Source: Vibrio echinoideorum (lineage in GTDB: Bacteria; Pseudomonadota; Gammaproteobacteria; Enterobacterales; Vibrionaceae). From it: 64,000 nucleotides of DNA. The stretch spans positions 3,286,001 through 3,350,000 of the forward strand of contig NZ_AP025483.1 of assembly GCF_024347455.1 (NCBI RefSeq). The letters run 5' to 3'. Shown here in pieces: positions 1 to 64,000 of this stretch (its first letter is position 1; each line of letters begins with the position of its first letter). The position numbers and the translations under genes are program-made. The notes under the pieces were generated by a model. The model did no database searches and had not been told where the DNA came from. It worked only from the letters and a program-made list of their open reading frames with translations.

Positions 1-604
1 TAAATATCGAAAGTGCAATCACACCCGCGGTAAAGCGCTCTAAATCTAGAACGGTACCGATGAAAAAATAAACAATAAAAATTTGGACCAACAGCGGCGT
101 ACCGCGAATGATCTCAATATAAACGATAGATAATTTTTTAACGGCAGGGTTAGCCGAAATACGCATCAGGCCGATAATAAGACCTAATACCAAAGCGATA
201 ATAAGTGACCAGAACGAGATATTAATCGTAGTGATAACACCATCAAGCAATGGGCCCTTTCGCCATTCTTTTATGGTTGCCAGGGTATCCCCTTCAAAGA
301 TCAGATCGCCTTCATAAACCTCGATAGATTGATAGGCCCTGAGATCGACAACCACATCACCACTTAAGCTCTCTAATACAAGATGATTGTTTTCCGACAT
401 GACAATACTACCATCTTCGGGGGCGGTAATAGTAGACGCAGCATCCGTCGCAATATATGGAATCACCCTCTCCCAGTTCCAGTTGTAATCAATTTGCTTA
501 CCTGATAGATAAACGAGTCCGCAGGTTGATAGTAAAATAAGAACGAGAATGCCGTTCCAAAATAGAGAGTTATTATTATTTGGCATAGTTTTCTGATAAT
601 TCAT
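1..604 (-). CDS. Polar amino-acid ABC transporter permease (5' part; gene runs off the window)
   Basis: This is an inner-membrane permease subunit of the His/Glu/Gln type, feeding amino acids bound by the periplasmic protein encoded just upstream. About 201 codons are visible. A first membrane segment lies near residues 15-33, followed by an unusual periplasmic or linker stretch of about 80 residues. The conserved permease core then starts (TTINISFWSLIIALVLG, then IEIIRGTPLLVQIFIVYFF, the family signature). The start is the ATG at 604; an in-frame ATG at 586 is an alternative and neither has a clear ribosome site. The gene continues beyond base 1. The family is certain, the substrate is not. 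Confidence 0.85.
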   Translation of the reverse strand, partial: MNYQKTMPNNNNSLFWNGILVLILLSTCGLVYLSGKQIDYNWNWERVIPYIATDAASTITAPEDGSIVMSENNHLVLESLSGDVVVDLRAYQSIEVYEGDLIFEGDTLATIKEWRKGPLLDGVITTINISFWSLIIALVLGLIIGLMRISANPAVKKLSIVYIEIIRGTPLLVQIFIVYFFIGTVLDLERFTAGVIALSIF

Positions 605-707
605 TTAGATAACGGTTAACACCATTAAGCACAGTAAGTAAGTGAGCAGAGATAACGTAAGAAAAAAGCTTGAGAACAAGACGGATCTTTCCAACGAACG
701 ATTCAAT

Positions 708-728
708 AAGTAGTCATTCTACAATCGA
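708..728. repeat. Short dispersed repeat (AAGTAGT-ATTCTAC type)
   Basis: The stretch ending in AAGTAGTCATTCTACAATC recurs with one change at 16764-16784, and both are preceded by a GCTTGA-AACAAGAC-GAT block. It contains the near-palindrome GTAG...CTAC. It lies in the gap (605-911) between the binding-protein and permease genes. Its function is unknown. Confidence 0.45.
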
Positions 729-838
729 AAATTCTAACAAAATTGTTGAGAGTGTCGAGTGTGTTAACAAGCTAAGATGACCATTCATTGGCTACGAGGA
801 GTATCAATACAAATGCAAGATCGGTAAGACAACTTAGA

Positions 839-870
839 CCTGGATCTTTCAAAAATATGAAAAATCCAGG
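839..870 (-). promoter_or_regulatory. Intercistronic stem-loop between binding protein and permease
   Basis: CCTGGAT (839-845) pairs with ATCCAGG (864-870), and after one mismatch TTTCA pairs with TGAAA, giving about 12 pairs. There is no T-run, so it does not look like a terminator. Stem-loops after binding-protein genes commonly protect the upstream mRNA so that the binding protein exceeds the permease; that role is inferred here. The rest of 605-911 shows only the short repeat listed separately. Confidence 0.5.
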
Positions 871-911
871 AGCCGTAGCTAAATAAAGTGGCCCTTACCG
901 AGACAATATTA

Positions 912-1697
912 TTAGATTTGTTTTAGCCATTTATCGTCGTTAAACCACTTATTGTAAATGCGGTCATACGTACCATCACCCTTAATTTGGCGCAGGTAGT
1001 TATTCAAGAAATTGAGAGTATCAGGGTTGCCTTGAGGAACAGCCCAACCTAGGGGCTCATAAGTGAAAGGTTTAGCTAGGTGAACTAATTGCCCTTTATT
1101 CTCAGCATTATAAATAGAGTTGTAAGGCAAGTCATAGATAAAGGCATCTACCTTGCCGTTAGTCACTTCTAGAACCGCCTCGGATTGCGTTTCATATAAG
1201 TTTACTTTTGCTTTTGGTAGGTAGCGCTTGATCGCTTGCTCACCCGTTGTACCCAGCTTAGTTGCAACAACAAAATCAGGGTTGTTCAGGTCACGGTAAC
1301 TTGCGACCTTGCCTTCGTATTTGGTTTGCATAAGTATGGATTGACCAATCACCACATAAGGGTCTGCGAAGTTAACCTGAATGTTACGCATTGGCGTGAT
1401 AGTCATACCACCCATTATCACATGACACTTGCCTGTTAGAAGCGTCGGAATAATACCATCCCAAGCCGTGTTTACCGGTACATATTTAACGCCCATTGCT
1501 CGCGCCATCTGTTTACCTAAGTCAACATCAAAGCCAACGTATTGACCATTTTTCGCCGTCATTTCAAATGGCATATAACCCGAATCGAAACAGACTTTTA
1601 GCTCTCCGCTATCTTTAATGTCATCTAAGATTGGATCAGCAAAAGCTGGAGCAGAAGCAGCAAACGTCAGTGCAACAGCACACAATAACTTTTTCAT
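912..1697 (-). CDS. Periplasmic amino-acid-binding protein of an ABC transporter
   Basis: A family 3 solute-binding protein of 261 residues that captures a polar amino acid and passes it to the permease encoded downstream. Residues 1-20 form a signal peptide (MKKLL, hydrophobic core, cleavage after AFA). The mature part starts DPILDDIKDSGELKVC, followed by the family pattern PFE...G..VGFDVDL and MTITPMR (ligand-binding Arg), then a long second lobe with GTTGEQA. The length is normal. It is followed by a 307-base gap with a stem-loop and then the permease on the same strand, consistent with one transport operon. The exact ligand cannot be read from sequence. Confidence 0.92.
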   Translation of the reverse strand: MKKLLCAVALTFAASAPAFADPILDDIKDSGELKVCFDSGYMPFEMTAKNGQYVGFDVDLGKQMARAMGVKYVPVNTAWDGIIPTLLTGKCHVIMGGMTITPMRNIQVNFADPYVVIGQSILMQTKYEGKVASYRDLNNPDFVVATKLGTTGEQAIKRYLPKAKVNLYETQSEAVLEVTNGKVDAFIYDLPYNSIYNAENKGQLVHLAKPFTYEPLGWAVPQGNPDTLNFLNNYLRQIKGDGTYDRIYNKWFNDDKWLKQI

Positions 1698-1862
1698 AGA
1701 TATTCCCTTATCAATATTGAAAATTTCTTATACACGATCAAATAAAAAAAAACCATATTTACTTGTATCAAGGGAAACTTATAGTGAGCTGTCTCGTCCT
1801 AGAGCCACCAGTAACATTTTGGAGAGCCAATCAGAGAAAAGTTGCGGTAGACGATAAACATC

Positions 1863-1898
1863 AAAAAGCCCGGTAAACACTACATTTACCGGGCTTTT
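1863..1898 (-). terminator. Intrinsic terminator after groEL
   Basis: AAAAGCCCGGTAAA (1864-1877) and TTTACCGGGCTTTT (1885-1898) form a perfect 14-bp stem with a 7-base loop. On the minus strand it is followed by a T-run, about 35 bases after the groEL stop. The A/T flanks on both sides could make it bidirectional. Confidence 0.85.
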
Positions 1899-1931
1899 CA
1901 GACTTTATAGGAGCAAGTCAGGGGATGATTT

Positions 1932-3599
<1,668 letters not shown>

Positions 3600-3629
3600 T
3601 TATTAAATCAGTTCAATGTGTGGCGCGGA

Positions 3630-3920
3630 TTACTCAACGATCGCCATGATGTCGTTTTCAGACATGATCAGAACTTCTTTGCCGTCGATCTTTTCAGTTT
3701 TAGTGCCGTAGCCTTCAGAAAAGATAACAGTATCGCCAACTTTAACGTCCAATGGTTGTACTGAACCATTTTCTAAAATGCGGCCTTTGCCAACAGCTAG
3801 AATAGTACCGCGCGTTGATTTTTCAGCGGCAGAACCAGTTAGAACGATGCCACCAGCAGATTTAGATTCAACTTCTTGGCGCTCAACGATAACTCGGTCG
3901 TGTAGAGGACGGATATTCAT
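3630..3920 (-). CDS. groS: 10-kDa co-chaperonin GroES
   Basis: Heptameric lid of the GroEL chamber. The 96-residue product starts [16 protein letters not shown], contains the mobile loop ([18 protein letters not shown]) and ends with NDIMAIVE, all standard. The ATG at 3920 has a good ribosome site (AGGAG about 10 bases upstream on the minus strand). A longer open frame extends to 4253 but crosses the promoter and a repeat, so it is not coding. First gene of the groESL operon. Confidence 0.97.
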
Positions 3921-3987
3921 CGGTCGGATCTCCTGATAATTTCCATTTAATTTGATAGTTGCCACGATTGGCATGGGGTTACCCAAT

Positions 3988-4018
3988 ATGTTGGGGCGAT
4001 GTGGAAGAACCCAAGGGG
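3988..4018 (-). promoter_or_regulatory. Sigma-32 (heat-shock) promoter of groESL
   Basis: On the minus strand CCCTTGGG (CTTGGG at 4015-4010) is separated by 13 bases from CCCCAACAT (3996-3988). This resembles the RpoH consensus CTTGAA - 13 to 15 - CCCCATNT and lies about 70 bases upstream of the groES start. Confidence 0.7.
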
Positions 4019-4063
4019 GAAAAGATAAAAATTGTGATCTAAGGGGCAGATAAGAACAGGTAA

Positions 4064-4102
4064 GAGCAGATGCGAGTAAACGGGATGCGAGATACGAAAA
4101 GC
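4064..4102 (+). repeat. 44-bp-family repeat, forward copy
   Basis: GAGCAGATGCGAGTAAACGG followed by GATGCGAGATACGAAAAGC, a single unit of the interspersed family whose best array lies at 60647-60819. With the inverted unit at 4178-4223 it could form a large hairpin between the divergent groESL and MATE genes. Confidence 0.7.
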
Positions 4103-4177
4103 AAAAACGCCCCTGCGAATAATCCTGTGTAAATGTCAGGGGGTTAAGCAAAAGAAGGCCGCTTTTCTTTTCTCCGC

Positions 4178-4223
4178 TTTTAGCTCTTCGATACTCGTTT
4201 ACCCGCATCCCGCATCTGCTTTT
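4178..4223 (-). repeat. 44-bp-family repeat, reverse copy
   Basis: Reverse-orientation unit (TTTAGCTCTTCGATACTCG, then TTTACCCGCATCCCGCATCT), followed by a degenerate trace up to about 4258. It lies immediately upstream of the MATE gene. Confidence 0.65.
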
Positions 4224-4292
4224 AAAACTCGTTTCTTCCCTTCCCGCCCGCATCTGTTTATCCTACGCTTTTGGTTTCTATCGGCGTTTTGC

Positions 4293-5642
4293 ATGCAAGA
4301 TAAGCACGGGCTATTAACCGCCCCAATTGAGAGTACATTGCGTACCATGACCATACCGACCATATTCGGTATGGTGGCGATCTTGATGTTTAACCTCGTC
4401 GATACTTTCTTTATCTCATTACTCGGTACGCAAGCCCTTGCTGCGGTGAGCTTTACCTTCCCAATCACCTTTGCGATTAACTGCATCACCATGGGGATCG
4501 GCATCGGCCTTTCGACATGTATTGGGCGCTTACTCGGTCAAGGCTGCGCGCAAAATGCGGCGAGATTTACCTGCCATGGGTTATTGCTCGCGCTGCTTCT
4601 CGTCTGTTGCGCTTCCGCCGTTGGCATTATCTCACTCGAACCCTTATTTACTTTATTGGGTGCCGAAGCGGAGTTACTGCCTCTGATATCCGAGTACATG
4701 CTGATCTGGTATGTCACCATTCCCCTATTAGTTATCCCAATGGCAGGCAACAGTGCCATTCGTGCCAGTGGCGATACCAAAACGCCCGCTAAAATTATGA
4801 TGCTGGCAGGGTTAATCAACGGCGTTCTCGACCCTTTGCTCATTTTTGGATACGGCCCCTTTCCTGAATTAGGCATTCAAGGTGCTGCAATTGCCAGTGG
4901 TTTCAGTTGGTTTGGTGCTCTGTGTTGCTCGCTGTACATCTTGATTAAACGAGAGAAGCTTCTGGCTTTACCTAATATCAAAAACATCCTTAGCGATTGG
5001 CATCAAATACTGACCATCGGCACGCCTGCTGCGCTGTCCAATGCACTCAATCCATTAGTGGGTGCCATTATTATGATGATGTTGGCCAAACAAGGAACCG
5101 AAGCCGTTGCTGCTTATGGCGCTGCCCAGCGTATTGAATCCATTCTTATCATTGTGTTGATGTCTCTGACCTCTGCCCTTACGCCTTTCATGGCGCAGAA
5201 CTTGGGCGCAAACAACCCTCAACGCAGCTTTAAGGCATTGTTTCTCAGTATGCGTTTTGCTGTGATGTTCCAAGGTTTGATTTTCTTGATGATGGTGCCA
5301 CTGAGCATTCCTTTAGCCGCCCTGTTCTCCCAAGAAGAATCCGTACGAGGCATTTTGTGGCATTACCTATTAGTCGTTCCCTTTAGCTATGGGTTCCAAG
5401 GTATTGTGATGATGCTAATCAGTGGGATGAATGCGATGCATCAACCACTCAAAGCCTTTCAATGGAGCTTCATGCGTTTGTTTGTCTTTACCTTGCCCTT
5501 TGCGTGGATAGGCAGCCAAATTGATGGTGTCGAAGGGTTGTTTATAGGCTTAGCCTTGGGGAACATTGTCGGCGGTGTTTCAGGGTATTGCTTTGCGCTT
5601 CGTGTGAGGGCTAAAGCAGATGCGGGATACGAAGAGGGATAG
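4293..5642 (+). CDS. MATE-family multidrug efflux transporter
   Basis: An inner-membrane cation-coupled drug exporter. The 449 residues have about 12 hydrophobic segments in two homologous halves. The N-terminal half has TIPTIFGMVAILMFNLVDTF, a typical MATE helix 1, and GNSAIRASGDTKTPAK, the classical motif near the end of the first half. The second half opens at about residue 232. The last residues (KADAGYEEG) are encoded by a unit of the interspersed 44-bp repeat family, so the C-terminus has been rewritten by the repeat. No strong ribosome site is seen before the ATG at 4293. Substrates are unknown. Confidence 0.9.
   Translation: MQDKHGLLTAPIESTLRTMTIPTIFGMVAILMFNLVDTFFISLLGTQALAAVSFTFPITFAINCITMGIGIGLSTCIGRLLGQGCAQNAARFTCHGLLLALLLVCCASAVGIISLEPLFTLLGAEAELLPLISEYMLIWYVTIPLLVIPMAGNSAIRASGDTKTPAKIMMLAGLINGVLDPLLIFGYGPFPELGIQGAAIASGFSWFGALCCSLYILIKREKLLALPNIKNILSDWHQILTIGTPAALSNALNPLVGAIIMMMLAKQGTEAVAAYGAAQRIESILIIVLMSLTSALTPFMAQNLGANNPQRSFKALFLSMRFAVMFQGLIFLMMVPLSIPLAALFSQEESVRGILWHYLLVVPFSYGFQGIVMMLISGMNAMHQPLKAFQWSFMRLFVFTLPFAWIGSQIDGVEGLFIGLALGNIVGGVSGYCFALRVRAKADAGYEEG
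5611..5639 (+). repeat. 44-bp-family repeat inside the MATE 3' end
   Basis: GCTAAAGCAGATGCGGGATA followed by CGAAGAGGGA matches the dispersed repeat core and supplies the last codons and vicinity of the MATE stop. Confidence 0.6.
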
Positions 5643-5704
5643 TACAAACCAAAAACTGGAAGACAAACGCTGACTGCGCAGCGCTTAGTCCATCTTCGTT
5701 ATAT

Positions 5705-6001
5705 TTATGTCGCTAGAGCAAAGTTGATCGTATTTACCTTCGCTAGATTAACGTTCTGTTTTGCTTGCCACAGATCATAGTGATCCTGCATTGTTAACCA
5801 ACTCTCCGGGGTTCTACCCAGTGACTTAGAAAGACGTAAAGCCATTTCAGGAGAAACGGCACTTTGGCCTTTAAGAACACGATTCAGCGTAGAAGGTGAT
5901 ACATCAAGCTGCTTTGCAACAAAACGACAGCTATAACTAAACGGTTCCATATATAGATCATAAATAAACTCACCTGGGTGAGGAGGGTTGTGCATACTCA
6001 T
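5705..6001 (-). CDS. higA: HigA-family antitoxin
   Basis: Antitoxin and autorepressor of the HigBA TA module. The 98 residues begin with the family hallmark HPGEFIYDLYMEPF and continue into an XRE helix-turn-helix (VAKQLDVSPSTLNRVLKGQS) at about residues 28-47. The start codon overlaps the stop of the toxin gene by one base (TAATG), so the two are translationally coupled. The order is toxin first, as usual for higBA. Confidence 0.9.
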   Translation of the reverse strand: MSMHNPPHPGEFIYDLYMEPFSYSCRFVAKQLDVSPSTLNRVLKGQSAVSPEMALRLSKSLGRTPESWLTMQDHYDLWQAKQNVNLAKVNTINFALAT

Positions 6002-6279
6002 TAGAGATAATCCTCATAATTCAAAATATAGGCATTACCATCAATAAATTCGAAAGTAATACGCCAATTACCATTTACTGTGATTGACCAAATACCATCT
6101 CTATCCCCTTTTAATGGGTGAAGCTTAAAACCAGGTAGATCAACATCATCAATAATGGTTGCAGTATCTATAGCTGCCAACTGCATCCTAAGTTTACGCT
6201 CATGCTTAGCTTGAATACCGGCTTTACTGCCAGTCTCAAAAAACTTTTTGAGGCCTTTATGCTTGAATGTTTTAATCAT
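6001..6279 (-). CDS. higB: HigB/RelE-type mRNA interferase toxin
   Basis: Toxin of 92 residues expected to cleave mRNA on the ribosome. It shows the family pattern: MIKTFKHKGLKKFFETG at the start, LPGFKLHPLKGDRDGIWSI in the middle, and NWRITFEF near the end with the catalytic Arg region. A minus-strand -10-like TACACT (6291-6286) sits only six bases before the ATG, next to a GCGC-GTT-GCGC inverted repeat (6292-6302) that may be the operator. The mRNA could be nearly leaderless. The module looks intact. Confidence 0.9.
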   Translation of the reverse strand: MIKTFKHKGLKKFFETGSKAGIQAKHERKLRMQLAAIDTATIIDDVDLPGFKLHPLKGDRDGIWSITVNGNWRITFEFIDGNAYILNYEDYL

Positions 6280-6327
6280 ACAGAGAGTGTAGCGCGTTGC
6301 GCATCATGAATCAAACTTCAAGCAACT

Positions 6328-6371
6328 TAAGAGCAGATGAGAGATTCGGGTATCGAGATTCGAAGAGCTTG
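6328..6371 (+). repeat. 44-bp-family repeat
   Basis: One unit (GAGCAGATGAGAGATTCGGG, then TATCGAGATTCGAAGAGCTT) between the HigBA pair and the methyltransferase gene. Confidence 0.65.
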
Positions 6372-6403
6372 AGAGAAGAAAAAACTAAAAGAAGGAAGAT
6401 GAC

Positions 6404-6889
6404 ATGGAAGACACCACTTACAAAATGCTTTATGACGCACCAATTGGCAAGATGATCATTGTGAGCAATGGTGTGTCGCTTATTGAAATTGACCATGTAA
6501 ATCATAAAGAGCGAATGACTAGCAATTCAGATGACCTTTGCCAACTGGCAGCGAAACAGTTAGATGAGTACTTTGCAGGTCAACGAATAGAATTCGATTT
6601 GCCATTAAGAGCGATAAAAGGCACTGACTTTCAAAAAGCAGCTTGGCAGGCTTTAACAACCATTCCTTATGGCGAAACCATCAGTTACGGTGAGCAAGCA
6701 AAGAGAATGGACAACCCAAAAGCCGTAAGAGCAGTGGGTGGTGCGAACGGCAAGAACCCATTTAGTATTGTTGTCCCCTGCCATAGAGTCATCGGCGCAA
6801 ATGGAACATTAACCGGCTACACCGGCGGCATGAACCGCAAAGAGTGGTTGTTGGATTTTGAACGTTCGGTTATAGATAAAACGCAATAA
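6404..6889 (+). CDS. ogt: Methylated-DNA--protein-cysteine methyltransferase
   Basis: DNA repair enzyme that removes alkyl groups from O6-alkylguanine by suicide transfer to its own cysteine. Of its 161 residues, the C-terminal domain carries the active site VVPCHRVIG (Cys126) and the helix-turn-helix region IPYGETISYGEQA, and ends with the conserved LTGYTGGMNRKEWLLDFE. There is an N-terminal RNase H-like domain, as in Ogt. A strong AGGAAG site precedes the ATG. No neighbour is functionally linked. Confidence 0.93.
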   Translation: MEDTTYKMLYDAPIGKMIIVSNGVSLIEIDHVNHKERMTSNSDDLCQLAAKQLDEYFAGQRIEFDLPLRAIKGTDFQKAAWQALTTIPYGETISYGEQAKRMDNPKAVRAVGGANGKNPFSIVVPCHRVIGANGTLTGYTGGMNRKEWLLDFERSVIDKTQ

Positions 6890-6990
6890 TTTGTCTCACT
6901 AGAGCAAAAATATAAACGTTTCGCCATCAAGAAGCGCCATTATCACCAGACAACATATAATCTATATTTAAAATTTCATATGAAGAGGTA

Positions 6991-7248
6991 ATGATAATGT
7001 CCACTGAAACGATAGGTTACTTAAAAAAGCACGCAGCCAACCTCGATTTATCTGAACCTATGACCATTACTCAAAATGGTAAGCCCGCTTATACGATTGA
7101 ATCTTATGACGATAGAAAGCATAGAGAAGAAGCTATAGCGCTAATGAAACTATTATCGTTTTCTATTGATGATAAAAAACATGGCCGAGTCAATTCAGGT
7201 ACTCAGGTTCGAGATAAACTGGCAAAGCGTAAACAATCGGTTCAATAA
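6991..7248 (+). CDS. Phd/YefM-family antitoxin, apparently orphan
   Basis: Small protein of 85 residues (83 if the ATG at 6997 is used; GAAGAGG lies just upstream). The N-terminal half resembles Phd/YefM antitoxins: LKKHAANLDLSEPMTITQNG, then PAYTIESYDDR. The expected RelE/Doc toxin frame does not follow; instead the duplicated segment begins at its stop. It is likely a solitary antitoxin left after toxin loss. Confidence 0.75.
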   Translation: MIMSTETIGYLKKHAANLDLSEPMTITQNGKPAYTIESYDDRKHREEAIALMKLLSFSIDDKKHGRVNSGTQVRDKLAKRKQSVQ

Positions 7249-7284
7249 TCAACATCATCGATACGCTAATAAAAATACGCTCGA

Positions 7285-7608
7285 TTATTTGAGTTTAATC
7301 CCATAGGTGTCAATATGGGCAAGTAGCTCATTCGATGTAATTCTATGCTTAACGAGCAAGTCAACCTTGAATGGAAGTGACGATTGTTCTAAACGATCTT
7401 GCAAGCCTGCGACGACACTTAACGAAATACCGTCCCCCTCGATAACAATATCGATGTCAGAGTTATCTTTATAAGTTCCAAGGGCTCTAGAACCAAACAC
7501 CCAGGCATGAATGACTGAAGCATGGTTCAAAACAACATCCTCAATCAGCTGATATTGATGAGGCTTAAGGCCGACAGAGCCTGGGCTAACCAAATAACTA
7601 TCGATCAC
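7285..7608 (-). CDS. mntA: MntA-type nucleotidyltransferase antitoxin
   Basis: Minimal nucleotidyltransferase of the MntA/HepT TA system; family members inactivate HepT by adding AMP near its active site. The motif GSRALGTYKDNSDIDIVI gives the GSRxxG...DxD signature. I chose the GTG at 7608 (protein starts MIDSYLVSP, 107 residues) because AAGAGG lies six bases upstream; an upstream GTG at 7644 would overlap hepT by 47 bases. It lies directly after hepT on the same strand. Looks intact. Confidence 0.85.
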   Translation of the reverse strand: MIDSYLVSPGSVGLKPHQYQLIEDVVLNHASVIHAWVFGSRALGTYKDNSDIDIVIEGDGISLSVVAGLQDRLEQSSLPFKVDLLVKHRITSNELLAHIDTYGIKLK

Positions 7609-8044
7609 ATTTAACCTCTTGTTCGCATTGACCCTCTTGATCACATTTAAGCTTTAAATAGAGTGTGACTTGCCCTATCACTGGTGAAAATGACTCTAAG
7701 ATCAGTGACTGAGCTTCAAGGACATTTTCCTCATCATAGGTGTGGGACAATAAATTTCGTTTTATGAGTGCTTCAAGCATGATCTCACACTGCTCCGAAG
7801 ATAGGTGCTTAGCTTCTAAGGCCGTACGAAAAACGCTCCTCGGCGAAGCCACATCAAACCCTTCAAACTCAAGTAAGTCTTTAAGGGTCTTCCATGTAAG
7901 TTCGAAAGAAAATTCAAAAGTTTGTACTAACCCAGCGAGCTCTAACTCATTGTAGCTATCTTGTGAGCACGCTCTCTTAAGCCTTTGCTGCGCTTTCATT
8001 AAGTTTTGCAGTCGTTGCTTCCAACGGTCTGGGTTTAAGTTCAT
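7598..8044 (-). CDS. hepT: HepT-type HEPN toxin (HI0074 family)
   Basis: HEPN ribonuclease toxin partner of MntA, 148 residues. The RNLLSHTYDEE segment (Rx4HxY, residues about 93-103) is the HEPN catalytic motif of this family, and VQTFEFSFELTWKTLKDLLE is the typical helix. The C-terminal CDQEGQCEQEVKCDR comes from an internal short DNA duplication (AAATGTGATC twice), so the tail may be extended relative to relatives. The order toxin-antitoxin on the minus strand is typical. Confidence 0.85.
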   Translation of the reverse strand: MNLNPDRWKQRLQNLMKAQQRLKRACSQDSYNELELAGLVQTFEFSFELTWKTLKDLLEFEGFDVASPRSVFRTALEAKHLSSEQCEIMLEALIKRNLLSHTYDEENVLEAQSLILESFSPVIGQVTLYLKLKCDQEGQCEQEVKCDR

Positions 8045-8229
8045 ATAAACAGCCTAAATATAAGGTAAAAGACAAGTATAGTAGGAGCCTTAAGCTACCT
8101 AATCATCCAAGAAATGTCACTCTTTCGATATTTATCAAGGCCGTTCTTTTCGTCTTTTATTTAAGGTCGTGTCCTTCTGTTCTCCCCTACCTGTATATCC
8201 TGCATGTTTTTCTCACCCAATACCTGCCT

Positions 8230-8352
8230 TAAGCTCTTCGATACTCGCTTACCCGAATCCCGGATCCGCCCTTAAGCTCTTCACATCTCGTTTACCCATA
8301 CCACCCATCTGCTCTTAAGCTCTTCGAATCCCGTTTACTCGCATCCCGTATC
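8230..8352 (-). repeat. 44-bp-family repeat array (about three reverse units)
   Basis: Three tandem degenerate units, each beginning CTTAAGCTCTTC and ending near CATCTGC or GTATCTATACTC. The homologous place in the right duplicate (25146-25198) has only about one unit, so the unit number has changed between the copies. The stretch 8045-8485 otherwise holds only this array and the terminator below. Confidence 0.75.
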
Positions 8353-8372
8353 TATACTCAAATTCCAGATAC

Positions 8373-8404
8373 AAAAAACGGCCACACTCGCGTGCAGCCG
8401 TTTT
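8373..8404 (-). terminator. Terminator of the truncated gpmI copy
   Basis: ACGGC/GCCGT stem with inner CAC/GTG pairs and, on the minus strand, a run of six T. Same structure as the terminator at 25208-25239 behind the full gpmI. Confidence 0.75.
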
Positions 8405-8485
8405 CGTATTCGATGAAAAGTAAGTAGCTATTTATTTAAAAAACATCTACTTAACTTAAACAGTCACTGCTTATCTTAAACAGTA

Positions 8486-8840
8486 CTACTTAACTAAAAT
8501 ATCGCCTGACATTTCTGCTGGGATAGCAATACCAGACAGAGAAAGCATCGTTGGTGCTAAGTCAGACAGCTTGCCGCCTTCTTTGAACTCAACGTCTTTG
8601 CTACCCACGTAGATAAGTGGTACAGGTAGGTTAGTGTGCGCCGTGTGGATGCCGCCCGTTTCTGGGTTTACCATCATTTCCGCGTTACCGTGGTCTGCAG
8701 TGATAAGCAGTTGGCCATCGGCTTCTTTGATTGCTTCAACCACTTTACCAAGACATTCATCTAATAGGCCCAACGTTGAATAAACTAATAGCAACAAGCA
8801 AATCAAAACTAAAGACTCGTGTGGGGTAAAACTTGCGCCG
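8486..8840 (-). pseudogene. Chimeric pseudogene: wecA fragment fused to gpmI C-terminus
   Basis: Bases 8486-8765 encode the last about 93 residues of phosphoglycerate mutase GpmI ([14 protein letters not shown]... to [10 protein letters not shown]), nearly identical to the end of the full gene at 25265. Upstream of it, 8766-8840 matches the middle of the wecA-like gene (28612-28690; encoded VYSTLGLL and preceding residues). The junction lies in a shared ATTC-xCTA microhomology. The fusion cannot be active as either enzyme: the GpmI phosphotransfer domain with the active-site Ser is gone. Confidence 0.85.
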
Positions 8841-8949
8841 TTAAGCCGCTATGCTAATCTCATTTTGTTAGGTGGTTAGTCGGCCCTCAGGTAACCTTCA
8901 GTGAAAATCGAGCGTTGGTGATAGGCGCTTACATCAAGAGGACAGCATC

Positions 8950-9147
8950 ATGTTAGCCCCAATTCTCAGTGCGTTGTTAATGACGATTCCCTTTATCGCG
9001 GTCAGTGATAAGGTTCCTTCTTGGCTCAATGTCACCGGCTGGGCGTTGATCGTATTGATGCTGTTGCTAGGCTGGGCAACATTAAAAGCCGATAAAATCA
9101 TCGCTTGGTGTGAAAAGCAACGGGATAACGACCGCCCGACTCGTTAA
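8950..9147 (+). CDS. Small two-helix membrane protein, unknown
   Basis: 65 residues with two hydrophobic segments (about 3-18 and 28-45) and a charged C-terminus (CEKQRDNDRPTR). GAGG precedes the ATG by about eight bases. It begins about 110 bases after the chimeric pseudogene, just inside the accessory island. I do not recognise a family. It could be a small membrane protein of the element or a chance frame, but the ribosome site and codon pattern favour a real gene. Confidence 0.55.
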   Translation: MLAPILSALLMTIPFIAVSDKVPSWLNVTGWALIVLMLLLGWATLKADKIIAWCEKQRDNDRPTR

Positions 9148-9214
9148 CACGAAGGCTTACCTTTTACTCACATTAACGTATCGAAAGCCGCCGCCTTAAA
9201 ACGGCGCATTTTCG

Positions 9215-9373
9215 CTAGGGCTTGTCTTTCACGTCTTGTATTTTCTTCTCTTCAGCGGCATCGGGGCGTCTTGAACACACCTCTTCAAATTGATTTAACG
9301 TCGTTTCATCGATCGCGCCTGATTGGTGTAAATCATTGACGGTCTCACTCACTGTCTTCAATACATCGCTCAT
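9215..9373 (-). pseudogene. Truncated XRE-type antitoxin remnant
   Basis: From the ATG at 9373 (GAGGATGAG just before it) the frame encodes MSDVLKTVSETVNDLHQSG and IDETTLNQFEEVC, which is the N-terminus of the COG2944-type HTH antitoxins, then departs into an unrelated charged tail and stops after 52 residues. The helix-turn-helix part is missing. No toxin is adjacent. Read as a broken antitoxin. Confidence 0.6.
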
Positions 9374-9617
9374 CTCATCCTCACTTTGATGCTCACAACC
9401 TTTGCTTTTGTCCTCTGAGCTTAACAGAAACGATACCAAAACGAACTCATAAGATCAGTCGCAACTGGCAAAGTGAATCAGCGCTTTTCAACGTTAAGCA
9501 AACCTTAACTTAAAGACTCAAGTTTGCGACAGAACCGGGGATTCGCAAGAATACGGCGTTGATATGTGTTTTAATCAAAACTTGCAAAAAAGTAATCCAT
9601 TGGCTTACACTTCATTT

Positions 9618-9955
9618 ATGCATACAATCGTTGAATTACCCGAATACAAGAAACGAGTTGAAAAGCTCCTTTTTGAGGAAGAGAACAAGCAAATCATTAA
9701 TTATCTAGCAGAGCACCCGAAAGCCGGTGTGTTAATGCAAGGGACAGGTGGAATTCGTAAGCTCAGGTGGGCAAAAGAGGGCAGTGGTAAAGTGGTGGTG
9801 TAAGAGTTATCTATTACTACCATAGTGAAGAAATACCATTGTTTATGCTTTCTCTCTTTGGCAAAAACGAGAAAGCTAACTTATCTAAAGCTGAATGTAA
9901 TGTTCTTAATAAACTAACCAAAATACTTGCAGACAGTTACGGGAGGCAATCATGA
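9618..9955 (+). pseudogene. HigB2-like toxin inactivated by a one-base frameshift
   Basis: From the ATG at 9618 (MHTIVELPEYKKRVEKLLFE) the frame reads through MQGTGGIRKLRWAKEGSGK and then stops at 9801-9803. In another frame the sequence continues perfectly as GVRVIYYYHSEEIPLFMLSL to the TGA at 9953-9955. Comparison with the related AKxxxGKRGG-type sequence of this family suggests loss of one base after AAA (AAACGTGGT to AAAGTGGT). The end overlaps the antitoxin start at 9952, as in intact pairs. A sequencing error is the alternative. Confidence 0.8.
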
Positions 9956-10236
9956 CTAATGCATTTGAAAGTATCCAGCAAGGTCTAATGGAAGCCATTG
10001 AATTCGCAGATGGCGAAAACAAAGAGGCTACAGTTCACAAGTTTGACTCTGTTGACGTTAAAGCGGTGCGTAATAATGTAGCAATGACTCAGACTGAGTT
10101 TGCATCTACATTTGGTATCAGTCTAGGTACATTACGTCACTGGGAGCGTGGAGATAGAACACCAAGAGGTCCTGCTTTAGTGTTACTGAATGTACTTGCG
10201 AAAGATCCCCAAGCAGTAATCAGAGCTCTTGCTTGA
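9952..10236 (+). CDS. HigA2/NadS-type HTH antitoxin
   Basis: Intact 94-residue antitoxin and probable autorepressor. The C-terminal helix-turn-helix is clear (MTQTEFASTFGISLGTLRHW, about residues 45-64), followed by ERGDRTPRGPALVLLNVLAK, typical of this family. GGGAGG precedes the ATG, which overlaps the last codon of the frameshifted toxin. It seems kept although its toxin is broken. Confidence 0.85.
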   Translation: MTNAFESIQQGLMEAIEFADGENKEATVHKFDSVDVKAVRNNVAMTQTEFASTFGISLGTLRHWERGDRTPRGPALVLLNVLAKDPQAVIRALA

Positions 10237-10485
10237 ACTACTACACCTCTAAAGGAGTGTTAATTCCTATCGCTCTACCATTAGAATAGAATCGGCTTAC
10301 ATTATCTCTTATAGGCGTTTAACGTGTTGGTCGTCCCTACCACCAAAAGATTTATGCTGGTGACCTTAATCCCTCAAGTGGAAGCGGGTACACCTAAAAT
10401 GCAATGAGATTAAATGCAATGCAATGTGATATCACGCCTAAAACACACCTAACAGCTTGACGCCCCCCCTGTTCATTGACTAACT

Positions 10486-10822
10486 TTATAAAAACAGCCG
10501 TACACGGTTGTCTTTAAACTCAATATTGTCATGTTCTGGCACTAAGCGAGATAAGTATTGCGGTCTCGCTTCAACCTCGCCATTAAGGTACTGCCTTATA
10601 AATAACGGGAAATGGCCGTCCCCTTTACACTCAACTGCACCATGATCGCACCTCTTTGTGCGTCATGCAGTGTCACTCGCGAGACCTTCATACTCTCGCT
10701 CACTAACTGGCGACACCGCTTGTATTGCTGTGTTGCAGTGCTGCTGATTGTTACTCAGCGCTGAGATGGGATTGCCCATCAAGGACCTGATAACCTCACG
10801 CGCAGACTTGATCATGCTCCAT
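10486..10822 (-). pseudogene. Decayed protein-coding remnant, family unknown
   Basis: On the minus strand two frames join into a protein-like sequence: YKRCRQLVSESMKVSRVTLH, DAQRGAIMVQLSVKG, then, after a shift in a GGGG run, DGHFPLFIRQYLNGEVEARP, QYLSRLVPEHDNIEFKDNRV and RLFL, ending at the TAA at 10488-10486. The upstream part is less clear. I do not recognise the family. It lies upstream of and opposite to the recombinase gene. The remainder of the gap 10237-10927 shows only simple AATGCAATG repetition near 10395-10425. Confidence 0.45.
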
Positions 10823-10927
10823 CCTGATCACACTTAACTCTCTATTTTCTCACTGAAACATACGACATTCGGATAATCGGATTGCGTACGTTCGGCTTAC
10901 TTTTATCATGCCTAAAGGATTTTACTT

Positions 10928-12559
10928 ATGGGTAGACAATCAAATGAAAAAAAACGCAACCGAGCCAACAATGCCGGCGGCGTTCCCGTCGATGCGTATA
11001 ACGTCGCCCTTGCCATCGCCAATGTGTTGCATGAACTCAGACCCAAGACGTCGGGCGTGCTGACTGAACCCACTACGCCCCTCAACCTTTATCACATTTA
11101 CTTCCTGTATTTATGGATCGCAGGCCATCTGTCTGGCATCGAAAGAGAACAGGATATTCCCGATCTGGTGTTGGTCTCAGGGCGAGTCGATTGTGCGCTT
11201 CATCACCTTCGCCGAGTGCGTGAAGGTGGCGTTTCATGGGTCGAATATGCCATACCTTGCGCCCTGGCAAAGGAAACCGTGTATTTATGGCAACCCATGC
11301 CAGAAGCGCTCAATGCCGTCTTTAGCTATTGGCTCACTCATCATGACACGGAGCTTCGCCTCACTAAAATGCAAAAGAAACAGCTCTTTTGGCGATTAAA
11401 AAAGAGAAAGCTACGCACGCCGGAGGCGCTGAGAAGCCAACTTGTGCTGCGAAAAGACCTCTTGTATTCCTACATCGAGCGAATGGCACATTGCGATCCT
11501 TATCTCTCACTTCCAGCTCAAAAACTCATCACAGCCAAGAAAGTCCACCATCACAGTGCACTGAGTTACCAAATGCTGAACTGCGATCAAATTCGCTATG
11601 AGATTTTTTGTGCGCACAACCGCTATTTGCAGAGACTCATTCCCCAAATAAACCAGCGTCATATTAAACCCTTTTGTGATGTCAGGCTTCCCACCACTGG
11701 CGCACTTATTCCCGTCTTTACAACACTTAACGAGCGTCCCCCTTACCTGAAAAAAGCAGGCGCGATCGTGGCGTTCACTCTCGAACTGACCGAGGGCGCT
11801 CGAACCTATATTCCAATACCGCCCATTTCCATTGGCTCTACGCGCGCGATACCGATTCCCAAGCTGAGCCTCTTCTTTGGTCACCTTCGCCAACAACTGG
11901 CAACGGCACCAGAGAAAAACGCCTCCCAAGACGCGCTTCGTGAGTATTACAACGCGCGCACCTACGAGCTGGCGTTGTTATTTGTCCTTCTTACCGGCGC
12001 TCGTCCTACTCACCACATCTCGATAGAGCGGGAAGCCTGCTTTGATTTACAACGCGCCCTTATCAAAGACAAGGGACGCTACCGCCTTATCGATATTCCG
12101 AACTACTTACGACAAGCGATTGAGTCTTACCTTAAACTTCAAGCGCACGTGCTCCAAACGTTAGCGCCCAATGACGCCTCTGCCATGACGACCCTGTGGT
12201 ACTTGATTGATGAGAACAACGCCGCCGTTCCCCTCACCGCAAAAACCTTGAGGTTGTTTATGCATGCACAGTGGCAGCATTGCTTTCAACAAAGGCTGGG
12301 GGCCCCCGAAGAAAAAGTCGTCCCTTACCAGCTTCGTCACAGCTTTGCCCAACACGCCTTGATGGCCACTCACCCACGCTTAACCACCCAACAAATTGAT
12401 GTACTGATGGGCCACAGCGAACTGGGTGAACACCTTGGCAGCGCTTATGCTTTTCAAGCTTGCAACCAAACATTGATTGCGCATTTGAACCACTGGCCAT
12501 CGCGGCTGCAGCTCTCTGCCATTACGCCCTGCCCTTCAAAAAAGGACCGTGCCTTATGA
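10928..12559 (+). CDS. Large tyrosine recombinase I of an integrative element
   Basis: A 543-residue DNA strand-exchange protein, much larger than phage integrases (about 350-400). The C-terminal catalytic domain is recognisable: Arg359 in LLTGARP, then PYQLRHSFAQH (Tyr467 in the usual His place, Arg470, His471), LMGHSELGEHL (His496) and the nucleophile Tyr507 in GSAYAFQ. The N-terminal about 330 residues match nothing I know. AAGGA precedes the ATG. The TGA overlaps the next gene's ATG (ATGA), so these genes form an operon. The base composition looks richer in G+C than the surroundings, suggesting transfer. Confidence 0.85.
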   Translation: MGRQSNEKKRNRANNAGGVPVDAYNVALAIANVLHELRPKTSGVLTEPTTPLNLYHIYFLYLWIAGHLSGIEREQDIPDLVLVSGRVDCALHHLRRVREGGVSWVEYAIPCALAKETVYLWQPMPEALNAVFSYWLTHHDTELRLTKMQKKQLFWRLKKRKLRTPEALRSQLVLRKDLLYSYIERMAHCDPYLSLPAQKLITAKKVHHHSALSYQMLNCDQIRYEIFCAHNRYLQRLIPQINQRHIKPFCDVRLPTTGALIPVFTTLNERPPYLKKAGAIVAFTLELTEGARTYIPIPPISIGSTRAIPIPKLSLFFGHLRQQLATAPEKNASQDALREYYNARTYELALLFVLLTGARPTHHISIEREACFDLQRALIKDKGRYRLIDIPNYLRQAIESYLKLQAHVLQTLAPNDASAMTTLWYLIDENNAAVPLTAKTLRLFMHAQWQHCFQQRLGAPEEKVVPYQLRHSFAQHALMATHPRLTTQQIDVLMGHSELGEHLGSAYAFQACNQTLIAHLNHWPSRLQLSAITPCPSKKDRAL

Positions 12560-15126
12560 ACCGTCAAAGCCACACCGCAAAACACATCCATCACTTCTAT
12601 CAACAGCAGTCGATAGCGTGCACTGAAGTTGACACCTTCGAGGCCTTCTTAACGCTGCTTTCCCAAGAGAGGGGCCAAGAAAGTGAGCATGAACGCCAAT
12701 TGACCGAGTCACAAATGGCCTCGATAAACCGAGCCATTTCAGGTATCCCAACAGGCCGGCAAAGAGCCTTAAAACGGGCGCGTGATGAGACGCTTTACTA
12801 CCTAAACCAGGTGTGTGGCTGGGTCTTACCACCGGTAAAGGTGCAACAATTTAACGATCATGAACACTTGTGGTTGGTCTCGCTGTATCAACAAAGTGCA
12901 AGGGCTCATGCTATCTCTATGCACTACCAACAAGAGAGCCAGCACCGTATCAAGCAAAGAGGAGCCCCAAACTTGGCATGGACCGTGTTGACCTTGATGA
13001 GAGAAGTGGCGCCTCTGCCGCTCAACGCTTGGTGTGAAAGACTCAATGATCCCACCCCGCTGGAGCGCATTGGCGATCAACTCACCCTAACCATCACGCA
13101 CCCTGTTAACCTGTCGTATTTTGATGATACCGAACCCGTCAGTTTTACGCGCTACGCCGTATCACCGCTTGCTGCCCGCGCCTTCTATGACTGGCAGTGC
13201 CGACAAGAGCCGGGCAACCCAAGAGTGACACTTAACCGATTGCTCAACTCACTCGATGATTTTTATCCCTCTGCGCAGCGCAAAGCGCTTACCCCTCATC
13301 AATGGCAACAATCTGTCCAAACCTTATGGCTCCATCGCTTCGCCATCCCCCCTGAAATATTAAAAGATTTCTCTGAGCCCATGCGCCATGTAAGTGCGTT
13401 ACCACAAGAGGCGGCCTCATCGCGCGTAGCCACAGCGCAAGATATTTATCAGCCGCCACCGTTTGCGAAGATACCCTCCCGAGCCCCAAACCAAGAGACT
13501 CCGTTTCATCGCTGGCCTCACGCCATGCTCATCAAGTCGCTCAATACGCCCCACCAAGCCGCGCCCACTCAACCCGAGTGGCAAGCAGACAACCTGTTGC
13601 CCCGCTTATTGTTTGATTATGTGCAAGAACTGAAGCAATTTGGCGGTGTGAAAAAAAACACCCTCAGCCCCGCCACCTTGCTGCGCTACACCAGTTTTAA
13701 AAATGAACTGTCGACGACCCCACTCCCTCTCTCGATCGCCAATGACAGAGAAGCCCTGCAACAATGGGCCAAAGATCGATACCGCCTCATCCAAGACGAG
13801 ACAATGGAAAAATGGACTCTGTATCAATTCTTCCGTTTTCTTACTCAGCAATCCATCACTGAGCACTTAGATCTCTCGACCTTCATCAAACCGACCCAAA
13901 GCCTAAAAATTGATGCCCTTTCTCTTAGCGCTGAAGAGGTGCACCACCTGGTCACTCAGTTATTAACGCACAGCCTGTCCCCGATGCAGGCGTTGTTTGC
14001 GAGTGTCAGCGCGTTATTGAGTTATTACGGCGCCCTTCGACGCGGGGAACTCTTACGCCTGCGCCTTCAAGATATTCGATGCACCCACGAAAAAGGTCAG
14101 TTATTTGCGATCTACATTACCAATACAGAGGAAGGCAAAACAAAAAGCGGAGACACGCGCACGGTTCAGGTTGTGATGCCCGAAATCGGCGCCAAATTAA
14201 TACGGTTATTACTGGCGTTCAAAGCCAACCGCCCTCCTAGCGAGCCATTCATTGGCTTTGAAGACGAGTCCATCCATTTACGAGCGCGCCACTACCTTTT
14301 GCCTATCACGAAAGTGCTCAAACAATTACACGGTAAAAAAGCGCGCTTTCATCACCTTCGTCACAGCGGCGCCAAGCTGCTCTATCAACAAGCACTTTGC
14401 CTTGCTAACGGTGCGGCGCCAAAGGCTTGGCATAAAACGCATCAACCCGTCACCGCGTCTCTCTTCTCAACATCCGTTGTTGAGCAGCGATTTCAATACT
14501 GGTTGCAAGGGCGTTCATTTTCAGAGTTAAACAATATGCTGCTGTTTGATGAAATCGGTCGAATGCTGGGCCATCAACACTATGCGACAACTCGACTGCA
14601 TTACCTGCATGGTATGGAATGGGTCGCGCCTGCCTTTCTCCCTCAACAGCGAGAATACACACATGCCGAGCTGAGATACCTCTGGGGAATGAAGCCAGGT
14701 TCCAATGATATCACTCGTCTTCTGATGAGGCTCAGCCCTCAATACGCCGAGCTTTCATCCTCTGAAAAGCAGCGCCACCTGCCGAGCTTTACTCATGCAC
14801 AGCTGACGGAGGCTCTGAGCCAACGTTTGGGCAGCAAGCGCAAACCAAATGGTGATAAAGAACAGCTTCAAGAGGCGGAGTCAAACGACAACGAGTGGAT
14901 TGGACTTTGGACAAAAGGCGTCTCAAGTGGAACCCAAACCCGCCCTTATCGTTTTCAGTGGGAAACTCGAGAGCAAATCAAACGCTTAAAAGAAACGCCT
15001 TTGGCTTTTTCCATGGTGAGTGACGCATGGCGCGCCTTTGGGCAATACCAAGGCATTGAATGGAATAAAGCCGCTACGTCCCCTTGGCGAGCTACACCTC
15101 GAAAAGAAACCGCCGCAAAGCAATGA
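12556..15126 (+). CDS. Very large tyrosine recombinase II (856 residues)
   Basis: Second strand-exchange protein of the block. The catalytic domain is at about residues 450-690: Arg495 in GALRRGEL, Lys528/530 in EEGKTKSGD, FHHLRHSGA (His599, Arg602, His603), MLGHQHYATTR (His673) and nucleophile Tyr683 in LHYLHG. The domain has an insertion of about 60 residues between the HxxR and GH motifs, and an about 170-residue C-terminal extension. The N-terminal 440 residues are of unknown fold. I chose the ATG at 12556, which overlaps the previous stop (ATGA). The complete catalytic set suggests activity. Confidence 0.85.
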   Translation: MNRQSHTAKHIHHFYQQQSIACTEVDTFEAFLTLLSQERGQESEHERQLTESQMASINRAISGIPTGRQRALKRARDETLYYLNQVCGWVLPPVKVQQFNDHEHLWLVSLYQQSARAHAISMHYQQESQHRIKQRGAPNLAWTVLTLMREVAPLPLNAWCERLNDPTPLERIGDQLTLTITHPVNLSYFDDTEPVSFTRYAVSPLAARAFYDWQCRQEPGNPRVTLNRLLNSLDDFYPSAQRKALTPHQWQQSVQTLWLHRFAIPPEILKDFSEPMRHVSALPQEAASSRVATAQDIYQPPPFAKIPSRAPNQETPFHRWPHAMLIKSLNTPHQAAPTQPEWQADNLLPRLLFDYVQELKQFGGVKKNTLSPATLLRYTSFKNELSTTPLPLSIANDREALQQWAKDRYRLIQDETMEKWTLYQFFRFLTQQSITEHLDLSTFIKPTQSLKIDALSLSAEEVHHLVTQLLTHSLSPMQALFASVSALLSYYGALRRGELLRLRLQDIRCTHEKGQLFAIYITNTEEGKTKSGDTRTVQVVMPEIGAKLIRLLLAFKANRPPSEPFIGFEDESIHLRARHYLLPITKVLKQLHGKKARFHHLRHSGAKLLYQQALCLANGAAPKAWHKTHQPVTASLFSTSVVEQRFQYWLQGRSFSELNNMLLFDEIGRMLGHQHYATTRLHYLHGMEWVAPAFLPQQREYTHAELRYLWGMKPGSNDITRLLMRLSPQYAELSSSEKQRHLPSFTHAQLTEALSQRLGSKRKPNGDKEQLQEAESNDNEWIGLWTKGVSSGTQTRPYRFQWETREQIKRLKETPLAFSMVSDAWRAFGQYQGIEWNKAATSPWRATPRKETAAKQ

Positions 15127-15133
15127 CGAGGGA

Positions 15134-15469
15134 ATGATCAATGGCAAGCAATTGTATTTTCTTAGCCCATGCAACCAAAAGGTGGAAAAAGCGCTCCACA
15201 CCCTCAAGCAATCACCGCTCAAATACCATTGTCATATCACGCTGCATCAAAACCGAAAACGTCTCGACAGTAAAAAATGGGACTTTATACAGGCGGCTTT
15301 ACTCACAGCAAAAGACACCGCGAATAAAATCATCATCCCCACCGGTCGCACTCAACTCAAGATAGCGTTGGAGTTAGAGGTCACCGATCCACTTCTTCTT
15401 GAGCAATTTCAAACCTGGTGGAACACCATGATACTTAACGCCTCACAGCCAAAAGGACACACATTATGA
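15134..15469 (+). CDS. Small unknown protein in the recombinase operon
   Basis: 111 residues from the ATG at 15134 (GAGGGA directly before it), ending in TGA that overlaps the ATG of the next gene. It begins MINGKQLYFLSPCNQKVEKA and has no membrane segment. No family recognised. Its position between a recombinase and the clamp-like gene, with coupled translation, suggests an accessory recombination or DNA-processing factor; this is inference. A frame at 15141-15365 in another register was rejected because it lacks the coupling. Confidence 0.65.
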   Translation: MINGKQLYFLSPCNQKVEKALHTLKQSPLKYHCHITLHQNRKRLDSKKWDFIQAALLTAKDTANKIIIPTGRTQLKIALELEVTDPLLLEQFQTWWNTMILNASQPKGHTL

Positions 15470-16695
15470 ACACATTGAACTTTCAACCAGAAGTACACGC
15501 ACGCATTACCGAGCTGGTTAGCGGCATCAAAAAAGGCAGCGAGCATCCCTTTGTCACCTTCATTGTCACTGATAAATCGCTTCACCTCATTGGCGGCGCG
15601 ACGGAGAAGCTCATCATGACCACGTTGGACAGAGCGTCGGATTGCACATTGGACAACGCCGCTTTCTCGTTTAGCGCCACCGCTTTTGCCAACCTATGGC
15701 TGTGCCAAACCAATCATATCGACCAAAAAGAAACGATTTCATTGCAGCTCCGTCATGACAACCAACAAGACGGCGTCGTGCTGGAAGGGCGAACCGAACT
15801 GAACTCCTTTCGCTACGCCCTCGCGCAGCCCGCTTGTGAACATCATCTGGCCTTCTTTGATAGCGTCATGACGCACCCCAAGCAAATTATTGAGACCAAG
15901 CAAGCGCTGGCGATATGTCAACTGGCCAATACCTGCACCCCTTTCTCAGTGTTTGAGGTCAACAAAGACAGCAACCGCGTTCAAATAGAGCGAGACAACG
16001 ACATCATTCCTTTCGCGCTTCCTAAGGGTATGAACATCGACATCGATATGGCCCTGACTCCAGAGGCCAAGCACTCACTGGAATCGATCGCGCAAACAAC
16101 ACAAAGCGAGACCTTGTCTGTCTATATCGATGATGAGCAAGCGATGTTTAGCGATGGAGAGCAGGTGTATTGCCACTCCCTGGCGCCCTTGCGCGCCTAC
16201 CGAGAAAGACAGCAGCAACACTTTGAGTTAGAAGCCAAAGTGGTGATTGATGTTCATGAATTTAAAGCCGAAAGGGACAATTTTCAAAAAATCGAAGAGA
16301 TTAAAAAAACCAACCAAGCCTTACTTTACCTCACCCCTGAGAGTATGTATTTCGCGAGCTTAGCACCCAAAGTTGGCGCCTTAATGGCACTCACGACCAA
16401 GAGTATCATTACTTCACAAGAGCAACTGTATAGCGTCAACCTCAACGCCTTATCAAATGTACGTATCAAAGACATCACATCGGCTGATCAAGTCAAGATG
16501 ACGGTGCTGCGCAGCGCGCAAGGTGAACTCAAATTGGGGTTTCACAATGACGAAGATGGGAAGCACCCTTATTACAGTGTGCCTTTGGAGCGTGCTTTGC
16601 CACTCTTGCCTGAGCTAAAACGGATCATCGATATCTCACAGCTCTCAAGTGATAAGCCTGAACAAAACGATCTGTTTGGATTTGATGACGTGTAA
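15466..16695 (+). CDS. Divergent sliding-clamp (DnaN)-like protein
   Basis: 409 residues. Three successive about 125-residue segments follow the pattern of the DNA polymerase III beta clamp: segment 1 has FIVTDKSLHLIGGATEK and VVLEGRTELNSFRYAL; segment 2 has LSVYIDDEQAMFSDGEQVYC and LRAYRER, resembling clamp domain 2 (RVQIG...HVGDFIFTS...DYRR); segment 3 ends with YYSVPLE where clamps end YVVMPMRL. The tail adds EQNDLFGFDDV, in which QNDLF (400-404) matches the clamp-binding pentapeptide consensus. Assignment is by my own comparison only. It is the last gene of the four-gene block. Confidence 0.55.
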   Translation: MNTLNFQPEVHARITELVSGIKKGSEHPFVTFIVTDKSLHLIGGATEKLIMTTLDRASDCTLDNAAFSFSATAFANLWLCQTNHIDQKETISLQLRHDNQQDGVVLEGRTELNSFRYALAQPACEHHLAFFDSVMTHPKQIIETKQALAICQLANTCTPFSVFEVNKDSNRVQIERDNDIIPFALPKGMNIDIDMALTPEAKHSLESIAQTTQSETLSVYIDDEQAMFSDGEQVYCHSLAPLRAYRERQQQHFELEAKVVIDVHEFKAERDNFQKIEEIKKTNQALLYLTPESMYFASLAPKVGALMALTTKSIITSQEQLYSVNLNALSNVRIKDITSADQVKMTVLRSAQGELKLGFHNDEDGKHPYYSVPLERALPLLPELKRIIDISQLSSDKPEQNDLFGFDDV

Positions 16696-16763
16696 TGCCA
16701 TTAATGAGAGTCAGTAAGTGCTCAGACGTCGCGTAGGGAAGGCTTGATAACAAGACCGATGCC

Positions 16764-16784
16764 GATAAGTAGTGATTCTACAAT
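16764..16784. repeat. Short dispersed repeat, second copy
   Basis: ATAAGTAGTGATTCTACAAT matches 708-727 with one difference, and both are preceded by GCTTGA-AACAAGAC-GAT. It lies upstream of higB2 and just after the clamp-like gene, possibly near the right edge of that block. Confidence 0.45.
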
Positions 16785-16846
16785 CAACATGTCTAAGATC
16801 AGATCCATTGCCTTAAAAGTCACAACTACGTTAATCACGTATAGCT

Positions 16847-16875
16847 TCGCCATCTGTACGTTACTTGCGTATACT
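16847..16875 (+). promoter_or_regulatory. Probable higBA2 promoter
   Basis: TCGCCA (16847-16852), 17 bases, then TATACT (16870-16875), six bases before the higB2 ATG. The transcript would start at or very near the ATG. The -35 is weak (four of six). Confidence 0.45.
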
Positions 16876-16881
16876 TTGCGA

Positions 16882-17208
16882 ATGAAAAGTATATTTGTCG
16901 AATCAACCATATTTGAAAAGTATCGTAATGAATATCTAAGTGATGATGAGTTTAGGCTTTTTCAAGCTGAGTTAATGTCTAATCCAAAACAGGGGGACGT
17001 GATTCAGGGTACAGGTGGTTTGCGAAAGATTCGAGTTGCAAGTAAGGGCAAGCGTGGCGGGTCTCGTATTATCTATTACTTCCTCGATGAAAAGCGTCGG
17101 TTCTACTTACTGACAATTTATGGCAAGAATGAAATGTCCGATTTAACCGCAGACCAAAAGAAACAACTAAAGGCTTTTATGGAGGCGTGGCGTAATGAGC
17201 AATCGTGA
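16882..17208 (+). CDS. higB2: HigB2-type toxin
   Basis: mRNA-cleaving toxin of 108 residues. The start at 16882 gives MKSIFVESTIFEKYRNEYLS, matching what I recall of V. cholerae HigB2 nearly residue for residue. VIQGTGGLRKIRVASKGKRG is the conserved core, and SRIIYYFLDEKRRFYLLTIY the C-terminal part of the fold. A longer upstream frame exists but lies over the promoter. It overlaps higA2 by 14 bases. This copy is intact, in contrast to the related broken toxin at 9618. Confidence 0.95.
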   Translation: MKSIFVESTIFEKYRNEYLSDDEFRLFQAELMSNPKQGDVIQGTGGLRKIRVASKGKRGGSRIIYYFLDEKRRFYLLTIYGKNEMSDLTADQKKQLKAFMEAWRNEQS

Positions 17209-17509
17209 TCTATTTACAGAGTTAAGTTCAGCTCTTATTGAGGCTCAAGAGTATTCCAAGGGCAAACTAACTCTTAAAACTCATCATGTTAAAGATATCC
17301 GCGAACTAGATATTTCACCTGATGAAATCGTGAGTATTCGTGAACAGTTTAATATGTCGCGTGGTGTGTTTGCGCGTTTGCTGCATACATCATCTCGTAC
17401 ACTAGAAAACTGGGAACAAGGGCGTAGCGCACCAAATGGACAAGCGGTAACTCTTCTAAAATTGGTTCAGCGTCATCCGGAAACTCTGTCTCACATCACT
17501 GAGCTCTAA
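17195..17509 (+). CDS. higA2: HigA2-type antitoxin
   Basis: 104-residue partner of HigB2. The N-terminal part is a toxin-neutralising, probably flexible segment (MSNRDLFTELSSALIEA...). The C-terminal part is an XRE helix-turn-helix (REQFNMSRGVFARLLHTSSR) that binds the operator. It begins inside the toxin gene (GAGG upstream). Complete module. Confidence 0.94.
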   Translation: MSNRDLFTELSSALIEAQEYSKGKLTLKTHHVKDIRELDISPDEIVSIREQFNMSRGVFARLLHTSSRTLENWEQGRSAPNGQAVTLLKLVQRHPETLSHITEL

Positions 17510-17559
17510 GCGCTTAAGAATTTAAAATACTTTTTGTGACTGCTCACCGCCTATCGGGC

Positions 17560-17800
17560 GATGCTTCTTTCGTTAGCCATTGCTCGATAGTATCGAGACT
17601 TACGCAGCTTCACTAAGTGCTTACCTTTTTCTTTGCAGCTTGTACTCCAATTTAACGACAAAGCTATGCCACGAGGCATCCGCTATGTGTTTCGCCAGTT
17701 TGCGGTTTTTCATCATATTGGATTTCAACGTCTCAACAATCACAGCGTGGTTTTTGTCAACGAAAGTTAGACTCACGGTCAAGCCAGCAAGGCTGCTTTC
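17560..17800 (-). pseudogene. Remnant of a TnpB (IS200/IS605 OrfB) gene
   Basis: The minus-strand frame 17776-17621 encodes VSLTFVDKNHAVIVETLKSN, MMKNRKLAKHIADASWHSF and VVKLEYKLQRK, which corresponds to the internal TnpB segment (…ENL.V..M.KNRKLAK.I.DASW..F...LEYK). A shift then leads into GKHLVKL, also family-like. The catalytic C-terminal zinc-finger region and the N-terminus are absent. It explains most of the gap 17510-17929. Confidence 0.7.
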
Positions 17801-17929
17801 TTGATTGCGCAGTCTTGTGAGACAGTTGTGCCACTTCGCCTCTTCATGAGTATCTATTTACTCACAATTTGAAAAAAACAGCATTATTGCGTATTATTTT
17901 ACACATAAAATACAAGTGAGGTGCAGCCA

Positions 17930-19291
17930 ATGGAAGAATTAACAGTACAAGCTTTTATCAAAGGTGAATGGCTCGATGTTGCTCTCATCTCATTCCCTAA
18001 GAGTGCTCAGCATAACTTCCAAATTTCTGAACTCAATTATCTCAGTGATTATGCTCTCTATCATCATGATAAAGACGATTTGCATGCAGTTTCGATCAAT
18101 CACCCTGTTTCTTTTTTCTTTGATGATATGGGAAAACCTGGTTGGTTAAGATTCCTAGACGACATAATGCCAAGTGGTGCTAGTAGAAGGTACTGGGTCA
18201 AGCACTTAGATATTGAGGATCTAAGCTTCGATGAACAAGACTTTGTTTTACTTAAGTTTGGGACGATGTCGCCTATCGGCAATTTACGGGTGAAAGAGTC
18301 TCTTCCTGAGCGTTACGAAATATCAGACAACCTCTATTTCTCTGTTGAGGATGTTAAGAACCGAGCGGGTGATTTCCTCGACTATGCACAGCAAAGAGGC
18401 GCAGCGGCAGGTGGAGCGACGGGCGCGGGAGGAGAGGCCCCTAAATTACTCCTACGTAGCGAGATAACCCCTCACACTGGCGACGAAAAAATATGGATAG
18501 ATCCCTATCAAGATGACCCTAGCAATCACGATTTACACTACCTGGTAAAATACCCCAGAGGTTCGAGAAGCACCGTCGACTGTAATATTCTAAGAGCTGA
18601 GTTCTATTACTATCATGCACTTACTGAAATGGGTTTTGATACGATTCCAATACAAGGCATGCGCTTAGAAGAAGGTCTTAATTACCCTTCGTTATGGCTA
18701 CCTAGATTTGATATTCAAATCAATAAGGAACAGGTGGAAAAATTCGGTATGGAATCCGTATACTCCATGCTAAATAAAGGTGCAGGAGTCACTCTCAACC
18801 ACGAAGCCACTATCAGAAGCCTCATAGAAAAGATGACCCAAAGCCACATGGTTCAACATCAAGGGTATGCTTTCGACCCCCAGGAGTTCGTCGTTGAGTG
18901 GGTAAAGCGAGATTTACTCAATATCTTGTTTGGGAATAGTGACAACCACGGAAGAAATACTTCCTTCCTGAGAGGGGACGGTTTTATTAAGCTGGCTCCT
19001 ATATACGACTTTGCACCAATGAAAGCCGATCCCGAGGGCATTCCAAGAAGCACAAAATGGCAAGCACCACTCGAAGTCGGCGGAACCTATGATTTTATAG
19101 GAATAGCTGAATCCCTGTCAGATCTAGTACCAACAGCCGTCCTTCTTGAAGAACTAAGAGATACAGCCGCTAAATGCCTTGACCTTAAAAAGAGACTGGA
19201 AGAACAAGGTGTACCAAAACAAATCTTGGAGATGCCAGCAATTGGGTTTAATCATATATCTGAAAAATTGACAAAATGGGGGCTAGCATGA
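17930..19291 (+). CDS. hipA: HipA-family serine/threonine kinase toxin
   Basis: Kinase of 453 residues from the ATG at 17930 (GTGAGGTG just before it). In E. coli, HipA phosphorylates glutamyl-tRNA synthetase; the target here is unknown. The catalytic loop is GNSDNHGRNTS (335-345, Asp338), the metal-binding motif is PIYDF (Asp360), and a Gly-rich loop GAAAGGATGAGGEAPKL (158-172) matches the HipA ATP-loop region. The sequence is divergent from E. coli HipA. The gene precedes and overlaps its presumed antitoxin (ATGA), reversed relative to classical hipBA. Confidence 0.88.
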   Translation: MEELTVQAFIKGEWLDVALISFPKSAQHNFQISELNYLSDYALYHHDKDDLHAVSINHPVSFFFDDMGKPGWLRFLDDIMPSGASRRYWVKHLDIEDLSFDEQDFVLLKFGTMSPIGNLRVKESLPERYEISDNLYFSVEDVKNRAGDFLDYAQQRGAAAGGATGAGGEAPKLLLRSEITPHTGDEKIWIDPYQDDPSNHDLHYLVKYPRGSRSTVDCNILRAEFYYYHALTEMGFDTIPIQGMRLEEGLNYPSLWLPRFDIQINKEQVEKFGMESVYSMLNKGAGVTLNHEATIRSLIEKMTQSHMVQHQGYAFDPQEFVVEWVKRDLLNILFGNSDNHGRNTSFLRGDGFIKLAPIYDFAPMKADPEGIPRSTKWQAPLEVGGTYDFIGIAESLSDLVPTAVLLEELRDTAAKCLDLKKRLEEQGVPKQILEMPAIGFNHISEKLTKWGLA

Positions 19292-19764
19292 GTAAGAGTA
19301 GCCGATCAAATAAAGAGACTGTACATGAGACCGTAGCTCGCCTAAGAGCAAGCCGAGAACAGCCAAAGTCAATAGCTTCCCATCAACCAACACACTCGGG
19401 AAAGAGTAAATTACAACCAAATACTCAAGCAAAACAGAAGGTATCTAAGAACTCAAAAGCGATCAGGGCATCTGATCGTAAAACGGCTATGGACGATATT
19501 ATCAAACAACTCTTGCTTGGTGGGCTCACACAAGGCCAAGCCCTTAGAACACTGCGAGTGAACATACTAGGCCTAAAACAGGATGTTTTTGCAAAACTCG
19601 TCGATGTCTCAAGAAAAACACTCTCAGATATTGAGAATGATAGAGGTAGCTACAACACCGAGGTTCTAAACAAAGTATTCAAACCTTTTGGTATGAAAAC
19701 GGGGTTAATTCCCTCATCGCCGAGTTTACTCATTTCTCTATTAAACAGTAACGAGACAGAGTGA
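19288..19764 (+). CDS. HipB-like HTH antitoxin with long N-terminal arm
   Basis: 158 residues from the ATG at 19288, overlapping the hipA stop. The helix-turn-helix is C-terminal (LGLKQDVFAKLVDVSRKTLS, about 97-116), after an about 80-residue basic, Ser/Gln/Lys-rich, likely disordered arm. Classical HipB (about 88 residues) has no such arm. It probably represses its own operon and neutralises HipA. Its coupling with hipA is the main support for the pairing. Confidence 0.75.
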   Translation: MSKSSRSNKETVHETVARLRASREQPKSIASHQPTHSGKSKLQPNTQAKQKVSKNSKAIRASDRKTAMDDIIKQLLLGGLTQGQALRTLRVNILGLKQDVFAKLVDVSRKTLSDIENDRGSYNTEVLNKVFKPFGMKTGLIPSSPSLLISLLNSNETE

Positions 19765-20050
19765 TACAAACTACAGTGAATTCTGATGCAATTCCACAAA
19801 GACGGAGAACAAGCTGACAGGTTTGGGTTTGATGACACATCAGCGGCGCACCAATGAACCATCATTTTTGATGAAAAAACCACCAAAAGCACTGGACATC
19901 GATCCAGTAAACTACTAGAGTCAATATTGAACGTTTTATAGGCTATCGGAAGAAATGGGCGTGAAGACGCGTTTTGAGATTCGGAAGATACCGTGAAATA
20001 CGTTGGCAGATGATGACCTTGCGTCACAACGCCACACACAATATGCAGTT

Positions 20051-20080
20051 GGGATAGGAAGGCGGCAACCTTCCTACCCC
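20051..20080. other. Strong hairpin in the gap before the integrase
   Basis: TAGGAAGG (20055-20062) pairs with CCTTCCTA (20069-20076) and the flanking GGG/CCC also pair. No clear T-run on either side. The rest of 19765-20148 shows no gene I can support. The hairpin might mark an attachment site or a regulatory RNA structure. Confidence 0.4.
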
Positions 20081-20148
20081 GTACCGGCTGCGCACCTTAA
20101 AGCAACCCAGCCGATGGCTCGATTCTAGCGAATTCCATTGGTGAGGGA

Positions 20149-20167
20149 CAGATCTATTTAAGATCTG
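20149..20167 (+). promoter_or_regulatory. Inverted repeat just before the integrase ribosome site
   Basis: CAGATCT - ATTTA - AGATCTG, a perfect 7-bp stem about 10 bases upstream of GGAGG (20177-20181). Could be an operator or a translation-controlling hairpin. Confidence 0.45.
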
Positions 20168-20185
20168 ATATCAATGGAGGCCGCT

Positions 20186-21349
20186 ATGGCTCACCTTCGC
20201 ATCCGTCCTAATGGGCGCATTCAGTTCGATCTTCATTTGTACGGCCAACGCTTTCGCGAAGGCACCAAACAAATGGCCACGCCCAAAAATGTCAGGCTTG
20301 CTCAAGCCACACTCAAGCAAATGAACGCCGAGATTGACCTTGGCACGTTTCAATACCGTGATTACTTTCCACACAGTAAAAAAGTGGCCTTGTTTGAACG
20401 CTTACAGCGCGAGAAGTACCCCGACCACCTGTACCCGTTTTTTAATGACTTTGCGATTCAGTGGTATGAGCGTCAAAAAGGCAATTGGAAAAGCAGCTAC
20501 CAAGGTGTGGTCAAAAACACGCTGGAACACTACCTCATTCCGCACTTTGGTAATACGCTCGTTTCTGAGGTATCACTGTCTCAAGTGGAGTTTTTTCGTC
20601 AGACGCTGCAAGAAGCTCGTAAGGCCAATGGCGAGCGACAACTCACCAACAAGCGCATCAATAATATTTTATGGCCGCTGATTGCCATTCTGAGCCTCGC
20701 CGCCGAAGAGCATCACTTTGATTACCCATTTCGACGCTACAAATCCCTGAAAGAGGAAAAAGCGGATTCGAAACCGCTGACCATGGATGAAGTCCGTACT
20801 TTCTTAGAATGCTGTGATGAGCAGTGGCATGATTATTTTTTACTGCGATTTTGGACGGGCATGCGAAGTTGTGAAGTGCATGGCCTGTATTGGGAGCACA
20901 TTGATTTTGACCATCGCTTGATTCGCGTGAGACAAAATTATGTGAATGGGGAAATTTGTGATGTGAAGACGCCGAAGTCACGTCGTGATTTGCAGATGTG
21001 CGACACCTTGTTCGCGGCGTTAAAACGTCAGTGGGAAATGAGAGATGAGTGCAGCCCATTTGTGTTTCCCTCTAAAACAGGACAAGGGTTAGATACGCAT
21101 TACATCAGCAAGCATGTTTGGCACCCAACGTTGAAAAAAGCAGGCCTGAAACCACGTCGCGCTTACGAAACGCGCCATACGGCTGCGGTCCTGCACATTG
21201 CCGCGCATGAGAATCCGCTCTATATCTCACACAAACTCGGACACAGCGATACCAAATTGCTGTTTGAGGTGTACGCCCCTTATGTCGCCAATGCTTCCAG
21301 ACAAGACGGAAACGCGTTTAACGATATGATGTTAGGAGGCGCGGCATGA
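20186..21349 (+). CDS. int: Phage-type tyrosine integrase
   Basis: 387-residue site-specific recombinase from the ATG at 20186 (GGAGG five bases upstream; the frame also opens at 20174 without one). The N-terminal arm-binding domain starts MAHLRIRPNGRIQFDLHLYG, like the DUF3596/Arm type. The core catalytic residues are Arg227 (WTGMRSCE), the AYETRHTAA motif (Arg330, His331), LGHSDTKLLFEVYA (His353, nucleophile Tyr363). It is complete. It overlaps the next gene by four bases. It may belong to a small element distinct from the large recombinases upstream. Confidence 0.9.
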   Translation: MAHLRIRPNGRIQFDLHLYGQRFREGTKQMATPKNVRLAQATLKQMNAEIDLGTFQYRDYFPHSKKVALFERLQREKYPDHLYPFFNDFAIQWYERQKGNWKSSYQGVVKNTLEHYLIPHFGNTLVSEVSLSQVEFFRQTLQEARKANGERQLTNKRINNILWPLIAILSLAAEEHHFDYPFRRYKSLKEEKADSKPLTMDEVRTFLECCDEQWHDYFLLRFWTGMRSCEVHGLYWEHIDFDHRLIRVRQNYVNGEICDVKTPKSRRDLQMCDTLFAALKRQWEMRDECSPFVFPSKTGQGLDTHYISKHVWHPTLKKAGLKPRRAYETRHTAAVLHIAAHENPLYISHKLGHSDTKLLFEVYAPYVANASRQDGNAFNDMMLGGAA

Positions 21350-22056
21350 TGATACTGACCTTTAACCGCGCTCAATACTTCCATCAAAACCTAACGGATA
21401 ATGATCAACTGTGCGCCTTTGCATTAGGCTCTGAACTGCCTTCGGTTTATACACTCATCGGCAACAAACAAGAAATGGCGTTAAGTTCATTGAACGAACA
21501 ACGCCGTTTAGAAGCGATAGCCAAGCAATGTTATGAGCGTTTTATGGAAGATCCAACGTTGCAATTGGTACTCGATAAGTACGCCGACAGTATGATGACC
21601 TCTGGCATGGTTATGTTTCACGATGTTCGATTACACGCTCAGTCCCCTGGGCTGACTTTAGCGAAGTACTACTGCGCACTTAAACAAACGGATGGGCATT
21701 TGGATAGATCGATGGTGTGGGAAAAACACCTTCAATGGTGCCAAGCGTTATCTTTTGCTTTGTATGAACATTGCCAAGATCCACGCAGTGATATTTGTTA
21801 TGGCGAGAAGACCGTCATTATCGATAAGCCGCATAACAGGCAGTGTTTCAGCTCAACCGATATCAGTACAGGCAAGTGCCTTGGCAGTGGCAAGACTAGC
21901 GCTCCTGATAACACGGGAATACCGATAACATGGGTGTCCCGTATTTTTCATTCAAGTTTAAACTCAGAAAGTGCGTCTTTCACGCTTAGTCATAATGTCA
22001 CCTGTTTTAGTCTCGAGATGATCATACATCACCTCTTAATCAGGTGGCCAAATTAA
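21346..22056 (+). CDS. Unknown protein coupled to the integrase
   Basis: 236 residues, starting at the ATG that overlaps the integrase stop. The first about 165 residues look like a genuine soluble protein (MMILTFNRAQYFHQNLTDND...). The tail after about residue 175 is low quality and crosses a REP-like hairpin (21910-21945), so the original end is probably lost. No family recognised. Small genes in this place of integrative elements often act in excision or transfer control, but nothing here shows that. Confidence 0.55.
   Translation: MMILTFNRAQYFHQNLTDNDQLCAFALGSELPSVYTLIGNKQEMALSSLNEQRRLEAIAKQCYERFMEDPTLQLVLDKYADSMMTSGMVMFHDVRLHAQSPGLTLAKYYCALKQTDGHLDRSMVWEKHLQWCQALSFALYEHCQDPRSDICYGEKTVIIDKPHNRQCFSSTDISTGKCLGSGKTSAPDNTGIPITWVSRIFHSSLNSESASFTLSHNVTCFSLEMIIHHLLIRWPN
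21910..21945. repeat. REP-like hairpin with GTGTCC-GTATTTTT motif
   Basis: AACACGGGA (21910-21918) and TCCCGTATT (21937-21945) can pair. The TGGGTGTCC-GTATTTTT part recurs at about 23887-23904 and in shortened form at about 31037-31052. The middle copy borders a decayed RAYT transposase, which suggests these are REP-type sequences. Confidence 0.5.
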
Positions 22057-22096
22057 CTATGCCACTACAAACAATAGCCATGTGATTCATACCCGC

Positions 22097-22153
22097 TTGT
22101 TATATGCCTTTCATGTACCTATACTTAATGCGCACATTAAATACGCATAGGTA
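22097..22153 (+). promoter_or_regulatory. ccdAB promoter and operator
   Basis: TTGTTA (22097-22102), 17 bases, TATACT (22120-22125). The inverted repeat TACCTAT (22116-22122) ... ATAGGTA (22147-22153) overlaps the -10 and reaches the ccdA ribosome site, an arrangement suited to autorepression by CcdA/CcdB. Confidence 0.65.
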
Positions 22154-22159
22154 ATTATC

Positions 22160-22405
22160 ATGAGAAACGCATATAGCACGCAAGCGCCTAAAAAAGCTGC
22201 AAACTTAAGCTTAAATAGCGAATTACTCGCTGAAGCTAAGCGCCTGAATATAAACCTCTCAGCAACAATGGAAAAAGCGCTTGAAAAAGAAGTTAGCCAA
22301 CGCCGTAAAACTGAGTGGTTGGAGCAGAATGCAGATGCTATCAGTGCTTGCAACGAACTAACCGAAAACCACAGTCTGTTTTCCGATTCTTACAGAATAT
22401 TCTAA
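22160..22405 (+). CDS. ccdA: CcdA-family antitoxin
   Basis: 81-residue antitoxin: N-terminal ribbon-helix-helix DNA-binding part (KKAANLSLNSELLAEAKRLN, then INLSATMEKALE) and a C-terminal CcdB-binding arm ending TENHSLFSDSYRIF, as in CcdA. The stop shares one base with the ccdB start (TAATG). Confidence 0.92.
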   Translation: MRNAYSTQAPKKAANLSLNSELLAEAKRLNINLSATMEKALEKEVSQRRKTEWLEQNADAISACNELTENHSLFSDSYRIF

Positions 22406-22722
22406 TGTCACAGTTTTCACTATACCAAAATAACGATAAAAGCACTGCTACCGCTTATCCATACTTTGTTGATGTTCAAAGTGAAATGCTTGATACGCTA
22501 AATACCCGACTGGTGATCCCATTAACACCAGTTGAAATGTTAGAAAAGAAAGCCCCTACTCACCTATGCCCAGTAATCCATATTGATGAAGGTGACTTCG
22601 TGCTCCTCACTCACCAAATGGCAAGTGTGCCAACTAAGATCTTACGTGATCCAGTCAATGAATTGAGTACATTTAGAAACGAAATCATTGCTGCTATTGA
22701 CTTTCTGATTACTGGCATGTAA
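22405..22722 (+). CDS. ccdB: CcdB-family gyrase toxin
   Basis: 105 residues starting MSQFSLYQNNDKSTATAYPY. Typical CcdB features are PYFVDVQSEMLDTLNTRLV and IPLTP, and the C-terminal helix ends in IDFLITGM; E. coli CcdB ends with GI after a similar helix and uses the last residues for gyrase contact. It appears intact and likely poisons GyrA. Chromosomal ccdAB pairs are common in Vibrio accessory DNA. Confidence 0.92.
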   Translation: MSQFSLYQNNDKSTATAYPYFVDVQSEMLDTLNTRLVIPLTPVEMLEKKAPTHLCPVIHIDEGDFVLLTHQMASVPTKILRDPVNELSTFRNEIIAAIDFLITGM

Positions 22723-22732
22723 CGCTCGATAT

Positions 22733-22833
22733 ACGCCAATAGCTCCGGTGAGCTCACCTTCGCTTTCACCACCAAGTCCACATGAAAGGGGCTTTGTGAA
22801 GATCGATAGCAGAGGTATCAAGGAAAATTTTCA
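22733..22833 (-). pseudogene. Mosaic of TA gene fragments (PIN start, MNT end)
   Basis: The minus strand starts MKIFLDTSAID (22833 down), the typical N-terminus of PIN-domain toxins, and after a frame change reads PFHVDLVVKAKVSSPELLAY, which resembles the end of MNT nucleotidyltransferases (compare PFKVDLLVKHRITSNELLAH in mntA here). Both are tiny fragments. They occupy most of the 22723-23071 gap; the rest shows nothing I can support. Confidence 0.5.
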
Positions 22834-23071
22834 TACAACAGCAAGCTCCTTCAATAGAAGACCGAACCACTGAGGAGTCACATTCCGAGGCACATGAAGA
22901 GAGCATGCCCCGCTTCAAGGCGTAGCCATTCTTGTTGAGATCGATGCTGAGACATTTACGAGTACCTTTAACGATCAAAGTTAAAGGCTACGACGTTTAT
23001 TGAAAGGATTGAATGAGTCGATTTAAAGACGCTTACAACACATGGCTGTTGTTGTGTATCCGTGATGAACC

Positions 23072-23626
23072 TTAAATAAAGCTTCGCTTAAACTTCTCAT
23101 GGTTTTCGACATTCGACCTCAAATCTTCTTTATCCCAAATTTGAAGTTCCCACGGAAAGTAAAAGTTACTTCTATTTTTAAAATAGATGTGAAGTCCTTT
23201 ATAGCCTTGCTTATCGCGCAAATACCAGTTTTTCAAACCAAGTTCATCTTGCCAGTTATCCAGCTCTTCCATCACTTCTGCGATCTCGGACTTGGTTAAT
23301 ATAATCCTTGCCCCAAAAATATCATTGAGCCAATTGTTCACCGGATACTGATTGTCGCGCTCACTATAACGCGCAATTTTATCGTCGATACTTTCTCTTG
23401 TTTTTACTCGATAAAAGTATTTCAACTCAATATGGGAGGTCATGAGATAGTCATTGATACTTTCATGAAGCACTAAGCGGTATTTATAGATATGAGAGGC
23501 AGGAACGTTCGAGATTGTCCTAGATAGCTTCACTTGCTCAAACACCCCTTTATCAAAACAAGACTCAGAAAACTCTTTGTGAATTCTATTGATCTCTTCA
23601 ATGAGTTTTTTAACTTGCTCTTTCAT
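23072..23626 (-). CDS. Stand-alone RelA/SpoT-domain protein
   Basis: 184 residues. The (p)ppGpp-synthetase-like pattern is visible: YRVKTRESIDDKIARY, DIFGARIIL, KQGYKGLHIYFKNRSNFYF, then WELQIWDKEDL where synthetases have EiQiRT. The Glu is kept, but the following Arg is Trp, so the substrate or activity may differ. No hydrolase, TGS or ACT domain. Relatives include small alarmone synthetases and the toxSAS toxins, which pyrophosphorylate tRNA or make (pp)pApp. No antitoxin is obvious beside it. Its place inside a TA-rich island suggests a toxin or phage-defence role. Confidence 0.7.
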   Translation of the reverse strand: MKEQVKKLIEEINRIHKEFSESCFDKGVFEQVKLSRTISNVPASHIYKYRLVLHESINDYLMTSHIELKYFYRVKTRESIDDKIARYSERDNQYPVNNWLNDIFGARIILTKSEIAEVMEELDNWQDELGLKNWYLRDKQGYKGLHIYFKNRSNFYFPWELQIWDKEDLRSNVENHEKFKRSFI

Positions 23627-23670
23627 CCCACCTCCACGAATTTAACGGACTGATGAATAATCTGACATGA

Positions 23671-23907
23671 TTAAATACAGATGGAAGTATAGCAAGTTTG
23701 GGAATGGAAGCTAAAGCAAAAGCCACAAAAGCGCCTCTCCGCATAAGCCAATCGCTTTCCATGATAGTACGCCGTATCTTGAAGGGAAACTTGAGTTGAA
23801 CATGCTTGAGTCATCCTGACCACCAGTGAGCGAAATCTAAATTGATAAAGTAAGCCTAGGTACCGATTTAGAGACTGCCAAATACTTGGGTGTCCTGTAT
23901 TTTTCAC
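23671..23907 (-). pseudogene. Remnant of a REP-associated tyrosine transposase (RAYT)
   Basis: The frame contains ACSTQVSLQDTAYYHGKRLA and then RRFCGFCF, resembling the RAYT N-terminus (…RQISL.DT.YYHC.SRCVRRAFLCG). The HUH-Tyr domain is cut. It begins at the GTGTCC-GTATTTTT repeat (about 23887-23904), the usual REP neighbour of such genes. Not functional. Confidence 0.55.
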
Positions 23908-23913
23908 ATCACA

Positions 23914-24192
23914 TTAGTCTGTAGGGAATTTTTGCTTCTGATGTAGAACTCGCATAATACGGATAATTGAACCTTCAACCCAATATGAAACAATCATCGA
24001 AACTTCAGAAATAATGAGTAGTCTGCCTCGAGCGCCTTCACGTTGCGCTCCCATTAAAGGTTGCTCAAGCAAGTTTTCGACTTTGGCTTCAATAATATTA
24101 TCGGTTCTTTCAGCTACCTCTGGATTAAAGTCGTAGAGGAATTCAAAGATCTTCTCTCGATCATTAAGTGACTCTTCTTCCCATAAAATCAT
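23914..24192 (-). CDS. RelE/ParE-family toxin
   Basis: 92 residues: WEEESLNDREKIFEFLYDFN is the N-terminal ParE/RelE pattern, then EVAERTDNIIEAKVENLLEQ, PLMGAQREGARGRLLIISE and IVSYWVEGSIIRIMRVLH, all family-like. It may act on gyrase (ParE) or mRNA (RelE); the sequence does not decide. Its ATG overlaps the antitoxin stop (ATGA). Intact. Confidence 0.88.
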   Translation of the reverse strand: MILWEEESLNDREKIFEFLYDFNPEVAERTDNIIEAKVENLLEQPLMGAQREGARGRLLIISEVSMIVSYWVEGSIIRIMRVLHQKQKFPTD

Positions 24193-24473
24193 TGTTGACC
24201 TCGGCTACGAATCCTCGCTTTACGGGCTTCCATTCGAGATTTGGCTGAATCATTGTCAATAAACACCGCTTTGCCAGAGTCATACTTTTCAAAAGCAAGT
24301 TTTACTTGTTCTGTTAACCAAGCATCATGAGATAGTGTCTTTCTTTGATGCTCTGCCATTTGTTCTGTCAGTTCACGGCAAGCATCACTAAGAGTGCGAC
24401 CTTGGCTCTCAGCCAATTGCTGAGCTAGGCGTTTTGTTTCGTCATCAACACGAAATTGGATTCTAGCATCCAT
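24189..24473 (-). CDS. RelB/DinJ-type antitoxin
   Basis: 94 residues from the ATG at 24473, preceded by AAGGAA; a longer frame reaching 24515 is not supported. Ribbon-helix-helix start MDARIQFRVDDETKRLAQQL, a helical middle, and a basic C-terminus (SRMEARKARIRSRGQQ). It precedes and overlaps the ParE/RelE toxin gene, the standard order. Confidence 0.85.
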   Translation of the reverse strand: MDARIQFRVDDETKRLAQQLAESQGRTLSDACRELTEQMAEHQRKTLSHDAWLTEQVKLAFEKYDSGKAVFIDNDSAKSRMEARKARIRSRGQQ

Positions 24474-24787
24474 GAGTAGTTCCTTGAAAAGCACTGTACA
24501 CACAAATGTTAGCACCAGCGCGCTAGATGGGCAACTAACTAGCCTTTAAGATTTCACGATGCTTTTACTGTACACATTCAATGAGAGCCTACTACAGAAT
24601 TTATCGCCTGCATCCAAGGTTTTTCCGGAGCTGATTTTCCTTTAAATCACAACACCTCGGATACATTGCTCAGCTTAATTATTGGTTAATTGAACACGAA
24701 TTTAGGGGATGTTTTGAATAGGGAGCGGCTTTAGGGTAAGCAATCAAAAATTGTAACGCAGTTATCGAGCGTTTTAACCAGCTAGGA

Positions 24788-24813
24788 TGCGCAATTATTT
24801 ACTACGATTGGTA
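24788..24813 (-). repeat. Dispersed ATACCAATCGTAGTAAATAAT element
   Basis: ATTATTTACTACGATTGGTA on the plus strand is the inverse of 30445-30467 (ACCAATCGTAGTAAATAATC). Copies in opposite orientation suggest ends of a small mobile element. The gap 24474-24818 otherwise shows no supported gene. Confidence 0.45.
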
Positions 24814-24818
24814 TTATG

Positions 24819-25541
24819 TATCAATAATCAACACCATCAGCACGCTAATAAAAATACGCTCGATTATTTGAGTTTAATCCCATAAATGTCAATATGGGCT
24901 TTGCTGCGCTTTCATTAAGTTTTGCAGTCGTTGCTTCCAACGGTCTGGGTTTGAGTTCATATAAACAGCCTAAATATAAGGTAAAAGACAAGTATAGTAT
25001 GAGCCTTAAGCTACCTAATCATTCAAGAAATGTCACTCTTTCGATATTTATCAAGGCCGTTCTTTTCGTCTTTTATTTAAGGTCGTGTCCTTCTGTTCTC
25101 CCCTACCTGTCTGTATATCCTGCATGTTTTTCTCACCCAATACCTGCCCTTAAAGCTCTTCGAATCCCGTTTACTCGTATCTCGCATCTATACTCAAATT
25201 CCAGATACAAAAAAACGGCCACACTCGCGTGCAGCCGTTCTAGTATTCGATGAAAGTTAAATGATTACTTAACGATCACGTCACCTGACATTTCTGCTGG
25301 GATATCAACACCAGACAGAGACAGCATTGTTGGTGCTAAGTCAGACAGCTTGCCGCCTTCTTTGAACTCAACGTCTTTGCTGCCTACGTAGATAAGTGGC
25401 ACTGGTAGGTTAGTGTGCGCCGTATGGATGCCGCCCGTTTCTGGGTTTACCATCATTTCCGCGTTACCGTGGTCCGCGGTGATAAGCAGTTGGCCATCGG
25501 CTTCTTTGATTGCTTCAACCACTTTGCCAAGACATTCGTCT
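24819..25541. repeat. Right copy of the gpmI 3' direct repeat
   Basis: Matches 7242-8765 from just before the phd stop, but 7321-7977 (most of mntA and hepT) is deleted at TATGGGC/TTTGCTGCG. It keeps a small hepT start trace (24898-24960), the shared intergenic DNA, a shorter 44-bp repeat stretch (25146-25198), the terminator and the gpmI end. Confidence 0.8.
25208..25239 (-). terminator. Intrinsic terminator after gpmI
   Basis: ACGGC (25215-25219) and GCCGT (25234-25238), with inner CAC/GTG pairs, followed on the minus strand by seven T. About 25 bases after the gpmI stop. Confidence 0.8.
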
Positions 25542-26797
25542 AGCGACTCTACGGCTTTAACCGCTGCATCGTAAACGCCAGTGTGGCCAACCATGTCACA
25601 GTTAGGGAAGTTACACACGATAGCGTCGTATTTACCGCCTTTGATTGCGGCAACAAGCTTTTCAGTCAGCTCTGGCGCGCTCATTTCTGGTTGTAGGTCG
25701 TACGTTGCTACTTTTGGAGAAGCAACAAGCTGACGCTCTTCGCCTTCAAACTCGTCTTCTTTACCGCCGTTGAAGAAGAACGTCACATGCGCGTATTTCT
25801 CTGTTTCAGAGATACGTAGCTGCGTTTTGCCTTCTTTCGATAGCCATTCACCGTAAGTGTTCTCTAGAGAAGCCGGTGGGAATGCACATAGAAGTGGGAT
25901 GTCTGCTGCGTATTGAGTCAGCATCACGAAATCGATCGCTGGGAATACGTTACGCTCAAAACCGTCGAAGTTAGGCACGAACGCACGTGTGATTTCACGA
26001 GCACGGTCAGCACGGTAGTTCATGAAGATAACCGCATCGCCATCAACGATAGCGGCTGATTCTTCGCCTTCCGCTTTGATTTCAGTCGCTTTCACGAACT
26101 CATCGTTTTCATCACGAGCGTAAGCCGCTTCTAGGCCAGCTACTGCTGTATCAAACGTAAATTCACCTTTCGCTTCAGTAAGAAGGTCATAAGATTCTTG
26201 AACGCGATCCCAGTTGTTATCACGGTCCATTGCGTAGTAGCGACCAATAAGCGAAGCCACACGGCCTTTACCCAGTTTAGCGAACAACTCTTGGAAACGT
26301 GCCAATGTGTTTTCTGCGCTACGTGGCGGCGTATCACGACCGTCTAGGAATGCGTGTAGGTAGATTTTCTCTGCGCCACGCTCTGCTGCCATTTCAACAG
26401 CTGCGTAGATGTGATCTTCATGAGAGTGAACGCCACCTGGAGACATAAGACCCATGATGTGCACGGCTTTGTCTGCTTTAACCGCTTTATCAACAGCATT
26501 CACTAGCGCTTCAGTTTGAGCGAACTCGCCGTCTGCGATTGATTTAGTAATGCGCGTTAAATCTTGGTATACCACGCGACCCGCACCAATGTTGGTGTGA
26601 CCCACTTCAGAGTTACCCATTTGGCCATCAGGTAGGCCTACATCTAAGCCAGAAGCCGAGATTAGCGTGTTAGGTTGGTTAGCAATAAGACCGTCTAATA
26701 CAGGTGTATTAGCGTTCGCGATAGCGTTGTCTTGGTTGTCTTCACGGTAACCGTAACCGTCAAGGATCACTAGAGCCATTGGCTTCTTAGCTGACAT
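25265..26797 (-). CDS. gpmI: 2,3-bisphosphoglycerate-independent phosphoglycerate mutase
   Basis: Glycolytic enzyme interconverting 3- and 2-phosphoglycerate with two Mn ions. The 510 residues start [18 protein letters not shown] at 26797 (GAGGT nine bases upstream), as in the E. coli protein; an upstream in-frame ATG at 26815 is unlikely. [15 protein letters not shown] carries the catalytic Ser, VHSHEDH and [10 protein letters not shown] follow, and [11 protein letters not shown] is the second metal site. Full length. Its last about 93 residues are duplicated in the pseudogene at 8486. Confidence 0.97.
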
Positions 26798-26856
26798 AGG
26801 ACTGACCTCGTTCAATTCAAAATAAATCGGTATAAAAACAAATTAGCGTAATTTTA

Positions 26857-26881
26857 CTACAGTTTACAGTCAAAACTGTAG
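26857..26881. promoter_or_regulatory. Perfect inverted repeat upstream of gpmI
   Basis: CTACAGTTT - ACAGTCA - AAACTGTAG, 9-bp arms, about 60 bases upstream of the gpmI start. A candidate operator. The remaining gap to 27108 is AT-rich and likely holds the divergent promoters. Confidence 0.45.
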
Positions 26882-27108
26882 TGGAAGATCAAGAAAGGGC
26901 GCAGGTAGGAGGATCCGATGTGAAAAAAAGATTCGTTTTAGGGTTGTTAGCTAAAATTACGTTTTCCTTACTTGAATCAAATAACTGACTCAAAACAAGC
27001 GGCACCACATATACAAACCATATATCTAGCCGTATAAAAAAACCGAACAAATATTAACCAAAACATAATCAACAACATGTACATCAGGTTGACTTTAGCG
27101 TAAGATTC

Positions 27109-28215
27109 ATGCAATTAAAACTCACACAAAAAAACTGGCTAGAGTTCCTCATGTTATTAGAATTGTCATTTGTTGGCTTTTTCTCTTTTTCTTCGCTCTT
27201 CTTGATGCGAAAAGTCGCGAAAGCCGTCGGCTTAGTAGATAAGCCAAATGAAAGAAAATTGCATAACGGCGCAATTCCTCTTGTAGGCGGAATCGCGATC
27301 AGTTTATCGATCGGCCAATTTCTCGTCACGCACCCAGGTGTCATACCTCATAGTCAGCTATTTTTAGCCTCTATCGTGGCGCTTATTGTCATCGGCGCAC
27401 TTGATGACAAATACGATATTAGCTTCAAGATACGACTTGTGGTTCAAGCACTCCTTTCTATTAGCATGATGTATTTTGCCGATATTCGACTAGAGAGCAT
27501 TGGTAACCTGTTTGGAACTGGAGACTTACATTTAGGCTTTCTAAGTACAGCCGTAACGATTCTTGCTGTGATTGGCGCCATTAATGCGTTCAATATGGTT
27601 GATGGCATAGACGGATTGTTAGGTGGGCTTGCGATAGTGACCTTTGCAGGTATCGCGATTTTACTCAAAGTCGACAGCCAACACGGCTTAGCGTATTTAT
27701 GCGTGGTGTTTATTGTCGCGACCATTCCTTATATCTTAATGAACCTCGGTATTCTTGGCCGTGAACGTAAAGTGTTCATGGGCGATGCTGGCAGCATGAT
27801 GATTGGCTTTACCGTAATTTGGTTATTGCTAGGCGCAAGCCAAGATCCATCAGAAGCCATGATACGACCAATTACTGCACTGTGGTTGATTGCAGTGCCA
27901 CTGATGGATATGGCCGCTATCATGTTCAGACGTGTACGACGCAGTGACTCCCCGTTCAAGCCCGACAGAGAACATTTACACCACATTTTCCAACGCCTTG
28001 GTTTTACCTCTCGCCAAACACTCGCCATCATTTGTGCTATCGCAAGTAGCTTCGCTGGCTTCGGTATCTACGGTGAATTCTTGGGAATCACAGAATCAAC
28101 TATGTTCATCCTGTTTATGATTTGTTTTGCTTCTTACACTGTAGCCATGAGCTATGTTTGGCGCATCACAAGTTGGATTAGAAGTTATCGTAACCTTCCT
28201 GAGAAAGTGTACTAA
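27109..28215 (+). CDS. wecA: WecA-type undecaprenyl-phosphate GlcNAc-1-phosphate transferase (copy 1)
   Basis: Polytopic inner-membrane enzyme that starts lipid-linked glycan synthesis by moving a HexNAc-1-P to undecaprenyl phosphate. The 368 residues carry the family motifs LVDKPNERKLH, GALDDKYDIS (DDxxD), INAFNMVDGIDGLLGG, KVFMGDAGS and PDREHLHH. A shorter start at Met15 (27151) would match E. coli WecA better. It runs convergently to a second wecA-like gene (28474-29553), from which it differs substantially. One may serve the O-antigen and one the capsule. Confidence 0.93.
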   Translation: MQLKLTQKNWLEFLMLLELSFVGFFSFSSLFLMRKVAKAVGLVDKPNERKLHNGAIPLVGGIAISLSIGQFLVTHPGVIPHSQLFLASIVALIVIGALDDKYDISFKIRLVVQALLSISMMYFADIRLESIGNLFGTGDLHLGFLSTAVTILAVIGAINAFNMVDGIDGLLGGLAIVTFAGIAILLKVDSQHGLAYLCVVFIVATIPYILMNLGILGRERKVFMGDAGSMMIGFTVIWLLLGASQDPSEAMIRPITALWLIAVPLMDMAAIMFRRVRRSDSPFKPDREHLHHIFQRLGFTSRQTLAIICAIASSFAGFGIYGEFLGITESTMFILFMICFASYTVAMSYVWRITSWIRSYRNLPEKVY

Positions 28216-28305
28216 TGACTGAAAAGTGTATTAATGGCTTAGGTTTTCAAGTGAAGATGATTCCGAGCAAAAGCGCTCACATCTAAAACTTCTCAAGCTA
28301 AACGC

Positions 28306-28344
28306 AAAAAGGGCCCAACCTCATATTGAGATTGGGCCCTTTTT
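28306..28344. terminator. Bidirectional terminator between the two wecA genes
   Basis: AAAAAGGGCCCAA (28306-28318) and TTGGGCCCTTTTT (28332-28344) form a perfect stem with A/T runs on both sides, closing both convergent genes. Confidence 0.85.
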
Positions 28345-28386
28345 CTATGTGTGTCTTAGTTTGAGCTATTGTAACTTAACTGCTTT

Positions 28387-28420
28387 AACTCTCTAACTCT
28401 CTAACTCTCTAACTCTCTAA
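28387..28420. repeat. Four tandem AACTCTCT octamers
   Basis: AACTCTCT repeated four times without change (28387-28418) plus AA, between the terminator and the second wecA gene. A unit like this could vary in number by slippage; it is outside any gene. Confidence 0.85.
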
Positions 28421-28473
28421 TTTACCCAGCTAAGCACTGCGATAGTAGACTTGTCCGTTAACGGCACATCAAA

Positions 28474-29553
28474 CTATTTCGCTTCTAACTTCTTCCACTT
28501 TCTTACGATCTTCGCCATCTTAAACGAATGCGTCATCGCGTAAGTGTGGAATAAGAAACACGCCACAATGATGTAGAACATAATGTATTCCGGCACTTGG
28601 AAGTATTCGCCTAATAGCCCCAGCGTTGAGTACACCAATTGCACCAAGCAAATCACCACTAAAGACTCGCGTGGTGTGAAACCGATGCGCTGCATAATGT
28701 GATGAAAGTGCTCGCGATCCGGTTTAAACGGAGAATGCCCCTTACGAATCCGACGGATCATAATGGCCATCATATCAATCAAAGGCACTGCAATTAACCA
28801 CAAGGCGGTGACAGGTCGAATCATATACTTGCCCTCCTCGTGTTGCGTTCCGCCAATTAAAACCCAGATGACAATGAAGCCGATCATCATGCTGCCGGCA
28901 TCACCCATAAACACTTTACGCAGCTTGCCAAAACACCCTAAATTAAACAGAACAAAGGGTAATAAGATCACCACCATCACTGCCATAAAAAAGGCGTAAA
29001 ACTCGAGTTCATAAGCGAAGAACACCACACCTAACGATGCAAACACTACCATGCTTAAGCCACCCAGCAGCCCATCAATACCATCGACCATGTTAAAGGC
29101 GTTAATGGCAGCGATCACGGCAATCACAGTAACAATACTGTCGACCACTATTGGGAAATCTAGCACGCCTAAGCCGAATACATCACCAACATGAGAGAGG
29201 GTTAATCCAGAATAAGGCATGATGATCAGAGCTAAGATGGCTTGCACACCCATTCGAAGCTTAAAGCTGATGTCAAAGCGGTCGTCAGCCACCCCAATCA
29301 ATACCAGTGCCGTTAAGCACGCTGCGGCTATCTCTACATTTTTGAACTCCGCCGCATTCACGTAAAGGAAGTACAACACGGTGATGCAGAGAGAGATCCC
29401 GCCCACCAAAGGAACAACACCTTCATGATGTTTTCTGGCATTCGGTTTATCGACTAAGCCAATGGCATAGCCCACTTTACGCATGCAGTACAACACTGAA
29501 AAGGAGAGAAAGAAGAACATAGAGAGTTCGATAAGGTAATCAAACAGTGACAT
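28474..29553 (-). CDS. wecA: WecA-type initiating glycosyl-1-phosphate transferase (copy 2)
   Basis: 359 residues with the same motif set as copy 1: LVDKPNARKHH, GVADDRFDIS, INAFNMVDGIDGLLGG, KVFMGDAGS, PDREHFHH, and about 11 membrane helices. It is on the same strand as the polysaccharide genes further right, but separated from them by the DinJ/AbiE region. A piece of this gene (about 28612-28690) also appears in the chimeric pseudogene at 8766-8840, showing past rearrangement. Which sugar it transfers is not decided by sequence. Confidence 0.92.
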   Translation of the reverse strand: MSLFDYLIELSMFFFLSFSVLYCMRKVGYAIGLVDKPNARKHHEGVVPLVGGISLCITVLYFLYVNAAEFKNVEIAAACLTALVLIGVADDRFDISFKLRMGVQAILALIIMPYSGLTLSHVGDVFGLGVLDFPIVVDSIVTVIAVIAAINAFNMVDGIDGLLGGLSMVVFASLGVVFFAYELEFYAFFMAVMVVILLPFVLFNLGCFGKLRKVFMGDAGSMMIGFIVIWVLIGGTQHEEGKYMIRPVTALWLIAVPLIDMMAIMIRRIRKGHSPFKPDREHFHHIMQRIGFTPRESLVVICLVQLVYSTLGLLGEYFQVPEYIMFYIIVACFLFHTYAMTHSFKMAKIVRKWKKLEAK

Positions 29554-29787
29554 GGGTTTAAGCCTTTTTTGGTTATTGTTTGTCTCTAGCTAACATCTTA
29601 GCGATGAATTTTTTAGCTCTTAATCGGTTAGGAAAATCGGTAATTTCTGTATCCACAATTGGGAATTACTTGTTGTTAAGCATTGCCGATTTTTCAACCA
29701 TAATATCAACCACCGCTTCGTGATACTGAACCACATAGGTCTCAACTGGTTTCAAATTAACATAGGCCATGCAACGCTTAACCCTGA

Positions 29788-29833
29788 ATTGCTTATTGCT
29801 TATTGCTTATTGTTTATTGTTTATTGTTTATTG
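29788..29833. repeat. Tandem heptamer ATTGCTT / ATTGTTT
   Basis: Three ATTGCTT then three ATTGTTT units and ATTG, ending about 60 bases upstream of the dinJ-like start. The C-to-T change splits the array in two blocks. The rest of 29554-29893 shows no gene. Confidence 0.85.
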
Positions 29834-29893
29834 TTGCGCGCTTTCAAACACTGTTACACTTTGTATTACATTGCACTACATAAAGGTATAAAC

Positions 29894-30172
29894 ATGAAAA
29901 ATGAAATGCTGAGTACTCGTATTGATCACGATACTAAAGTCGCTTTTACAAATATTTGTGATGAGGTTGGTTTAAGCACTTCCCAGGCAATAAAACTATT
30001 CGCGAAAGCTGTAATCAACCACGGCGGAATACCTTTTGATTTGAGGGTACCACAGCCAAACGATGTGACTTCTGCTGCCATCATGGAGCTTATTGAAGGT
30101 AAGGGACATAAAACGAATTCAGTTGATTCTCTACTATCTGAACTCACAGAAGGTAAAGTTAACAATGTATGA
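29894..30172 (+). CDS. dinJ: DinJ/RelB-family antitoxin
   Basis: 92 residues from the ATG at 29894 (AAAGGT upstream); the frame extends further left but crosses the heptamer array. Ribbon-helix-helix start MKNEMLSTRIDHDTKVAFTN, then ICDEVGLSTSQAIKLFAKAV and GGIPFDLRVPQPN, all typical of DinJ. Intact, although its toxin partner is frameshifted. Confidence 0.9.
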   Translation: MKNEMLSTRIDHDTKVAFTNICDEVGLSTSQAIKLFAKAVINHGGIPFDLRVPQPNDVTSAAIMELIEGKGHKTNSVDSLLSELTEGKVNNV

Positions 30173-30432
30173 GTTAGAATACTCAACTCAATTTAAGAAA
30201 GACTTCAAAAAAGTAAACAAGATGTCTATTCCTGACATTGTTGAAGTCGGGAACATAATATCCAAGCTGCAACGTGGTGAAACGCTCGATGCTAAAAATG
30301 TCGACCACTCATTAACTGGAAATTGGGTAGGGTTTCGAGACCCACATAAAGCCAGACCTATTACTCATCTACCGAATTTTCGACGGACAACTCCAACTGG
30401 CAAGGATTGGCTCGCATAGTGATTTGTTCTGA
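30165..30432 (+). pseudogene. yafQ: YafQ-type toxin, frameshifted
   Basis: Starts MYELEYSTQFKKDFKKVNKM and reads well to LTGNWVGFRDPH, then goes out of frame and stops at 30417-30419. In another frame the family sequence continues: IKPDLLLIYRIFDGQLQLAR, IGSHSDLF and TGA at 30430-30432. Comparison with YafQ (…GFRDxHIxPD) suggests loss of two bases (or gain of one) near 30340. The catalytic end is thus lost. A sequencing error is possible, but the same pattern is seen at 9618. Confidence 0.85.
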
Positions 30433-30444
30433 CCTCAACACCGA

Positions 30445-30467
30445 TACCAATCGTAGTAAATAATCGC
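30445..30467 (+). repeat. Dispersed ATACCAATCGTAGTAAATAAT element, second copy
   Basis: ACCAATCGTAGTAAATAATC, inverse of the copy at 24788-24813. It directly follows the broken yafQ gene. Confidence 0.45.
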
Positions 30468-30518
30468 TCTAAACGGCAAGGCTAACTCTTAATTGTATAA
30501 ACTAGCTAATTGTAAAGA

Positions 30519-30990
30519 CTAGTGAGAAAGTTGGGCTATTTCGTCTTTACTCAGCCCGGTGACTTCTACAACGGATTGATGATCCATTCCATTAAGTATC
30601 ATTTTTCGAACCATCTCTTTTAGGGCTTCTTGACGCCCTTTTGCTTCACCTAATTGGATGCCTTCTGGCGGCCACGTTGAATGCCTCTTTACTCACCTTG
30701 TTGGCGTAACTGCTCTGCAATCGTCATAAGTGTACCCTCGTGTTTCGATACTGATGAAGCAAGTGACGTATCCATCGCCCTGGCTAGTATTAAGAGAATA
30801 AATTACGTCCGAATAATAAGGCCGTAAGTTTTCTTCAATAAAACTGCCTGACTCAAGCTTGAATGTCGTTAAATCACAGACTTCGTGCAGCTCAACGGGC
30901 AGGTGAATATCCAGTAAGTCTTTAGCCGTTTCAGGATGAGCCATAAACTGCTTAAAGAACGCATCGTGTGGCTGGAATTGTCTTTTTCAT
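30519..30990 (-). pseudogene. Decayed Rpn-family nuclease/transposase-like gene
   Basis: Pieces of a PD-(D/E)XK Rpn/Transposase_31 protein lie in order on the minus strand: PHDAFFKQFMAHPETAKDLL, then DIHLPVELHEVCDLTTFKLE and YYSDVIYSL (30944-30750), then after a large internal deletion MTIAEQLRQQG, and finally KMILNGMDHQSVVEVTGLSK ending DEIAQLSH at 30519. Stops and shifts separate them. The short shared GTCCTGTATTTTT stretch at 31040-31052 lies behind it. Confidence 0.75.
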
Positions 30991-31088
30991 TTCATTATCT
31001 TAACACTGAATGAATGTTAAACCGTATCGCCAAATACATGTCCTGTATTTTTTCTGATGGATGCCACCGTTTCTTTTACTCACAAAAT

Positions 31089-31129
31089 GGTCTACACTAA
31101 ATTACTTAATAAGTAACTTAGTGTAGACC
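31089..31129 (+). promoter_or_regulatory. 41-bp palindromic operator of the AbiE operon
   Basis: GGTCTACACTAA (31089-31100) mirrors TTAGTGTAGACC (31118-31129), and TTACTTA / TAAGTAA fill the centre with only one mismatched pair. It ends one base before the GTG start of the antitoxin. AbiEi proteins are known to bind inverted repeats and repress their own promoter; a -10-like TACACT lies in the left arm. Confidence 0.75.
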
Positions 31130-31130
31130 A

Positions 31131-31655
31131 GTGACTAAGGTAGAAAAACTAATTTCAGCTATGGCTGAATCAAGTAAATTTGGCAAAGGCGTATTCAGTA
31201 AGGCTGAACTTGCCTACCTTCTCAATGTCGAACAAACACCCCGTTTTAACAAATTTCTGTACGACTGTGTTAAAAAAGGCACCATTAATCGAATCGCTAA
31301 TGGTCTTTTTGAAAGCACAATCACCCCTCCAAATCCCCGAACTGCAATATATGAAGTCGCCCGTAAATTAAGGCCTGGCTACCTAAATTATATAAGTTTA
31401 GAGAGTGAATTATCACGTACTGGAGAGATATCTCAAATCATTATGGATCGCCTGACTCTAATGACTCGGGGGCGAAGTGGGACATTTAAAACTCGCTACG
31501 GAGTGGTTGAGTTTACACATACTAAGCACAAAGTATCACAGCTTGAAAATGACCTATTCTTCGACGAAGAGGTGAAAATGTATCGAGCTATGCCTCATCG
31601 AGCATTAGCCGATTTAAAAAGCTGTAAACGAAACCTACAAATGATAAATCACTAA
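31131..31655 (+). CDS. abiEi: AbiEi-type antitoxin/transcriptional repressor
   Basis: Antitoxin of the AbiE (type IV) phage-abortive-infection system. Of the 174 residues, the N-terminal winged helix-turn-helix (FSKAELAYLLNVEQTPRFNK) is clear, and the remainder resembles the AbiEi C-terminal domain (YEVARKLRPGYLNYISLESE). GTG start at 31131, so close to the palindrome that the operator covers the 5' end of the mRNA. Followed by abiEii after 14 bases. Confidence 0.82.
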   Translation: MTKVEKLISAMAESSKFGKGVFSKAELAYLLNVEQTPRFNKFLYDCVKKGTINRIANGLFESTITPPNPRTAIYEVARKLRPGYLNYISLESELSRTGEISQIIMDRLTLMTRGRSGTFKTRYGVVEFTHTKHKVSQLENDLFFDEEVKMYRAMPHRALADLKSCKRNLQMINH

Positions 31656-31669
31656 CTGGGCTCTCTACT

Positions 31670-32560
31670 ATGCTAAAACAAAAAATAGACGAAATTCTAA
31701 AACGTAACCCTGAGTTAGCACCCGTTGTTGAAGTGATCGAAAAAGAGATACTTCATCATGATATTTTGCATGTCATGACAGAACACGGGGCACTACAAAG
31801 ACTCACCTTCATTGGCGGTACCTCACTACGCCTTTGCTACAACAGTTCTCGGTTATCTGAAGACTTAGACTTTAATGGTGGTCATGATTTTAAGCCATCG
31901 ATGTTTGATGGGCTTGAGGATAAAATACAGAGCTTTTTGCAAAAGAAATATGAAATACCTGTATACGTCAATAAACCTAGCCCAGACAAGCAAGGGAATA
32001 CATCATCGTGGAAAATCAGCATCGAGAAAGAACCAAACCGTGCTGATCTGCCCAGACAGAAAATGCACATTGATGTTTGTGCTTTACCCTCTTTCGATTT
32101 GACAAATCGAGTGCCTATAAATCACTACGGAATTGACACACCAACAGAAGGTATGCTGATCCGTTGCCAAACAATGGACGAGATTTTAGCTGATAAATTC
32201 ATTGCTTTAGCATACAGGGCAAGGCGAATTAAGCCCCGTGATGTGTGGGATATTGTGTGGCTAAATCAAAGAGGCATTGAGGTCAATAACCAGTTAATCA
32301 ACAACAAACTAGAGGCCCGTGACAAAGAACGTGATGACTTTTTGATTGCGCTGGGCAGGCAAATGAAAAACCTAACTGAAAATGATGCAGTTAAGGCTGA
32401 CTTCAACAGCGAGATGAGTCGATTTGTACCTCAAACATTGCAAGCAAAAACGCTTGATGTACCTGAGTATTGGGACTATGTGAGAGAAACAATCAGTAAC
32501 ATGGGTAAGAGAGTTTCACAACCAAGCTCACCAACAAATAAATTTGATATGAGCCTTTAG
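31670..32560 (+). CDS. abiEii: AbiEii nucleotidyltransferase toxin
   Basis: 296-residue toxin of the DNA-polymerase-beta nucleotidyltransferase fold; relatives (AbiEii, MenT) block growth, MenT by adding nucleotides to tRNA. The active-site region FIGGTSLRLCYNSSRLSEDL followed by DF gives GG(T)S...DLDF, and RARRIKPRDVWDIVWL is the typical C-terminal helix part. Intact, closed by a hairpin at 32664-32700. Together with AbiEi it can act as TA and anti-phage system. Confidence 0.88.
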   Translation: MLKQKIDEILKRNPELAPVVEVIEKEILHHDILHVMTEHGALQRLTFIGGTSLRLCYNSSRLSEDLDFNGGHDFKPSMFDGLEDKIQSFLQKKYEIPVYVNKPSPDKQGNTSSWKISIEKEPNRADLPRQKMHIDVCALPSFDLTNRVPINHYGIDTPTEGMLIRCQTMDEILADKFIALAYRARRIKPRDVWDIVWLNQRGIEVNNQLINNKLEARDKERDDFLIALGRQMKNLTENDAVKADFNSEMSRFVPQTLQAKTLDVPEYWDYVRETISNMGKRVSQPSSPTNKFDMSL

Positions 32561-32663
32561 CTTTATCTTAGGTTACTGTCTCATTTAGCAATGAGCATAC
32601 CCCGTAAAATCTTCCCCCAATAGTTCCTGGTTTTCAACCTATTGGGCTCGTTAACAAGGATGA

Positions 32664-32700
32664 AAACTGTCTCAAATACGTCTCCGTCCTGAGACAGTTT
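32664..32700 (+). terminator. Hairpin after abiEii
   Basis: AAACTGTCTCA (32664-32674) and TGAGACAGTTT (32690-32700), an 11-bp perfect stem with a 15-base loop, followed by GTTTGT. Moderate terminator. Confidence 0.6.
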
Positions 32701-32794
32701 GTTTGTAGGTTACTGTATTAAAGTAGAAAAAAAGGATCACGCCCCAATAGGGATGACGATTGGGAGCACCCAAAAACATAAGCGGCTTAAAAGA

Positions 32795-32827
32795 AAACCT
32801 TAGAGGGCTAAAAGCCTTCTAAGGTTT
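32795..32827 (-). terminator. Intrinsic terminator after cysN
   Basis: A 14-bp stem with one G-T pair (AAACCTTAGAGGGC against GCCTTCTAAGGTTT), followed on the minus strand by TTTTCTTTT. It lies about 30 bases after the cysN stop and ends the cys genes. Confidence 0.8.
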
Positions 32828-32855
32828 ATCGGTAACAGGTTAACGCTAGATATCG

Positions 32856-34265
32856 TTAAATTTCAGCACAGCCCCACTCAGGAAAGTGCTTACGCACGTA
32901 GGCGTTCAAGTCTTTTTCTGATGAAGAATAAACTCGACCTTCTTCAGCTTTTTCATCCGATACCGATGCAACCATACCCGCGCCCACTGTCACATTATTG
33001 TGACGGTCAATCACAATGAACGAACCGGTTTGCGGCAATGTTTGGTAAGTATCGACAGCAATTTTGTCGGTCAATGTAATCTCAGACAAAGCAATCTCGT
33101 TAAGGTCTAACGTTTCGCTCTCTTCAGCGTGTTGCTCAAGGGTGTTCACATCAATTTTGTGAGGGATAGCGGTGACTTTACCTACACACGACTTAGTGGC
33201 GAACTTAAAGATGTACTCTTTGTGCGTGCGCATTGGGTTCTCACCCATCCATACGACGTGAGCGTTCACTTTATTGGTGACTTTAGGCTCATGACCGTTG
33301 TGCACTAGCATATCGCCGCGTGACACATCAATTTCATCTTCCAAGGTGATGGTAATCGCTTGCCCTGGACGTGCGGTATCCAATTCGCCATCGAAGGTGT
33401 AAATAGACTTCACACGAGAGGTCTTACCTGATGGTAACGCAGTTACTTCATCACCCACTTGAACTAGGCCAGACGCTAGCGTGCCGCAGAAGCCGCGGAA
33501 GTTCAGGTTCGGACGGTTCACGTACTGCACTGGGAAGCGCATGTGCTCAAGGTCTTTGTCTTGGTCAACCTTTACAGTTTCAAGCAGTTTCATCAGCGTT
33601 GCGCCAGGATACCAGTCCATTGCTTCGCTTGGCGTCACCACGTTGTCACCGTTCAGAGCTGAGATTGGCACAAAGCGAATGTCGTCGATGTTGAAGTTCT
33701 TCGCCATATCGCGGTAGTCCGCTTTAATCTTCTGGTACACCTCTTGGCTGTACTCCATTAAGTCCATTTTGTTGATAGCGACAATGATGTGCTTAATACC
33801 CAGCAGACTACAGATGTAACTGTGACGACGGGTTTGGGTTTGAATACCGTGACGCGCATCGACCATTACAATCGCTAGATCACACGTAGAAGCGCCCGTT
33901 ACCATATTACGCGTGTACTGCTCATGTCCTGGAGTATCAGCAATGATGAACTTACGTTTATCGGTAGAGAAGTAACGGTACGCTACATCTATGGTGATAC
34001 CCTGCTCGCGCTCTGACTGAAGGCCATCTACGAGAAGTGCTAAATCAAAATCACCATCGGTGGTGTTAAACTTCTGAGAATCTTTCTCAATCGCAGCCAT
34101 TTGGTCTTCGTAAATCAGCTTTGAATCAAAAAGCAGACGACCAATCAATGTGGATTTACCATCATCAACGTTACCGCACGTTAAAAATCGCAATAAATCT
34201 TTGTTTTCATGGACTTTCAGATACGCTTCGATGTCCGTTGCGATAAGCTCTGAGCTGTGAGACAT
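32856..34265 (-). CDS. cysN: Sulfate adenylyltransferase subunit 1 (GTPase)
   Basis: GTP-hydrolysing subunit of ATP sulfurylase that drives formation of adenosine 5'-phosphosulfate (APS). 469 residues: P-loop GNVDDGKST (31-39), DTPGHEQYTRNM (G3), NKMDLM (G4), then the two beta-barrel domains of the EF-Tu family. Complete. Last gene of the cysD-cysC-DHH-cysN series; it is separated from cysD by two genes, unlike the usual adjacent cysDN. Here it probably supports polysaccharide sulfation (see findings) rather than, or besides, cysteine synthesis. Confidence 0.96.
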   Translation of the reverse strand: MSHSSELIATDIEAYLKVHENKDLLRFLTCGNVDDGKSTLIGRLLFDSKLIYEDQMAAIEKDSQKFNTTDGDFDLALLVDGLQSEREQGITIDVAYRYFSTDKRKFIIADTPGHEQYTRNMVTGASTCDLAIVMVDARHGIQTQTRRHSYICSLLGIKHIIVAINKMDLMEYSQEVYQKIKADYRDMAKNFNIDDIRFVPISALNGDNVVTPSEAMDWYPGATLMKLLETVKVDQDKDLEHMRFPVQYVNRPNLNFRGFCGTLASGLVQVGDEVTALPSGKTSRVKSIYTFDGELDTARPGQAITITLEDEIDVSRGDMLVHNGHEPKVTNKVNAHVVWMGENPMRTHKEYIFKFATKSCVGKVTAIPHKIDVNTLEQHAEESETLDLNEIALSEITLTDKIAVDTYQTLPQTGSFIVIDRHNNVTVGAGMVASVSDEKAEEGRVYSSSEKDLNAYVRKHFPEWGCAEI

Positions 34266-34367
34266 GTCATTCTCCTAATGTTCTTTATCGGGCTTCAATA
34301 CCCTGTGTAATTCGTTTGTCTATCAAAGTATTATTGCTTTGATGAGTTAGAGAGTGTGCTCTCTAAA

Positions 34368-34398
34368 ATTCTGGCGTTGACTGTATCACCTCCAGAAT
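34368..34398 (-). terminator. Possible attenuator between the DHH gene and cysN
   Basis: ATTCTGG/CCAGAAT 7-bp stem, followed on the minus strand by TTTTAG. Stop of the DHH gene is 12 bases before it. A second short stem (AGAGAG/CTCTCT) follows. Readthrough is expected. Confidence 0.4.
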
Positions 34399-34409
34399 GA
34401 CGTTCTTTT

Positions 34410-35372
34410 TTAATTGGCGTAGTACGCTGACAGTGTGTCGATGAACTTCTGTTTGTCATCGAGGGTGAGCGCATTAATGCCAGCTGCTGCTTTTCGACCA
34501 CCACCAGAGGGAAACGATGAGCAAATGTCATCCGCGCCTACACGATTACTCAGTGGTGCGCGTACGCTCACCGTGTAATCTTGGTGGTTTGTGTTGAGCG
34601 TTAATACCGCATGTGCCAATTCTGGGCTTTGGTTGGCCAGTTCATTGCCAAACACGCCACTGATGCGCCTTGCCCATGCTTCACATGGCAGTTCAAACAC
34701 TTTGCACTGCGTGTCCGAGTGCGTTGGGGTAATCCTCAGCACTTGGTTACGGTCGAGCTCGTACCCTTTCTTCAGCGTGTGATACGGCGAGTTCTCATCA
34801 TCTAAAAGTGATAGAGGATCAACGTAGGTAGTCAGTTGCTTATAAAGTATTGCGGGCTCAATGTGCAAGTCATTTAGTGTCGCGCCATAACCGTTATAGT
34901 TAATCAACGTGCCCAGCTCTTTTAAGAACTCAGTTTCTGATTCGGTTAAGCCAATCTCTTGTGCCAGTTTTTCTGCGGAAGTAAACAGATTGTCACCAAA
35001 AGCAGCTGCGACCGCCCACTTAGCATGTTTGCCGCCAAGACGCTCATTAATCAATAAACTGGTGCACACTTCCGCGTCCAGATTGATGAGTGCATCCAGG
35101 TTATCTGACTGCGGGATATCGCCACTTCGGTGATGGTCGCAATAAAACACTTTGATGTTGTTTTCTAGAAGCGCTTCGAGCTCTGGCAGGTTTTTCTCCA
35201 TGGAGATATCCAGCGCGGTTACTGATTTAGCGTTGTTGATATCCACCTGCTTTAGCAATTTGATGTCACGCTTCACGCCAGTAATCAGTTTGGAGTCTTT
35301 CGGCTCAGCGAATCGCAGTTGCAGCAGTGCAATGATGCCATCCGCATCACCGTTAAACACGTCGTAATGCAT
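34410..35372 (-). CDS. DHH/DHHA1 phosphoesterase (possible pAp phosphatase)
   Basis: 320 residues: N-terminal DHH domain with DVFNGDADGI (4-13) and the signature CDHHRSGDIP (Asp79-His80-His81), C-terminal DHHA1 domain with GGGRKAAAGIN (290-300). The family includes NrnA, which hydrolyses both nano-RNA and 3'-phosphoadenosine 5'-phosphate (pAp), the by-product of PAPS-dependent sulfation. The start overlaps the cysC stop by one base (TAATG), so it is co-translated with the PAPS-making kinase. The pAp role is inferred from family and position. Confidence 0.85.
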   Translation of the reverse strand: MHYDVFNGDADGIIALLQLRFAEPKDSKLITGVKRDIKLLKQVDINNAKSVTALDISMEKNLPELEALLENNIKVFYCDHHRSGDIPQSDNLDALINLDAEVCTSLLINERLGGKHAKWAVAAAFGDNLFTSAEKLAQEIGLTESETEFLKELGTLINYNGYGATLNDLHIEPAILYKQLTTYVDPLSLLDDENSPYHTLKKGYELDRNQVLRITPTHSDTQCKVFELPCEAWARRISGVFGNELANQSPELAHAVLTLNTNHQDYTVSVRAPLSNRVGADDICSSFPSGGGRKAAAGINALTLDDKQKFIDTLSAYYAN

Positions 35373-36019
35373 TAGGCACGATCTCCTAGCTGTAAGTAGC
35401 CTTTCTTTTCAAGCTCGGTCACAACAAAATCTGCGCATGCTTCAACGCTTAAATCAGCGGTTTGAAGGTGGATTTCAGGATTCACTGGCGCTTGATATTC
35501 AGAATCGATGCCTGTGAAATGCTTAATCTCACCAGCACGCGCCTTCTTATACAGACCTTTCGGGTCACGAGCTTCACACACCTCAAGTGGCGTATCGACA
35601 AACACCTCGATAAACTCACCTTCGGTGACGAGTTCACGTACTTGCTGACGATCAGAAATAAACGGTGAGATAAATGCGGTTAATACAATATTGCCCGCAT
35701 CCACAAACAGTTTCGCCACCTCTCCGATGCGTCGAATATTTTCAACGCGGTCGGCGTCTGAAAAACCTAGGTCTTTGTTTAAACCATGGCGCACATTGTC
35801 CCCATCTAATAGGTAGCTATACTTGCCCATTTGCAACAATTTGCTTTCCACGGCATTGGCAACGGTCGACTTACCTGACCCACTAAGGCCGGTAAACCAA
35901 AGTATCACCGGCTTCTGCCCTTTAAGCGCAACACGGTCTTCATGAGTCACAGTTGAGTTATGCCATACGACATCACCGCTCACAGAGTCATGGTTTTTAC
36001 GTTGGTATGGAGTCGTCAT
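35372..36019 (-). CDS. cysC: Adenylylsulfate kinase
   Basis: Phosphorylates APS to PAPS, the universal sulfuryl donor. 215 residues with P-loop GLSGSGKST (44-52), [20 protein letters not shown] and [20 protein letters not shown], all standard CysC features. Complete. Six bases after cysD and overlapping the DHH gene, so part of one operon. Confidence 0.96.
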
Positions 36020-36025
36020 AGCGGT

Positions 36026-36940
36026 TTAGAAATACCCTTCGCGTTTCTTCTTCTCCATCGAACCAGAAGAATCGTGGTCAATGGCGCGACCTTGACGCTC
36101 AGAAGTCGTGGTCAGCAGCATCTCTTGAATGATTTCAGGTAGGGTAGCGGCTTCAGATTCAACGGCGCCCGTTAGCGGGTAACAGCCAAGGGTACGAAAA
36201 CGCACCATCTTCTCTTCAACCACTTCGCCTTCTTTAAGCTCCATGCGCTCATCATCTTTCATGATAAGCATGCCGTCACGCTCAATCACAGGGCGCTTGT
36301 CTGCTAGGTACAAACCTGGGATTTCGATGCTCTCTAGGTAGATGTACTGCCAGATGTCCAGCTCAGTCCAGTTTGATAGCGGAAACACACGAATGCTTTC
36401 GCCTTTGTTCACTTTACCGTTGTACACATTCCATAGCTCAGGGCGTTGGTTTTTCGGATCCCAGCGATGGTGCTCATCACGAAACGAATACACACGCTCT
36501 TTGGCACGTGATTTCTCTTCGTCACGACGTGCGCCGCCAAACGCAGCATCAAAACCATGCTTGTCTAGCGCTTGCTTCAAGCCTTGTGTTTTCATTATGT
36601 CAGTATGTAGAGAACTACCATGCTCAAATGGGCTGATGCCCATTTCCAGGCCTTCAGAGTTTTGATGCACAATCAACTTCATTCCGACTTTTTCAGCCAT
36701 GTAGTCACGAAACTCAATCATTTCTTTGAACTTCCACGTGGTGTCTACGTGCATAAGCGGAAAGGGTGGAATCGCGGGAGCAAACGCTTTTTGCGCAAGA
36801 TGTAGCATCACCGATGAATCTTTACCCACCGAGTACAGCATCACAGGGTTATCAAACTCGGCCGCTACTTCGCGCATAATATGAATAGACTCAGCTTCCA
36901 GTTGCTTGAGATGAGTCATGCGCTCTTGAGAAATGTTCAT
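36026..36940 (-). CDS. cysD: Sulfate adenylyltransferase subunit 2
   Basis: Catalytic subunit of ATP sulfurylase; makes APS from sulfate and ATP with CysN. 304 residues with the PP-loop [31 protein letters not shown] and the C-terminal [12 protein letters not shown], as in E. coli CysD. Complete. Eighteen bases downstream of the SLC13 permease gene on the same strand. Confidence 0.96.
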
Positions 36941-36958
36941 TTCAAAGAAGTCCTTAAT

Positions 36959-38716
36959 TTATAATCCAATAAAGGCAGGGATTGCGGTTAACACAATCAC
37001 GCCATAAAGCAGGCACATGGGTACGCCCACTTTTACGAAATCTTGTAGCTTATATTGTCCTGCATTGAACACCATTAAATTGGTCTGGTATCCATAGGGG
37101 CTAATAAAGCTGGCACTGGCGCCAAACGCCACCGCGAGAATGTAGGCTTGTGGGTTAGCCGATAAATTCGAAGCAAGTTCAAGACTTATCGGAAACACCA
37201 ATGCGGCAGCCGCATTGTTGGTCACTAACTCGGTCATTAACCATGCTAACAAATACACAACCACAAGCCCAATAAAGGGTGTAAACAATTGGTCATAAGA
37301 ATGAACCAAAGATTCCATTCCATCTAATGCGCCGCTGTTAGACAGCGCTTGAGAAAGCAGTAATGCAGACGAAATAATTAACCAAATGTTTTTTGGTACT
37401 CGTTGCAGTACTTCATTAGCAGAGAGACAGCCCGTCAATAAGAAAATGCCAAGCAGTATTAGCATAACTTTAAACAAGGATACAACGCCAATGGCGGCCA
37501 ATAATATTGCGCCTAAGAAACCGCCAATGGCTAGCTTCTCTTTCCATCCCTCTAAGCAATGATCGGTTTCAAGCTCACTAAGCAAAAAGAAGTTTTTGCT
37601 AATGTTGTTTCTTGAAGAGAAGTCCTCACCGACAGCCAAAACCAAATAATCACCAGCTTGTAGCTCCACATCACCCAACTTTCCTGATAACGCTTCACCG
37701 TCACGCTTGATAGCCACGACCGCAGCATCAAACAATGCTCGAAAGCCTGCATATTTTAATGTTTTACCGACTAAATGACTTTCAGGACGAATGACCACTT
37801 CAGATAGGTTATTCAAAGGCAAGCCACTGTCACTAGCAAATAATGAAAGGCCGTCAAACTGCGTTAGGATGGTCACTTTTTTTACATCACCACTAAACAG
37901 TAATCGATCGTTAGGTTGAATGACTTCATGAGGGGTGACTGGAGAAATTAAACGACCCTGACGTAATATTTCCACCAAAAATAATGATTCTAGATGGCGC
38001 AGGCCGTTTTGCTCGACAGTTTTTCCTACTAAATCTGATTGAGCAGACACTTTCGTATCGATAATGTAGTCACGCATCTGCACATGACTTTTTCCATAAT
38101 CGGGCAATAATGGACTTAATAGATACAGCAACAAGCCACAACCAACTACTAGGCAAAGACCAACAGCCGTAAAATCAAAAAATTCAAGACTAGGCAAACC
38201 AGAGTCGATCACTAAGCTATTGACGATCAAGTTGGTTGACGTGCCAACTAGGGTTAGCGTCCCACCCAGAATCGCCGCATAAGAAAGCGGAAGCAACAGT
38301 TTACTGGCTTTATGATGTGGGTTATTACGAATAGGCGCTAGCATGGTCGAAACCACCGCCGTATTGTTTAAAATAGCAGACGAAAACGTAGTAAGACTAA
38401 AAAGGCGCAACCAGGTGAGGCGATAATTAGGCCCAATGATGTAATTAGTAATCAAACGCAGTAGTTTGGTTTTTTCCAGCGCTACAGAACAAACCATTAG
38501 CAAGATTAAAGTCAGTAACCCCTTGTTGGAAAAGCTAACAATCACCTGCTGAGTGCTCACTAAAGAGCTCACGTATAAGGCGAGCAACAAAACACCGAAC
38601 ACTTTGTCAGAATGAGCCTGAAAACGAATTAACCCAAAGATAGTCGCAATGAATAAAACCAGCACCTGCATCGCCGGACTAACAAACCACTCTAACAAAA
38701 CCCATTCCCCAAACAA
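36959..38716 (-). CDS. SLC13-family permease with two TrkA-C domains (probable sulfate uptake)
   Basis: 585 residues. Membrane segments in two groups (about 10-210 and 395-585) flank a soluble middle with two TrkA-C/RCK_C-like modules (about 225-290 and 305-375, e.g. VGKTVEQNGLRHLES and VGKTLKYAGFRALFDA). The anion-transporter signatures NNTAVVSTMLAP and GTSTNLIVNS are near 115-165. SLC13 members of this shape beside cys genes are thought to carry sulfate. The frame starts at a TTG (38716); Met at 38668 is an alternative. 217 bases separate it from the glycosyltransferase gene; a CTTTCTCCTTTCCA duplication lies there. Confidence 0.82.
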   Translation of the reverse strand: MFGEWVLLEWFVSPAMQVLVLFIATIFGLIRFQAHSDKVFGVLLLALYVSSLVSTQQVIVSFSNKGLLTLILLMVCSVALEKTKLLRLITNYIIGPNYRLTWLRLFSLTTFSSAILNNTAVVSTMLAPIRNNPHHKASKLLLPLSYAAILGGTLTLVGTSTNLIVNSLVIDSGLPSLEFFDFTAVGLCLVVGCGLLLYLLSPLLPDYGKSHVQMRDYIIDTKVSAQSDLVGKTVEQNGLRHLESLFLVEILRQGRLISPVTPHEVIQPNDRLLFSGDVKKVTILTQFDGLSLFASDSGLPLNNLSEVVIRPESHLVGKTLKYAGFRALFDAAVVAIKRDGEALSGKLGDVELQAGDYLVLAVGEDFSSRNNISKNFFLLSELETDHCLEGWKEKLAIGGFLGAILLAAIGVVSLFKVMLILLGIFLLTGCLSANEVLQRVPKNIWLIISSALLLSQALSNSGALDGMESLVHSYDQLFTPFIGLVVVYLLAWLMTELVTNNAAAALVFPISLELASNLSANPQAYILAVAFGASASFISPYGYQTNLMVFNAGQYKLQDFVKVGVPMCLLYGVIVLTAIPAFIGL

Positions 38717-38933
38717 TTAAAAACCTAAACAATTCCCCCCCTCAACTTTCTCCTTTCCACTTTCTCCTTTCCACTTGAGGCTTTCATCTCCCTCCCCATG
38801 AAGTGTCACACTTATTATCTGAATTCAGGCCCAACATCAAAAACACATACGTTCAACACAAAAATATTTAGATGACCAACATGGTAATCGACAGTTCACA
38901 TTCTGAACTTCCCCAACCAAACTAGATAACTCG

Positions 38934-40160
38934 TTAACCAACGTTTTGCTTTAGAAAAATAGAGACCATATCTCCAGCCATTATGTTTCGGCTAAACTTT
39001 GGAGCAGATTCAATGCTACATTGGCGTATATTCTGATAAAGCTCTTTATCCGAATATAACTTAAGCACTGCATCAGTGATTTGTTCGACATTTTCACTTT
39101 CTACAACTAAGCCCGAGTTGGTGCCACGTATAATCTCAGTAGCCTCACCCTCTGGCACGCTCATAACTGTGGGTATTCCCATACCCATACATTCAAATAT
39201 CTTTGATGGAATCACAGTCCTAAACAAGTCGCTATTCACCAAAGGAACCAATGAAACGTCGCAAAGTGACCATACTTTAGGCATCATTTCTTTAGGCTGA
39301 CGATCAATAAGCACCACGTTGGAAAGGTTATTTTCTTTTACTAGGTCAACTACCTTTTGACGAGCAGCACCTCCACCGGCGAATACAACTCGAATATCAT
39401 CATGACTCTTCAAGCGTTCAGCAACATCAACGATATGTTCAAGACCATGTGCCATGCCATGAGTGCCGACATAGCCAACAACAAATTTTCCCTCCAAATC
39501 GTATTGCTCAGCAAGCGAGTTGTCTTTAGCCTTCGACGGTTCATATTTGGACAAATCCACGCCATTTAGAACGACATCAATTTTTTCACCATCAATGCCA
39601 CGTTCAATGAGCTCTTTCTTAAATGCGTTAGTCACTGAAACAATTGAGTCAGCTCGGCGATACAGAAACAATTCGATTTTCTCAAGCATGCGAATCACAA
39701 AGCTTTCCTTCATCGCACCGACAGCTGTTATCGAAGCAGGCCAAATATCACGAAGCTCAAACACAAAAGGCTTTCTTCTGACCGCTGATAACGCCCATCC
39801 TGCACACGCACAGAAGAACTGTGGTGAAGTCGCTACGATTACATCTGCCTTTTTCTGAAACAATCCCGCAAAGAAACCAGTCACCATAAACGACATGTAA
39901 TCTAGGATGCGTTTTACAAAACCTTCGTTCGCAGTAATGTATGTTTTAACTCGAACTACTTTAATCCCATCTAAGTAATGAGTTTGATACCAAGAGTTTT
40001 TGAAGCCCTCGAAGAGCTTTCCTTCCGGAAAATTAGGCGCACAGGTAATAACTGTGACTTTATGACCAGCGTTAACCCAACGAATTGCATGCTCGTATGT
40101 TCTTGTCGCTGGAGCATTTCCTTCTGGAGGGAAGTTATCTGTCAAAAATAGAATGTGCAT
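38934..40160 (-). CDS. Glycosyltransferase family 4 (WbuB-like)
   Basis: 408-residue retaining glycosyltransferase with two Rossmann domains: MHILFLTDNFPPEGNAPATR at the start, FVFELRDIWPASITAVGAM, VLNGVDLSKYEP and the C-terminal nucleotide-sugar site KIFECMGMGIPTVMS...EGEATEIIR. It resembles WbuB-type enzymes that add N-acetylfucosamine or similar sugars in O-antigen loci. The ATG overlaps the stop of the preceding heparinase-like gene by one base; the two are often found together. Last gene of the sugar block before the permease/cys genes. Confidence 0.88.
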   Translation of the reverse strand: MHILFLTDNFPPEGNAPATRTYEHAIRWVNAGHKVTVITCAPNFPEGKLFEGFKNSWYQTHYLDGIKVVRVKTYITANEGFVKRILDYMSFMVTGFFAGLFQKKADVIVATSPQFFCACAGWALSAVRRKPFVFELRDIWPASITAVGAMKESFVIRMLEKIELFLYRRADSIVSVTNAFKKELIERGIDGEKIDVVLNGVDLSKYEPSKAKDNSLAEQYDLEGKFVVGYVGTHGMAHGLEHIVDVAERLKSHDDIRVVFAGGGAARQKVVDLVKENNLSNVVLIDRQPKEMMPKVWSLCDVSLVPLVNSDLFRTVIPSKIFECMGMGIPTVMSVPEGEATEIIRGTNSGLVVESENVEQITDAVLKLYSDKELYQNIRQCSIESAPKFSRNIMAGDMVSIFLKQNVG

Positions 40161-41812
40161 TACGTTATCCGTTCGAGAACAAAGGTCACTTCATTCTGCT
40201 TAAAATCTACTAGAAGCTTTTTATTGGCGACCGATAGGCCAAATTCTGGATGCCATGTGGAATCAAGTATGACGGTATCACCGCCCTCTACTTTAACCAC
40301 GTACTTGCTGTTATCCGGTAGTTGGATGATGAGTTCGTCCTCATTCAAAACTTGTATATCTGGATGCAAGTGATAATGTGCCTGTGCATCATTAAACTTA
40401 CCTGTTAGTAAGTCTGAGACAACCAAGCTTTCAGGAGTTAACTGCCAATTACGGGTATGTATCACCTTTCCAGGTAAACGCATGTAACCGTCATGCGAAC
40501 ATTCGACACTAACGGTCTGCTCGTTAACCTTAATTTCTGGGTTACTCGGATAAGCACGCCTCGCAACTCGGAAACCACTCCACACTTCTGAAGAGTCTTC
40601 ACCATCAACCACTACTGTGTTGTGGGTTTCGGTTTTACGCTGCCTGTGTCTTTCTTCTCCCAGTCCGTAAACAGAAGTACCACTGTTCACAAAAACTCTC
40701 TGATTACCAATACTTAACTCAAATGAAAGTGTGTCTGCATGGGCATGGCCAGGAATATAATCTGGACCTACCTTGGCTACATCAGTGATAAGCTTTATCT
40801 TGTTCACTTTCGCAACAACATAACCACTATCCTTTAACAAAGTAACTTGCTCACCAATAGAGCTAGGTAGATCGACGTTCAAGATTTCGGCATATTCTTT
40901 TAGGCTTTTGAGTCTCGGTGCGATGCCAAATGCAGAGTCATTAAAGAATGAAATATCGCCATCAGGATGTTCCATCAGCTCTGCCCATTCGAACATTTTC
41001 AAAATGTACTCATACCAGGCACTCTGAGTTTCACTCGGAATTAAGTCATGATAAACAAGACTCAGGTGATATAAATCGAGCATATCAGCCAATATGGTGT
41101 TGTGATACATTGGTGTCAATTCAAAATTACCGCCATCAGCTAAGATTTGTTCAGGAACCTCCTTTTCTAAAATCGCCAGACCTCGCATTAACCACGCTTT
41201 AGCATCCTTCCCTTTGAAAAAACAACCGGCAAACACTAACCCTTTTGCGTTAGCAAATAGATGGTTCCCAAGTAAATGGTATTCTAACTGTTGGTCAAGT
41301 GCCTGAACTTGAAGAGAGAGACTCGATAACCATTCTGATTTAGGCTCATTTCCGTATAAAAACCACTTTATCCAATTAACGGAACGAAGTGAGATTGTGT
41401 AAGGCTCCCAACCATTACCCATCATAGGAGGATTCTGCGCAATCCAAGTATCGATAAGGTCTGTATGAATATCAGTCCGCTCTTGCCACCCAAGTTGATT
41501 TAAATCGTCAAAATAATGAAGATTATAAAGCCAAAGTTTGGCTTTATTCTTATCATTCCAGTCACTAAGAACATCTACCACGTTCAGGAACTTAAACTGT
41601 CTGCTACCTTGATAGCATGATGGTAAAACAGAAAACAAAAGCCAGTCGTTTGAAGTATGGTTACATTGGGTAATCGGCGCGCTAAACCTTACTTTATACA
41701 GTTTCCTATAAACTCGATTCGTCAACTGAATTGGCTTGAGATATTTTAGTGTGTGATAAAGATTTAGTATTTTATTTATATAAAGGATCATGAATTTTAT
41801 TCTCACTAGCAT
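40160..41812 (-). CDS. Heparinase II/III-like protein in the biosynthetic cluster
   Basis: 550 residues. The alpha-helical toroid part includes LYNLHYFDDLNQLGWQ, NGWEPYTISLRSVNWIKWFL and GNHLFANAKGLVFAGCFF, and the beta-sandwich part has HAHADTLSFELSIGNQRVFV, the family core. No signal peptide is visible, so it would act in the cytoplasm, unlike degradative lyases. In biosynthetic loci such proteins may modify the glycan (epimerase or lyase); unproven. The start may be Met8 (41791). A hexamer tandem array lies upstream at 41877-41924. Confidence 0.8.
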   Translation of the reverse strand: MLVRIKFMILYINKILNLYHTLKYLKPIQLTNRVYRKLYKVRFSAPITQCNHTSNDWLLFSVLPSCYQGSRQFKFLNVVDVLSDWNDKNKAKLWLYNLHYFDDLNQLGWQERTDIHTDLIDTWIAQNPPMMGNGWEPYTISLRSVNWIKWFLYGNEPKSEWLSSLSLQVQALDQQLEYHLLGNHLFANAKGLVFAGCFFKGKDAKAWLMRGLAILEKEVPEQILADGGNFELTPMYHNTILADMLDLYHLSLVYHDLIPSETQSAWYEYILKMFEWAELMEHPDGDISFFNDSAFGIAPRLKSLKEYAEILNVDLPSSIGEQVTLLKDSGYVVAKVNKIKLITDVAKVGPDYIPGHAHADTLSFELSIGNQRVFVNSGTSVYGLGEERHRQRKTETHNTVVVDGEDSSEVWSGFRVARRAYPSNPEIKVNEQTVSVECSHDGYMRLPGKVIHTRNWQLTPESLVVSDLLTGKFNDAQAHYHLHPDIQVLNEDELIIQLPDNSKYVVKVEGGDTVILDSTWHPEFGLSVANKKLLVDFKQNEVTFVLERIT

Positions 41813-41876
41813 TAAGTGTATTAACTCAGGTAATCACCAGATAAAAAATAGAACTATGGTTTGAAATGAAAAAATT

Positions 41877-41924
41877 AACCATAACCATAACCATAACCAT
41901 AACCATAACCATAACCATAACCAT
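41877..41924. repeat. Eight tandem AACCAT hexamers
   Basis: Eight perfect AACCAT units lie in the 379-base AT-rich gap between the flippase (ending 42192) and the heparinase-like gene (starting 41812), about 65 bases upstream of the latter. Slippage would change spacing but not frame. The remainder of the gap 41813-42191 is AT-rich without other supported features. Confidence 0.9.
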
Positions 41925-42191
41925 TCAATACTATGCGATAAATATAATACAATATAAAAAGAAACTATTATACCTATTTTTAAAAATCAAAGTACTCCCC
42001 CCTGAAGAATCCGGAATATAATAATGAACATAGAAATACAAATCAATAACTTGTAAATTTAAAACGTAATTCCCACAACTTATCATATATTTTTAACTAA
42101 TCAACAAATCTATGGAAATTTACTTTGGAAGTATAAAAACAAAATTGTGAACTTAATCATAACAAATGAATAATACGCACAAAATTTTACA

Positions 42192-43472
42192 TCAAATATT
42201 TTTGAGTAATAATTTTGGTTTGAACCAAGTTACTAGGCCTAGTTTTCTGTAGGAAAAGAGGGCCAGGTTTGCTTTCCAAAAAATATTGGTAATAACGAGC
42301 GATATTGCAGCGCCCTGCACGCCAAAAGGAGAAACGAATAAAAAAAGTAAAGATAAGTAGATTACAACAGATAACACCATGATTTTTAACGTAAAGTTTT
42401 CAAACCCTGCCATATTAAGCAGTACGCCGGGGGAACCAAGCATGGTATTAAAAATCTGACCAACAGTAAGTAAAAGTAAGACCGGATAAGCGTCAACATA
42501 CTTTTGACCAAACAAGAAAACGATAACCTGCTCTCCGAACGCAAAAAACAAAATCACGATTGGAATCATAAAACAAGTGGTTATTTTAACACTTTCCGAT
42601 AATGTCGTCTGCATTTCTTGTAGCCGATTTTCTTTATATAAACTAGAGAGATCCGGAGATATGACAGTGTTTATCGTATTCATAGCTAGCATTATTATAA
42701 CAATGCCCTGAGAAGAAACTTTGAAAATTGCTACGTTTTCACTAGTCGAAAACATCCCTAAAAAAAGCACACCTAGCTCAGCGTTAAAATTAACTAAAAC
42801 AAACATCAACGTAAACGGAAGTAGTGACTTTTGCCAAGATGTTACATCCATTTCAACAGAGGAACTTTTTAAAGCGACAGAAATTTTCATGGTTTTGAAT
42901 AATACAAAAGAAAAAGTCGCAGCAAAAATATAAGATATGAGGTTTATAATCAGCAAATCCATAGAGTCAAAAATTTCTTGGACAAAAACTAGGTAAAGTG
43001 TACAACCAAACAAAATAAGTGAGTAAACAATAGCTTGCGCCAATTGTGATTCCAACGTCTTTTTGGTTCCATTTATTATGGCAGAATATCTTAATGTAGT
43101 CACCTTAAAAAAAACAATCAGCAAGATGATTAAATTTAGATATGAAATTTCAGAAGAAGTGGTATATATGAATACGAGATAGCAAAAAGATACAAGAACA
43201 TAAACAATTAAAGTATATATCCCAGACCACGAAACTATACCTTTAAGTTTTGAAAGGTCGTTAACTTTACTTAATTGAGATACTTCTCTGACAAGCAACT
43301 GTGGCAGTCCTGCTATGACAGGAATTGCGAGCAATGAAACAATTGAAAGCAAATAACTGTAATTCCCATATAGCTCTAACTCTGAATTTCTAGCTATAAT
43401 TACACCTGTGACTATAAGTATTATTTTACCAATGAATTGTATAAAAGCTGAACCGAGAAACAATTTTAACAC
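42192..43472 (-). CDS. wzx: Wzx-type polysaccharide flippase
   Basis: 426 residues with about 12 predicted membrane helices; N-terminus MLKLFLGSAFIQFIGKIILI followed by VTGVIIARN, typical of the polysaccharide-transport (PST/MVF) family, which moves undecaprenyl-linked repeat units to the periplasmic face. The sequence is divergent and AT-rich, as Wzx proteins usually are. It starts two bases after the previous gene. An oligosaccharide flippase is the only sensible reading. Confidence 0.85.
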   Translation of the reverse strand: MLKLFLGSAFIQFIGKIILIVTGVIIARNSELELYGNYSYLLSIVSLLAIPVIAGLPQLLVREVSQLSKVNDLSKLKGIVSWSGIYTLIVYVLVSFCYLVFIYTTSSEISYLNLIILLIVFFKVTTLRYSAIINGTKKTLESQLAQAIVYSLILFGCTLYLVFVQEIFDSMDLLIINLISYIFAATFSFVLFKTMKISVALKSSSVEMDVTSWQKSLLPFTLMFVLVNFNAELGVLFLGMFSTSENVAIFKVSSQGIVIIMLAMNTINTVISPDLSSLYKENRLQEMQTTLSESVKITTCFMIPIVILFFAFGEQVIVFLFGQKYVDAYPVLLLLTVGQIFNTMLGSPGVLLNMAGFENFTLKIMVLSVVIYLSLLFLFVSPFGVQGAAISLVITNIFWKANLALFSYRKLGLVTWFKPKLLLKNI

Positions 43473-43473
43473 C

Positions 43474-44493
43474 TTATATTCCTCTCAGTGATAACTTGAT
43501 TGATATTCCATGGTAATTTGTGCCAATGCTATAAACCCAAATAAAATCGACAATATTGTCATCCATTTCAGGAAATAGAAACTGCCCATATTGGAAGTAT
43601 CGCATTGACAGACAATCTTTTGATTCGGAGTATAGTTTTTTTACACTTCCATTTTTCATCACATATAAAAAACATTCAGATGTATTGTTATAAGAACTTG
43701 GCTCGCATACTGTAGAAAAAATGATGCTTTCACCTACATTTTTAGTATAAAATACTGAGGACGGTAGCGGATTATCGAAATAGCCTATAGCCTTTTGGAT
43801 ATCGTTCCTTTCAAGTCTATACAAGTAATTAGTTTCAAAAGGGGTATCAGTACAATAAAATATATTTTCATCTGTAAAACAAAGTTGTACCGTTCTTTGT
43901 TGTTGACTACCTTTTAAAAAAGGAACAAATTTTTCCTTTTTACTGTTAAATTTCCAGATAGCAGATTCAACATCACTATCACCTGTCGTTACATAAATGT
44001 CTTGGTTATAAGGATCAACAAAAACTCCATGTATGTGTCTTATATTATTAAATTTTGTGACTGTGTAATGAAACCTCCCATCGGTTTTAAGTAATCGGAC
44101 TTCTGAGTTGTCATTATTCGAAATATATTCGCCATAATACAGCATATCATCGATATGCGTAACACATAGCGGTCGACTACCTATTATTTTAATTGAGTTC
44201 AAAATATTAAACTCTAGGTCCAACTTAATTATAATTTTGTTATAGATTACAAAATAAAAGTTATTGGTTCTCACAAAATGATGCACTCCCAATCTTAGGA
44301 GTCTCGATACTAAGTGAAGATTAGATAAAAAACGATCGAATAAACTGTTGGATAAATCACAGAGTAATTCAGAACTATCTTGCTGATTATACTTTTTAAA
44401 AACCCTACTGCCTTTTGAATAGATCACATAGTCTACATCACAGTAAAGAACGCGCCCTTTAATATGCTCTAAAATTTCTAATTTTGTTTCCAT
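43474..44493 (-). CDS. Unknown, beta-propeller-like protein
   Basis: 339 residues without signal peptide or membrane helices. Recurrent beta-rich blocks of about 45 residues (e.g. SRPLCVTHIDDMLYYGEYIS, HIHGVFVDPYNQDIYVTTGD, QLCFTDENIFYCTDTPFETN) suggest a five- to seven-bladed propeller. Such proteins occur in O-antigen loci with unknown role. The ATG lies inside the end of the sulfotransferase gene (16-base overlap). Function cannot be assigned; possibly glycan binding or modification. Confidence 0.65.
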   Translation of the reverse strand: METKLEILEHIKGRVLYCDVDYVIYSKGSRVFKKYNQQDSSELLCDLSNSLFDRFLSNLHLVSRLLRLGVHHFVRTNNFYFVIYNKIIIKLDLEFNILNSIKIIGSRPLCVTHIDDMLYYGEYISNNDNSEVRLLKTDGRFHYTVTKFNNIRHIHGVFVDPYNQDIYVTTGDSDVESAIWKFNSKKEKFVPFLKGSQQQRTVQLCFTDENIFYCTDTPFETNYLYRLERNDIQKAIGYFDNPLPSSVFYTKNVGESIIFSTVCEPSSYNNTSECFLYVMKNGSVKKLYSESKDCLSMRYFQYGQFLFPEMDDNIVDFIWVYSIGTNYHGISIKLSLRGI

Positions 44494-45398
44494 AATACAT
44501 ACTTAATATACAGACCAGTCAACATAACATTAACGAGCCTTATTATTGTAAAAAATCCTTTCTCGAGTATATTTCTCTCTAGAATAGACTTCCGATAACC
44601 AAACTTTGAAAAAGCATCTCTCAAACATGATTCTACCAATAAGATATCAAAATGTGACAACTCGTTTTCCCACTTCTTTTTGTTTGTTGCCAAAATAGGC
44701 CCTAGTGTTTCCTTTTTCCAACTAACCTCTTCTTTAGAAACAAGAGTCTTAGAAACATCTGAAAAATTTAACATTTTTGGTTCAAATACGATGGATAGTT
44801 TGTCACATATATCATCCAATGTACGTTCTGGATTTTGAATTAGGTCTTCATATTTTAAAGTAATATATCTGCCTGCAAATAATTCAGCACCTAACCGCTC
44901 GGCTAGTTCAAGTTGAACTTTATTTGCGAACACATGCTTAAACACACTTCCTTTCTTAGACCATTCGGCTTTCTTTTTTGATAATAACACATCCCTTGGA
45001 TCTCGAATGATATGTACTATATATGAATTCGGTCTTAAATTATGGATCAAACTTAAGTATTCGATTAATTTAGGGTCTTTATCACAGACAAATTCAGTAG
45101 TTACATTACTCTCTAAAAAATATTCATAGACTTTTTCTGGTCCACTGTTTTTACTAACAGCCGCTAGTTCTTCAGAGCTGATATCTTTGTTTAAACGTTT
45201 TATTTTCTCATCATCAATTAAAGAATTAAAAAAGGAAACGTCACCTTGATTCATTCTTTTTCTACTATTCCTAGAGCCAAGATATCTCCTCAAAATTGAA
45301 TTCTCTGGCAGGGTAGTAATTTTGCTATGACTACCTATCATCGACTGTAATAAGGAAGTACCTGATCGGCCTACGCCAACAATGAATATATTCTTCAA
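44478..45398 (-). CDS. PAPS-dependent sulfotransferase A
   Basis: Transfers sulfate from PAPS, probably to the polysaccharide. MKNIFIVGVGRSGTSLLQSM gives the 5'-phosphosulfate loop (RSGTS, residues 11-15), VHIIRDPRDVLLSKK the 3'-phosphate-binding motif, and YITLKYEDLIQNPE the usual third block. I chose a TTG at 45398: TAGGGA lies seven bases upstream and the protein then begins at the family's normal N-terminus. The open frame reaches 45485, overlapping the preceding glycosyltransferase by 77 bases. About 306 residues. Confidence 0.85.
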   Translation of the reverse strand: MKNIFIVGVGRSGTSLLQSMIGSHSKITTLPENSILRRYLGSRNSRKRMNQGDVSFFNSLIDDEKIKRLNKDISSEELAAVSKNSGPEKVYEYFLESNVTTEFVCDKDPKLIEYLSLIHNLRPNSYIVHIIRDPRDVLLSKKKAEWSKKGSVFKHVFANKVQLELAERLGAELFAGRYITLKYEDLIQNPERTLDDICDKLSIVFEPKMLNFSDVSKTLVSKEEVSWKKETLGPILATNKKKWENELSHFDILLVESCLRDAFSKFGYRKSILERNILEKGFFTIIRLVNVMLTGLYIKYVLWKQN

Positions 45399-45408
45399 AT
45401 TAATATCC

Positions 45409-46476
45409 CTAAAGCTCAATATTCGCGACCTGTGCAGCCCACGATTCATTTTGTGCGATCTCAAAACTAATTGTTTTCGCTTCATTCAAATAGTTTTCGT
45501 AATTTTCATTCAAATCTAATAACACAGAAAAGAAACCTTCATCGCTAGCCTTATAAGGTATATATGAATTATAATCTTCTACCTTTACTTTCATGCAATC
45601 TGCTATAATAATCGGTAAACCTAAACTACCATATTCAAACAGCTTCATAGGACTGCCGCTCTTAGCCATGTCAGTATTTTTTGAATGCATAATTAGCACA
45701 GGATTAGTAACTTTCTCAATTTTACTTAATAAGTTTTTTTGTTCAAACTTTCCATGGAACAATATTCCATCTGACGTATTCCCATCGTCAAATCCAAAGA
45801 TATGCAGATTAGATATGAGCGAAGGTTTCTTCATTTTATTAATAGTACTAAATAGAAAGTCCCAATCGTAATAAGATTGCTTCGTTCCAAAGTAAACCAA
45901 GCTTATAGGCTCTTTAACATCGTTTTTAACGTCGAGTGCTTTAAATATGTCTTGGTCGTAGCCATTTGGTACGATACTGGATAGTATGATACTTTCTTTT
46001 ATACCTGTCACTGTGGATAGTTCTTTTAGCGCTTGATTTGACATTAAAAACAAATGAAATTTTGAACCTAATATTCTTAAATCAAACAAACTTAGTTCTT
46101 TAAGTATACGACCCTTCCAAGATAAACTTGTTAAAGAGTTGACTTCGAATGTGATATCACATTTTAAGAATGGCCTTGCGAAATAAAATACTAATGATAG
46201 CAAAGGTTTCCACCTACAAACTACCACATCATAATTTTTTCCATACTTAAATAAAAACCAGAATGTGTAAAAGACTAGAAAGTAATTTGCCGGCCTATAC
46301 TTTATTCTGGTTGTATCAAAGAATCGCTCTAGACCGTAGCCACTTACAAGTTCTATTTTATTGTTATTCTCTAAGCAACCTTTGATAAATCCACAAGCAT
46401 GACTCACCCGACCTCTCATTCCCTTCTTAAAAAAGTCCACTTGAGGAAGTAAATATAATACGTTTTTATTTTTCAA
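45409..46476 (-). CDS. Glycosyltransferase (GT4-like)
   Basis: 355 residues: N-terminal MKNKNVLYLLPQVDFFKKGM, then GRVSHACGFIKG, a conserved VRSHAxG-like loop; VVCRWKPLL, ITFEVNSLT; C-terminal domain with VYFGTKQSYYDW, and SGSPMKLFEYGSLGLPIIIA, the sugar-nucleotide site of GT4 enzymes. Low identity to anything I know, typical of O-unit transferases. It overlaps wzy by 11 bases. Confidence 0.82.
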   Translation of the reverse strand: MKNKNVLYLLPQVDFFKKGMRGRVSHACGFIKGCLENNNKIELVSGYGLERFFDTTRIKYRPANYFLVFYTFWFLFKYGKNYDVVVCRWKPLLSLVFYFARPFLKCDITFEVNSLTSLSWKGRILKELSLFDLRILGSKFHLFLMSNQALKELSTVTGIKESIILSSIVPNGYDQDIFKALDVKNDVKEPISLVYFGTKQSYYDWDFLFSTINKMKKPSLISNLHIFGFDDGNTSDGILFHGKFEQKNLLSKIEKVTNPVLIMHSKNTDMAKSGSPMKLFEYGSLGLPIIIADCMKVKVEDYNSYIPYKASDEGFFSVLLDLNENYENYLNEAKTISFEIAQNESWAAQVANIEL

Positions 46477-47635
46477 TTTTATTCATCCTTAAAAATCTAC
46501 CCCAGGACAAAGAATTAATCAGTATAAATAGTATCAAAAACCTATTTCCTGATAAGGAAAAGCTTTTCATTGACATTAAAAGAATAAAGATAAAGAGTAA
46601 GAATAAAATACTTTTCCTCTGCCTCACACTTTTGAAATAAACATATAATACAGACATAAATAAAAACATAGACACTAATCCACCTTCATAATACAACTCA
46701 GCGAATATATTATGAGGATAGCCGTAAATATCATGATTATTATAATCTATACCGAATGAGCTAAATCCTTTCCCGATAACAATACTAATATATTCATTAG
46801 ATCCAAAGGCAAAATTTAACATGTTTTCTCTAGACTCGTTGCCTGAATTAAATAGATCAAGCATTCTACTAATACTCCTATCAAAAAGGATTGCGACTTG
46901 ATCTTGAGAGATAAAATACATTATGCCAAGAAAGCATGAGAAACCAAAGAAAGCTAGTAACATATAGAATATACTCTTAATGTTACGTTGCATTAAGAAA
47001 ATATCAAATAAAATAACAGCAAGCATAAATATTAATGGACCTCTAGAGCCCGAAACAACTAATGCTATAATGTTTATAGTTATCAACAATAATAACTTGG
47101 ATTTGCTGATTGCTATCTCTTCTTTCATTAGTAAATAATATGATAAAATCCCTACACCACTTAAAGTACCTGCATGCATATACAAACTAACAAACTCTTC
47201 GTTCTCTAACGTCCCACCATAAAATATTTTTGGGTACACCATTAAAAATATCACACTGCTGAAAGAAGAAATATGCCCAAGAATAACTAATATTTTTTTT
47301 TCATTTAAAGGTGTCAAACTAATTATTAGGCCATAGATTAATGTTAAGCTTAATGTTGCAAACTTGCTTTTGAACGCATTGAATTCACCATAATTAACTG
47401 TATAGTTCAGCAATTGAAATATGTACATCAAAGATAATAACGCAAGAATTAAAGCGCTATTTTTATTTATTTCATTTGGTTTTTTAACTACAATTAAGAT
47501 AGATAGAAAAATAATTGATATAACATTTAAACTAACTGGAATATTTAAGCCATAAATCTTAAAAACAAAGTCAAAGAATGTGGAAAATGGGACAATAGCT
47601 ATCAAAAAAACAGATATATCATGTTTATCATACAT
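46466..47635 (-). CDS. wzy: Wzy-type polymerase
   Basis: 389 residues, about 10-12 membrane helices. The region VVSGSRGPLIFMLA corresponds to the Wzy/ligase family SGSRG loop, and GYPHNIFAELYYEGG near residue 320 to the periplasmic loop with the conserved His. These are the signatures of O-antigen polymerase/ligase proteins; next to Wzx and sugar transferases, polymerase is the likely role. Overlaps its neighbours on both sides. Confidence 0.85.
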   Translation of the reverse strand: MYDKHDISVFLIAIVPFSTFFDFVFKIYGLNIPVSLNVISIIFLSILIVVKKPNEINKNSALILALLSLMYIFQLLNYTVNYGEFNAFKSKFATLSLTLIYGLIISLTPLNEKKILVILGHISSFSSVIFLMVYPKIFYGGTLENEEFVSLYMHAGTLSGVGILSYYLLMKEEIAISKSKLLLLITINIIALVVSGSRGPLIFMLAVILFDIFLMQRNIKSIFYMLLAFFGFSCFLGIMYFISQDQVAILFDRSISRMLDLFNSGNESRENMLNFAFGSNEYISIVIGKGFSSFGIDYNNHDIYGYPHNIFAELYYEGGLVSMFLFMSVLYVYFKSVRQRKSILFLLFIFILLMSMKSFSLSGNRFLILFILINSLSWGRFLRMNKIEK

Positions 47636-48422
47636 TAGGGTGTTTCCCTAAAATAAATACTTTTAGCGCTGACAAAAAATCTACACGATATGGTAAGAAT
47701 ATGATCCAAGACCCAAAGGATCTTAAAAATACATACAGATGTTTTAATTCGAAATAGTATCTTAATTTCAACCCTAAAGCATAGCCAAGTTCTTTTCTCC
47801 GAAAATCACTAATTGATGCACCCAAGGTAGACTTGTCATGTTCAAATCCTCTAATAACCTCGACATTGTTTGTTACGTTTGAAGCCCTGCACATAAATGA
47901 ATAGTCTACGGCATAAAGAACAAATCGCTCATCAAAATAACTTCCATATTTGGCGCTTATTCGCTCTAGTAGTTGACTACTAATTATCATGCCGCTAGCA
48001 ATTGCGGTGGGACGATTTATCAAGTTGCATTCTAAGTTTGGGCTAACTACTTTCGTACCAACAGTAACTAATGGTAAAATCAAATCATGTTCGAATGTTC
48101 TAGCTTTGTTTTTTAGATCTTCAAAATACTCTTTAGTTAGATAAGAATCATCATCTAACACTACATAATAGTCAGCACTATAAGAATTTATAAATCTATT
48201 GTAAACATTAGATAGAGGAGTGTTGTTCTTACTATTAATAATTTCAATTCTGCTTTTTTTCAAACTACAATCTTCGAAAAATATCTCCTTTATACCATTA
48301 TTCCAAACTAATAAACTAGTATCCATATCTTCAAAAATTTCATGATTGTCAATAAATGAGCGATAAGTGCTACTTTCTTTCAATTCTCTGTTATAAATAA
48401 TTATCAGAAATACAATATTCAT
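47628..48422 (-). CDS. Glycosyltransferase family 2
   Basis: 264-residue GT-A enzyme. IIIYNRELKE at the N-terminus, NTPLSNVYNRFINSY, then YYVVLDDDSYL with the metal-binding DxD motif, and FDERFVLYAVDYSFMCR with the acceptor-site pattern (ED-like). Inverting sugar transfer to the lipid-linked unit. Overlaps wzy by eight bases and starts five bases after the sulfotransferase gene. Confidence 0.85.
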   Translation of the reverse strand: MNIVFLIIIYNRELKESSTYRSFIDNHEIFEDMDTSLLVWNNGIKEIFFEDCSLKKSRIEIINSKNNTPLSNVYNRFINSYSADYYVVLDDDSYLTKEYFEDLKNKARTFEHDLILPLVTVGTKVVSPNLECNLINRPTAIASGMIISSQLLERISAKYGSYFDERFVLYAVDYSFMCRASNVTNNVEVIRGFEHDKSTLGASISDFRRKELGYALGLKLRYYFELKHLYVFLRSFGSWIIFLPYRVDFLSALKVFILGKHPNV

Positions 48423-48427
48423 AAATC

Positions 48428-49096
48428 TTACTTTTCATAACCAAAATTTTTAAAGTCTTCAGAATAAAGTTCAAATACAATATCTCTAGCTCTATTTGAT
48501 AGCACACTTTTCTTATTGTCTATGGGATGTGTATTGACCTTACCTAAATTTATTTCTCTCTGGATTTCTTTAGCTACAATTTTTTTCATTTCAATTAGGT
48601 TTTCAAATTTAAAAACTGCTTTTAACACCAAACTACCGTCGTTGTAGACATAATCAGTCTGTGTTCGAAAATGATCTGCCTTCTTTAATATGGCGTGTTC
48701 TAGCCCCCCATTTATTACAAAATCGTTTAGATCTGAGTACTTTGATATATATATATCTCGCCAAACCCTATCATTTATATTCATTCCCCCTCTCTTCAAA
48801 TAATCATATGCTGATACTAGCCTGTTATAAGGATTTCTAACCACACTAAAGGTATACAAACTATCAAAATAACTTTTATCTTTTCTTATAAAATCTGAAG
48901 CCGTTGCATGAGTTGAGCTATCTATGCCATATAGCTCTTTCACTACACTCATACCAGCTGATTTGGGTATATGTATAAATATAAACGAATTGTGGTAAGG
49001 CTTATATGGGTCTTTTCTAACTAAATTATAGCCGGTCTTTATTAGAAAGTAGTGTCTTGCATATTTAATGTAATATTTAAAACTAAATTTATTCAT
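48428..49096 (-). CDS. PAPS-dependent sulfotransferase B (Sulfotransfer_2)
   Basis: 222 residues. IHIPKSAGMSVVKELYG (41-57) is the 5'-phosphosulfate loop of the Sulfotransfer_2 family, and SVVRNPYNRLVSAYDYLK (84-101) the 3'-phosphate site. KFENLIEMKK follows as in this family. Carbohydrate sulfotransferases of this group act on glycans. It is the second of three sulfotransferase genes in the cluster, each of a different subtype. Confidence 0.88.
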   Translation of the reverse strand: MNKFSFKYYIKYARHYFLIKTGYNLVRKDPYKPYHNSFIFIHIPKSAGMSVVKELYGIDSSTHATASDFIRKDKSYFDSLYTFSVVRNPYNRLVSAYDYLKRGGMNINDRVWRDIYISKYSDLNDFVINGGLEHAILKKADHFRTQTDYVYNDGSLVLKAVFKFENLIEMKKIVAKEIQREINLGKVNTHPIDNKKSVLSNRARDIVFELYSEDFKNFGYEK

Positions 49097-49100
49097 AGTA

Positions 49101-49691
49101 TCAAACTCTATATTTAATTAGTTTTGCAGGTACGCCACCCACTATTTCATTAGCATTAACATCTTTAGTTACAACTGAACCTGCAGCCACTATAGCTCCA
49201 CTTCCAATTTTGACACCAGCTAAAATTGATACTCCGGCTCCAATCCAAACGTTATTTTCAATAATTACTGGACTAGTATAAATGCCCTGTTTATTCATGT
49301 TTAGAGTATTGCTCTCATATTTGTGATTGGTGTCTCTTATAGATACATATTGTCCAATCATTACATCATCACCAATAATGATTGACTCGTTACAGCCAAA
49401 TGTACAAAAATCTCCACAATAAGTTCTTTCACCAAAAAAAATCGTGCTGGTACCTTGTATATTACAATAATCACCTAACTTGTTATTGCCATTCAACACA
49501 ACCTTAAGTTGACCATTTTTGACATTTAAAAATGTCAATTTAAAATTTTTTCCAAGACGATATTTACCATTGGACTCTATAAATGGATGATATTTAACTT
49601 TAGACCTATAATAGTAAAACCTATCAACTAAATTTATTAATTTTACAAAAGCTAACTTATATATACTTCCCACTTTAAAATCAAATGACAT
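49101..49691 (-). CDS. Hexapeptide-repeat acyltransferase
   Basis: 196 residues; left-handed beta-helix of hexapeptide repeats in the C-terminal two thirds (e.g. [53 protein letters not shown]), ending PAKLIKYRV. Trimeric O-acetyltransferase of the WbbJ/maltose-acetyltransferase type; the RDTNHKY stretch contains the catalytic His. Probably acetylates a sugar of the repeat unit. Overlaps the neighbouring sulfotransferase by 11 bases. Confidence 0.9.
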
Positions 49692-50610
49692 TGGCTGCCT
49701 TAATTATTCTATTTAAATACCATACCGGTTTAGTTAATATAACATTAATTACTTTCAGGTAAAAAGGAACATCAGTTTTACCTATCGATTTTTTAATCTT
49801 TATTACCCCGTTATTTTTTATTCTATTCCCGCCGATATTATGGCCAATTTTTAGATACTCATTTCTTTCTATCTTTACGATTACATTTTGAAAGTTTACT
49901 GAAGTCTTTAATTCTAACTCTTTTAGTGCTTCCGAAGGCTTATCTATAAAGTTGTCATAGTTAGTTTGCGAGTATTTACTTCTGCCATAAAGTAGGGTGA
50001 TCAAACTTAAAAAGTATCCAACCGACCAGGACAAAGATAAGAGGATAGAATAAAATACAAACAATACTTTACTAGGTTTAAATCTACATCTCAAAAACTT
50101 TAGATGTTCTCCACCCAAAAACCTTTTGTAGGTTGAAGAGAATACAGTGAGAGGCTCTCTAATTAAGTGTACAACATGGGAATTATCAATATACTTTGTT
50201 AAAAATATCGCCCTAGTAATCTCTTTAGATGAGTCGACAATAACTTCTGATTCAGTGACTTTACTAATCGCTCTAAACACCGAATTTTGAATATAAATCA
50301 GACGCTCAATCTCACTATTTTCCTTACTATAGAAAATGATTTTATACAAATTCTTCAAATGAAAAAACTCACTGAAATATTTCATATCATTATTAAAATC
50401 TTTCTTAGTATTAAGCTCATACTCTCTTTTTATTTGAGACCAAAAACCACACTCTAAAATAGATTCCCCACAAGAACAGTTATCGTATTCTAGTCGAGAT
50501 ATGCCAGAAATAAACTCCCCAACACTATCAACACCATCATTGTTTCCAAGAACAATATCAAGTATCGTAGAACCACTGTGACCACGGCCCATTATGTATA
50601 TTATTTTCAT
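49681..50610 (-). CDS. Sulfotransferase C
   Basis: 309 residues. [19 protein letters not shown] (4-22) is the 5'-phosphosulfate loop, [12 protein letters not shown] and [13 protein letters not shown] are the family's central and 3'-phosphate motifs. [14 protein letters not shown] cysteine motif is characteristic of this branch. A hydrophobic stretch near residue 190 could associate with the membrane. First gene of the AT-rich core, 95 bases after rmlC. Confidence 0.85.
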
Positions 50611-50704
50611 TTATCGATTCGCAATTAAATTATATTTAGTCTGTCTTTATTTTTTACTATTTATTCAACGTAACTTTATATCTATACTTTTACCAGAAAT
50701 TCTT

Positions 50705-51241
50705 TTAAATTTCATTTAGTATTACACCGTTTCTGTCTTTTAGCGACAATTTTGGCTCTCCTAATAATGGCCATTTAATATTAATAGTATCATCATCCCA
50801 TGCTAAAGACACTTCAGCGGATGGGTTATAGTAGTCAGTGCACTTATACACAAACTCGGCCTCTTCACTCGTAACATAGAATCCATGTGCAAAACCTTCT
50901 GGCACCCAAAGTTGGCGCTTATTCTCTGCAGACAGGTACACTCCGACCCACCTCCCAAACGTTGGGGAATCTTTACGAACATCAACAACTACATCAAAGA
51001 CTTCACCGGAAACAACTCGAACTAATTTTCCTTGTGTGTTTTCAGTTTGATAGTGAAGACCACGGAGAATGCCTTTCTTTGATTTAGAGTGATTGTCTTG
51101 AACAAATTGGATCGGCTTACCAGTAACAAGCTCTTCAAACTTTTTTTGCTGCCAGGTTTCCATAAAGAAGCCACGCTCATCACCAAAGACTGCAGGCTCT
51201 ATAATCTTCACATCAGGGATTTCTGTTTCTATTACTTTCAT
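50705..51241 (-). CDS. rmlC: dTDP-4-dehydrorhamnose 3,5-epimerase
   Basis: Third step of dTDP-L-rhamnose synthesis. 178 residues from the ATG at 51241 (MKVIETEIPDVKIIEP), aligned with the usual RmlC start; a GTG at 51250 is less likely. FGDERGFFMETWQ, QDNHSKSKKGILRGLHYQ (catalytic His) and VPEGFAHGFYV are diagnostic. Last gene of the sugar-nucleotide set. Confidence 0.96.
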   Translation of the reverse strand: MKVIETEIPDVKIIEPAVFGDERGFFMETWQQKKFEELVTGKPIQFVQDNHSKSKKGILRGLHYQTENTQGKLVRVVSGEVFDVVVDVRKDSPTFGRWVGVYLSAENKRQLWVPEGFAHGFYVTSEEAEFVYKCTDYYNPSAEVSLAWDDDTINIKWPLLGEPKLSLKDRNGVILNEI

Positions 51242-51246
51242 GTCAA

Positions 51247-52125
51247 TCACATGTATTCATTGATATTTTTCAGGGCTAGGTGCCAATCACTCGCTTCAAC
51301 AGAGAAACCTTGAATGATTTTCTCGTTACTCAATCGAGAGTTACTTGGGCGCTTTGCAGGGGTTGGGTATTGGTCGGTGGTGATGCTTGTTAAGCTCGGC
51401 TTCTTCGCTAGCACTCCTTGCTCAGCCGCTACATTAAAAATAGCATCAGCAAAGTCAAACCAACTGACATGTGGCAAACCCGAGTAATGGTAAACACCAT
51501 AATCCACCGCATCCCCCTGAGTGATGCGTTTGGCTATTTGAATCAATGCCCCCGCAATATCACCCGCATACGTCGGCCCACCAAACTGGTCACCGACAAT
51601 ACTCAATGCGCCTCTGTTTGCACCTAAACGCAGCATGGTTTTCACGAAATTATTGCCGCTCTCACCAAACACCCATGCAGTACGAAGAATAATGTGTTTA
51701 TCACACGCTTGCGCCACGGCAATTTCACCGGCGAGCTTGCTTTTACCATAAATGCCTTGCGGGTTTGTCGTATCCGTTTCCCCATACTCACCGGCTTTAT
51801 TGCCTTCAAAGACATAATCGGTCGAGATATGCAGTATTGCAGCATTAACACTTTGTGCCGCTTGTGCAAGGTATTTTGGACCATCACGATTTATCGCGTA
51901 AGAAAGGTCGACTTCTTCTTCTGCCTTATCAACCGCTGTATGTGCCGCCGCATTAATAATGATGCTCGGTTTAAACTCAGCAACCGCTGCATTGACGGCA
52001 TCTTGACTTGTGATATCAAGGTGCTCTCTATCAAGCGCTAACACTTCAGTATTCTCATGGTTCGCTAACTGCTCAGTTAAACTTGAACCCACTTGGCCAT
52101 GGCAACCCGTAATTAAAATACGCAT
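51247..52125 (-). CDS. rmlD: dTDP-4-dehydrorhamnose reductase
   Basis: Final step of dTDP-L-rhamnose synthesis, NAD(P)H-dependent. 292 residues with GCHGQVGSSL (dinucleotide loop), HISTDYVFEG and YGKSKLAGE (Tyr-x3-Lys catalytic pair). The start overlaps the rmlA stop by one base. Normal length. Confidence 0.96.
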   Translation of the reverse strand: MRILITGCHGQVGSSLTEQLANHENTEVLALDREHLDITSQDAVNAAVAEFKPSIIINAAAHTAVDKAEEEVDLSYAINRDGPKYLAQAAQSVNAAILHISTDYVFEGNKAGEYGETDTTNPQGIYGKSKLAGEIAVAQACDKHIILRTAWVFGESGNNFVKTMLRLGANRGALSIVGDQFGGPTYAGDIAGALIQIAKRITQGDAVDYGVYHYSGLPHVSWFDFADAIFNVAAEQGVLAKKPSLTSITTDQYPTPAKRPSNSRLSNEKIIQGFSVEASDWHLALKNINEYM

Positions 52126-53012
52126 TAGCTTACTGCCTTTTTCTGAGTTTCAGTCACTAAACGCGTCAAATACTGACCGTATTCGTTTTTCATCATCGGC
52201 TTAGCGAGCGTCAATACCTGCTCATCACTCAGCCATCCGTTGCGCCATGCGATTTCTTCTAGACACGCGACTTTTAAGCCCTGAACATTCTCAATCGTTT
52301 GCACGAAAGAAGAGGCTTCATGCAGACTTTCGTGTGTGCCAGTATCTAACCATGCAAAACCACGACCGAGTAACTCTACGTTTAGCGAGCCGTCATTTAA
52401 GTACATTTCATTGAGAGTAGTAATTTCTAACTCGCCACGGTGTGATGGTTTCACTTGCTTCGCCATTTCTACCACTCGATTATCGTAGAAATACAAACCT
52501 GTGACTGCATAGTTGGACTTTGGTACTTGAGGCTTCTCTTCAATAGAGACGGCTTTCATCTCTTCACCAAACTCAACCACACCAAAACGCTCTGGATCTT
52601 TCACTTGGTAACCGAATACCGTAGCACCAGATTCTCTTGACGCCGCGCTTTGCAGCGTTTTAGAAAAAGACTGACCGTAGAATATATTATCACCCAGCAC
52701 TAAACAGACGCTGTCATCACCAATGAACTCTTCACCGATAATAAACGCTTGTGCTAGACCATCTGGGCTTGGCTGAATCGCGTACTCAAGATTAATACCG
52801 AAATCAGAACCATCACCAAGTAAGCGCTGGAATCCTGCGTTGTCTTCTGATGTTGTGATAATCAAAATATCTTTAATGCCCGCCAGCATTAACGTTGAAA
52901 TCGGGTAAAACACCATCGGCTTATCGTAGATAGGCAATAGTTGCTTTGAAACACCACGGGTTAATGGGTATAAACGCGTACCTGAACCACCCGCTAGTAC
53001 AATACCTTTCAT
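52125..53012 (-). CDS. rmlA: Glucose-1-phosphate thymidylyltransferase
   Basis: Makes dTDP-glucose, the first step towards dTDP-L-rhamnose. 295 residues: [20 protein letters not shown] with the nucleotidyl-transfer loop, [15 protein letters not shown], and LGDNIFYG. Complete. Overlaps rmlB by four bases. Confidence 0.97.
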
Positions 53013-54094
53013 TCGTTACCTTCCTTTGGTTCAACAATTTCTACACCTAGACGCTCACGTTGGTAGCTGCCATCTTGCACATTTTGACACCACGCTGAGT
53101 TGTCTAGATACCATTGCACTGTCTTGCGAAGACCCGTTTCAAAGGTTTCCTCAGGCGTCCAACCTAGCTCACGCTGCATTTTAGATGAATCAATCGCGTA
53201 ACGGCGATCTTGCACATTGGTGATCTGCTCAGCATACGCTGACTCTTTCGGCACTAACGAGTCTAGGATTTCACAAATCGTGTTCACAACTTCAAGGTTT
53301 TTCTTCTCGTTATGACCACCAATATTGTAGGTCTCGCCCACTTTACCTTCGGTCACGACTTTGTAGAGCGCTCGCGCATGGTCTTCAACAAACAGCCAGT
53401 CACGGATTTGATCGCCTTTTCCATAGATAGGAAGGTCTTTACCCTCTAGAGCATTAAGAATCACTAACGGGATCAATTTTTCAGGGAAGTGATAAGGACC
53501 GTAGTTGTTTGAGCAGTTGGTTACTATGGTTGGCAGTCCGTAAGTACGCAACCATGCACGAACTAAGTGGTCGCTCGAGGCTTTTGACGCCGAATATGGG
53601 CTTGATGGCTCATACGAGGTTGTCTCCAAAAACATTGGCAGCACTGTACCTTCTGGAACTTCATCGGGATGTGGGAGATCGCCATACACTTCATCGGTAG
53701 AAATATGATGGAAACGGAACTCGGCTTTCACACCTTCTTCAAGCGTATTCCAGTACTCGCGAGTCGCTTCTAGCAGCGTATAAGTGCCAACAATATTGGT
53801 TTCGATGAATGCGGCAGGGCCTGTGATTGAGCGGTCAACATGTGATTCAGCCGCGAGGTGCATTACCGCATCGGGTTTGTGCTCAGAGAACACTCGGTCA
53901 AGCTCTGAACGATTGCAAATATCGACTTGCTCGAACGCATAACGTTTACTTGAATCCACGTCAACAAGAGACTGTAAATTACCTGCGTAAGTGAGCTTGT
54001 CAACGTTGATCACGCTGTCTGAAGTATTCTTGATGATATGACGAATAACAGCTGAGCCGATAAAACCAGCACCGCCGGTAACGAGGATTTTCAT
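53009..54094 (-). CDS. rmlB: dTDP-glucose 4,6-dehydratase
   Basis: Second step of dTDP-L-rhamnose synthesis, NAD-dependent short-chain dehydrogenase. 361 residues: [33 protein letters not shown], and the catalytic [14 protein letters not shown]. Complete. One-base overlap with wecC. Confidence 0.97.
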
Positions 54095-55356
54095 TACCAG
54101 ATGCCCTTCGTATCGATAACAAATGAATCAGTTAATCTAATCTTCTTAAACTGTTTATGATCCACAAGCATCACATGAATATCAGTCTTTGTTAGAGACT
54201 CATCAATTGTCACTAGTTTAATATTATCATGCTTAATTTCTTCAATATTAGGTTCAATGGCTAACACTTGGCCTGAATGAAAATCTGCGATAGATTTTGT
54301 AATATCTAACGCAGGACTTTCACGCAAGTCATCAATATCAGGTTTAAATGCTAAACCATAACAAGCAATAGTCACATCTTTTGCGGTTTTAGATGGGTTC
54401 GCTTGTAAAAATTCAGCCAATGCAATTTTAACTTTATCAATGACCCATTCAGGCTTTTTATCATTCACATCACGCGCAGTTTTAATTAACTTTGCTAGCT
54501 CTGGTGTTTTTGAAACAATAAACCAAGGATCAACAGCGATGCAATGCCCACCAACCCCTGGTCCAGGTTGTAGAATGTTAATACGAGGGTGGCGGTTTGC
54601 TAAAGCAATCAACTCCCACACATCAATATCGAGATCATCACAAATCATCGATAGTTCGTTTGCAAAAGCAATTTGAACATCACGGCAGCTATTTTCTGTC
54701 AACTTGGCCATTTCTGCGGTACGTGCATTAGTGATCACACAATCACCCATAACAAAGGTTTTGTACAACTCTACACTGCGCTCTGAACAGCGCTTACTCA
54801 TACCACCAATTACGCGATCATTTTGTACAAGTTCTGTTACCACATGACCGGGTAATACACGCTCAGGACAATGTGCAACATTAACATCTGCACTTTCACC
54901 GTGCGTTTGTGGGAATGTTAAGTCTGAACGCGCTTCACTCAACCACTCCGCCATTTGCTCAGTTGCACCGACTGGTGATGTAGACTCTAGTATAACTAAG
55001 TCACCTTTCTTCAATACTGGCGCAATTGCTTTTGAAGCCGCTTCGATATAACGAAGATCCGGCTTTGGAATATCACCTTCATTTTCAGTAGGAAGAAATG
55101 GGGTAGGAACTGCAATCAAAAAGGCATCTGCAGCTTCTGGAGTCGTAACCGCTTTTAAAAAGCCTTGCTGGACTGCGGCACTTACTAACATATCTAAATC
55201 TGGCTCTACGATATGAATTTCACCGCGATTGATGGTATCTACAGCGTGTTGATTGACATCGACACCGATAACTTTTTTCTTACGCGATGCAAACATCGCT
55301 GCTGTCGGCAGCCCGATGTAACCTAAACCGACTACTGAAATTGTTTCAAAAGACAT
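54094..55356 (-). CDS. wecC: UDP-N-acetyl-D-mannosamine dehydrogenase
   Basis: Oxidises UDP-ManNAc to UDP-ManNAcA. 420 residues: [20 protein letters not shown] (NAD loop), [27 protein letters not shown] with the catalytic Cys region, and [12 protein letters not shown] in the C-terminal domain. Complete. Follows wecB after 17 bases. The pair supplies ManNAcA for the polysaccharide, or for common antigen if that exists here. Confidence 0.95.
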
Positions 55357-55373
55357 TATTATTCCCTAAAGTT

Positions 55374-56498
55374 TTATTTTGCTAATTCGTTCAAGATTCG
55401 TTTACAAGCTTTACCGTCACCGTATGGGTTGTGTGCAAAACTCATCGCTTGATAAGCGCTTTCATCCGTTAGTAGCTGATTTAAATTCTCAACAATCATG
55501 TCAACATCAGTACCAACTAACTTCACCGTGCCGGCTTCAACCGCTTCTGGGCGCTCTGTGGTATCACGCATTACTAGAACTGGTTTGCCTAGTGAAGGCG
55601 CTTCTTCTTGAATGCCACCTGAGTCGGTCAAAATAATGTGCGCGCGGCTCATTAAGTAAATGAATGGCAGGTATTGCTGAGGCTCAATAAGGTGGATGTT
55701 ATCAATGCCTGCAAGAATGCGGTTAACCGGTTCGCGCACATTTGGATTAAGATGCATTGGGTACAGAATTTGCGTATCCGGGTGCGCTTTAGCCGTAATA
55801 GCAAGCGATTCACAAATGCGCTCAAAACCGCCACCAAAACTTTCACGGCGATGACCAGTCACAAGAATCAGCTTTTTGTTTACGTCTAAGAACGGGAACT
55901 GAGCAGAAAGCGTAGCGTTCAAATCTTTGTCAGAATCGATCTTGTCTTTGACCATTAGCAAGGCATCAATGACGGTATTACCCGTTACTGAAATGTCTTC
56001 TGGATTAAAGTTCTCTTTAAGCAGGTTTTCTTGTGATGTTGGCGTTGGTGCAAAGTGGTATTTGGTCAACGCGCCAGTTAATCTGCGATTGCCTTCTTCA
56101 GGCCAAGGTGAGTAAATATTACCAGTACGGAGACCAGCTTCCACATGACCGACAGCAATTTGTTCGTAATAAGCCGCTAGGCTTGCAGCAAACGTTGTTG
56201 CCGTATCACCGTGCACTAAAACCACATCAGGTTTGAATTCTTCTAGTACGGGTTTAAGCTCTAACAAAATACGCGCTGTCACTTCATTGAGTGTTTGCCC
56301 CGCTTTCATTAAATTCAAATCGTAGTCGGGCGTTATTTCAAACAACTCTAAAACTTGGTCAAGCATTTCACGGTGCTGAGCCGTCACACAGCACTTGGCT
56401 TCAAAGCGATCATCGGCCGCTAGAGCATGAACCAAAGGTGCCATTTTGATGGCTTCTGGACGCGTGCCAAAAACCGTAAGAATTTTTTTCTTAGTCAT
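55374..56498 (-). CDS. wecB: UDP-N-acetylglucosamine 2-epimerase (non-hydrolysing)
   Basis: Converts UDP-GlcNAc to UDP-ManNAc. 374 residues: [20 protein letters not shown] at the N-terminus, [28 protein letters not shown] and [20 protein letters not shown], all diagnostic. First gene of the long minus-strand operon, about 250 bases after the ops element. Confidence 0.97.
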
Positions 56499-56673
56499 TT
56501 TATGAAGTTTCCAACCGACAGGTTATATTAAAAGAAGTGATTTTTTGTGACTTTTGATCTCAGCATTAAAAACGCACTGAGACACTTTTTATTCATTTTG
56601 AGACAGTCTATTGCAGACAATCCTTTATAAAACCTAGATTTTACTACCTTTTCAAAAACCGCCCTAATAGGCC

Positions 56674-56703
56674 GCAAAAAAAGCTTTTTCAACCTTTAAG
56701 CTT
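56674..56703 (-). terminator. Leader attenuator-like hairpin downstream of ops
   Basis: On the minus strand AAGCTT (56703-56698) can pair with AAGCTT (56686-56681), followed by a run of seven T. Weak on its own; placed between ops and wecB, it could be a terminator that RfaH-modified polymerase passes. Confidence 0.4.
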
Positions 56704-56750
56704 GCCGCACTTTTTAACTTGCTATTACTTGCTAACAAGCTGCATTTGGG

Positions 56751-56790
56751 TACGCTACCGCCATTAGGTTTGGCTCCTACAGGCAATGAA
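56751..56790 (-). promoter_or_regulatory. JUMPstart with ops element
   Basis: The minus strand reads GTAGGAGCCAAACCTAAT, then GGCGGTAGCGTA (56762-56751), the ops core (GGCGGTAGCG) recruiting RfaH in long polysaccharide operons. It lies about 250 bases upstream of wecB in the 56499-56912 gap, implying one RfaH-controlled transcript running towards 38.9 kb or further. Confidence 0.85.
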
Positions 56791-56912
56791 TCACAATTTA
56801 TCACTGTGCTTCAGGTTTATGCGTTTTTCATACGGTTTTAAATATGCGGGGCATTCTAGCAAAGTAAGTGCATATTAACCAGTTTGAAATTGACTCTGGC
56901 ATGACAAACAAC

Positions 56913-57233
56913 TCACCACGTATTCAGCCACCGGAAGCATTGTACGTCTTGCAGGTACTGAGTGCCTATGTGGTAGCGGTTTTCTTGTGCTGCATCGCAA
57001 TAGCGCTTTTCTATATCAATGAAAATGTTGCCGTTGCGGTACAGGGACACGAAGCTGGGGTTGTTGTTTACCACTAAGAGCTCTTTAATTTCAGTGCGTG
57101 TTAGCCCTTGTGGGTAGTGGCTAACCAGCAGTTTCAAGAACTCGCCTATACGCCCTTCCACTCGCGCTATCTCTTTTTCTAAAATGGTTACTTTTTCTTC
57201 CATTGTCAGTTTTTTTAGGCTGGTATCGTCCAT
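56913..57233 (-). CDS. Small helical protein, unknown (phage-like region)
   Basis: 106 residues: N-terminal coiled-coil-like EEKVTILEKEIARVEGRIGE, then LTRTEIKELLVVNNNPSFVS, resembling a small helix-turn-helix, and a Cys-containing tail. GGAGAGGG stands directly before the ATG. A plus-strand frame over the same DNA is a shadow. It belongs with the HTH protein gene upstream (57400), but I do not recognise a family. Confidence 0.6.
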   Translation of the reverse strand: MDDTSLKKLTMEEKVTILEKEIARVEGRIGEFLKLLVSHYPQGLTRTEIKELLVVNNNPSFVSLYRNGNIFIDIEKRYCDAAQENRYHIGTQYLQDVQCFRWLNTW

Positions 57234-57399
57234 TTTCCCTCTCCTAATTCTACTTTTGTTTCTTGCCGTTTTTTGTCTGTATTCGCGTTTGCTCTGCCTT
57301 AGCCTTTGGTTTTCCTAAGATTTTGTCTTTATAGGCTCTTAATTTTTCAATAGCTTAGGACTGCGTAAACAAGCGCTTAGTCTGTGAATGATCGAATGG

Positions 57400-58575
57400 T
57401 CACTGCTTAGAACCCGTGCCGGGCGATTTGGATTGAACTAGGGCCTTGATACGTGCTTCGAACGGATTGGTGGTGCTTTTGGCTCTGTAGTCCGCTAGTG
57501 CCTGAGAGACAGGAGTCGGTTGTTGAGGTTTGCTTTCGGCTTGATTGCTTTTGATTGGCTGCGCTTGATTTGAAGCTGTTGTAGGCGCATCTACTTTTCT
57601 TGATCCTACGGCTTTTATCGATTGAGCTTTCTTTGAGGATTTCACCGCTTGTGTTTGCTTAAAGACTGGCGATGAGTCTCGCTTCGCTTTGGCTTGGGCG
57701 CTTCTTCTTAGCCAGCCATTCACAAAGTGGCCAATGTGCTCAAAGGGTTTGCGCTTATCCGGGTTGATGTACAACCACGCTTGCATGGCATGCAGTTCTT
57801 GCAGCACATCTAACTTTGGGTAGGTACGTTCTAATATGGTGGTGAACTCATGATAAATCGGCGCATTGCCCTCTTTAGTGAGCAGATGAATCACGGCTTC
57901 ATTCTGTTGGCTTATTGGTTTGGTGACGTTGGCTTGAGGTGTCGAGATCTCATGTTGTTCAGAACCGCTTGGGGGATCAAGTACATCGGTGTCATCTAAG
58001 ATGCCATTTTTCAAGCTCAACTCTGTTTTATGTTCTTTATGAAAGATTATGTGTGCCAGGTGATCACTCTCCGTGTTGGATCTTGAGTCACCCAGGGGAG
58101 TGTCTGAATGGTCTGTTTTCTGCGCCTGTTCTGTTTTCTTTTCTCGTTCTGTCTTCTGTACATTTTCTGGCGAGGCTGACGGTAAGTCTGTTTGTTCTAC
58201 ATTGGCGTTATCTAGGTCGGTTTGATCATTTAGGTCTAGATCTCTGTCTTCTTGATCTAGAGCTCTGGCTGCTTGGTCTAGATCGGCCTGCTGAATGTGG
58301 CTGTCGTTGGGTAGGCGCAGCTGATATATATTGCTGCGCTGGCGTCCTGAATCATCAAACCGCTTTATCCGCTTCACAAAGCCTTGTTTTTCCAATTCGT
58401 TAACGTGTCGTTTCACGGTTCTTACCGACACTTCGCAATATTGCGCCAAGTAATTTAGGGAAGGAAAACACACGCCGCGCGCGTCTGCATTGTCGGCCAA
58501 TTTTAATAGCACCAACTTACTGATAGGCGATCCGGTTTTTAATGGGATGAAAGAAAGAATGAGGGAAACACACAT
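57400..58575 (-). CDS. Helix-turn-helix protein, replication-initiator-like
   Basis: 391 residues. The N-terminal 90 residues form a winged helix as in phage/plasmid replication proteins (LADNADARGVCFPSLNYLAQ, then YCEVSVRTVKRHVNELEKQG). The centre is a low-complexity Asp/Gln/Ser-rich linker (about 90-215), followed by a conserved region (HEFTTILERTYPKLDVLQEL, then HAMQAWLYINPDKRKPFEHI) and a basic, Gln/Lys/Ser-rich tail. AAGGAG precedes the ATG at 58575. Probably DNA-binding, phage-derived. Confidence 0.7.
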   Translation of the reverse strand: MCVSLILSFIPLKTGSPISKLVLLKLADNADARGVCFPSLNYLAQYCEVSVRTVKRHVNELEKQGFVKRIKRFDDSGRQRSNIYQLRLPNDSHIQQADLDQAARALDQEDRDLDLNDQTDLDNANVEQTDLPSASPENVQKTEREKKTEQAQKTDHSDTPLGDSRSNTESDHLAHIIFHKEHKTELSLKNGILDDTDVLDPPSGSEQHEISTPQANVTKPISQQNEAVIHLLTKEGNAPIYHEFTTILERTYPKLDVLQELHAMQAWLYINPDKRKPFEHIGHFVNGWLRRSAQAKAKRDSSPVFKQTQAVKSSKKAQSIKAVGSRKVDAPTTASNQAQPIKSNQAESKPQQPTPVSQALADYRAKSTTNPFEARIKALVQSKSPGTGSKQ

Positions 58576-58861
58576 GGGTAACGCTCCTTGTTAAATGATC
58601 ATTCGTACAGAAATCCATTGATATAAAGGGCATTAACAACACTTTTTGGCGCTTTGGGGGCGAAAGGCCTATGAGATAAGTTGTAAGAAAAGATGTTTGG
58701 TTAATCGCCTCGGATAGATATGCAACATCAACCTTATTAAGCAATGACTTTTCGAAGCACCTCTCACTTTTTTGTGTTCCTCTGTTTTCGTGTTATTCCC
58801 GCCAACCCCAATCAAGAATGGTGAAGTACATTGCCCTCCCCATGCAGCAATAAGGTGCTTA

Positions 58862-59335
58862 ATGAAGGCGATAGTTTCTCTTTTTATTTCAGCGTATCAA
58901 CCCGGTATGGCGAGCATCGAGTGCCGTGCTAACTCCCTCATTCAATCACGCCAGCCGTTATTTTTTATTGATAGTGATGGGTCTGGCCAAGTACTGAGCT
59001 ATGAAGCCGGCGGTTATAAAGAAAGCCAAATGGAAGGTTGTTATTTTAATGAGGATGAATGCGGTGACGTCCCCAGCTATGAGGATATTTGTTGGATGAC
59101 CAGCCGAGCGCGGCGCAGGCAGCCACTGGGTTATTGCGTGATGTATTTGCGTTATGTAAACCAACACTCTGGTTATGCAAAAACCGTAGCCGCCAGTTTG
59201 CGACAACACATCGCATTCCACCCTAATTTAAAAGAATCGTTATCAACGTCTTTAATCGCCTATTTACAACAACACGAGGATTTATTTTGTCAAACACTCC
59301 ACCAGCAACTGATCGAGTTCCACACCAGCCGTTAG
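58862..59335 (+). CDS. Unknown protein before the amidase
   Basis: 157 residues from the ATG at 58862 (AAGGTG upstream; the frame is open to 58772). Starts MKAIVSLFISAYQPGMASIE, no signal or membrane segment, with an acidic centre (YFNEDECGDVPSYEDICWM). Its end overlaps the amidase start by 49 bases. Family not recognised; the place suggests a lysis- or phage-related role. Confidence 0.55.
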   Translation: MKAIVSLFISAYQPGMASIECRANSLIQSRQPLFFIDSDGSGQVLSYEAGGYKESQMEGCYFNEDECGDVPSYEDICWMTSRARRRQPLGYCVMYLRYVNQHSGYAKTVAASLRQHIAFHPNLKESLSTSLIAYLQQHEDLFCQTLHQQLIEFHTSR

Positions 59336-59877
59336 AAGCGTCTGCTGATTCACAAGAACTGGATGACTCGGAAGAGCGGGCTAGCACGCAAGAGCGAAGT
59401 CCTTCGTTAGAGCCTTGCTTTTCACTCGCGCCCTATTCCTTCAGTCTCGTTTCGGTTTTACTCCGTTTGCCTCATTGCCCGGCATTCTCATTTATTACGG
59501 TGCATTGCAGCGCCACACCACCACAGCAAGATGTAGACGTAGCCGAGATTCGTCGATGGCATAAAAAGAAAGGCTGGCGCGATGTGGGATATCACTTTGT
59601 TATTCGTCGCAATGGGGATGTCGAACTTGGCAGGCCACTGTCACAAACTGGCGCGCATGTGAAAGGACACAACAAGGGCAATATTGGGGTTTGTTTGGTC
59701 GGAGGCTGTAATGCCGAGCTGCAACCAGAAGATAACTTCACACTTGCGCAGCGTAAGGCGCTGTTTGGTTTGATGACTGCGCTACAAGAGCAGTTCTTGA
59801 TTTCAGATGAGAATGTTAAGGGGCATAAAGATTGGGGCGTGAATAAAGCATGTCCGGTTATGGCTTTAAGAGCTTAA
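59287..59877 (+). CDS. N-acetylmuramoyl-L-alanine amidase (phage lysozyme type)
   Basis: 196 residues; the Amidase_2 domain begins at about residue 65: FITVHCSATPPQQDVDVAEI (first Zn-His), GWRDVGYHFVIRRNGDVELG, HVKGHNKGNIGVCLVGG and GHKDWGVNKACPVM (second His and Cys). T7-lysozyme-like, cuts peptidoglycan stem peptides. TTG start at 59287 with GAGGA upstream. The last codons (ALRA) merge into a 44-bp repeat, so the end may be shortened. No signal peptide; release would depend on the holin nearby. Confidence 0.85.
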   Translation: MSNTPPATDRVPHQPLEASADSQELDDSEERASTQERSPSLEPCFSLAPYSFSLVSVLLRLPHCPAFSFITVHCSATPPQQDVDVAEIRRWHKKKGWRDVGYHFVIRRNGDVELGRPLSQTGAHVKGHNKGNIGVCLVGGCNAELQPEDNFTLAQRKALFGLMTALQEQFLISDENVKGHKDWGVNKACPVMALRA

Positions 59878-59936
59878 GAGCAGATGCGGGATTCGAGTAT
59901 CGAGATTCGAAAGGCTTAAGAGCTGATGAGAAAAGT
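59863..59936 (+). repeat. 44-bp-family repeat, two units at the amidase end
   Basis: Unit 1 GAGCAGATGCGGGATTCGAG then TATCGAGATTCGAAAGGC; a degenerate second unit follows. The left edge overlaps the amidase stop region. Confidence 0.7.
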
Positions 59937-59960
59937 GAGAACAATAAAGTGAGAGTGGTG

Positions 59961-60130
59961 CTTTTAGCTCCTCCCCTTTATCACGACTGTTACTTGGCAA
60001 AAAATATCCAATATAAGGGGAGGCTGGGAGGGGTTGGTTAGGCATTCGCTAGCAACCCCCTCTAACTCCCCCTTTTATTAACTACACCACTCACAATAGT
60101 CCGGCGTTCAAGGGGGAGGACCAAAAGCTA
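59961..60130. repeat. Nested palindromic, MITE-like sequence
   Basis: Outer arms CTTTTAGCTCCTCCCCTT (59961-59978) and AAGGGGGAGGACCAAAAGCT (60110-60129); inner arms GGGAGGGGTTG and CAACCCCCTCTAACTCCCC (about 60028-60072). Strong nested hairpins over about 170 bases. No coding capacity; looks like a non-autonomous element or a hairpin-rich intergenic repeat. Together with the flanking 44-bp repeats (also 60152-60195) it fills the gap 59878-60308. Confidence 0.6.
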
Positions 60131-60308
60131 AGTCTTCGAATCATTTAAAGTGCAGATGTGGGATTCGAGTCAGTAGGATACGGAAGGCTTAAGAGCAAAT
60201 TCCAGATACTTCGTTCCTCACTTCTAAAGCAACAGAATGGGGGAATGACGAGAAAGGCGAGAAAGGCGAGAAAGGCGGTCAAAGCCAATCAATAAACCAA
60301 GGAGCAGT

Positions 60309-60644
60309 ATGACATTGTTCGGAAGAATATTCGGGAGCCAGTCTTCTATTAGCAAGGGGTTAGATGCACTCACCAACACAGGAGATGCGATGTTTTTTAC
60401 TGATGAAGAAAAAGCGAAGCACAAGCTGGCACTGCTTAAGGCGTATGAACCTTTTAAGTTGGTACAGCGCTACATTGTGTTGTTGTTCACCATTCCTTAT
60501 GTGGCACTGCATGTGATGGTAATTCTGGGCTGCATGCATGGTTACGATTGGAAGCCTTTAGGGGAAATGACCAATGAGGCGTTTGGTTATCCGGTGTTAG
60601 CAGCGATTGGATTGTATTTAACGGGTGGGGTGGTGAAGAAGTAG
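60309..60644 (+). CDS. 3TM-type phage holin
   Basis: 111 residues: soluble N-terminal helix region (LDALTNTGDAMFFTDEEKAK, HKLALLKAYEPFKLVQRY) then hydrophobic helices (about 58-76 and 90-107), ending GGVVKK. This matches the 3TM/TMEM holin family that forms holes in the inner membrane for endolysin release. AAGGAG before the ATG. With the amidase it forms a lysis cassette remnant. Confidence 0.82.
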   Translation: MTLFGRIFGSQSSISKGLDALTNTGDAMFFTDEEKAKHKLALLKAYEPFKLVQRYIVLLFTIPYVALHVMVILGCMHGYDWKPLGEMTNEAFGYPVLAAIGLYLTGGVVKK

Positions 60645-60646
60645 AA

Positions 60647-60819
60647 GAGCAGATGCGAGTAACGGGTAAACGGGATGCGAAGAGCTGAAAGAGCAGATGC
60701 GAGTAACGGGTAAACGGGATGCGAAGAGCTGAAAGAGCAGATGCGGGTAGCGAGTAAACGGGATGCGAAAGGCTTAAGAGCAGATTCGGGTGAAGAATAG
60801 CGAGATTCGAAGAGATGAA
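60647..60819 (+). repeat. Tandem array of the 44-bp repeat (four units)
   Basis: Units 60647-60690 and 60691-60734 are identical (GAGCAGATGCGAGTAACGGG, then TAAACGGGATGCGAAGAGCT and GAAA). Units 60735-60777 and 60778-60819 are degenerate. It abuts the holin stop. No unique spacers of constant length, so not CRISPR. Confidence 0.9.
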
Positions 60820-60832
60820 GAAATGAAGAGCG

Positions 60833-60870
60833 GATTCGAGTGGCGCTTTTCGTATCTCGCCACTCGAATC
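60833..60870. repeat. Hairpin between holin and wzc, from opposed repeat units
   Basis: GATTCGAGTGGCG (60833-60845) and CGCCACTCGAATC (60858-60870): a perfect 13-bp stem with a 12-base loop. To its right a reverse-orientation repeat unit runs to about 60925. It may act as a terminator substitute for convergent holin and wzc, but lacks a T-run. Confidence 0.75.
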
Positions 60871-60926
60871 TCGCATCTGCCTTTCTGCTCTTCGTTACCC
60901 GATTACTCGCATCCCGTTACTGCTCT

Positions 60927-63098
60927 TTATTTCTTGTCGCTCGAATATGCGTAGTTGTAGTAACCGTAGCCGTACGAGCTTGATGCTTTCTTCTCGATGG
61001 CGTTGAAGATAACGCCTTTCACTTCGATACCTGATTGTTCGAAGCGGTTACGAGCTACTTCTATCTCTTTAATGGTGTTTTGACCGTAACGCGCCACCAT
61101 TAATGTGGTACCCGCAAAGGCGCCAACAATACTTGGGTCGGTTACCGCAAGTACGGGTGGGGTATCAACAATCACCAAGTCATACTCTTTTGCTGCCCAT
61201 TCCATCAGTTCTGCAAAGCGTGGGTGCATCAGAAGCTCAGAGGGGTTGGGTGGCACTTGGCCACGAGTAATAATGTCTAGGTTCTCTACTGGTGTTCCTT
61301 TAATAGATTGAGCAAACTCTTGCTTACCGCTTAAAACATCAGAAAGGCCATTGTCCCAGTTCACACCAAAGCTTTGTTGAAGGTAACCTTTACGCATATC
61401 GGCATCAATCAACAACACTTTTTGGCCTGTTTTTGCAGCTACTGCGGCAAAGTTGGTCGAGATGAATGATTTACCAATGCCTGGCGCAGGGCCAGAGATC
61501 ATCAAGACGTTGTTTTTCGCTTCGAGCATTGCAAAGTGCAAACTGGTACGAAGGCCACGCAGTGCTTCAACAGAAAGGTCCGCAGGGTTCGATTCAGCAA
61601 GCAGTGCTTGAGTGCCCTTGGTTTGCTGTTTCTTCGATTTAAAGCGGTTGGTTAGCTCAATTTGTAAATCTGATTTTGGTACCGCTGCGTATACCGGAAG
61701 GCCGATTTGTTCAATTTGGTCAGGGCTTTCAACACCACGGTGGAACGCCGCTTTCACCAATACAAACGCGACACTTAACATGCCACCCAGTAACGTCGCC
61801 AATACAACAATCAGCGGCTTCTTCGGTTTAACGGCGCGAGCATACGCTTGAGCGTCATCTAAGATGCGAACGTTACCGACCGTACCCGCTTTAATAATAC
61901 TCAGCTCTTGAACCTTGTTTAACAGCTGGATGTAGATCTGTTGGTTTACTTCTACATCACGTGTCATACGCAGTACTTCACGTTGTGTTTTTGGCAGCTT
62001 CTGTACTTGCTTGTTTAGGCGTTCTCTCTCACCCAATAACGTTTTGCGTTTATCAATCAGGGCTTTGTATGCGGGGTGATCTTTAGTGAAGCGCTGGCTG
62101 ATGTCGCTCTCTTTAAACGTCAGTTCATTCAATTGCGCTTCAAGCTCTACCATTACCTTTAGGGTTGATTGTGCTTCTAAGCCTAAGTCGATCGATTCGT
62201 TCTTTTGGCGATAATTGTTCAGTACGTCTTCATAGCCAGTTAGCTCAGATTTAATGCCCGGAAGGTGGCTTTCTAAGAACTCTAGGCTCTTCTCTGCTTC
62301 TGCTGAGTTACGCTTCACGTTTTGTAAAAAGTAAATCTGGCTAATGTGGTTAAGGAGAGCAGAAATCTGCTGTTTGTTTTCACCTTCAAAACTTAGCTTC
62401 AGAATACCGGTTTGCTTGCCTTGTTCAGACAAAGACAAAGAAGATTTCAACCATTCTATCGCTTGTAATCGGCTACGTTGACCAATCGAGAACTCAAAAC
62501 CGTTATGCGATTCAAAACCTGCCACAAACAAGCTGTAGTCGTCGGCTGTTGCTAACTCACCCACTTTGCCTTGCAAGATAACGCGCTCATCGTCACGAAC
62601 CAGTTGGTAAGTGCCCTGTTCGGCATCTAGGATCTGGATCGTGTGCCCGTAGTCGCTTGCATAGCTTGGCATGTTAAAACGGCTAACCGCAATGTGGTTG
62701 ATGTCGCCAGTTAAGCGTGCAAAGCCCTTACCGACGATAGGTGCATAGTTAGGTGATGTCACCGTCGTGAGGTTAAACTTATCAACCGTTTCACCCAAGA
62801 TCATACGAGATTTAATGATCTCGACTTCTGTTGTGGCAGAAGATTCTTGAGAGAACAACTCGCCCATATCTCCGACCATCGATGAAATGCCGCCAGAGCT
62901 TTTTTCTTCAATTTGAATCAGGGCATCGGCTTTGTATATCGGCGTTGAAAGCAATGCAAACGCAATACCAAACACAGCAAAAACAAATGTGGTCAGCATG
63001 ATTAGCCATTTAGCGTCCAGCAGAATACCAAGCAGTTTCCCTAGATCTATCTCATCAGAGTTATCTGTGTGTGATTGCTGAGAGGGTTGTGTTGTCAT
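60927..63098 (-). CDS. wzc: Wzc-type polysaccharide co-polymerase and tyrosine autokinase
   Basis: Inner-membrane protein that controls chain length and export with Wza. 723 residues: N-terminal Wzz domain with the first membrane helix (about 33-53), long periplasmic coiled part, second helix near 425-445, then the BY-kinase domain with Walker A GPAPGIGKS (536-544), Walker A' VLLIDADMRKG, Walker B VIVDTPP and the C-terminal Tyr cluster SSYGYGYYNYAYSSDKK that is autophosphorylated and dephosphorylated by Wzb. Complete. Confidence 0.96.
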   Translation of the reverse strand: MTTQPSQQSHTDNSDEIDLGKLLGILLDAKWLIMLTTFVFAVFGIAFALLSTPIYKADALIQIEEKSSGGISSMVGDMGELFSQESSATTEVEIIKSRMILGETVDKFNLTTVTSPNYAPIVGKGFARLTGDINHIAVSRFNMPSYASDYGHTIQILDAEQGTYQLVRDDERVILQGKVGELATADDYSLFVAGFESHNGFEFSIGQRSRLQAIEWLKSSLSLSEQGKQTGILKLSFEGENKQQISALLNHISQIYFLQNVKRNSAEAEKSLEFLESHLPGIKSELTGYEDVLNNYRQKNESIDLGLEAQSTLKVMVELEAQLNELTFKESDISQRFTKDHPAYKALIDKRKTLLGERERLNKQVQKLPKTQREVLRMTRDVEVNQQIYIQLLNKVQELSIIKAGTVGNVRILDDAQAYARAVKPKKPLIVVLATLLGGMLSVAFVLVKAAFHRGVESPDQIEQIGLPVYAAVPKSDLQIELTNRFKSKKQQTKGTQALLAESNPADLSVEALRGLRTSLHFAMLEAKNNVLMISGPAPGIGKSFISTNFAAVAAKTGQKVLLIDADMRKGYLQQSFGVNWDNGLSDVLSGKQEFAQSIKGTPVENLDIITRGQVPPNPSELLMHPRFAELMEWAAKEYDLVIVDTPPVLAVTDPSIVGAFAGTTLMVARYGQNTIKEIEVARNRFEQSGIEVKGVIFNAIEKKASSSYGYGYYNYAYSSDKK

Positions 63099-63265
63099 TT
63101 GTTTGCTACTTCCTAAACTAGTATTTTGAAGAGAAGCTAAATACGGCTTATTTGCTTCTCTTTTATATGATTCTATTAATGGCTATATGTCACAGCTTTA
63201 CTGGGTAAGCTTAACTGACTATATAGAAAGCTTAACGAGCTTTAGCTAACGCTTAACTTTCTTCT

Positions 63266-63706
63266 CTAAAGCTTTTTTGCCCAAGCTTGTGCCGCTTCGT
63301 CAATCAGCTTGTAAGCGTATTCAAACGCTTCACGGCTTTGACGGTGTGGATCGGGGATGTCTTTTTGGCCAATCCACTGACCAAACAGCATGGTTTTACC
63401 ACGTGCCTCTGGCGATATTTGAGTCAGCGCTTCTAAATGGCCCTTCTCCATCACCAAGATCAAGTCATACTGAGCACAAAGCTGTGGCGTCACTTGTTGA
63501 GACTGATGATTTTCAACATCGACCCCATTTTCAGCGGCAATTAAGATTGCAGTTTCATCTGCTGGCTTACCGATTAAACGACTTTTTTCGGCAGCAATAC
63601 CCGCAGAGGCCACTTCTTTATTGGGAAGCAATTTTTGTAAAACTCGCTCTCCAGTTGGGGAACGACAAATGTTGCCCACGCATACGACTAAAATTTTATT
63701 AAACAT
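63266..63706 (-). CDS. wzb: Low-molecular-weight protein-tyrosine phosphatase Wzb
   Basis: Removes phosphates from the Wzc tyrosine tail. 146 residues: VVCVGNICRSPTGE (CX5R active site, Cys9-type position) and IPDPHRQS (the catalytic Asp loop, DPH). Normal length. Placed between wza and wzc as usual. Confidence 0.96.
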   Translation of the reverse strand: MFNKILVVCVGNICRSPTGERVLQKLLPNKEVASAGIAAEKSRLIGKPADETAILIAAENGVDVENHQSQQVTPQLCAQYDLILVMEKGHLEALTQISPEARGKTMLFGQWIGQKDIPDPHRQSREAFEYAYKLIDEAAQAWAKKL

Positions 63707-63760
63707 AATTGTCTCTAATTGTATTGGGCCTATAAGCTGGGTTTACTTTTAGATGTAAAA

Positions 63761-63803
63761 ATCAGGTTACACGTAACATGCAAAATGCAAAATGCAACCT
63801 GAT
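63761..63803 (-). other. Intercistronic hairpin between wza and wzb
   Basis: ATCAGGTT (63761-63768) and AACCTGAT (63796-63803) can pair; inside, GTTAC/GTAAC forms a small stem. On the minus strand TTTTT follows, so partial termination is possible and would make wza exceed wzb/wzc. The CAAAATG triplet repetition forms the loop. Confidence 0.5.
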
Positions 63804-63819
63804 GATTAATCAGGGTTTA

Positions 63820-64000
63820 TTACCAATTACGGACGCGCAACATACCTTCGGTTAGGTCGTTGAAGCCTGAAATGGTCGGTACAAGCTGACCAATTACACG
63901 GTTCCAACGGCTGATTGGTGCTGCCGTTACGTAAACAATGTCGTAAGGTCTTAAATCAAACTCGGTACCAATGACTAAAGCTGATGCATCTTCCATATTC
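63820..64000 (-). CDS. wza: Wza outer-membrane polysaccharide exporter (C-terminal 59 residues)
   Basis: The visible end reads [20 protein letters not shown], then [20 protein letters not shown] and ends MLRVRNW, matching the C-terminal end of Wza, including the amphipathic helix that forms the outer-membrane pore. The gene continues past base 64000. It heads the wza-wzb-wzc set. Confidence 0.9.

Follow-up and report, generated by a model that had tools for sequence, protein, structure and literature searches.

Large tyrosine recombinases encoded with a sliding-clamp relative in marine bacteria: a module family suggesting movement tied to the replication fork

Why should a relative of the sliding clamp be encoded side by side with large tyrosine recombinases? 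The question arises from a gene block of Vibrio echinoideorum in a stretch of 64,000 nucleotides (hereinafter the window; contig positions 3286001-3350000 of a 5.74-Mb genome), which the first-pass annotation had described as four genes on one strand, joined at two junctions by ATGA overlaps. We find that the block belongs to a seemingly undescribed module family of marine bacteria, comprising two large recombinases and a sliding-clamp relative, and our observations suggest that movement of these elements is coupled to the replication fork. The open reading frames of the block are indeed all on one strand (Table 1), and the ATGA overlaps are present at 12556-12559 and 15466-15469; the genes, however, number three, the second one being frame-broken. 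The GC content is 0.50-0.52 over about 11-16 kb, compared with 0.39-0.48 elsewhere in the first 25 kb of the window.

Table 1. Features of the block and of its right-hand continuation (window coordinates).
Feature	Position	Strand	Remarks
g1, 543 aa	10928-12559	+	tyrosine-recombinase fold; active-site Arg, Lys, Arg, His; no conserved nucleophilic Tyr
g2, large tyrosine recombinase, 856 aa from ATG	12556-15126	+	catalytic residues kept; frame break near the 3' end
C-terminal part of g2 in another frame, GTG start (formerly "small protein")	15020-15469	+	match to the g2 profile
g4, 409 aa, three-domain sliding clamp (DnaN-like)	15466-16695	+	C-terminal peptide QNDLF, clamp-binding type
Cargo: RelE-like toxin and MqsA-like antitoxin, then HipA and HTH protein	16744-19764	+	Pfam; absent from L023
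Conserved non-coding stretch ahead of int	19788-20173	+	starts with the decayed tail of another clamp gene
int, ordinary tyrosine integrase, 391 aa	20174-21349	+	Pfam Arm-DNA-bind_2 and Phage_integrase
g6, protein without an assigned family, 4-bp overlap with int	21346-22056	+	in part of the family only; 3' part diverged here

The supposed separate small protein turned out to be a fragment of g2. In 18 aligned relatives g2 is a single reading frame of about 930-1070 aa, and a g2 profile of 960 positions matches the product of 15020-15469 at positions 847-956. In the closest copy (locus L023 of genome G118, 96.4% identical DNA over 3.4 kb) the fragment is in frame with g2, and comparison with this copy shows that the window g2 has lost a small segment close to its 3' end, which shifts the reading frame. 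As both the profile and the frame of L023 place the supposed small protein at the C-terminus of g2, we reject it as a gene of its own and count three genes in the block.

The large recombinase itself matches Pfam Phage_integrase (E 2.2e-6). Arg490/491, Lys525, Arg597, His669 and Tyr679 are present in 19/19 sequences, and His594, the His of HxxR, is nearly invariant (90% or more); we take these positions to be the Arg, Lys, His-x-x-Arg, His and nucleophilic Tyr of the tyrosine-recombinase catalytic domain. Judged by its residues, g2 is a catalytic tyrosine recombinase, and the lack of catalytic domains that the first-pass annotation had named as fatal to its reading is not what we observe. Pieces of a g2 relative, at 30% identity, are seen on the 19-kb Shewanella plasmid pSA70-4 (CP078041.1, L082). 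The annotation had called both proteins large tyrosine recombinases: both do match the family, but g1 differs in the nucleophile. It has the tyrosine-recombinase fold with the active-site Arg, Lys, Arg and His, and no conserved nucleophilic Tyr follows the second His, the residue at this position being variable (S, N, R, D and others) over 29 sequences.

The clamp-like nature assigned to g4 is borne out by a genuine three-domain sliding-clamp fold over residues 1-377. The fold is common to g4 and DnaN, from which g4 differs by an identity of 8-15% in structural alignments and by a clamp-binding-type tail. A profile-profile comparison of g4 with DnaN is weak (probability 5-9%), and g4 escapes detection by PF02768 in those hosts that were searched; a normal dnaN is present in every one of them. 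In two hosts PF02768 also detects a second, divergent DnaN-like gene (G316:C125:7235-7597 and G707:C30:11042-11401), located on a contig other than that of the module. A basic character is not consistently seen in the inner helices of g4, and hence it is doubtful that the protein encircles DNA.

As a clamp-binding motif we considered a C-terminal QxxL(x)F or QL(S/D)LF, and the strict pattern used in the counts was the related Q.[DS][LM][FL]. It is present in 26/43 clamp proteins compared with 4/476 controls; among the 17/43 proteins without it, a few are truncated or frame-broken. The window g4 ends in QNDLF, a candidate peptide of the clamp-binding type, and the tail of g4 from L035 contains QADLF, a clamp ligand according to the title of 4k3o.

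The first-pass annotation had proposed to look for the same gene order elsewhere, and the module does recur, in 45 other loci, with the order g0-g1-g2-g4-int in the relatives. Its usual start, g0, is a gene of about 160-210 aa found upstream in 31/46 loci; the product has no convincing Pfam family and ends in a segment that by eye resembles a helix-turn-helix. The integrase gene int is located further downstream in the module, on the same strand, in 41/46 loci; L028, L041, L075 and L100 have enough contig and no int downstream, and L105 stops at the contig edge. For g6, neither Pfam (at E 0.1) nor PHROG (at E 0.01) gave a match.

The clamp gene follows g2 in 44/46 non-redundant loci, the window included (ten duplicate records were removed after an identity check), although this figure overstates the link between the two genes, as 20 of the 46 loci were found through the clamp itself, and hence the counts from recombinase-first searches are the fair ones. 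The clamp-first search found g4 in 21/329 family genomes (22 places, including the window genome), and g2 adjoins the clamp gene in all 22 places, 21 of them in short loci and one (L074) in a longer stretch. The recombinase-first search with the g2 alignment yielded 28/329 family genomes, four of which (G098, G106, G112 and G164) have only a distant sister type, with both types present in G215. Core-type g2 is thus carried by 24 genomes, and a clamp gene is present in 22 of them; no recognisable clamp gene was found in G037, where g2 is degenerate, and in G079, where it is truncated. A scan with two peptide patterns over a collection with one genome per species gave 31 loci, and in all 31 the clamp gene lies beside g2. 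The hosts belong to Vibrio, Photobacterium, Salinivibrio, Shewanella, Psychromonas and Ferrimonas, and include MAGs labelled Oceanospirillaceae, Tolumonas, Psychromonas and Robiginitomaculum. When 369 genomes sampled evenly across the class, a set that missed the Shewanella and Psychromonas hosts, were searched at E 0.001, the clamp protein was seen only in the genome of the window itself.

Sister modules were observed in five Vibrionaceae loci (L077-L081), with products of about 184-193, 764-841 and 1017-1074 aa, the last one being distantly related to g2. The first gene is not seen in L081, where the contig starts at that point, and no clamp gene was recognised alongside these modules at E 0.001.

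The genes of the module differ in how tightly they are bound to each other. In 33 loci, those where g1, g2, g4 and int are all close to full length, the pairwise identities correlate with Mantel r of 0.95-0.96 among g1, g2 and g4 and of 0.50-0.58 between these and int. By these sequence comparisons, g1, g2 and g4 co-evolve and int is exchanged between modules, being only loosely tied to the core; for instance, L025 and L042 share 98% identity in int and 20% in g4. The same pattern is seen in the window, whose int is 89-91% identical to that of L024, L025, L042 and L106, whereas the identity of its g4 to theirs is 15-34%, against 57% to L092. The latter, the closest relative of the window g4 beyond G118, is on a contig of a MAG labelled Robiginitomaculum, an alphaproteobacterial genus, which reflects either transfer or misbinning. 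The homology of the stretch before the window int to L025 starts approximately 54 bp before the end of the L025 clamp gene. As a decayed L025-like clamp-gene tail thus precedes the window int, the sequence suggests that an older g1-g2-g4 set was replaced beside the same int.

The block in the window is incomplete: g0 was not found when its remains were searched for (best E 0.10), and the module continues in int. Because g0 is missing and the last approximately 100 residues of g2 are in another frame, the window copy is probably inactive, a partly decayed relic. Toxin-antitoxin genes surround it. The 3-kb toxin-antitoxin and HipA segment between g4 and int is absent from G118, and a CcdB-type toxin segment to the right (22097-22733) is 97.8% identical in Vibrio thalassae L027 and 86.8% in L035; it lies on the right-hand side of the module in these three places, as exchanged toxin-antitoxin cargo. 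The approximately 385 bp before int are kept in the nearest relatives, the last 130 bp being conserved more widely; this stretch has no Rfam match at the gathering score, and an Rfam scan of it and of the window gave one match, far below that score. An imperfect intergenic repeat with units of approximately 40-45 bp is dispersed in the window (8226-8341, 25144-25189, 59864-59927 and 60645-60819).

Several observations speak for mobility of the module. In 12 close pairs the longest stretch in common is essentially the module itself: it begins near g0, extends to where int or g6 ends and measures about 7-8.5 kb. The DNA beyond it is mostly different, and in a few pairs the common stretch is in pieces. 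For example, L103 and L104 are 95.5% identical over 8.0 kb, and immediately to the right their DNA differs. Neighbouring segments are also common to both loci in the pairs L033/L036 and L024/L025, and in L101/L108 and L102-L104 shared segments are located at differing places around the module. The occurrence is patchy (21/329 family genomes); G034 and Shewanella algicola (G707) have two modules each, and pieces of second copies lie beside intact modules in L027, L033 and L101. The left border of L102 is not the element's own, as the end of an insertion sequence, presumably IS50, lies within g0.

No recurring end repeat, whether SE-like terminal inverted or direct, was recognised in a scan of 30 loci of undefined ends; neither element ends, nor an empty site (sought via the flanking polysaccharide genes), nor a circle was found. 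We considered 277-bp repeats of gpmI (8487-8763 and 25266-25542) as clean attachment sites, and rejected them since the duplication is longer and uneven, the left copy is fused, and the G118 module is located elsewhere. In the left repeat the copy of the gpmI 3' end is joined to a piece resembling a glycosyltransferase gene at 28605-28682, and an HI0074-type (nucleotidyltransferase substrate-binding) gene is seen in this repeat only. There was no sign of a phage origin: g4 has no match in phages or plasmids, and the g2 alignment found no relatives in viral contigs.

The first-pass annotation had named SE as the closest concept, which is apt as such, although gene order and content differ. In the excerpted text of PMC10214605, the SE operon encodes an ordinary-sized catalytic tyrosine recombinase, another whose N-terminus is very long, a protein that has the recombinase fold but lacks the catalytic motif, and a small auxiliary one; the hosts are marine Gammaproteobacteria, and a replication-needing copy-out mode is proposed. 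The other marks of SE are the order intA-tfp-intB-srap, imperfect 13-19 bp terminal inverted repeats with motifs C and C', attL x attR recombination without an empty site, strand bias and a 6-bp footprint. Our module similarly has a recombinase-fold partner without the nucleophile, a large recombinase, an ordinary one, a small protein and marine hosts. However, its order is g0-g1-g2-g4-int, its core is about 8 kb compared with 5.5-6.4 kb in SE (excerpts of PMC9345347), g1 retains the active-site Arg, Lys, Arg and His, and a sliding-clamp homologue is a regular member. The annotation had remarked that the clamp gene does not fit SE, which the same excerpts of PMC10214605 describe without a clamp. 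The GInt island (ginABCD) also has three recombinase-type proteins and a small protein, and it carries cargo of variable size (PMC5385486, in excerpt). As excerpted, it is flanked by direct imperfect repeats, its small protein is a helix-loop-helix one, and it has no further core gene; the clamp, which in our module lies beside g2 in 31/31 scan loci, is absent from this partial description (PMC5385486), and the module does not have the ginABCD composition. Since the descriptions of both lack a clamp and the gene order differs, we file the module under neither SE nor GInt.

Tn7, through TnsE, and the insertion-sequence systems work with the clamp of the host and are not known to be tyrosine-recombinase elements. 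According to the excerpted PMC5371812, TnsE and several IS transposases combine a clamp-binding motif with a replication-related orientation bias; here, in contrast, the clamp-fold protein is encoded by the element itself. The literature searched contained no article that connects a sliding clamp with a tyrosine-recombinase element.

We then considered the orientation relative to the replication fork in 33 genomes, those with short contigs being left out, and observed 31 head-on, two ambiguous and no co-directional cases. With dnaN as the origin mark, 10/10 main-chromosome elements are read against the fork, and an eleventh (G260) is head-on on its contig, as derived by hand. The third-codon GC skew agrees with dnaN in 6/6 controls and indicates head-on orientation in 7/7 further genomes, five of these elements being from Vibrio: two lie on replicons recorded as chromosome 2, the other three on a replicon or contig measuring 1.0-1.8 Mb. 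For a further 15 genomes (Shewanella, Psychromonas, Ferrimonas and Vibrio) the skew gives 13 head-on, two ambiguous (G709 and G290, where the total skew fits head-on) and no co-directional elements. The skew was calculated for stretches located about 80-120 kb away from the element in the first set and about 13-240 kb away in the 15 genomes; in several stretches the sign differed between genes on one strand and those on the other, and the mean was then taken as decisive. Control Phage_integrase genes on the main chromosomes of 8 of the 33 genomes are 24 head-on and 19 co-directional (nominal Fisher p 5e-6, the element counts not being independent, as several elements have the same surroundings, frequently next to polysaccharide genes). 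Of 110 control matches 53 were used, after matches to Xer recombinases, to genes of the element itself and on other replicons had been dropped, and 10 of these 53 were then excluded as lying near the terminus.

Such a bias could also arise from a fixed attachment site. Hence the module may be a site-specific island similar to SE or GInt, where the clamp-fold protein is merely an architectural subunit, and the orientation is caused by a one-way target beside polysaccharide loci. Polysaccharide genes (epimerase, UDP-glucose dehydrogenase, nucleotidyltransferase, glycosyltransferase) are indeed frequent to the right of int: Polysacc_synt_2 is found in 17/147 right-flank proteins compared with 7/104 left-flank ones, and UDPG_MGDP_dh in 13 compared with 2. 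The ordinary site-specific type of int and the inner helices of g4 agree with this explanation as well. Against it speak the clamp-binding-type tail of g4 and the head-on elements on both chromosome arms, on different replicons and in several genera; we regard it as rather unlikely, if still a serious competitor.

A second alternative is that g1, g2 and g4 constitute a separate system, for defence or for rearrangement of surface polysaccharides, which is carried on int-driven islands and is not itself the mover. The exchange of int between modules (as in L025 and L042), the four loci without int downstream and the toxin-antitoxin genes around the window copy would be expected in this case, but the recombinase active site of g2 with its invariant Tyr in 19/19 sequences and the presence of int downstream on the same strand in 41/46 loci would not. 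Moreover, a PADLOC scan of seven proteins for known defence systems gave no match at E 0.01, and we consider this alternative improbable. Finally, that the block comprises four independent genes, one encoding a small auxiliary protein like Srap or TnpC from the GTG start at 15020, is hardly credible in view of the g2 profile match and the intact frame of L023.

The reading we favour, with modest confidence, is that the window contains a decayed copy of an integrative element, whose core of g2, g1 and g4 acts together with int and usually g0 in a manner linked to the replication fork. The first-pass annotation had likewise proposed an integrative element with movement linked to DNA synthesis; the clamp-type tail and the head-on orientation speak for this indirectly, whereas neither element ends nor a circle nor an empty site emerged. 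Also against this reading stand the 17/43 clamp proteins that lack the strict tail pattern, the weak profile comparison with DnaN, the charge of the inner helices of g4, the remains of g2 without a recognisable clamp gene in G037 and G079, the loose tie of int to the core and the interdependence of the orientation counts. In such an element, g2 would cut and join DNA at the element ends, and g1 would serve as an architectural subunit of the synaptic complex. The clamp protein might dock the complex of g1 and g2 on the host clamp, or form a ring of its own; insertion or copy-out would thereby occur at the fork and in a single orientation. As a second catalytic recombinase, int would perhaps be responsible for the choice of target, and replication would turn the strand-exchanged intermediate into a double-stranded copy. 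More tentatively, and with slightly less than an even chance in our estimate, the family would represent a sixth group of tyrosine-recombinase transposons and the first with its own clamp, tethered to the fork via the clamp and its tail, inserting head-on only and copied out in a fork-coupled manner.

How the multi-recombinase elements SE, GInt and Tn554 complete transposition, and where replication enters, is an open question. A clamp homologue that co-evolves with the recombinases, together with its tail and the head-on orientation of the elements, makes replication coupling directly testable; if true, this would be a new use of the clamp fold.
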